The position numbers were made by a program, and so were the translations under genes. Positions 1 through 26,057 of a DNA stretch of 26,057 nucleotides are shown here, one piece after another (position 1 is the first letter of the stretch; every line of letters starts with the position of its first letter). This stretch comes from a virus, in the IMG/VR virus record IMGVR_UViG_3300002835_000957, positions 1 through 26,057 of that record; one strand, written 5' to 3'. The notes beneath the pieces are model-generated. The model was not told the origin of the DNA. It did no database searches and saw nothing but the letters and a program-made list of their open reading frames with translations.

Positions 1-902
1 CCAGAGGCGTCGAGGCGCATCTTCTCCAAGCCGGACACCATGAACCGCGTCAGCGACCCGCCAATTAGCAACGGCTGATAGGTCGCTTCCGTGTTGTTGA
101 CCGCATCGACAACCGTGCCGGTAGCAGCAATCGACTGCACCCGCAAAGCGTAAGACGCGCCCGCAAAAAAGCTGCCCGTCACGCCATCTGCGGCCACAAC
201 ATGAAGTCTATACGCTGGCGAACTCGTCCCGATACCAACATTACCATTCGCTACAATATAAGCAGCGGTACCAAATGTTGATGTATTTGTTCCGACTTGC
301 AATGTTGTTGATACGTTAGCAAACCCGGTAATGGTAGTATTGCCTGCGGCTAGAGTTGTGATACCAGATGCTGCACCTGCTGCTACTAAAGAAGATATTG
401 ATATCGGCTGGCCATTAGTCGACCAACGATCGTTTGTTTCATCCCAGATAAACTGTGCATTAGCAGATGTACCACGCATAATCTCAATGCCGGCATTCTC
501 TGTAGGAGGGTTAGCTCCTAGATCAGCATTAAGTGTGACGATATTATCGCCGACCTCTAGTGTTGTCGTATTGATATAAGTTCTGGTACCAGAAACAGTC
601 AAGTTACCTGTAAGTGCTAGGTCTGTAATTGATAGTGCCGAGTTAACATGAATGCCTGTAGTATTAACGGTCAGTGTTGAACCGGTTACAACACCGATCG
701 TACCAGTCGTTGTAATAGGTCCACCAGAAAGTCCATTCGCAGTTGCAACAGAGGTAATTGTACCACCAGAATTATCGTCTAGTGCCCAATACGCAACAGA
801 TCCGTTACTATGAAGAATCTGTCCTACAGTCCCAATTTCACCATTGGCTATAATGCCTTTGACATTTAAATTATTAAAAACGTGAATAGTATCTTTAGAC
901 AT
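1..902 (-). CDS. Modular tail fibre protein, C-terminus cut by window edge
   Basis: The frame from ATG at 902-900 (MSKDTIHVFNNLNVKGIIAN) stays open to base 1, giving about 300 residues of a longer protein. I read it directly from the reverse strand. It begins with a linker module (GTVGQILHSNGSVAYW, residues about 23-40) and continues with beta-rich Thr/Asn/Gly repeats including LTGNLTVSGTRTYINTTTLE. It then has a TTITGFANVSTTLQVG segment also found in the giant tip protein at 2500-7923. From about residue 220 an NVGIGTSSPAYRLHV linker leads into a segment with much higher GC content. The start overlaps the stop of the 409-residue gene by 8 bases, implying translational coupling. Fibres of this kind project from the baseplate and contact the host. 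The fibre assignment is by repeat style, not a named family, and the receptor-binding end lies outside the window. Confidence 0.82.
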   Translation of the reverse strand, partial: MSKDTIHVFNNLNVKGIIANGEIGTVGQILHSNGSVAYWALDDNSGGTITSVATANGLSGGPITTTGTIGVVTGSTLTVNTTGIHVNSALSITDLALTGNLTVSGTRTYINTTTLEVGDNIVTLNADLGANPPTENAGIEIMRGTSANAQFIWDETNDRWSTNGQPISISSLVAAGAASGITTLAAGNTTITGFANVSTTLQVGTNTSTFGTAAYIVANGNVGIGTSSPAYRLHVVAADGVTGSFFAGASYALRVQSIAATGTVVDAVNNTEATYQPLLIGGSLTRFMVSGLEKMRLDAS

Positions 903-2124
903 TGGACATTGCTACCATTATAGTATTTGAGATGGCACTTGACATATAAGCAAATTCGGTCGGAGTAGTAACAAATACAGCATTAGAGATATACTTATTG
1001 AAAGTGTCAGTAGATGTGACTACTGCATTTCCATTTCTACTTGCAACGATTCCACTTGAATTATAAATCAAGGCTAGTTTGTTCGTAGGTTGTTGCGGTC
1101 CGCAGTTGAGTGTATTGATATAAACATTATTAGATGCATCTACATAGACACGATTATTGGCGGTTGTAGAGTTAAGACTGAATACAGTAGCACCAGCAGA
1201 CACTGCACTCCACTTAAGATACAAAGAACCTTCGTCCTGATCATATGTATAGAATGGAACATACTCATTCAGCTGAAGGTTCTTAAGATAGAGTCTGTTG
1301 CCAATGTCACCAAACCCAGTCGAGATAATAACAAGACCATCCGTTGTTGTTGAGAACACAATTGAGAATGCAGTCTCTACACCGGTTGCAATATATCCAC
1401 CAAGATCATTCTCGCCAAATAGTGTTCCTACTTCAATTCTAGAAGGTCCGGTGTCTCTTTCCGGAAGATATGACTCAACATCAGAAGCAGTGTAATACGC
1501 ATTCCCTGAAAGTATATATCTTTTACCGGCAGTAAGATTTAATTGATATGATTGGCAGTTATCCTTCTGTCCAGATGACACGACTAGTTGATAGTCACCT
1601 TCAATCGACTTAACACTACCATTGATTGGCGTATCCAATAGCGTGATATTTCCATTTTTAATCGGACCCATCACACCAGATGTTACATAAACGTTTGCAT
1701 CTGTAAAGATGTTGTTATTGGTCTGCCTAACAGTCATATTGTTGGAACCGTTAAAATAGATTCCAATGCCTTCGTCAGTCTTGATATTTCTTCCACTCAA
1801 CGTATTCTCGGAGTATAGATTACATACGGTTACAGTTCTCTCGATGCTGAATGTAGTGGGTATAACAGTAGGCGTGACATTAACAGTACCGCTGTTATTT
1901 GCAATCGTTACTGTTAACTCAAGTGGGATGATTCCAGACTTAGCTAGTGCATACTGTTGTTCAGATGATTGAATGCCATCGTGATTGATATCAAGAGTAG
2001 AGTACCATGTTGTATTACCAGCAACTACCTGAATTTTATAGTTAATGACCTTCTCAGTCGGTAACACAAATGTATCTATTACCTGAGAAGAAGTATTAGT
2101 AGATGTATATACTGTATTTGTCAT
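895..2124 (-). CDS. Lectin-like phage fibre/adhesin protein (409 aa)
   Basis: No single named family is recognised, but three beta-rich parts can be seen. Residues about 27-95 (IQVVAGNTTWY..., with HDG at 48-50 and a SEQQY turn) match the pattern of a cap domain that also ends the 553-residue fibre at 14671-16332. Residues about 165-285 look like a jelly-roll carbohydrate-binding module, with QLVVSSGQ, YQLNLTAGKRYILSGNAYY and LYLKNLQLNEY. Residues about 290-380 (QDEGSLYLKWSA, TANNRVYVDASNNVYINTL) resemble the concanavalin A-like lectin domains of phage fibres. No signal peptide or membrane segment is visible. The start ATG overlaps the TGA of the chaperone-like gene (ATGA, 2121-2124), and the stop overlaps the next fibre gene. 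A receptor- or glycan-binding role is inferred from fold resemblance only; the structural role is fairly safe from context. Confidence 0.75.
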   Translation of the reverse strand: MTNTVYTSTNTSSQVIDTFVLPTEKVINYKIQVVAGNTTWYSTLDINHDGIQSSEQQYALAKSGIIPLELTVTIANNSGTVNVTPTVIPTTFSIERTVTVCNLYSENTLSGRNIKTDEGIGIYFNGSNNMTVRQTNNNIFTDANVYVTSGVMGPIKNGNITLLDTPINGSVKSIEGDYQLVVSSGQKDNCQSYQLNLTAGKRYILSGNAYYTASDVESYLPERDTGPSRIEVGTLFGENDLGGYIATGVETAFSIVFSTTTDGLVIISTGFGDIGNRLYLKNLQLNEYVPFYTYDQDEGSLYLKWSAVSAGATVFSLNSTTANNRVYVDASNNVYINTLNCGPQQPTNKLALIYNSSGIVASRNGNAVVTSTDTFNKYISNAVFVTTPTEFAYMSSAISNTIMVAMSNV

Positions 2125-2498
2125 TTAATCATATCTTCATTGGGCCATTCAACATAAAATGGAAACCCGCTTTGTTCTGTGACATCACGCAGTGCCTGTC
2201 GATACTCTGTCCACTTATTACTGGTTGTTTCTGGTACATCTCGCCCCTGAGTCCAGTCTGTGGCAGCTAGTCGCGTATTGCGTTCTTTGCGAACATCAAT
2301 CGACAATTGCCCATCGCTTATCGCAGGTTCGTTTATAGCAGGTTCAACTCCTGGAATCCAATCGCCTGCTTCCCAACGGTAACATCCTTCTGTCGGTGGC
2401 GGCAAATATGTCCAATTTGCGCTTACGCCTTCACTGGGTTCAATTTCTTTTACCGCACCTAAAAAACCGTTTAATTTGATTTCATACACTTTGATCAT
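2121..2498 (-). CDS. Tail assembly chaperone-like protein (125 aa)
   Basis: The open frame extends upstream to 2603, but the start chosen is ATG at 2498-2496 (MIKVYEIKLNGF). It is preceded by a good ribosome binding site, GGGAG about six bases upstream, and it begins one base after the stop of the giant tip gene. The longer version would overlap that gene in another frame. The C-terminal half carries the pattern of the phage tail assembly chaperone family: R.TRLAATDWTQ, DVPETTSNKW, EYRQALRDVTEQSGFPF and a final WP (residues about 70-122). Family members are typically encoded beside tail fibre genes and assist fibre or tail assembly. The N-terminal half has a YLPPPTEGCYRWEAGDW segment, perhaps a small tail-binding domain. 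Fibre genes lie on both sides. It probably helps fold or trimerise one of them, most likely the giant protein just upstream; that partner is inferred. Confidence 0.78.
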   Translation of the reverse strand: MIKVYEIKLNGFLGAVKEIEPSEGVSANWTYLPPPTEGCYRWEAGDWIPGVEPAINEPAISDGQLSIDVRKERNTRLAATDWTQGRDVPETTSNKWTEYRQALRDVTEQSGFPFYVEWPNEDMIK

Positions 2499-2499
2499 T

Positions 2500-5400
2500 T
2501 TAAGCTCCCGCATAAATGTATTCATTAGTAGCCAAACCAACAACATGTTGTGGTACAAAGAATGTAGTTGAAGTGTTATATGAAAACAGTGGATACTCAA
2601 CAATTGCGTTAACGACCGTAGCGGCTGTACTAGCGAAAGAACCTAGCGTAAGTGCCCGTGTATCACTTGCGCGTACTGGAGTCTCTTTGGAATTTACAGT
2701 CAGTCCAATATTTCCAGGAATTGCCAAGCTAAGACGAGAATATGGAGTTATCATATTATCACTTGCCTTCCAAATAAGTCCGCTTGATCCATTAATGTTG
2801 AAGCCATAACCGTTGTAAGTTCCAAGTGCAGTAATGGTTTGTGACGGACCAGAAATGATATTAGAGGCATCTGGAGTATGGAAAGATGACCAATACCAAT
2901 ATCCTCCAGTATACACTACAGATGTAGCAGTTTGTCCTATGCCGTAAATCGGCAACCAAGTGGCGCCGCCATCTGTTGTTTTATAAACTCCATAGTTTGC
3001 TGCACCAACAACCAGTGTTGTACCGTCAGTTCCAGAAGGTCCTACTGCCTGCTGTCCAGCAGGGAAGTTACCAGAAGACCATGTCAGGCCACCATCAGAT
3101 GAATAGTAAACGGTCTGCGTATTAAGTGCATCAGCAACAGCAGCGCTGCCAGTGAAAAATGTCAATTTGCCACTGGCATACGCGATATCAGTAAGACTGC
3201 TGACCCGTTTAAATACTCGAGTAGTGCTAGTGTCGGTACTTTGACTGACATCGGCATAATGTGTCCAAGTGTCTCCATCTGTAGACCTATATACCCCTAC
3301 AGGTCCAGTGGAATTAATGTATACGTTAATATAAGCGGACCCATCATATGTTATATACCCATGCACAGCAGTGCGACTTGGTGTAAACGTAATACCATCG
3401 GATGATGTATATACAATCGGATAATTAGCAATCGCCGCGGCAAAATATTTATCGTTTATCTTTTGAAGAGTATTAAAACTGCTTGTACGGTACGTAACTT
3501 GGTCTGCAGAACGCCAAGTTACTCCGTCAGATGATAATGAGATATAGTTTGGAGCTAGCCTGATATACTTACCACCGAGATACACGACCCTACTCATTGT
3601 TATCTCGTCTGGAAACGCCACTCGAACCCATGTAACTCCACTATTAATACTTTTAAAATACCCGCCACCGTTTTGCGTTAGTATAAAGGCTAGCCATTGA
3701 GTCCCGTCATATATGACATTCCCGAGAACAACTGTGTTAACGCCCAATGTGCGGTTAGTCCACGTTGTTCCATTAGTAGATGTATAGACTGTTCCAGATA
3801 AGCCTACCAACACTAAAACGTTATTAGTACTATCAAATGCAATATCACTGAATGTCGCCGATCCCGCGGACCTCGAGGTCCATGTTGTACCATCTGGAGA
3901 TGTATACAACAGACCACCCACTCCTATGGCGACAAAAAGATTGATTGTCCCGGCTGCCCAAATTACCTTATAAAACTGGGTGCTGCCAGCAGAACGTGTT
4001 GTCCACGTCAGACCATCAGAAGAAGTATAACATGCACCCGCTGCTCCAACTGCAACAAACTGACCATTATCAAAAATCACATCGCCAAACGCTTGTGCGC
4101 CTGCAGCACGGGATGTCCAAGTCGCAAGGTTAGGTGAGGAAAATATGTTTCCAGAGTTTCCAACAGCCACGTAGACACCTGCACCATAAGCAAACTTATT
4201 GATGCCTGTCGTTGTCGGCGTGGTTCGAACAGTCCAGTCTATACCATTAGTAGATGTTGCAATGCTAGCTGTAGAATTGCCTCCACCAATTAGGTAGTTT
4301 CCATTTAGGTAAGCAATACAATTCCCTGATGAGAACGCACTAGTACCTGTGAGTGACGTAGCAGTCCAACTATTGCCATCAGAAGAATATAACGGTAGGC
4401 CACGCGAACTAACCATAACATACTGATTACTGCCATTATACGCAACTTGTCTGCCACCAGTAGTAAGAGATACGTTAAAAGCTATGGTAAAGCCTGGCTG
4501 ATAAGCTTCTCGAGTACCACCTGCAAGAACAACTATACCCATGTCCCCAATAGCAACGGCCTTGCCATTAACATCATGAAAAGCAAAAATACCGCCGCCA
4601 CTGGCATCTCGTTTTAATGTCCAAGTGGTTCCGTCTGCAGAAGTTGCATAAAGTCCGTCAGTTGATCCTCCGGCATAGAAAGTCGAACCAACATACCCAA
4701 CACTTAGTACCTGAGCATTTGGTATATTTGTTGCCCGCATCGCCCAAGTAAGACCGTCAGTAGAAGTATGTATCCCAACTAAAGTTGCAGCAAGGAAAAT
4801 CCCCCCGCCGTACACTACCTGAACGACGTTGCTTGCGCCGACAGAGCGAGATGTCCATGTGATACCATTTGGCGATGTAACCACGTTCCCAGTACTGATG
4901 TTGCCATAGGCTACATAGAGTGAGTTTGCGTATATAACATCTTGGTATGCGCAACTAATCGGGTTGGTTTGTGTGGTCCAGTTAATGCCATCCGGTGAAG
5001 TAATTATAGATCCTGCACCGGTGCTACTAACCGCGACAAATTGTCCTCCAGCATAGATAACTTTAAGATATACGGCTGTAAGTGTGGCCGGAGCAGCTTG
5101 AGTAAAGGTTATAAGATCAGTTGAATAAAGTATAGCACCAGAGTACGCGATTACATAAACACCAGCGCCATATGCAATAGAATTGGCGGATGTAGTGCCG
5201 CCGGATGCTGAAGCTTGCATAGTCCTGGCCGACCAGTTTATACCATCAGGAGACACCAAAAGTGTTGCACCGTTATTAGATGGCGTAGTTGTTGCAACAA
5301 ATTGATTGTTTACATACCGTATGCCAGTGATAGTAGATATTGATGCATTTGGTGGTACAGCAGAAAAAGACGTGCCGTCTGTTGTATAAATTATTCTTGG

Positions 5401-7923
5401 TGTTTGTGTAGTACCAAAAACCCATGCGGTGCCGCTAGTCGCCATAGAGTATAACGCCCTCCCGCCAGTGTTTGTGAATGAACACGGAACAGGTATCTGG
5501 GCTTTTGGCATTGCTACCGGCGCGCCTATATCTGGTACATCTCCTAGCGCTGCGGCCAATGCTGAATATGATGCTTTGCTGTAATATTTACCTGTCTGAA
5601 GCCACGTGCCACTTGTTGGTGCCGTAGTTGATTGAACTACTTGACCAAGGGATGGTGTAAATCCGCCACCACCACCACTTCCAGCGGCCCAATAAGCAGA
5701 ACCAGATCCATTAGAAGTAAGTACGTCTCCAGAAGAACCAAATGTGCCATTTGCAACAATGCTTGATGTATTGCTTAGTATTAAATGATCCGCTGCACTT
5801 AGATTGACATTAGAATTGAATGTAGCAATTCCACCGACAGTGAGTGTAGTCGATACGTTAGCAAACCCAGTAATAGTTGTATTACCGGCATCTAATGTTC
5901 CTTGTATATTTGTAGATCCACCAACCGATAGTTTATCAGCCGGCGCAGTATTGGCTATACCGACATTTCTACTCGGGGCAATACGCATCGCCTCGTCGGC
6001 TATTAATGTTCCATTAGCATGGAATATAACTGGACGTGCAGCTTTTGTACCAATTGAAAGACTGGTATCTGATGCGTAAAGATATCCATCCCCGGCACCA
6101 ACAACTGTATAGTTAGCATTACTATAATTAGTACTGTTAATACCAAGATCTATATAACCAAAAGTGTTATTACCCGAATCGTTTGTAACAACAAGATCAG
6201 ATGATGCATTAATGCCGGTATTGGCATTTTGAATTACAACCTGAACAAATGTATTCTGCTGACCATCAAGTTCAACAAGTGCAGTAGCACCAAAGTCAAA
6301 TGCTACTGGATTTCCGACATTTAGTTTTGTCTGAACCTGTGCATTATTGACTGTTAATTTTGTTAGTGACTTGTCATAAACAAATGACGTAGAACCGTTT
6401 GCAGCGCCGGCATCATTAAATATGACTTGTTGATTTGTTCCAGCAACCGGTCCAGCAGAACCGGTATATCCAATTACACCCTGACTTCCAGTAAAGCCAA
6501 TAACTCCATTAGAACCGGTGAAACCAGTTACACCATTAGATCCAGTATAACCAATAACTCCTTGGCTACCTGTAAAACCAATAACTCCATTGGATCCGGT
6601 GTAACCGGTTACACCATTAGAACCAGTATAACCAATAACTCCTTGGCTACCTGTAAACCCAGTTACACCATTGGATCCGGTGTAACCAATAACACCTTGT
6701 ATGCCTTGAGAGCCAGTATATCCGATTGCGCCTTGTATACCTTGTGATCCAGTAAATCCAGTATCACCTTTATCACCAGTTCTAGTGAATGTTGCTACTG
6801 TTGAGAGGTTGTTTGCAAAAGAATAACCACCACTTAACCAGGCTATTGGAACTTCAAAATAGTTACCGGTATGACTGTGATTTCCAACAATGGAGAACTG
6901 TGAAAAGTTGAGACTATTGGCTGCTTCAACCACGTTGAAGTTGCCTTTAATAGCCGATGTAGAGTCATCGATTGTTGTCAGATAGTTATAAGAATTGGCA
7001 CCCGTGCTATCAAGAAAACTGATATACATAACAGAAGCTGAAGCAAGATTTGCAGTATTAAATTTTACAACCCCACTACCAGGATCTGTGTTTACAGTAT
7101 TTGAAGAGAATGTATAGTCAAATGATGCACCACCGAATGATCCAGTATCACCCTTGGATCCAGTATAACCAAGGGAACCAGCATATCCTGTAACACCATT
7201 AGAACCAGTATATCCAATTACGCCGTTGGAACCGGTAAAACCAATTATACCTTGGGAACCTGTATATCCAATTATGCCTTGACTACCAGTAAAACCAATA
7301 ACTCCCTGGCTACCAGTATAACCAATTACACCTTGACTACCAGTAAAGCCAATAATACCTTGTATACCCTGGCTACCGGTAAAACCAATAACACCATTAG
7401 ATCCAGTAAATCCAGTTACACCATTCGATCCGGTGAAACCGGTTATACCTTGTGAACCAGTATAACCTTGTATACCCTGAGATCCAACAAACCCAATAAC
7501 ACCAATTTCGCCCTTAGAACCGGTATACCCGATTACACCATTAGAACCAGTATACCCGATTACACCATTAGAACCAGTATACCCGATTACACCATTAGAA
7601 CCTGTATATCCTTTATCACCTTGGATACCTTGCGATCCGGTAAATCCAGCATTATCAGTCCAATAAATACTGCTGCCGTTTGATGACAGTGTTTGGCCTG
7701 GTGTACCTGGAGTACCATTGGCAACAAGTGTAGTAATAGAAGAAGTGGTTATATTTGCACCGATCTCGAATAGAACCGAGCCATTCGATGATATAACTTT
7801 CTTATCTGTGAGATTGATGGATAGCTCGCCGGGATTAATATACCGAGTATTTGCTGGGTTAGTTGACGGCAGTCGGCCGGAGACAAACGTTCTCTTATGG
7901 ATAATCGGTGTCGTATTAGCCAT
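2500..7923 (-). CDS. Giant collagen-like / beta-propeller tail-tip fibre (1807 aa)
   Basis: The start ATG at 7923 follows a strong AGGAGA ribosome binding site. Domains in order: residues 10-50 resemble the N-terminal domain of phage tropism determinants (PGELSINLTDKKV); 70-92 a SNGSSIYW linker; 93-264 collagen-like Gly-X-Y repeats; 265-382 a globular beta domain; 383-492 a second collagen-like block; 500-680 fibre modules (GDGYLYASDTSLSIGT, DEAMRIAPSRNVGI); 730-750 another SNGS..YW linker with a Gly hinge. Residues 757-797 (WLQTGKYYSKASYSALAAALG) look like the first part of a tail-collar-type domain. About 825-1690 hold roughly 20 blades of about 42 residues, each closing with an Asp-box-like S-x-D-G-x-x-W. 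The end, about 1770-1807 (STTFFVPQ...YIYAGA), looks like the rest of the collar-type tip. It is the first gene left of the plus-strand cassette and has its own late promoter. The role is probably host recognition; no catalytic site was found. Confidence 0.85.
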   Translation of the reverse strand: MANTTPIIHKRTFVSGRLPSTNPANTRYINPGELSINLTDKKVISSNGSVLFEIGANITTSSITTLVANGTPGTPGQTLSSNGSSIYWTDNAGFTGSQGIQGDKGYTGSNGVIGYTGSNGVIGYTGSNGVIGYTGSKGEIGVIGFVGSQGIQGYTGSQGITGFTGSNGVTGFTGSNGVIGFTGSQGIQGIIGFTGSQGVIGYTGSQGVIGFTGSQGIIGYTGSQGIIGFTGSNGVIGYTGSNGVTGYAGSLGYTGSKGDTGSFGGASFDYTFSSNTVNTDPGSGVVKFNTANLASASVMYISFLDSTGANSYNYLTTIDDSTSAIKGNFNVVEAANSLNFSQFSIVGNHSHTGNYFEVPIAWLSGGYSFANNLSTVATFTRTGDKGDTGFTGSQGIQGAIGYTGSQGIQGVIGYTGSNGVTGFTGSQGVIGYTGSNGVTGYTGSNGVIGFTGSQGVIGYTGSNGVTGFTGSNGVIGFTGSQGVIGYTGSAGPVAGTNQQVIFNDAGAANGSTSFVYDKSLTKLTVNNAQVQTKLNVGNPVAFDFGATALVELDGQQNTFVQVVIQNANTGINASSDLVVTNDSGNNTFGYIDLGINSTNYSNANYTVVGAGDGYLYASDTSLSIGTKAARPVIFHANGTLIADEAMRIAPSRNVGIANTAPADKLSVGGSTNIQGTLDAGNTTITGFANVSTTLTVGGIATFNSNVNLSAADHLILSNTSSIVANGTFGSSGDVLTSNGSGSAYWAAGSGGGGGFTPSLGQVVQSTTAPTSGTWLQTGKYYSKASYSALAAALGDVPDIGAPVAMPKAQIPVPCSFTNTGGRALYSMATSGTAWVFGTTQTPRIIYTTDGTSFSAVPPNASISTITGIRYVNNQFVATTTPSNNGATLLVSPDGINWSARTMQASASGGTTSANSIAYGAGVYVIAYSGAILYSTDLITFTQAAPATLTAVYLKVIYAGGQFVAVSSTGAGSIITSPDGINWTTQTNPISCAYQDVIYANSLYVAYGNISTGNVVTSPNGITWTSRSVGASNVVQVVYGGGIFLAATLVGIHTSTDGLTWAMRATNIPNAQVLSVGYVGSTFYAGGSTDGLYATSADGTTWTLKRDASGGGIFAFHDVNGKAVAIGDMGIVVLAGGTREAYQPGFTIAFNVSLTTGGRQVAYNGSNQYVMVSSRGLPLYSSDGNSWTATSLTGTSAFSSGNCIAYLNGNYLIGGGNSTASIATSTNGIDWTVRTTPTTTGINKFAYGAGVYVAVGNSGNIFSSPNLATWTSRAAGAQAFGDVIFDNGQFVAVGAAGACYTSSDGLTWTTRSAGSTQFYKVIWAAGTINLFVAIGVGGLLYTSPDGTTWTSRSAGSATFSDIAFDSTNNVLVLVGLSGTVYTSTNGTTWTNRTLGVNTVVLGNVIYDGTQWLAFILTQNGGGYFKSINSGVTWVRVAFPDEITMSRVVYLGGKYIRLAPNYISLSSDGVTWRSADQVTYRTSSFNTLQKINDKYFAAAIANYPIVYTSSDGITFTPSRTAVHGYITYDGSAYINVYINSTGPVGVYRSTDGDTWTHYADVSQSTDTSTTRVFKRVSSLTDIAYASGKLTFFTGSAAVADALNTQTVYYSSDGGLTWSSGNFPAGQQAVGPSGTDGTTLVVGAANYGVYKTTDGGATWLPIYGIGQTATSVVYTGGYWYWSSFHTPDASNIISGPSQTITALGTYNGYGFNINGSSGLIWKASDNMITPYSRLSLAIPGNIGLTVNSKETPVRASDTRALTLGSFASTAATVVNAIVEYPLFSYNTSTTFFVPQHVVGLATNEYIYAGA
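2854..5451 (-). repeat. About 20 Asp-box-like beta-propeller blades
   Basis: Residues about 825-1690 repeat a unit of about 42 residues: a hydrophobic strand pair (such as VIYAGGQFVAVS) followed by an Asp-box-like turn. Examples are SPDGINWTTQT, SPNGITWTSRS, STDGLTWAMRA, SSDGLTWTTRS, SPDGTTWTSRS, STNGTTWTNRT, SSDGGLTWSSG and TTDGGATW. One unit near residue 1140 has lost the turn. The count would fit about three propellers of six to eight blades; the number per propeller is inferred. Confidence 0.85.
6448..6777 (-). repeat. Collagen-like repeat block 2 of the giant tip fibre
   Basis: Residues 383-492 are continuous Gly-X-Y triplets, mostly as a nine-residue unit G-(F/Y)-T-G-S-(Q/N)-G-(V/I)-(I/T), so the DNA repeats every 27 bases. 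Collagen-like stretches in phage fibres form rigid trimeric rods. X/Y positions are dominated by Phe/Tyr, Thr, Ser, Gln and Asn with almost no Pro. Confidence 0.93.
7132..7647 (-). repeat. Collagen-like repeat block 1 of the giant tip fibre
   Basis: Residues 93-264 are Gly-X-Y triplets with the same nine-residue unit as block 2 (for example GYTGSNGVI repeated three times near residues 105-131) and occasional charged triplets (GDKG, GSKGE, GSKGD). Near-identical 27-base units lie in tandem around 7520-7600, so copy number could change by slippage or recombination. Confidence 0.93.
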
Positions 7924-7993
7924 ATGGCTCTCCTGGCGTAGATATATATCTTTATGCGCACTATATAGTGTACATTAGTTCGGAACTATGATA

Positions 7994-8001
7994 TATTTAT
8001 A
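7994..8001 (-). promoter_or_regulatory. T4-type late promoter (TATAAATA) for the giant fibre gene
   Basis: The minus strand reads exactly TATAAATA here, the T4 late-promoter octamer recognised by gp55-programmed RNA polymerase. It lies about 70 bases upstream of the fibre ATG. T4 late promoters need no -35 element. Transcription should start a few bases downstream, near 7985. Confidence 0.7.
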
Positions 8002-8005
8002 AGAA
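7998..8005 (+). promoter_or_regulatory. Possible plus-strand promoter for the glycan cassette
   Basis: The plus strand reads TATAAGAA, six of eight matches to the T4 late octamer, overlapping the minus-strand box. It would start transcription about 15 bases before the ATG at 8024, enough to include the GGAG ribosome binding site. It could equally be a host-type -10 element; no convincing -35 was found. Confidence 0.3.
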
Positions 8006-8023
8006 TGGTTACGTGGAGATCTT

Positions 8024-10075
8024 ATGAAAATTGCATTTATTGACACTCTTGGTTTGACTTATGACGGATCAACACTAGAAAAACGCGGACTAGGTGGATC
8101 AGAATCCGCTGTTATCCGAATGTCACAGGAGTTGGCCAAGATAGGATTTCAGGTAACTGTCTATAATGACTGTACCTCTGACGACTCAGAACCTGGTTTT
8201 TATGATGGTGTAGAATATCGGCCAGTTTCTATTGCTCAAACTGTTCCGCGACAATTTGATGTTTGCATTGTCTCAAGATCTATTAACCCCATTGCTGATA
8301 GTTGGGAAGTTCCTACAAATGCTAAACACGTGTGTCTTTGGATGCATGATACATTTTGCGAGGGTGATAATCAGATCGAGCATCTTATTAATCAAGGTAA
8401 GATTAATGAGATCTTTACATTGTCGGACTGGCATACTGGATATGTCACCCATTGCGACCATGGCTTTCGCCGTAACTTCGATGTCCTAAAGAACCATATC
8501 TTTCAGACTCGTAACGGTATCGGTAACATGAATCCTGGTTGGATCGACGTACGTGACAAAGATCCGAACCTATTTGTGTTCAACGCCTCTGTTACCAAAG
8601 GAATGGTTCCTCTAGTCAAGCAGATCTGGCCTGAGGTTAAACGACGTATTCCTGATGCTAAGTTAAAGATCATCGGTGGATACTATAAGTTCCGTGAAGC
8701 TGCAGGTCCAGATCAACAAGAAAAAGATTGGGCCGAGATGGCTCTTCAACATGGAGATAATATCGAGTTTACCGGTGTGATTACCCAGCAGGAGATCTCA
8801 AACATTTTGCATGATGCCAGTTATATGATTTATCCTGCAGGATTTCCTGAAACATTTGGTATCTCTACACTAGAGGCATTAGCCCATAACGTTCCTTTGA
8901 TTACATGTCGTTTCGGTGCTCTAGAGGAGACTGCAATAGATCTTGCATCATGGAAGATCAACTATCCGGTTGAACCAAACTGGGCATTACCATGGCTTGA
9001 TCAGAATATTCAAGTCGATATCTTTGTCAACACAGTTGTTGATGCATACAACAACAAGTATCTGCACCAGCAGAAGATGTATGCATGCAACCAGGTCAAG
9101 GATATCTGCACCTGGGATACCGTCGCTCTTCAGTGGAAGCAGCATCTATATAAGAAACTTGGCAAGTTCATGGACATTACTGAGTATCGTAGTGTACAGA
9201 AGATCAATAGCCGGGTTCGTAAGGTATTTGGTCGCCGGTTCATGAATCATGAAGAACTAGTAGAGCCGATACACCACAAACCACGATGGATTTCTATTGT
9301 TACTCCGGTATATAATGCCGAGAAGTATATTGCGCGGTGCATTGAATCGGTGGCACAGCAAGATTATAATGACTATATGATGTATATCATCGACGACTGT
9401 TCTACTGATAATACCGTAGAAGTTATTAAGCAAACAATCAATGCCCTTCCTATCGACATTGCCGACAAATTTCAGTTGATTACAAACACCAAGAATAAAG
9501 GTGCCGTGTGTAATCAGATTACAACTATCGAAGGCAATTGTTTAAAAAATGATATCATCATGCTTATTGATGGTGATGATTGGCTAGTTAATAATCCTAA
9601 CATATTTCATATGTACAACAATCTGTACCAGGATGGGGCAGAGTTTACCTATGGTTCGTGTTGGTCATTGGTCGATAATATACCGTTAATTGCACAGGAA
9701 TATCCACCTGAAGTCAAGGCTAGTAAGACGTATCGCGACTATAAGTTTAATTGGAATATGCCATACACCCATCTGCGCACATTCAAGTGGGAACTGATGG
9801 ATGGGTTTATTCATCAGTATGGCCGTGATTCATTCAAGGATGAAGAAGGCAACTGGCTGAAAGCAGGCGGTGATACAGCTGTATTCTATGCCATGATTGA
9901 ACAGGCAAATCCTGATAACATTATCTGCATTCCAGATATCGTGTATAACTATAATGATGCCAATCCTATTAATGACTATAAGGTCAATAGCGATGAGCAG
10001 ACTAAGACTGCTACTAAAGTATTGAACACGACTTCGCCATTCACTCCTGGGCAGATTGATTTGAGACCACTATGA
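8024..10075 (+). CDS. Two-domain glycosyltransferase, GT4-like plus GT2-like (683 aa)
   Basis: The start ATG at 8024 has a GTGGAG ribosome binding site. Residues 1-375 look like a GT-B retaining glycosyltransferase of the GT4 type: a Gly-rich GGSE at 24-27, a FNASVTKGM segment near 186, and the EX7E signature (E276...E284 in FPETFGISTLEALAHNVPL), which contacts the nucleotide-sugar. Residues 421-645 are a GT-A domain of the GT2 type: SIVTPVYNAEKYI at the start, an IIDDCSTDNT nucleotide-binding loop (455-464), and a DGDD motif at 516-519 holding the metal-binding DXD. The protein probably adds two sugars in turn to one acceptor. No signal peptide or membrane segment is visible, so it should act in the host cytoplasm. 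It overlaps the next gene by ATGA (10072-10075), so the two are probably co-translated. Acceptor and sugars are unknown; virion fibres are inferred from location. Confidence 0.88.
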   Translation: MKIAFIDTLGLTYDGSTLEKRGLGGSESAVIRMSQELAKIGFQVTVYNDCTSDDSEPGFYDGVEYRPVSIAQTVPRQFDVCIVSRSINPIADSWEVPTNAKHVCLWMHDTFCEGDNQIEHLINQGKINEIFTLSDWHTGYVTHCDHGFRRNFDVLKNHIFQTRNGIGNMNPGWIDVRDKDPNLFVFNASVTKGMVPLVKQIWPEVKRRIPDAKLKIIGGYYKFREAAGPDQQEKDWAEMALQHGDNIEFTGVITQQEISNILHDASYMIYPAGFPETFGISTLEALAHNVPLITCRFGALEETAIDLASWKINYPVEPNWALPWLDQNIQVDIFVNTVVDAYNNKYLHQQKMYACNQVKDICTWDTVALQWKQHLYKKLGKFMDITEYRSVQKINSRVRKVFGRRFMNHEELVEPIHHKPRWISIVTPVYNAEKYIARCIESVAQQDYNDYMMYIIDDCSTDNTVEVIKQTINALPIDIADKFQLITNTKNKGAVCNQITTIEGNCLKNDIIMLIDGDDWLVNNPNIFHMYNNLYQDGAEFTYGSCWSLVDNIPLIAQEYPPEVKASKTYRDYKFNWNMPYTHLRTFKWELMDGFIHQYGRDSFKDEEGNWLKAGGDTAVFYAMIEQANPDNIICIPDIVYNYNDANPINDYKVNSDEQTKTATKVLNTTSPFTPGQIDLRPL

Positions 10076-11931
10076 AAAATTATGAAAACGATATTGCTGT
10101 AACCTATATTGATAGAGAATGGCCAGATATTGAGAAGGAAATACGTAACCATGTAACAGACTGGTCTGTGTGTATCCAAGCCGGTGGCCACCTTGGGTTA
10201 TATCCTACACGTCTTTCGAAGTTGTTTGGCACAGTACATACATTTGAAGCTGATGCCGGTAACTATCAAAAGCTTGTTGAAAACTGCAGCGATGAAAATA
10301 ACATCGTGTGTTATCATAATGCGTTAAGTGCATATTCTAGAGCAATGGGCATTTGGCGAATGCCTGGTGGAAATACCGGTCAGAATTTTGTTGTTCAAGG
10401 TAACGATGTTGATGCAATCACCATTGACTCTCTTAACTTACCATCGTGTGGTTTGATCCAACTTGATATTGAGAGGCATGAACTGTTTGCGTTGATGGGT
10501 GCAATTGAAACCATTGAAAAGTTCCGGCCAGTTATTATTCTCGAGGGGCCGGAAACAACCAACAATGCATGCAATATTATTTTAGAACAACTCGGCTATG
10601 AGTTTATTGCAAGAGCCGGACAAGATAGTGTATTTGTGTACACAAATTCAGCTGCACCAACTACAGAGTATAGAGATGTTAATATGAAAAAGATTCTAGT
10701 TGCTATTCCTACTGCTCGTTATATCGAACCGGATACATTTAAGTCGATCTATGATTTGGATGTTCCTGCTGGATACGAAATAACGTTTCAGCATTTCTAC
10801 GGATACCGAGTTGACCAGGTACGTAATCTAATATGTGATTGGGTTGCACGCGGTTATGATTATTTGCTGGCAGTCGATCATGACGTGACCTTTGCACCGG
10901 ATACACTTAGGAAGTTACTGGATCACAATGTGGATCTGGTATCAGGTGTCTATAGGCAGCGACTAGAGCCACAGGCGATTGAGATCTACGATTTAAATCA
11001 GCAGCGTATGACTATCGATCAGATCTATGGAAAAGATCTTGTTAGGATCGGCGCCTGTGGATTTGGTTGTGTTCTTGTCAAAAAGGAAGTTATCGTCGGA
11101 GTTGGATATCCACAGTTCGAATATCATCCAGCGCTCGATCACGGTAAAACTGTCAGCGAGGATACCGACTTCTGCAGAAAGGCAACAAACAACGGATTTG
11201 AACTATGGTGTGATCCATCCATTCTTTGTGGCCACATCGGTTCGACTACAATGTACGTCCAAACTCCTGAAGTTGTAATCAATCCAGTTGAAACAAGATT
11301 GCGTGGATTGTCTCTACGAGACGATCTTCCAAGAGACCATGTTGATTATCTCAAGGGCATGGATATCAATCCAAAGGTGATCTATGACATCGGTGCATGC
11401 ATTATGCACTGGACGAAGGAAGCCAATAGAATTTGGCCTGATTCTAAGATTGTTATGTTCGATGCTATGGACCATGCCGAGTTTCTTTACAAAGAATCAG
11501 GCCATGAGTATTACTGTGGCCAAGCTATCGGCGATGTGTCTGGTAAGTCTATCGATTTCTATGAGAAGCCAATGGATCCTGCAGGTAATAGTTACTATAA
11601 GGAAAACTCAGCACATTTTACTGAAGCTGATAAAGTAACAAAGACCATGATTACACTAGATGATTTGGTCACCAGCCGCCGTATACAACTGCCAGATCTT
11701 GTCAAGATTGATGTGCAGGGAGCTGAACTGGATGTTCTACGCGGTGCACAGTATACTTTAAAGGACTGTAACGATATCATTATTGAGATGCAGCATGAAG
11801 AGTATAATCTTGGCGCGCCTCAGGTTGCAGAGGTTACAGAATATCTTAACATGTTAGGATTTAAGTTAGTAAGTGTAATTCGTACTACAGGCGCAGATGG
11901 CGACTATCACTTTGCCCGGGCAAAGTTGTAA
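10072..11931 (+). CDS. Tripartite FkbM methyltransferase / GT-A / FkbM methyltransferase (619 aa)
   Basis: Residues about 20-192 form an FkbM-like SAM-dependent methyltransferase: CIQAGGHLGLYP (34-45) as the SAM loop, HTFEA (56-60), and LDIERHELFALMGA (131-144) in the place of the usual DVEGAE segment. Residues 205-395 are a GT-A fold: MKKILVAIPTARYI, AVDHDV with a D-H-D metal motif at 269-271, and SEDTDFCRKA (362-371). Residues about 425-617 form a second FkbM-like domain: VIYDIGACIMHW (436-447) and VKIDVQGAELDVLRGA (544-559), the latter close to the family consensus. The second domain's SAM loop lacks the usual A-N-x-G, so its activity is less certain. FkbM enzymes O-methylate sugars and similar substrates. 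Met205 could be a relic start of a once separate gene, but no good ribosome binding site precedes it. It probably works with the preceding glycosyltransferase to assemble and cap a methylated glycan. Confidence 0.85.
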   Translation: MKNYENDIAVTYIDREWPDIEKEIRNHVTDWSVCIQAGGHLGLYPTRLSKLFGTVHTFEADAGNYQKLVENCSDENNIVCYHNALSAYSRAMGIWRMPGGNTGQNFVVQGNDVDAITIDSLNLPSCGLIQLDIERHELFALMGAIETIEKFRPVIILEGPETTNNACNIILEQLGYEFIARAGQDSVFVYTNSAAPTTEYRDVNMKKILVAIPTARYIEPDTFKSIYDLDVPAGYEITFQHFYGYRVDQVRNLICDWVARGYDYLLAVDHDVTFAPDTLRKLLDHNVDLVSGVYRQRLEPQAIEIYDLNQQRMTIDQIYGKDLVRIGACGFGCVLVKKEVIVGVGYPQFEYHPALDHGKTVSEDTDFCRKATNNGFELWCDPSILCGHIGSTTMYVQTPEVVINPVETRLRGLSLRDDLPRDHVDYLKGMDINPKVIYDIGACIMHWTKEANRIWPDSKIVMFDAMDHAEFLYKESGHEYYCGQAIGDVSGKSIDFYEKPMDPAGNSYYKENSAHFTEADKVTKTMITLDDLVTSRRIQLPDLVKIDVQGAELDVLRGAQYTLKDCNDIIIEMQHEEYNLGAPQVAEVTEYLNMLGFKLVSVIRTTGADGDYHFARAKL

Positions 11932-11939
11932 TTAATTAC
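11909..11939. terminator. Palindrome pair at the convergent junction, possible terminator
   Basis: A perfect 18-base palindrome, ACTTTGCCCGGGCAAAGT (11909-11926), covers the last codons of the plus-strand methyltransferase gene. It is followed by a second perfect palindrome, GTAATTAATTAC (11928-11939), across its stop codon. The first could form a 7-bp stem with a CCGG loop in RNA from either strand. There is no true U-run after it, so it is not a textbook intrinsic terminator, but its place between convergent operons fits transcription ending or mRNA 3'-end protection. Confidence 0.4.
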
Positions 11940-11978
11940 GACGATGAACTAGTATATGCGCCAACGTAAGTGTTCATT

Positions 11979-12245
11979 TTAGAACTCGCCGCCGTCAATA
12001 GCTCCAACAATGAATTGTTGAGTAAACTGTTTAATCTCATACTTGTCTGATGTTTGATTGTAGATTAATACGGCACCTTCGGTGACATTAACTTCATCAA
12101 CATCGGGCAGATCTTCGATACTATTAATCTGATACTCACGAAACTGATTCTTGACAGTCAGAGTAGTTGGATTAAGAATAGGTGTTGTATTGTCAACCTT
12201 AACGGTCAACTTTGTCTCTCTATTGATCTTGGCGTTTAATGTCAT
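11979..12245 (-). CDS. Small virion-associated protein (88 aa)
   Basis: This small acidic protein has no membrane segment. The middle contains the DLPDVDEVNVTEGAVLIYNQ pattern (residues about 43-62), followed by SDKYEIKQF and a terminal VGAIDGGEF. In T4-like aquatic phages this 'I.DL.DVD..... G.VL.YN....KW/KYE' motif is common in fibre and baseplate-associated proteins, and a DGGxF ending is common too. The start overlaps the TGA of the 109-residue gene (ATGA, 12242-12245), suggesting coupled synthesis. It is the last minus-strand gene before the plus-strand cassette. The structural role is inferred from context and motif; the precise location in the virion is unknown. Confidence 0.68.
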   Translation of the reverse strand: MTLNAKINRETKLTVKVDNTTPILNPTTLTVKNQFREYQINSIEDLPDVDEVNVTEGAVLIYNQTSDKYEIKQFTQQFIVGAIDGGEF

Positions 12246-12571
12246 CTTGTCACCTGTGGTGTAACCGTGACGATTCCCTCAAGCAATCTAGTAATAGCAC
12301 CATTAGGATCCGTCAACTCACAGTCGTAGACATAACGGCCGGATGAAACATTTGCAGTAGTGTTAGCATTCATCGACAAAGTTACAGTGCCGATAGTTGG
12401 AGAGATGGACACTACAAATGCAACTGAATTAGAGGAGGTATAATGCTTACGCAGTTGCGCAGCACCAGAATACCCGGTCAGATTGACAATATCATCATTT
12501 TCGTCAGTGACGTTGATCGTTGTCTGGAACGTAGTTCCCTGATCGATATCTAAATTAGCTTTAATTGCCAT
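12242..12571 (-). CDS. Ig-like-fold structural protein (109 aa)
   Basis: The protein starts at ATG 12571, with GGAAGAG four bases upstream as ribosome binding site. The sequence (IDQGTTFQTTINVTDENDD, LTGYSGAAQLRKHY, GRYVYDCELTDPNG, LEGIVTVTPQVTR) follows the pattern of small beta-sandwich proteins found repeatedly in the structural modules of aquatic T4-like phages. It resembles the N-terminal domain of siphophage baseplate upper proteins, in which an 'IDQGsdf...i.v.d..g.p.dLtGy.a..qiR' opening is typical. It may join a fibre to the baseplate. It is coupled to the downstream 88-residue gene by ATGA and separated from the upstream 196-residue gene by only 17 bases. The beta-sandwich and structural role are well supported by motif; the attachment role is inferred. 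Confidence 0.72.
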   Translation of the reverse strand: MAIKANLDIDQGTTFQTTINVTDENDDIVNLTGYSGAAQLRKHYTSSNSVAFVVSISPTIGTVTLSMNANTTANVSSGRYVYDCELTDPNGAITRLLEGIVTVTPQVTR

Positions 12572-12588
12572 TTACTCTTCCATTGTAG

Positions 12589-13179
12589 TTATGAAGTTGT
12601 ATCTAACTGATAAGTTATAGTTGCAGCTGCCGCCGTAACACCAGTTGAAATTCTTCTTATAGTCACATAAAGATCGATATTGAAAGTTCGGTTAGCAACA
12701 GCGCTTAGTGTCCAACCAGCAGCAACGCCGCCTAATGTAACCCATGTATCAAGCGGTGAAACTGAACTTGACCAAGTCCCGAGAGCAACAGATCTGGTTG
12801 CAAATATCTCATAATAAGAAAGATTTGTTGAATCTAATGTGCCACCAACACCAATTAATGAAAATACATTTTCATAAAAAAATGCTGGATTGTTGTCTGC
12901 GTATTCGAATGCACGACCATCTGTAGAAACACCAAATGTCACTGAACCTGGCGAACCACCTGTAAAATTAGAGATGCCGCGCGCCGATAATCCAACATAC
13001 GGAATCGATTTACCATTGAATGAGCTCATCGTCAAACCTGACGCAGTAGTACCGATTCCTGTCATTGCACCATCGTTTGGTACGTATGACCCACCTCTAT
13101 TATAGCCGCTAAAGGCGTTGCCTCCACTAAATACAGATTTGATGGAAGATAATGATGGAGTAGAAACTATCCCAGGCAT
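12589..13179 (-). CDS. Hypothetical virion protein downstream of collagen-like fibre (196 aa)
   Basis: The family is not recognised. The start ATG (MPGIVSTPSLSSI) shares its A with the TAA of the collagen-like fibre gene (TAATG at 13177-13181), so translation is probably coupled. Residues 15-85 are rich in Gly, Ser, Asn and Tyr and look loosely folded. Residues about 95-196 look like a beta-sandwich, with FFYENVFSLIGVGG, NLSYYEIFATRS, DTWVTLGGVAAGW and IDLYVTIRRIS. There is no signal peptide or membrane helix. It may be an accessory or tip protein of the fibre encoded just upstream; that rests only on the coupling and on the absence of any enzyme motif. Confidence 0.65.
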   Translation of the reverse strand: MPGIVSTPSLSSIKSVFSGGNAFSGYNRGGSYVPNDGAMTGIGTTASGLTMSSFNGKSIPYVGLSARGISNFTGGSPGSVTFGVSTDGRAFEYADNNPAFFYENVFSLIGVGGTLDSTNLSYYEIFATRSVALGTWSSSVSPLDTWVTLGGVAAGWTLSAVANRTFNIDLYVTIRRISTGVTAAAATITYQLDTTS

Positions 13180-14663
13180 TATCTATTCTCCAACTTCTCT
13201 ACTTTAGCATTCAATTCTTTAATAGCTTCAATAAGTACAGCAGTTAACTTGTTATAGTTAACAAGTTTATACCCATTTTCGCGATTGGTGTGAACAAATT
13301 CTGGATATACTTGTTCAATTTCCTGGGCGATCAAACCAATTTCTTCATTAGATCCAAATCCCATATTTCTTGCAGTATCGTTCCATGAATACCGCACGCC
13401 ATTTATTTTAGTAACATTATTTAACGCATTTGTTATATTGCCGAATATGTTCTTTAAGTTCTTATCTGATGAAAGTACAAAGTCGCCGGCGTATACAGTC
13501 GCAGAATAACCATCACTTAAAGTTGAGCCGGTTGATGCATAATAAGCTACTGCACCGGCACTAGTACCATTGTTAACAATACCTACACCAGCAGATCCAG
13601 TATAACCAATAATGCCCTGTGATCCAGTATAACCAATAATACCTTGCGATCCAGTATATCCGACACCTTGTGAACCTTGTGATCCAGTATAACCAATAAT
13701 ACCTTGTGATCCAGTATATCCGACTCCTTGTGATCCTGTAAATCCAGCAGATCCATTAAATCCATTAGTACCAGCAGATCCAGTATAACCAATAATACCT
13801 TGCGATCCTGTAAATCCAACAGACCCATTAAATCCATTAGTACCAGCAGATCCGGTGTATCCAATAATACCTTGTGATCCAGTATATCCAATAATGCCCT
13901 GCGATCCTGTAAATCCAACAGACCCATTAAATCCATTAGTACCAGCAGATCCAGTATAACCAATAACACCCTGCGATCCGGTATAACCAATAATACCTTG
14001 TGATCCTGTAAATCCAACAGACCCATTAAATCCATTAGTACCAGCAGACCCGGTATAACCAATAATACCTTGTGATCCTGTGTATCCAACACCTTGTGGT
14101 CCAGCAGAACCAGTAAAACCAGTTACACCATTAGATCCAGTAAATCCAGTTGGTCCAACATTTAGTGCCCAAGATGAATCGGTACCATTAGTTCTTAAGT
14201 AATACCCATTGACTGCAGTGTTCTGTGTTGGTAGGAGATTATTTAGTGCAGCATTTTGTGTTGTAGCATTAGTACCACCTTGGCCGATGTTTAGAACACC
14301 ATTCGAGATTGATGAAGCATTAACAGTAATACCTGTTGCATTTGCTATAATACCAGAGCCAGCTCTAATATTAATTGCTACGTCATTTGCAGTAACAATA
14401 GAGTTGGATATGTTGATATTGCCAGCCCAAATATCAAATGTTCTGGTTGTGTTACCTAACGCTTTGCCGTTGGCTGTAGGAATTAAACTACCATCGATCG
14501 ATGTGTTGCTATATGTAAGATTTCCTACAACAAACACATCACCATTAACAGTAAGAGACTGTCTGACAATAACATGGGCATTAACAGTGGTGTTCGCCTG
14601 GAATAGCGAGTCACCTCCTGTTACTAAAAACCCGTTGTCTACTTTGAAATTAGTATTTGCCAT
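13179..14663 (-). CDS. Collagen-like tail fibre with S74-type chaperone (494 aa)
   Basis: The start is ATG 14663, seven bases after the previous stop, with AAGG just upstream. Residues 1-165 are beta-rich fibre modules (FQANTTVNAHVIVRQSLTVN, NGKALGNTTRTFDIWAGNI). Residues about 170-360 are collagen-like Gly-X-Y with the same GFTGSQGII / GYTGSAG units as the giant tip fibre plus a GTNGFNGSVG variant. Residues 398-494 match the intramolecular chaperone (peptidase S74) domain: SSDKNLKNIFG, NGVRYSW, EIGLIAQEIEQVYPEFV, YKLVNYNKLTAVLIEAIKEL. Ser399 and Lys404 have the Ser-(x4)-Lys spacing of the autocleavage dyad, so the chaperone should trimerise the fibre and then cut itself off before Ser399. 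The last 25 residues form a short leucine-rich coiled coil. This is a confident side-fibre or spike assignment; its host target is unknown. Confidence 0.92.
   Translation of the reverse strand: MANTNFKVDNGFLVTGGDSLFQANTTVNAHVIVRQSLTVNGDVFVVGNLTYSNTSIDGSLIPTANGKALGNTTRTFDIWAGNINISNSIVTANDVAINIRAGSGIIANATGITVNASSISNGVLNIGQGGTNATTQNAALNNLLPTQNTAVNGYYLRTNGTDSSWALNVGPTGFTGSNGVTGFTGSAGPQGVGYTGSQGIIGYTGSAGTNGFNGSVGFTGSQGIIGYTGSQGVIGYTGSAGTNGFNGSVGFTGSQGIIGYTGSQGIIGYTGSAGTNGFNGSVGFTGSQGIIGYTGSAGTNGFNGSAGFTGSQGVGYTGSQGIIGYTGSQGSQGVGYTGSQGIIGYTGSQGIIGYTGSAGVGIVNNGTSAGAVAYYASTGSTLSDGYSATVYAGDFVLSSDKNLKNIFGNITNALNNVTKINGVRYSWNDTARNMGFGSNEEIGLIAQEIEQVYPEFVHTNRENGYKLVNYNKLTAVLIEAIKELNAKVEKLENR
13584..14156 (-). 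repeat. Collagen-like repeat block of the S74 fibre
   Basis: Residues about 170-360 are Gly-X-Y triplets with two alternating higher-order units: GFTGSQGIIGYTGS and a GSAGTNGFNGSVG spacer that recurs four times with minor changes (GSAGF in the last). The DNA repeats are nearly identical, so length variants by slippage are plausible. Confidence 0.93.
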
Positions 14664-14670
14664 GTCAACC

Positions 14671-16332
14671 TTACTTGATTAGATGTGCTACAACTTTTAC
14701 TGCTGAACTAGCCACTGTTTGCACAAGATATAGATTAACGTTAGCAGTATCGGTATTTGCTATAAATGTTCCTAGTGGAGATGATGCACCATTTGAGGCA
14801 ACCGTGCCATACACAGTAATATAAGCATTGCTTGCGGCATCATGTGCTAGTACCATTTCTGAAAGTTGTGTCTGCCCGTTCTTAATCTGAATCTCGAACT
14901 TGCCAGATGAATAGGTTGCTTTAGGGAATCTATAAACTAACACAGCACCGATTGTAGCACCAATGTTACCATTAGCAATTACATCCTGCACATAGTCGGT
15001 TTGGAATGTAACAGTGCCGCCAACTGATAGCGTATTTGATAGTGTAGTTACCCCAACAACACTTAGTGTTCCAGCTACATTAGCCGTGCTTTGAAGATTT
15101 GCTGCACCGACAACATTTAGTGTATTTGATAGCGTAGTTGCACCAGTTACTGTGATTGTATTTGATAATGTTGCCGCGCCGACAACTCCAATTGTTCCAG
15201 CCACATTAGCTGTACTCTGTAGATTTGCTGCGCCGACCACATTCAATGTGTTTGATAACAATACTGCACCAACAACACCAAGTGTTCCAGCTACATTAGC
15301 CGTACTCTGTAGATTTGCAGAACCTACAACATTCAATGTGTTGGATAGTGTAGTAGCACCCGTGACACCGAGCGTGTTTGCTAGAGTGGTTACTCCAGTA
15401 ACACCGAGCGTGCTTAATGCATTGGCTGCACCGGTGATACCAAATGTACTAAGTACGTTAGCCGCACCAGTCACACTTAACGTATTTGATAGTGTAGTAT
15501 TTCCTGTCACCACGAGTGTATTTGCTAGTATGGTTGCTGCAGTAACACCAAGTGTACTTAGCAGATTGGCTGCTCCAGTCACACTTAACGTATTTGATAA
15601 TGTAGCATTTCCTGTTACAGCAATTGTATTTGCAAAGGTAGCATTGCCAGATACATTCGCAGCACCTACAATTTTAACATAATTTACTGCAGTGATCGTA
15701 AGATTTGCTGCACTTGTCCATGTTCCATTGCCAATAGCGCTGTTGAATAAAGAGTTACCCACATACAAAGTAGTAGCATTGGCAAAGATGTTGGCGCCGA
15801 CTGCCATTGTAGTAGTGTTTCCGGTAAAGATCCCGGTAGTAAATGCCGTCGGGGTTATGTTTGCAGTTGATATATTATTTGCAATTTGAATTAGCGTTGG
15901 GCTAATATTTGTGTTTACAACACTCGAAGATTGTGTTATAATAGCAATGCTATTCACAAACGAATTAGCAGTTCCTACGCCAAGGTAAACACCAACTGGA
16001 TTGATATAACTGTTTGATGCAGTGTTACCAACAAGGACTCTAATACCAGCATCTGCAGCAACATAGGCAGTAGCGTTTGTTGTGATTAAAAGGTTGGCCG
16101 ATAGCCCATTGACATTACCACCACGAAGTGCAGTTGTTACTACAACATTGTTTGCCCCGAATGTACCATAAAGTTGTGCTGTACGACTTACAACTGAGTT
16201 ACCAGTATTTGCATACGTGGTATTTGCAGTGATGATTTCAGTTGATAAAGCATTAAGCAGCTCATTGCTCTTGAGCAGCCATACTTCAAAACTGTCGGTA
16301 ATGATATCAACATTAGCTACTTGTCTTGACAT
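14671..16332 (-). CDS. Tail fibre with beta-helix-like repeat shaft (553 aa)
   Basis: The start ATG 16332 shares a base with the previous TAA (TAATG). Residues 1-45 (TDSFEVWLLKSNELLNALST, then EIITAN) match the N-terminal segment of many T4-like aquatic phage fibres and probably attach to the baseplate. Residues 50-220 are varied beta modules. Residues about 229-440 hold a shaft of 12-residue repeats of the form G-A-x-T-L-S-N-T-L-x-V-T. Three of these are lengthened to 18 residues by a STANVAG-type insertion, so the underlying unit may be a hexapeptide. Residues 445-553 form a terminal beta-sandwich cap (KFEIQIKNGQTQLSEMVLAHD ... VKVVAHLIK) common at the ends of phage structural proteins and related to the N-terminal domain of the 409-residue fibre. 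No enzyme motif was seen. The fibre role is well supported; the receptor is unknown. Confidence 0.85.
   Translation of the reverse strand: MSRQVANVDIITDSFEVWLLKSNELLNALSTEIITANTTYANTGNSVVSRTAQLYGTFGANNVVVTTALRGGNVNGLSANLLITTNATAYVAADAGIRVLVGNTASNSYINPVGVYLGVGTANSFVNSIAIITQSSSVVNTNISPTLIQIANNISTANITPTAFTTGIFTGNTTTMAVGANIFANATTLYVGNSLFNSAIGNGTWTSAANLTITAVNYVKIVGAANVSGNATFANTIAVTGNATLSNTLSVTGAANLLSTLGVTAATILANTLVVTGNTTLSNTLSVTGAANVLSTFGITGAANALSTLGVTGVTTLANTLGVTGATTLSNTLNVVGSANLQSTANVAGTLGVVGAVLLSNTLNVVGAANLQSTANVAGTIGVVGAATLSNTITVTGATTLSNTLNVVGAANLQSTANVAGTLSVVGVTTLSNTLSVGGTVTFQTDYVQDVIANGNIGATIGAVLVYRFPKATYSSGKFEIQIKNGQTQLSEMVLAHDAASNAYITVYGTVASNGASSPLGTFIANTDTANVNLYLVQTVASSAVKVVAHLIK
15013..15648 (-). 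repeat. 12-residue (36-base) beta-helix-like repeat array
   Basis: Residues about 229-440 of the 553-residue fibre contain about 16 units. Most are 12 residues (GATTLSNTLNVV, GAANVLSTFGIT, GVTTLANTLGVT). Three are 18 residues (GAANLQSTANVAGTLGVV and two close copies, near 15271-15324, 15181-15234 and 15055-15108). The near-identity of the long units and their flanks points to recent internal duplication. The periodicity suggests a stacked beta-helical shaft. Confidence 0.85.
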
Positions 16333-16541
16333 TAATTATTCCTGTGTACTAACTGTAGTAAAAGAGTTTTAATATCACGCATCTCATTCTCTACTTCAGC
16401 CATCCTTTTGCAAAGATTATTATTTTTTTTATTTGATTCACGCGCAGCTAAGAACTTTTTATACTCTTCTTCATTGTTGTTTATAATGACACCGGTATCA
16501 GTATCTTTTACATAACCAACATGATTAGTCTGCGCCAACAT
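16332..16541 (-). CDS. Small coiled-coil protein (69 aa)
   Basis: The start ATG 16541 and the stop at 16332 each overlap neighbouring genes by one base (TAATG at both ends), so it is a real gene embedded in the structural operon. Residues 1-25 contain YVKDTDTGVIINNNEEEYKKF, a pattern seen in short T4-like marine phage proteins of unknown function. Residues 35-65 are an amphipathic helix with heptad-like leucines and isoleucines (CKRMAEVENEMRDIKTLLLQL), predicted to form a coiled coil. It is mostly hydrophilic with no membrane segment. It could be a small virion component or an assembly factor bridging the baseplate and the fibre encoded just downstream. No function is established. Confidence 0.72.
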   Translation of the reverse strand: MLAQTNHVGYVKDTDTGVIINNNEEEYKKFLAARESNKKNNNLCKRMAEVENEMRDIKTLLLQLVHRNN

Positions 16542-18613
16542 TATGCAGAGACCCCAATAACTTGAATCTGCTCTACCTTTGGTACAACAAAAGTTGTTTC
16601 AGAGAGAAGAACGATTTTGATCTGCATTGTGTTATATGTATCAAACTCTGTATATGACGATGTCACATATCTGGCAACGTTGTCATAGGCAATATTATTC
16701 CACGCTGCATTCTTATACTTGAGCTTGTCAATAGCTACATCACCAATAATATTTGCATTGGTGATTGGTTTGAATGTAGTAATGGCAGTACTAGTGACCG
16801 TTGCCACGGGAAATACCTGATGGTTTTCAGGAGTAAGAACGCTGTACACTCTGATCAGATCACCAATAGCTATTGTAGATGTTTGATCTACAGTAGTAGA
16901 TATCGAGTTGCTGCCATTTGTTGTTAAGAATGCACCAGTCAGGCCTGCATGAATTTCAGGATACTGTGGAAGACCATACGTATATTCCCAAAGATCGTTT
17001 GGATCCTCTGTGCTATAACGTTCGGTGTTATTCTTAAGTTCCAGCGGGCTCCATGCTTTGTCATCGAAAGATTCTTTATCAGCCGAGTTATGTATTTTAG
17101 CATATAACTTGATCTGCGTACCAGCCGGGCGGTAACCTGCCAGATATACTACGACATCCTCAGCATACTTACCTTCGCCGAATGAGATCTTCTTGGAGAC
17201 ATACTTTGACTTGGCAAGTCCATTGCGATCAACTTCTGTATCATAGTTAGTAATTGTTCCGCGAGTACTCGTATACGTGTTATTGATATCATTCTGATAG
17301 AAGAAGAAATCAAGTTCACCAGAGTTAATATAAGGTACTGAGAATCGATTTGCTTCAGATACTGATACATTGAATGTAATATTGGCTACAGCAGACTTTC
17401 TATTCGTACCGTAGATAGTGGTGTTATCAACCTCTAACGATCTTGAAAGAATATACGACTCACGTGGAGAATTGTTAAACTGTAGCAACTCTAGATTAGT
17501 CGATGTTGTTGGCATCGCATTAGATGAGTTAGCAACGTTATATGTCATTGTGTAGTTAGAAGTAGTAGGATTACCAACCAAGAAGGTTGGCTTGAAGTTA
17601 TCTACTTGGAATCTATCGATCGACACAACATTTGCAGACGAACCAGATCTTACACCAATGATACGTGTACCAGCAACAAACTTGACACTGCTATTTGCAT
17701 TTGAGTCTGATAGGATTACTTTGTTTTTGCTGTAGTCAGTAAAGTAAACAACGCCAACCGGCGGGACCTTGAAGCCGATGCCCACAGCACTGAAACTTGG
17801 ATATTTGTCAACTGTCATCGATGTAGCATTGGTAATATTAGTAATAGTCAGAATATCTCTGCTACTATTAGCTAATACAATCTTATCATCAATAGCATAA
17901 CTCGTAAATGATGTGGCTGATCCAACAATAGTATTACTAGATGATGTGAATGTTACAGTACCTGTGGCATTAGCAATGTTTTGATATACCCATTCACCAC
18001 CTGTGAATGTTCCTGATACTGTGTTATCAATCGTAAAAAATTCATACTCTTTATTAACCAATGGAATGGTTACATTGTTAGAGATAAACTGTGCTACTCT
18101 GACCTTGAACTTAAGATCTTTATTGCTGAACTTGTCATAGGTATTGAAGTTTGTTGCCTTATAAAGGAAACCATCAAATCTTGATTGCGAACCTGGCGAT
18201 GCAACGTTAGTAACACCACCTGCACCAATGATACGGTCGCCTTGGACATTTGTCCAGATATCATATGCAGGATCATTGTACTTTACAACAATTCCATAAT
18301 AACGACCTGTCTTAAGGAGAACAGGATTATTAAATCCAACTACGGTTGGAGTCTGTGCATCGTTACTAAGATTGACCGAATCATAATCAATAGCTCTTGT
18401 AGAATGCAAGAGTGTCAGATTTGGATTTGGATCGCCATTTTCTACTTCACAGATCCAGACATTAATTCCTGGCTTTGCAGTACCACTGACATTTGCATTC
18501 TCTAGCGGTTTAGCTTTAAAGAACAGATCTATAGATGTCAGCATGATTTCAGCTACATTTGCAACTGTATCAGGATTTACGTAAAACGTTTGGATGTAGT
18601 CAAAATTCGACAT
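16541..18613 (-). CDS. Structural protein, probable baseplate/fibre component (690 aa)
   Basis: The frame could be read from TTG at 18616, but the ATG at 18613 (MSNFDYIQTFYVNP) is preferred because GAGG lies five bases upstream. The opening (QTFYVNPDTVANVAEIMLTS, IDLFFKAKP, INVWICEVENGDPNP, residues about 7-65) matches a beta module found near the C-terminus of DUF4815-type cyanophage proteins ('AQTF.V....V.....DLFF...P....I..V..G.P'). Residues about 150-175 (RFDGFLYKATNFNTYDKFSN) and 560-690 (EYTYGLPQYPEIHAG, YNTMQIKIVLLSETTFVVPKVEQIQVIGVSA) look like further beta domains. Its partner is probably the DUF4815 protein, encoded immediately upstream. A virion structural role is secure by context; the exact position in the baseplate is inferred. 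It has a candidate late promoter of its own. Confidence 0.75.
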   Translation of the reverse strand: MSNFDYIQTFYVNPDTVANVAEIMLTSIDLFFKAKPLENANVSGTAKPGINVWICEVENGDPNPNLTLLHSTRAIDYDSVNLSNDAQTPTVVGFNNPVLLKTGRYYGIVVKYNDPAYDIWTNVQGDRIIGAGGVTNVASPGSQSRFDGFLYKATNFNTYDKFSNKDLKFKVRVAQFISNNVTIPLVNKEYEFFTIDNTVSGTFTGGEWVYQNIANATGTVTFTSSSNTIVGSATSFTSYAIDDKIVLANSSRDILTITNITNATSMTVDKYPSFSAVGIGFKVPPVGVVYFTDYSKNKVILSDSNANSSVKFVAGTRIIGVRSGSSANVVSIDRFQVDNFKPTFLVGNPTTSNYTMTYNVANSSNAMPTTSTNLELLQFNNSPRESYILSRSLEVDNTTIYGTNRKSAVANITFNVSVSEANRFSVPYINSGELDFFFYQNDINNTYTSTRGTITNYDTEVDRNGLAKSKYVSKKISFGEGKYAEDVVVYLAGYRPAGTQIKLYAKIHNSADKESFDDKAWSPLELKNNTERYSTEDPNDLWEYTYGLPQYPEIHAGLTGAFLTTNGSNSISTTVDQTSTIAIGDLIRVYSVLTPENHQVFPVATVTSTAITTFKPITNANIIGDVAIDKLKYKNAAWNNIAYDNVARYVTSSYTEFDTYNTMQIKIVLLSETTFVVPKVEQIQVIGVSA

Positions 18614-18635
18614 CAATTCCTCGTAATCTTTTGTT

Positions 18636-18643
18636 TATTTATG
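18636..18643 (-). promoter_or_regulatory. Candidate T4-like late promoter (CATAAATA)
   Basis: The minus strand reads CATAAATA, seven of eight matches to the T4 late octamer and compatible with the looser NATAAATA form reported for cyanophages. It sits in the 40-base gap between the DUF4815 gene and the 690-residue gene, 22 bases before the ATG. The leader would be about 15 bases, just including the GAGG ribosome binding site. Confidence 0.5.
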
Positions 18644-18653
18644 TTCATTTAAA

Positions 18654-21600
18654 TCAAACTTCCTGTTCATCGCCGTTAATGTTTCTGTAATTGACAATTC
18701 TCACATTCTTTTTGTCAATTGCATCATTAACGGCTTGAGCAGTATACATATCAGTTTGAGATGACGATGGTCTGTCAGTCGACGTAGATGACATAGTAGC
18801 AGTCTGTGTTGTATTTAGACCGGATGCATTATTGTAGTCAAACGGTATATTTGTATAATACTTAAGACCGATAGATCCTGAAGATTTGGAGTTTCCATCA
18901 TATGATTCTACACTGAAGATCTTTGTGCCAGCGGTTGCCGCCGCAAGTTTATTTCTCTGTTGTAGATCACTGGTAGCTTCATCGATTCCAGCATCGTAGT
19001 AGAAATCAAAGTTAAGAGTCCCGTTGGCATCAACAAGCAGTCCTGATGTATTCGTTGTTGAGGTTCTTGACTGCGAACACTTTGTTGTCTTATCTTCACC
19101 ATCAAACACAAACTTATGATATGTATTCGGCTTCAGACCGGTGATTGAGATGCTAAACTTCTGCGCATCTGATACAAACTCACCAAGATCAAACGATCCA
19201 TAAAGCATATATGAATACTGCTTAGAAAGCATAATTGTAAAGTCGGCCGGCATAATCTGGTGAACGATGCCAGTGTATCCGAAGTTGGCAGGATTTGGTA
19301 CGATTTTTGTCTGTGTGCTCACGACATCTGATGGATAGTATAACTTGTACCCGAATGTACCAGCCTTGGCACTTTGCAGGAATCCACCACTCTTCTTGCC
19401 CTTATAAACACGGATCTTGTAGTACACACCATCATTTGGATTGTGTATCCACAGGAGTTTGAACTGATCTTCAATGAATCCGCCCACTGGACCATTTGAC
19501 TTGCGTTCAATTGTATCTGGGTGCTCAATCTTTCTTCCATCATTAAGAACAGATAGACCCTTCGAGGTAATGTCTGTAGTTGTTATTGGAAGCGCAGCTG
19601 CTGATGTATACGTTGTAGTAAACGTTCCACCAGATGTTTGTGCTTGGAACACTTCAACAGCTAGATTGTTATCACGACCATTGATATAGAATTCCACTGG
19701 ACCGGTTAGTGTGCTCAGAGTATAGTAGAAATCTTCGTATACCAGACCGCTGTCACTGTTCGATGTACTGCGCTGTGATTGAATTGCAGTAGCCGTTGTT
19801 TGGTTGACTGTTGTTACCGTTATTGGACCTTCAACAGAACCATCGGTTGCATCATTCTGGCTAACAATAGTGAATTCATTATATGGAAGTGTTACTACAC
19901 CAGTCGACCCGTCATCTGGGCGGAATTCAAGATTCAACTCAGTCAGACGTGGTCCAAGTTGGTCATCTCTAATAGTTACATAGAACTCAGGGTTACCAAC
20001 ATCGGCATAGTTGTAATCAGTGAATGGATCAACGAAGAAACCAAAGCGGAAGCGGTCGATCAACGAATCGGCAGACGATGGGATGTAACGAGCCTTTGCA
20101 AGTGCTTCAGCCAACGTAAATGATACGTAGTATTCAAGATCTTTGATTCTCTTTTCAAGAGAAGCAATATCTGTCATCTTGTATCCCTTGACCTGGATAC
20201 GTGCACGATCCTGAATACCAATCTGTGATGTCACAGTATAGGTTTTAATTCTCTTGCCATATACTTCATTGGCAACCTTAGTATCAATGATTTTTGCCAT
20301 GTCATTGGACATTGCCTGTGACAATGAAGGATATGCCGGAATATTGAGGATCTGTAGAGTCAGACTGTTCTTGGGTTCAGGTGGGATATCATTAATGAAT
20401 CCATTCTTACCTGTACGCACAATAAACTCACCAGTACTATCAACAACAACACGATCAGAACGACCAAGGTAGTATTCGATACTTGCACTTAGATCTGTAT
20501 CAGGTGCTGGGAAATACTTTTCAGAACTATCAAATCTTGCTGCAGAAGTTGGTTCTGATGGATTGATGATAGAAAGCGCATTGGCTCCTGCAGGTACAGT
20601 TGAAATATCTGTAATCAGAGCAATAGTATTTGCTGAACGTGGGCGGAAGTCATACTGATCGCGAAGATCATAGTATGTTCCACTCGTACCAAGAATCTCT
20701 GGGATCTCCATAGTGTGCACATTCGCCTGTGCTGAAAGTGCAGCAAAATCTAAAGTATCTGTGACACTATATGAAGTAATTGTCTTCACACTTGCTGAAC
20801 CGCCAGTAAATACGTCATACTGTACTAGAAGAACATCGTTGGATCCAAGTGTAGTTGCACGTGGCTTTCTGTATAGATACGATGTATCTAGATAGTCTTC
20901 CTTCTGATTGGTGTCAAGATAAAAATCATTAGTAACATCTGCCACACCATATGTGTTACCATTAAAGAATATTGGCTGTCCGGTAAGTGTGTGATTCTCT
21001 GATGTAGCCGATGCAGTAAGTGCTAGATTTGCACCTCCACGTGTAGAGGCCAAAGCCGTACCGAGAGTATTGGCATACACTGCATAGTATGTAGTACCAT
21101 TGGTAAGACCGGTGATACCTGATGTCATACCAGTATTTGAATAGACTACCGAGTCGCCGTTGGCAAATACATTATTAGGAAGACTAACGAATGAACTAAC
21201 AACCCCAGTATTAGCATTGAATGTCTTGGCTACAGATGCACCATTTGCCTGATATACTTTTCTCAGACGGAACCCATCTGATAATCCTAATACCCATGGA
21301 CCGCGAACACTGCCGGCGTTATTTGAACAGACAAGGCGTGTATAAACAAAACGTGTTGCTGACTTAACTTCAGAAGACACCCCGGTTCTTGTAGCATTAT
21401 ATGTAACCATAACGTTAGCAGAGGAAGACGAGTTGCCGGTGTTAGAAATATTGCTACCAAGATATACTGTCATTACTTGGCTATTTGATGTGCTTACGTT
21501 TGCCCACCGTGTTGCTTTGCCAGTCAGCGAGATAGGTACATTCTTAGGGAAGTACAATGTAGCACTACCCCCTGTGTATGTCTGACCTGCACCTGATGTA

Positions 21601-23960
21601 AGAACCAATGTGGTATTGCTTGTTACCTGCGCAACCTGCTTAATTACAACTGTTCCATTGATCGAGTTGGCGAATCGTACAAAGTCTCCAGCAGTAAATG
21701 TAGCATAAAGATTTGCACCAGTTGCTGCAACAATCGTATTTGCTGTAGTACCAGCACCAATGGAGATAGTACCTGTTATTGGCGCAGAAGATTGATAATT
21801 TTCTTTTGGAACGACAAGAAGGTCTCTTTCAGCCGATGTACTTAGTACACCAGTATATGGGAAAATAATATTTGACCCAAGGTCTAATGTGATATAACCA
21901 GAAGTATTGGCAATTTCTGCTTCATTTGTTGTTCTATACGTATATGAAATATTTGAAACAGCTTTCATAGCAGGAACTGAATTATATAGTAGTGAACTGC
22001 CTGATGAATCTTCAAGGATTGCAGTGCCTGCATCGCTTAGTACTACATCAGCAATACCGCCATTAGTTCCATCATAAAATACTGAACGGACTGTCCCAAA
22101 GTTTTGACCGCTATTCATTACTACATCAAACAGATACAGTCTGTACACAGCGTTGGCTGTGCCGGGTTCGCCTGACTCTAAAGCCAATGAGCGCATGCGG
22201 GCTTCACCAATCTTAGTAGCAGGCGATGTAATTGTATTACCTGCAGATGATGTGATGTATGTTACCGCGGACGAGTGGAGTTCAATCAGACCGCCGATGT
22301 TAAATGCAAAGTTACCACCGACTTCTTTTACACGAACGTAGTTGCCATAACCAAGGCGGATTCTAGCATTTGTGTTTGTAGCCGTGGCAATACCCTTAGC
22401 TACGTTTGCACGGTATTGATCTGTCTCTACACGATATCCATTGATATATGCTTTACCCGGATCAATATTGATCTTGAATGCTGTTGCTGTCTGAGAGAAT
22501 GTCGTAGAATCTCTTGTCGAGACAATGAACTGATCTAGTACATAGTTACCAGATTCTTCATATGTTCTCTTGGCCATCTCATCGCCGATGACATTATATA
22601 CCGTGCTTTGATTCTGCTTGTAAGGGCGGCCATCTGCAAACTCGATAATTGGCAGGAAGTCGGTGTTGGCATCTGCAACATCTTTGTCAAGAACAATAAG
22701 TTCAGGAGTTAGTTTAAGACGATCTGCACCTGGAGCTGCATAGTTATATGTACCAGTTGCATTATCAAGTAGAGACGTATCTTCATTGCTGTCAATAATA
22801 TCTTCAGCTGTATAGAACCCAACCGACTTGTTGAAGTCTGTATTCGAATACTTGTTTACGACTACTAGTTGTGGAGATACTCTTGAGAAGAATCCCTTCT
22901 GATAGATAGTACCTTCATCAACGGTGACACCATATCCTGTACCGACTGGTATGAGCATCGAATTGGCAACCGAGATTGTTGCCATGTAGTTAAGAGCCGT
23001 AACATCCAAAACACCAATTTGAACATCAGTGAGAGAAGATGTTGTTTGTTTCATTACTGTTACGTGTGGAGTCACGTAGTAACCTGTTCCGCCACCTGTA
23101 ACTGAGATGGATGTTACTTTACCGAGACCGTCAGTTACTAGAGATCCGGTTGCACCGCTACCAATAACAGCTACAACACTTGCGATATTGGCTGTCGTTG
23201 CATTCTTAACACTATCACCGCCAGATACACGCCATTTAATTGTATTTGCAGTTAGAAGATCTGTAGCAAGTGGCTTGACCTTAAGGATAAGAACTTGAGT
23301 ATTTGTGACTGCATCTGTTGAAATAATTGTTAGATTTGCAACACCGTTCTGAATGATCTGGCCGGAAACCCATGCATTTAATGGGAATGTAGTACCGCCA
23401 GTTGTGTTCTGTACAGCGAGTGCAGAAACAATGACAACACCATCATTATTACTGATTAACGATGAACCATTGTTTACAAGTGTCTTAAATATAGGATACT
23501 GTTGACTGAATACTGTGAGATTTTCACCAGCCGCGTATGATGCCGTATTCGAATTAGAACCCGAAGAGTTATACTTAACATAAAGTGTATTAAGATCAGG
23601 AGAGCGTGACTCAAACCCTGCTACTGTCTTGACAATATAACCTGTAAGATTTGCGCTATTACGAACCGACATACCTTCGTATGCTGTAACAGAAATCTGA
23701 GTTCCGTCTGTTTCAGTGTCCTTGACCTTTACATAAGGAAGAACTGAGTGACGGACAATATTACAACCTTCAATAATCGTACCGCGCTTGAAGATATTAT
23801 CACCAAACTTCTCAACTTGGTTCTGCAAGATTGTTTGAAGTTGATTTAGCTCGCGAGCCTGAACTGCCACACCAGGCTTGAAAAGAATACGATAGAAATT
23901 CTTCGTCGGATCGTAGTCGTCGTAGTATGGAAATACATTTAGGTCTGTTTGCAGAGCCAT
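18654..23960 (-). CDS. DUF4815-type giant virion protein (1768 aa)
   Basis: The start is ATG 23960. A GGAG about ten bases upstream may be the ribosome binding site. The N-terminus (FPYYDDYDPTKNFYRILFKP, VAVQARELNQLQTILQNQVE, FKRGTIIEG, residues about 9-65) is the hallmark of DUF4815 proteins of cyanophages and other T4-like phages, which are virion components encoded after gp8. Residues 262-302 carry a Gly-rich G.GY...P module shared with the gp8-like protein. Residues about 1290-1400 (KGYKMTDIASLEKRIKDLEYYVS) form a helical, probably coiled-coil segment, followed by RFRFGFFVDPFTDY and VGNPEFYVTI. The last third is beta-rich, with YKIRVYKGKKSGGF and YHKFVFDGEDKTT. The region near residues 960-1020 has SNTGMTSGITGLTNGTTYY, an Ig-like repeat motif. 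No catalytic motif is evident. It may take the place of T4 gp10/gp11 at the baseplate edge, holding fibres; that equivalence is an inference. Confidence 0.85.
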   Translation of the reverse strand: MALQTDLNVFPYYDDYDPTKNFYRILFKPGVAVQARELNQLQTILQNQVEKFGDNIFKRGTIIEGCNIVRHSVLPYVKVKDTETDGTQISVTAYEGMSVRNSANLTGYIVKTVAGFESRSPDLNTLYVKYNSSGSNSNTASYAAGENLTVFSQQYPIFKTLVNNGSSLISNNDGVVIVSALAVQNTTGGTTFPLNAWVSGQIIQNGVANLTIISTDAVTNTQVLILKVKPLATDLLTANTIKWRVSGGDSVKNATTANIASVVAVIGSGATGSLVTDGLGKVTSISVTGGGTGYYVTPHVTVMKQTTSSLTDVQIGVLDVTALNYMATISVANSMLIPVGTGYGVTVDEGTIYQKGFFSRVSPQLVVVNKYSNTDFNKSVGFYTAEDIIDSNEDTSLLDNATGTYNYAAPGADRLKLTPELIVLDKDVADANTDFLPIIEFADGRPYKQNQSTVYNVIGDEMAKRTYEESGNYVLDQFIVSTRDSTTFSQTATAFKINIDPGKAYINGYRVETDQYRANVAKGIATATNTNARIRLGYGNYVRVKEVGGNFAFNIGGLIELHSSAVTYITSSAGNTITSPATKIGEARMRSLALESGEPGTANAVYRLYLFDVVMNSGQNFGTVRSVFYDGTNGGIADVVLSDAGTAILEDSSGSSLLYNSVPAMKAVSNISYTYRTTNEAEIANTSGYITLDLGSNIIFPYTGVLSTSAERDLLVVPKENYQSSAPITGTISIGAGTTANTIVAATGANLYATFTAGDFVRFANSINGTVVIKQVAQVTSNTTLVLTSGAGQTYTGGSATLYFPKNVPISLTGKATRWANVSTSNSQVMTVYLGSNISNTGNSSSSANVMVTYNATRTGVSSEVKSATRFVYTRLVCSNNAGSVRGPWVLGLSDGFRLRKVYQANGASVAKTFNANTGVVSSFVSLPNNVFANGDSVVYSNTGMTSGITGLTNGTTYYAVYANTLGTALASTRGGANLALTASATSENHTLTGQPIFFNGNTYGVADVTNDFYLDTNQKEDYLDTSYLYRKPRATTLGSNDVLLVQYDVFTGGSASVKTITSYSVTDTLDFAALSAQANVHTMEIPEILGTSGTYYDLRDQYDFRPRSANTIALITDISTVPAGANALSIINPSEPTSAARFDSSEKYFPAPDTDLSASIEYYLGRSDRVVVDSTGEFIVRTGKNGFINDIPPEPKNSLTLQILNIPAYPSLSQAMSNDMAKIIDTKVANEVYGKRIKTYTVTSQIGIQDRARIQVKGYKMTDIASLEKRIKDLEYYVSFTLAEALAKARYIPSSADSLIDRFRFGFFVDPFTDYNYADVGNPEFYVTIRDDQLGPRLTELNLEFRPDDGSTGVVTLPYNEFTIVSQNDATDGSVEGPITVTTVNQTTATAIQSQRSTSNSDSGLVYEDFYYTLSTLTGPVEFYINGRDNNLAVEVFQAQTSGGTFTTTYTSAAALPITTTDITSKGLSVLNDGRKIEHPDTIERKSNGPVGGFIEDQFKLLWIHNPNDGVYYKIRVYKGKKSGGFLQSAKAGTFGYKLYYPSDVVSTQTKIVPNPANFGYTGIVHQIMPADFTIMLSKQYSYMLYGSFDLGEFVSDAQKFSISITGLKPNTYHKFVFDGEDKTTKCSQSRTSTTNTSGLLVDANGTLNFDFYYDAGIDEATSDLQQRNKLAAATAGTKIFSVESYDGNSKSSGSIGLKYYTNIPFDYNNASGLNTTQTATMSSTSTDRPSSSQTDMYTAQAVNDAIDKKNVRIVNYRNINGDEQEV

Positions 23961-23964
23961 TTAA

Positions 23965-26057
23965 TTAAAACTCCAAGATTATTTTTATAATTTCTGATTT
24001 GTTGCCAGCTCGAGTAATAGCATCTAAGTTTTCAATATATAATACTTGACCACTGCCAACAACAAAGTCTCCAGGGTATTTATTCGTTAAATTTTGTAGT
24101 TGAGCACCAGAAGTTAAACCAATAATTGGTCTCACGCCGTCTGGATCTAAGTTAAACGTACTAAACTTATTGCTAATGTACATTGTATCATTGTTGTCTC
24201 CGCCAAATAGAGCTATACTGTGGAAAGCCCCTGCGGCTTGCGCATATGATACCAATCCGGCCTGTTGAATTTTTTCATCTTCATTAAAAGTTTCTGCACC
24301 GGCCGGGAAGGTGCCTAATAGTCTTGTAAGTTGTGTTGGCGTTACAAATCCGGATGCTGCTATATCATTTACTTGAATCGTCGGAGTAATATTAGTTGTT
24401 GCAATAACGCTTGTCACATTTGATGTAAGACCAATAACTCTTGATCCTTCAGTAAAGATGCCTGCAACATTTGAAAGAGTTATTTGCCCAGCGCTTATAG
24501 AGGTAATTTTGCCTGATGCTTGTAGAACAAGGGCTGAGATATCACAATCAATTGCTGTAAACAATGCACTGGTTGTAGCAGTTATTTGGTAATCTTGTGG
24601 AACATTACTTACAGTAGAAAGGAAAATGCTACTTCCATTTGTGACTAGAACATAATCACCTGTCGAGAAGGCATCTTTGAATATAGGTGTCTGCGGATTA
24701 GCAAAGGAAGGTATTAATTGAGCAGCACTTCCAGTAGTAGCATTTACTTGAAGTACAGGAAGACTTGTATAATTGTTACCTTGATTTGATACAGTCACTG
24801 CAGTGACAACATTTGCTGTTAATGTAACGGTTGCAGCAAACCCAGATCCATCTGTTAAATCGTTATTTGAAAACACAGTTGCATCGGTAGAATAACTAGA
24901 ACCACCATTAGCAATTGCAACAGATAGTGAAATACGTCCTTGATCTGTCTTTTTGATTACATTACTATTAGCAGTGACACTTACATTTCCATGTAATTTA
25001 AGTTGTTTAAACTGACGGATCGTATCTCCAATTTTAAAACTGCCGCCAATCGTTGCAGCAGTGTTCAGTATAAGATCTACATTAGTATAAAGTGGATTCT
25101 TAATAAGTCCGACCTGCCTAAAGTCGTTCGATGTAGAAATTCTGCTGCCTTCGCTATTAATAAATTTGGTACTAACACAAATTCTCTTAGCACCAAATTC
25201 AGAAATTGGATCGAAGCCGTGCCCACCAGGAGGAGAAATGATTGGTTGTAGCACTGCTACTTGGAAAGAAGCTGCGCTAGATACCGTTACAGGCAAATCA
25301 ATAAATACACTATCGATTGTGATAGGAATAGTGTCGGTTGTTTCACCGGCATACGATTCACCGTAACGATAGTTTGCACCAACCTTAAGCATCTCGATTT
25401 CAATAATACTATTCGATGATGTACTACCAATAATAGCTCTTCCTTCGGCTGCTACTGTCTCTGTTCCATCACCCCAAACATAAACATATGGATATACTTC
25501 ATACGTATCACCAGCTGCCGGCGTAGTTGTAAATGCGCTATCAAGCAGAAAGATCTTTTGACCACCAACACCACGATAATCAATAATACGACGATGTTGT
25601 CCTGCAGCACCTGATGTAGAAGTTTTGATTTTAATTACGCCACCACGATAGTAGTCATCTTCGGCTACTGCTGTATCCGGTGCACCATATATTGTGTTAT
25701 CGCCGCCTACACTGAGATCCGTTGTTCTGAAGGTTCCATTATCGATATAGTTATCGTAACCACGGCCGCCTTCGATAATATCAATAATCTCGACTGCCCC
25801 CGGAATGGCCGCTGCCTGAATAGCAGAATTTGCAATAACTGGAATATAACTTGTTGTAGCAAACTTTTCATATTGTGTTTTGGTAATACTATACATGTAT
25901 TTCCAAATATATTCATCTCCAAGCGGAGTTGCCGATATAAACTTTCCATATGGTGAAACAGTAGAATTGACAGTTACGCTTGAGTTGCTTGCATTGAATA
26001 GGCACTTGTAGACATTAAATTCGGTTGAGTCATCTACAACGGTATAGAAATTCTTGT
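23965..26057 (-). CDS. 8: Baseplate wedge protein gp8-like, 5' end outside window
   Basis: An internal Met lies at 25896, but the frame is open through to base 26057 (KNFYTVVDDSTEFNVYKCLF ... GDEYIWKYMYSITKTQYEKF), so the true start is outside the window and at least 696 residues are encoded. The 'FNVYKCLFN ... YIWKYMY ... YIPV' region matches the conserved core of T4-like gp8, the wedge subunit that dimerises and bridges gp10 and gp7. The C-terminus (GQVLYIENLDAITRAGNKSE, then IIKIILEF) follows the 'LYI.N...ItR..dq.EdIK.v.EF' ending I associate with cyanophage gp8. T4 gp8 itself is about half this size, so this is an enlarged form with inserted beta modules, including a Gly-rich repeat around 24711-24946. 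Gene order (gp8, then DUF4815 protein) agrees. Symbol by analogy. Confidence 0.75.
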   Translation of the reverse strand, partial: KNFYTVVDDSTEFNVYKCLFNASNSSVTVNSTVSPYGKFISATPLGDEYIWKYMYSITKTQYEKFATTSYIPVIANSAIQAAAIPGAVEIIDIIEGGRGYDNYIDNGTFRTTDLSVGGDNTIYGAPDTAVAEDDYYRGGVIKIKTSTSGAAGQHRRIIDYRGVGGQKIFLLDSAFTTTPAAGDTYEVYPYVYVWGDGTETVAAEGRAIIGSTSSNSIIEIEMLKVGANYRYGESYAGETTDTIPITIDSVFIDLPVTVSSAASFQVAVLQPIISPPGGHGFDPISEFGAKRICVSTKFINSEGSRISTSNDFRQVGLIKNPLYTNVDLILNTAATIGGSFKIGDTIRQFKQLKLHGNVSVTANSNVIKKTDQGRISLSVAIANGGSSYSTDATVFSNNDLTDGSGFAATVTLTANVVTAVTVSNQGNNYTSLPVLQVNATTGSAAQLIPSFANPQTPIFKDAFSTGDYVLVTNGSSIFLSTVSNVPQDYQITATTSALFTAIDCDISALVLQASGKITSISAGQITLSNVAGIFTEGSRVIGLTSNVTSVIATTNITPTIQVNDIAASGFVTPTQLTRLLGTFPAGAETFNEDEKIQQAGLVSYAQAAGAFHSIALFGGDNNDTMYISNKFSTFNLDPDGVRPIIGLTSGAQLQNLTNKYPGDFVVGSGQVLYIENLDAITRAGNKSEIIKIILEF
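23982..23989 (-). promoter_or_regulatory. Weak late-promoter-like box upstream of the DUF4815 gene
   Basis: The minus strand reads TATAAAAA (seven of eight to TATAAATA), 22 bases before the DUF4815 ATG and inside the end of the gp8-like gene. Distance and strand are right and match the arrangement at 18636, but AT-rich octamers are common here, so the call is tentative. Confidence 0.3.

Follow-up and report, generated by a model that had tools for sequence, protein, structure and literature searches.

A candidate phage-encoded O-glycosylation system for collagen-like virion fibres

The window, a stretch of 26,057 nucleotides spanning positions 1 to 26,057 of the IMG/VR virus record IMGVR_UViG_3300002835_000957, contains a cassette of two genes, P1 and P2, surrounded by genes for collagen-like fibres and other structural proteins (Table 1). 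The open reading frames of P1 and P2 overlap in the ATGA at 10072-10075, and a ribosome-binding-like TGGAGA precedes the ATG of P1. As the preliminary description had it, the cassette is opposite in strand to every fibre gene on both sides, with the 1807-aa fibre gene diverging from P1 across 100 bp. The 494-aa fibre carries a Pfam Collagen match (1.1e-24) and a C-terminal Peptidase_S74 intramolecular chaperone (1.2e-13), and the true start of the assembly chaperone gene probably lies inside the listed reading frame. The 109-aa gene served as a backbone marker adjoining the cassette. The nearest cultured match of the 1768-aa protein is in Caulobacter phage Cr30 (35% identity over 62%). Promoter and terminator scans gave results equal to those from shuffles, and a T4-late promoter motif, TATAAATA, located 70 bp upstream of the fibre gene was rejected given that its count was not above chance.

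Table 1. Features of the window (coordinates in nucleotides; domain limits in residues).
Feature	Coordinates	Strand	Description
Tail fibre assembly chaperone (Phage_tail_APC / Tfa)	2121..2603	-	PF16778 1.2e-20
Fibre, 1807 aa	2500..7923	-	Collagen-like rods: 95 Gly-X-Y triplets, 27 G[YF]T; candidate substrate
P1	8024..10075	+	GT4 (retaining, GT-B fold, ~1-390) and GT2 (inverting, GT-A fold, ~420-660)
P2	10072..11931	+	FkbM methyltransferase (1-198), GT-A glycosyltransferase (204-400), FkbM methyltransferase (410-619)
Conserved 88-aa protein	11979..12245	-	Between cassette and 109-aa gene
Conserved 109-aa protein	12242..12571	-	phrog_1084; also L-shaped tail fibre assembly phrog_3304
196-aa protein	12589..13179	-	No assigned function; between 494-aa fibre and 109-aa gene
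Fibre, 494 aa	13179..14663	-	Collagen rod: 62 triplets, 15 G[YF]T; candidate substrate
691-aa structural protein	16541..18616	-	Backbone marker for tree
1768-aa structural protein	18654..23960	-	phrog_358; VrlC-like
Baseplate wedge (gp8-like)	23965..26055	-	phrog_438 6e-59; runs off the window; T4-like structural module

The first domain of P1 is a GT4 glycosyltransferase (GT), matched by PF13692 (1.1e-12) and PF00534 and containing the motif E276-x7-E284, which is invariant across 64 sequences. The second is a GT2 domain (PF00535, 1.5e-20) in which the catalytic D516-G-D518 and D617 are likewise invariant in the same number of sequences. All of these Pfam matches were above curated cut-offs, and the P1 domains were also matched in PHROGs. 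An AlphaFold model of P1 (pLDDT 92.2, pTM 0.90) retrieved GT4 enzymes and chondroitin synthase in Foldseek, together with GT-B fold matches, and the second-best PDB molecule for the GT2 domain by sequence is one named GalT1 (5hea). Both outer domains of P2 are FkbM methyltransferases, recognised twice by PF05050 in two stretches (93.2 and 110.3 bits, above cut-off) and twice by TIGR01444 of NCBIfam; within PHROGs, P2 matched phrog_8156 and phrog_1574. The middle GT-A domain gave no Pfam match; it matches phrog_1574 (1.5e-20), and its top PDB match is STIV A197, by sequence profile (4e-6) as well as by structure (1.1e-10). Modelling of P2 covered residues 204-619 (pLDDT 95.4), and in the numbering of this fragment D66-x-D68 and E160-D161 of the GT-A domain are invariant in 46 sequences. 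A mixed P2 alignment was dropped, the first FkbM domain being apparently misaligned. Pfam, PHROGs and structure thereby verified the two ATGA-coupled genes on the plus strand and the domain series GT4, GT2, FkbM, GT-A and FkbM that had been read from the letters alone.

P1 belongs to a phage protein family with more than 500 relatives in IMG/VR and almost none in cultured phages or bacteria; the aquatic phages that carry the enzyme set make up a large family, as yet undescribed. Cultured phages gave only partial matches to P1 of 25-33%, and no isolated host system was found for the full cassette. The one match among 84,980 bacterial species genomes probably belongs to a phage contig within a MAG. 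Across the family the order GT4-GT2-GTA is constant (52 of 52 distinct cassettes), the enzyme reaching up to 1584 aa and sometimes forming a single polypeptide. Methyltransferases are present in 39 of these cassettes, the other 13 containing none that was recognised. The five domains first described are thus all present here, but both FkbM domains are optional and the conserved core is GT4-GT2-GTA. FkbM alone proved uninformative on fibres, as its relatives in Rhizobium and Ochrobactrum phages sit among unrelated or replication genes.

The collagen-like rods had been credited with hundreds of Ser, Thr and Asn residues, a figure that holds for the whole fibres but not for the rods themselves, where the 157 Gly-X-Y triplets of the two flanking fibres contain 53 Ser, 56 Thr and 21 Asn. 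GxT accounts for 52 of the 157 triplets and G[YF]T for 42 of those. Their Y-position Thr is a candidate acceptor.

Among 30 distinct cassette loci spanning 12 kb or more, a collagen reading frame is present in 29 and is of the G[YF]T type in 28, the nearest one lying on the opposite strand in 24. Cassette homologues are not, then, found mainly in collagen-lacking phages, an outcome of the proposed survey of relatives that favours the initial reading. The cassette has the arrangement of a GT gene beside a collagen gene, as in the BclA3/SgtA pair of Clostridioides difficile. GT2 genes are also found near approximately 6 of 36 GPx-type collagens, so the placement of a GT next to a fibre is partly generic, and bare adjacency was excluded as proof. 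Sampling was performed blind to the enzymes, and contigs were taken solely for a repeat pattern in their DNA: G[YF]TGS repeats for one set, with records of 25 kb or more, and GPx repeats for the other. The full P1 family (536-1185 bits) was present in 30 of 45 G[YF]T-collagen records and in 0 of 36 GPx-collagen records, the latter giving only generic GT matches of at most 62 bits (Fisher 2.7e-11, or 1.6e-10 with identical records collapsed). A second G[YF]T batch was left uncounted because it had been picked among records without a visible cassette. Most records are fragments.

Co-location of the genes by a recombination hotspot, with G[YF]T collagen serving as a marker of lineage or habitat and no functional link to the cassette, would fit the variability of the region. 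Relatives sharing the same backbone and lacking the cassette carry GAQ/GPQ collagen or no collagen. On the backbone tree the cassette state changes at least 8 times, with concordant changes in G[YF]T collagen that argue against a mere marker; in 7 independent pairs the collagen type was concordant in 6.1 and opposite in none (median sign-test p 0.031). When the tree was restricted to collagen-bearing phages only 3 independent pairs were available, of which approximately 2 agree, an underpowered comparison that is not significant and leaves some room for the absence of a link. In 10 of 23 records around P1 there is no G[YF]T collagen within ~8 kb, yet it is present elsewhere in the record, so the association persists at a gene distance above 8 kb and does not merely reflect one block moving together. 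Furthermore, of the 14 G[YF]T records that lack P1, 4 encode an unrelated GT2 protein next to the collagen gene, and two of these four proteins are fused to a methyltransferase. Such non-homologous fusions, adjoining G[YF]T collagen where the family is absent, also count against coincidence. Individual exceptions exist: two cassette-positive phages (L101 and L291) have almost no G[YF]T in their available DNA, one cassette-negative phage (L591) is G[YF]T-rich but contains another GT-methyltransferase, and in some co-directional phages the cassette lies away from collagen. Taken together, an absence of any functional link is very improbable.

Glycosylation of another virion protein, such as the capsid, tail tube or baseplate, with G[YF]T collagen as a merely correlated trait, has precedent in the glycosylated capsid and tail-tube proteins of mycobacteriophages (as cited in PMC12619734). 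In some relatives the cassette adjoins very large non-collagen structural genes, and podovirus ctKR88 has a GT cluster after its capsid gene. The trait that covaries with the cassette is, however, the collagen repeat sequence itself, and the collagen fibre is the next gene in most loci (within 1 kb in 21 of 37 distinct loci and within 3 kb in 26), which makes a different virion substrate quite improbable.

FkbM, GT2 and GT4 domains are common in polysaccharide synthesis, and in NCBIfam P1 resembles mostly polysaccharide GTs, though at scores far below cut-off. The cassette could on these grounds make or modify a glycan of the host envelope, for example the LPS O-chain, and exclude rival phages; its location would follow from host recognition being the concern of fibres and surface modification alike, and host-surface modification is how GTs of the pelagimyophage tail-fibre hypervariable region have been interpreted (PMC7029224). 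Membrane segments were absent from both P1 and P2 (maximum 19-residue hydropathy 1.05 and 1.61), however, and a GtrA-type flippase, which with a polyprenyl-linked GT would define Gtr-type O-antigen conversion, was found in 0 of 36 cassette-bearing records with control genomes positive. Modification of the host surface also leaves unexplained why the cassette tracks one collagen sequence type across lineages. Such covariation would not be expected of enzymes directed purely at the host, and this explanation is considered unlikely.

Phage GTs are often assigned by default to DNA glucosylation (e.g. PMC10202952), and the cassette might accordingly glycosylate modified bases. This is extremely improbable given that it sits in the fibre module away from replication genes and that its folds match sugar-polymer GT4/GT2 enzymes. 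The thymidylate-synthase/hydroxymethylase family (PF00303) was present in 4 of 36 cassette-bearing records, many of them fragments, with 3 above cut-off; in these records the homologues do not appear to lie beside DNA-modification genes. Matches to the AGT family (PF11440) were absent, but a positive control was equally silent and the result carries no weight.

P1 and P2 probably constitute a phage-encoded O-glycosylation system for the virion's own collagen-like fibres, in line with the original proposal and with the G[YF]T covariation seen in blind sampling and on the tree. We infer the glycan, its attachment site and its function as follows. Late in infection, within the host cytoplasm, a first sugar from a host nucleotide-sugar would be moved by one domain, most likely the retaining GT4, onto the Y-position Thr of G-[YF]-T triplets in fibre chains that are unfolded or being assembled. 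A second and a third sugar would be added by the GT2 and GT-A domains, and the FkbM domains, where present, would O-methylate sugar hydroxyls, probably as a cap. The trimerised rods would then bear short glycans at regular spacing, which may serve to stiffen the rods, to shield them or to tune adsorption. The sugars used, the order in which they are transferred and the choice of Thr over Tyr or Ser as acceptor are guesses. A bolder and tentative extension, somewhat doubtful as a whole, is that the GT4-GT2-GTA(-FkbM) enzyme of hundreds of uncultured aquatic phages reads an aromatic-Thr sequon, G-[YF]-T(-G-S), making their tail fibres densely glycosylated, methyl-capped collagens, and that unrelated GT-methyltransferase fusions arose in other phages to serve this repeat.

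Phage fibres set what a virus can infect and are usually modelled as bare protein. If the fibres are indeed glycosylated, models of adsorption and receptors and structure predictions for widespread aquatic T4-like phages would need revision, and collagen glycosylation would gain a defined sequon in the repeats and a compact multi-GT enzyme whose domain order is fixed. This reading also offers an alternative to the default view, in which phage GTs modify DNA or the host.

Mimivirus modifies its own collagen-like proteins via the hydroxylase-glucosyltransferase L230, which acts on hydroxylysine, whereas the phage cassette contains no Lys-hydroxylase and Lys is rare in its rods. In the isolated cyanophages S-CBWM1 and S-CAM7, too, a collagen-like fibre gene is followed directly by a GT4-type gene, a pair for which no published function was found; it comprises a single GT domain with GAT/GPT/GST collagen and falls outside the P1 family. 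Among solved structures, the closest relative of the P2 GT-A domain is STIV A197, an essential protein for which glycosylation of the STIV capsid protein has been proposed (PMC10551542), but A197 has a single domain, comes from an archaeal virus and has only a proposed acceptor. In the mycobacteriophage examples cited in PMC12619734, the glycans are on capsid and tail tube, not on collagen-like fibres. Clustered GTs also O-glycosylate a long repetitive surface protein stepwise in the streptococcal Fap1/SRRP system (PMC5207161), a likeness to the phage cassette and its candidate substrate, although there the substrate is a serine-rich repeat, the enzymes are separate, and neither FkbM methyltransferases nor a phage are involved. 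In C. difficile, SgtA, encoded by the gene adjoining BclA3, transfers O-GlcNAc onto Thr of GPT collagen repeats (PMC7157674). That pair shares with the phage locus a GT gene beside a collagen-like surface-protein gene and Thr in the triplet Y position, but belongs to a bacterial spore coat (exosporium) with one known chain-starting GT, whereas the phage cassette combines three GT domains and methyltransferases with G[YF]T repeats.

The preliminary description had proposed two genes coupled by an ATGA overlap, and this was borne out, with both genes on the plus strand. The proposed domain content also held: P1 consists of a GT4 domain followed by a GT2 domain, and P2 of FkbM, GT-A and FkbM domains in that order. 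AlphaFold models had a pLDDT of 92.2 for P1 and 95.4 for residues 204-619 of P2. Foldseek put the GT4 part of P1 among GT4 enzymes such as MshA and WaaG, and the GT2 part next to chondroitin synthase; STIV A197 was both the top Foldseek match and the sole PDB sequence match for the GT-A part of P2. The catalytic acids of all three glycosyltransferase (GT) domains are invariant across relatives, and both proteins are soluble, with no membrane segment in either.

Outside the cassette (P1 and P2), the genes of the window, which spans the whole 26,057 bp of a fragmentary IMG/VR record, form a T4-like structural module on the minus strand. The closest cultured match for the 1768-aa structural protein is Caulobacter phage Cr30. 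Because Cr30 carries only a few short genes between its counterpart of the 691-aa structural protein and its neck proteins, the cassette and fibres are placed in a variable region. The gap between the divergent P1 and 1807-aa fibre genes holds the window's only T4-late-like TATAAATA, ~70 bp upstream of the fibre gene; this count is not in excess of chance. The repetitive fibre f553 has long ORFs (300-440 aa) on its antisense strand, in the window and many relatives; these are probably an artefact of codon use and repeats.

Features of the window and of other records (L-numbers)
Record	Feature	Position	Strand	Place or content
Window	Baseplate wedge protein, gp8-like		-	First in minus-strand gene order
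Window	Two large structural proteins (1768 aa; 691 aa)	18654-23960; 16541-18616	-	After the wedge gene
Window	f553	14671-16332	-	After the large structural proteins
Window	494-aa fibre	13179-14663	-	Collagen repeats and Peptidase_S74 chaperone
Window	Three small proteins		-	Between 494-aa fibre and cassette
Window	P2	10072-11931	+	FkbM, GT-A, FkbM
Window	P1	8024-10075	+	GT4, GT2
Window	TATAAATA	7994-8001	-	Divergent gap
Window	1807-aa collagen-like fibre, fibre assembly chaperone, further fibre genes	2500-7923 (1807-aa fibre)	-	Beyond cassette, in this order
L011	Long ORF in a relative	8815-10017		Antisense to f553
L587	GT2, TPR, methyltransferase			Adjoins G[YF]T collagen gene
L589	GT2			Adjoins G[YF]T collagen gene
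L590	GT2, TPR, second GT2			Adjoins G[YF]T collagen gene
L591	GT2, Methyltransf_24			Adjoins G[YF]T collagen gene
L615	Synechococcus phage S-CAM7	8014-13455		Collagen-like fibre gene, GT4-type gene, hypothetical gene, 2OG-Fe(II) oxygenase, in order
L617	Synechococcus phage S-CBWM1	8899-10952		GAT/GPT-rich collagen tail fibre gene, GT4-type gene 92 bp on
L611	Podovirus ctKR88	1656-11375		GT-like cluster
L065	P1 homologue	635-6811		Apparent operon
L269	Methanobacteriales virus vir323	7381-9520		P2 GT-A-related gene

P1 is the founder of a large phage family, with 109 relatives in a first scan and at least 577 in a profile-based scan. A single relative was present among 84,980 species genomes, and 50,697 phage records gave eight partial matches, all weak; two close models in BFVD, both from uncultured phages, are annotated with domain names only. 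Among 52 distinct cassettes, GTA accompanies GT4-GT2 in every one (the P1 ORF exceeding 840 aa, room enough for GTA, in 23) and a methyltransferase is present in 39. The methyl step is thus optional, and the conserved core comprises three sugar transfers.

Choosing by P1 alone gave 30 distinct loci with a length of 12 kb or more; 29 loci held collagen ORFs and 28 held collagen of the G[YF]T type (Gly-Tyr/Phe-Thr). This repeat type is the useful discovery in the collagen neighbourhood. It makes up 20% of triplets in cassette-bearing loci, twice the expectation from independent use of X and Y. Same-backbone relatives without the cassette, in which absence of P1 was verified across whole records, have GAQ, GPQ and GAT triplets or lack collagen altogether. 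In 10 of 23 records inspected around P1, G[YF]T collagen lay elsewhere in the record with none within ~8 kb, which argues that the link between enzyme and collagen is not merely one shared block.

Two tests were performed without enzyme-based picking. In contigs sampled solely by DNA pattern, and among the matches listed, full-length P1 was encoded in 30 of 45 G[YF]T-repeat records of at least 25 kb and in none of 49 GPx-repeat (Gly-Pro-x) records (~36 reaching 25 kb), four of which had generic GT matches of at most 62 bits. The difference between these samples (Fisher p = 2.7e-11; 1.6e-10 with identical records collapsed) is to be read knowing that the GPx pattern by itself disfavours aromatic X, and the backbone comparison is the fairer composition control. 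A tree of the 691-aa protein had 46 rows, of which 40 were scored, and on it the cassette state changed at least eight times. Well-supported branches gave seven independent pairs; G[YF]T collagen followed the cassette in a mean of 6.1 of these and ran opposite in none (median p 0.031, range 0.016-0.125); limiting the tree to collagen-bearing phages left three pairs, too few for a verdict. Modification of the host envelope, the published reading of GTs in pelagimyophage fibre regions (PMC7029224), gives no prediction of this covariation, and no GtrA-type flippase was found in 36 cassette-bearing records; we regard this main alternative as less likely than fibre glycosylation. That the enzymes modify DNA is unlikely.

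Other GTs also lie beside phage collagens. A GT2 protein unrelated to the P1 family adjoins the collagen gene in 4 of 14 G[YF]T records without P1, which looks like convergent GT use on this repeat, in two cases with methyltransferases. GT2 genes are also close to ~6 of 36 GPx collagens, and in the isolated cyanophages S-CAM7 and S-CBWM1 a GT4 gene directly follows GAT/GPT/GST collagen genes. Phage collagen glycosylation may therefore extend beyond the P1 family, with G[YF]T perhaps the repeat preferred by one enzyme family. The oxygenase and GT4-type gene of S-CAM7, an isolated phage, possibly form a hydroxylase-glycosyltransferase pair acting on phage collagen, and S-CBWM1 is an isolated, culturable test case.

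Three further arrangements were observed. Directly behind the major capsid gene of ctKR88 are clustered three GT-like genes, a methyltransferase and a hyaluronan-synthase-like gene. The archaeal virus vir323 has a gene related to the P2 GT-A part (34% identity) one gene away from a GDT/GAT collagen-like tail gene. In L065, ORFs read by eye as cytidylyltransferase-, P-loop sulfotransferase- and heptosyltransferase-like accompany the P1 homologue and collagen is absent from the 15.5 kb examined; this locus is possibly an exception carrying its own sugar-donor genes.

In the proposed mechanism, up to three sugars would be transferred in sequence onto the Y-position Thr of G-[YF]-T and may be capped by O-methylation, with transfer presumably taking place in the cytoplasm, while the fibres assemble or earlier. 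None of the following turned up in the literature searched: this combination, the family of multi-domain enzymes, the aromatic-Thr repeat type or the covariation of repeat and enzyme. In bacteria, collagen-like surface proteins with a neighbouring GT are already known, as is virion glycosylation in phages. Precedents are SgtA, which acts on the GPT repeats of BclA3 (PMC7157674), the step-by-step addition of sugars to Fap1 (PMC5207161) and, as cited in PMC12619734, mycobacteriophages whose virions are glycosylated.
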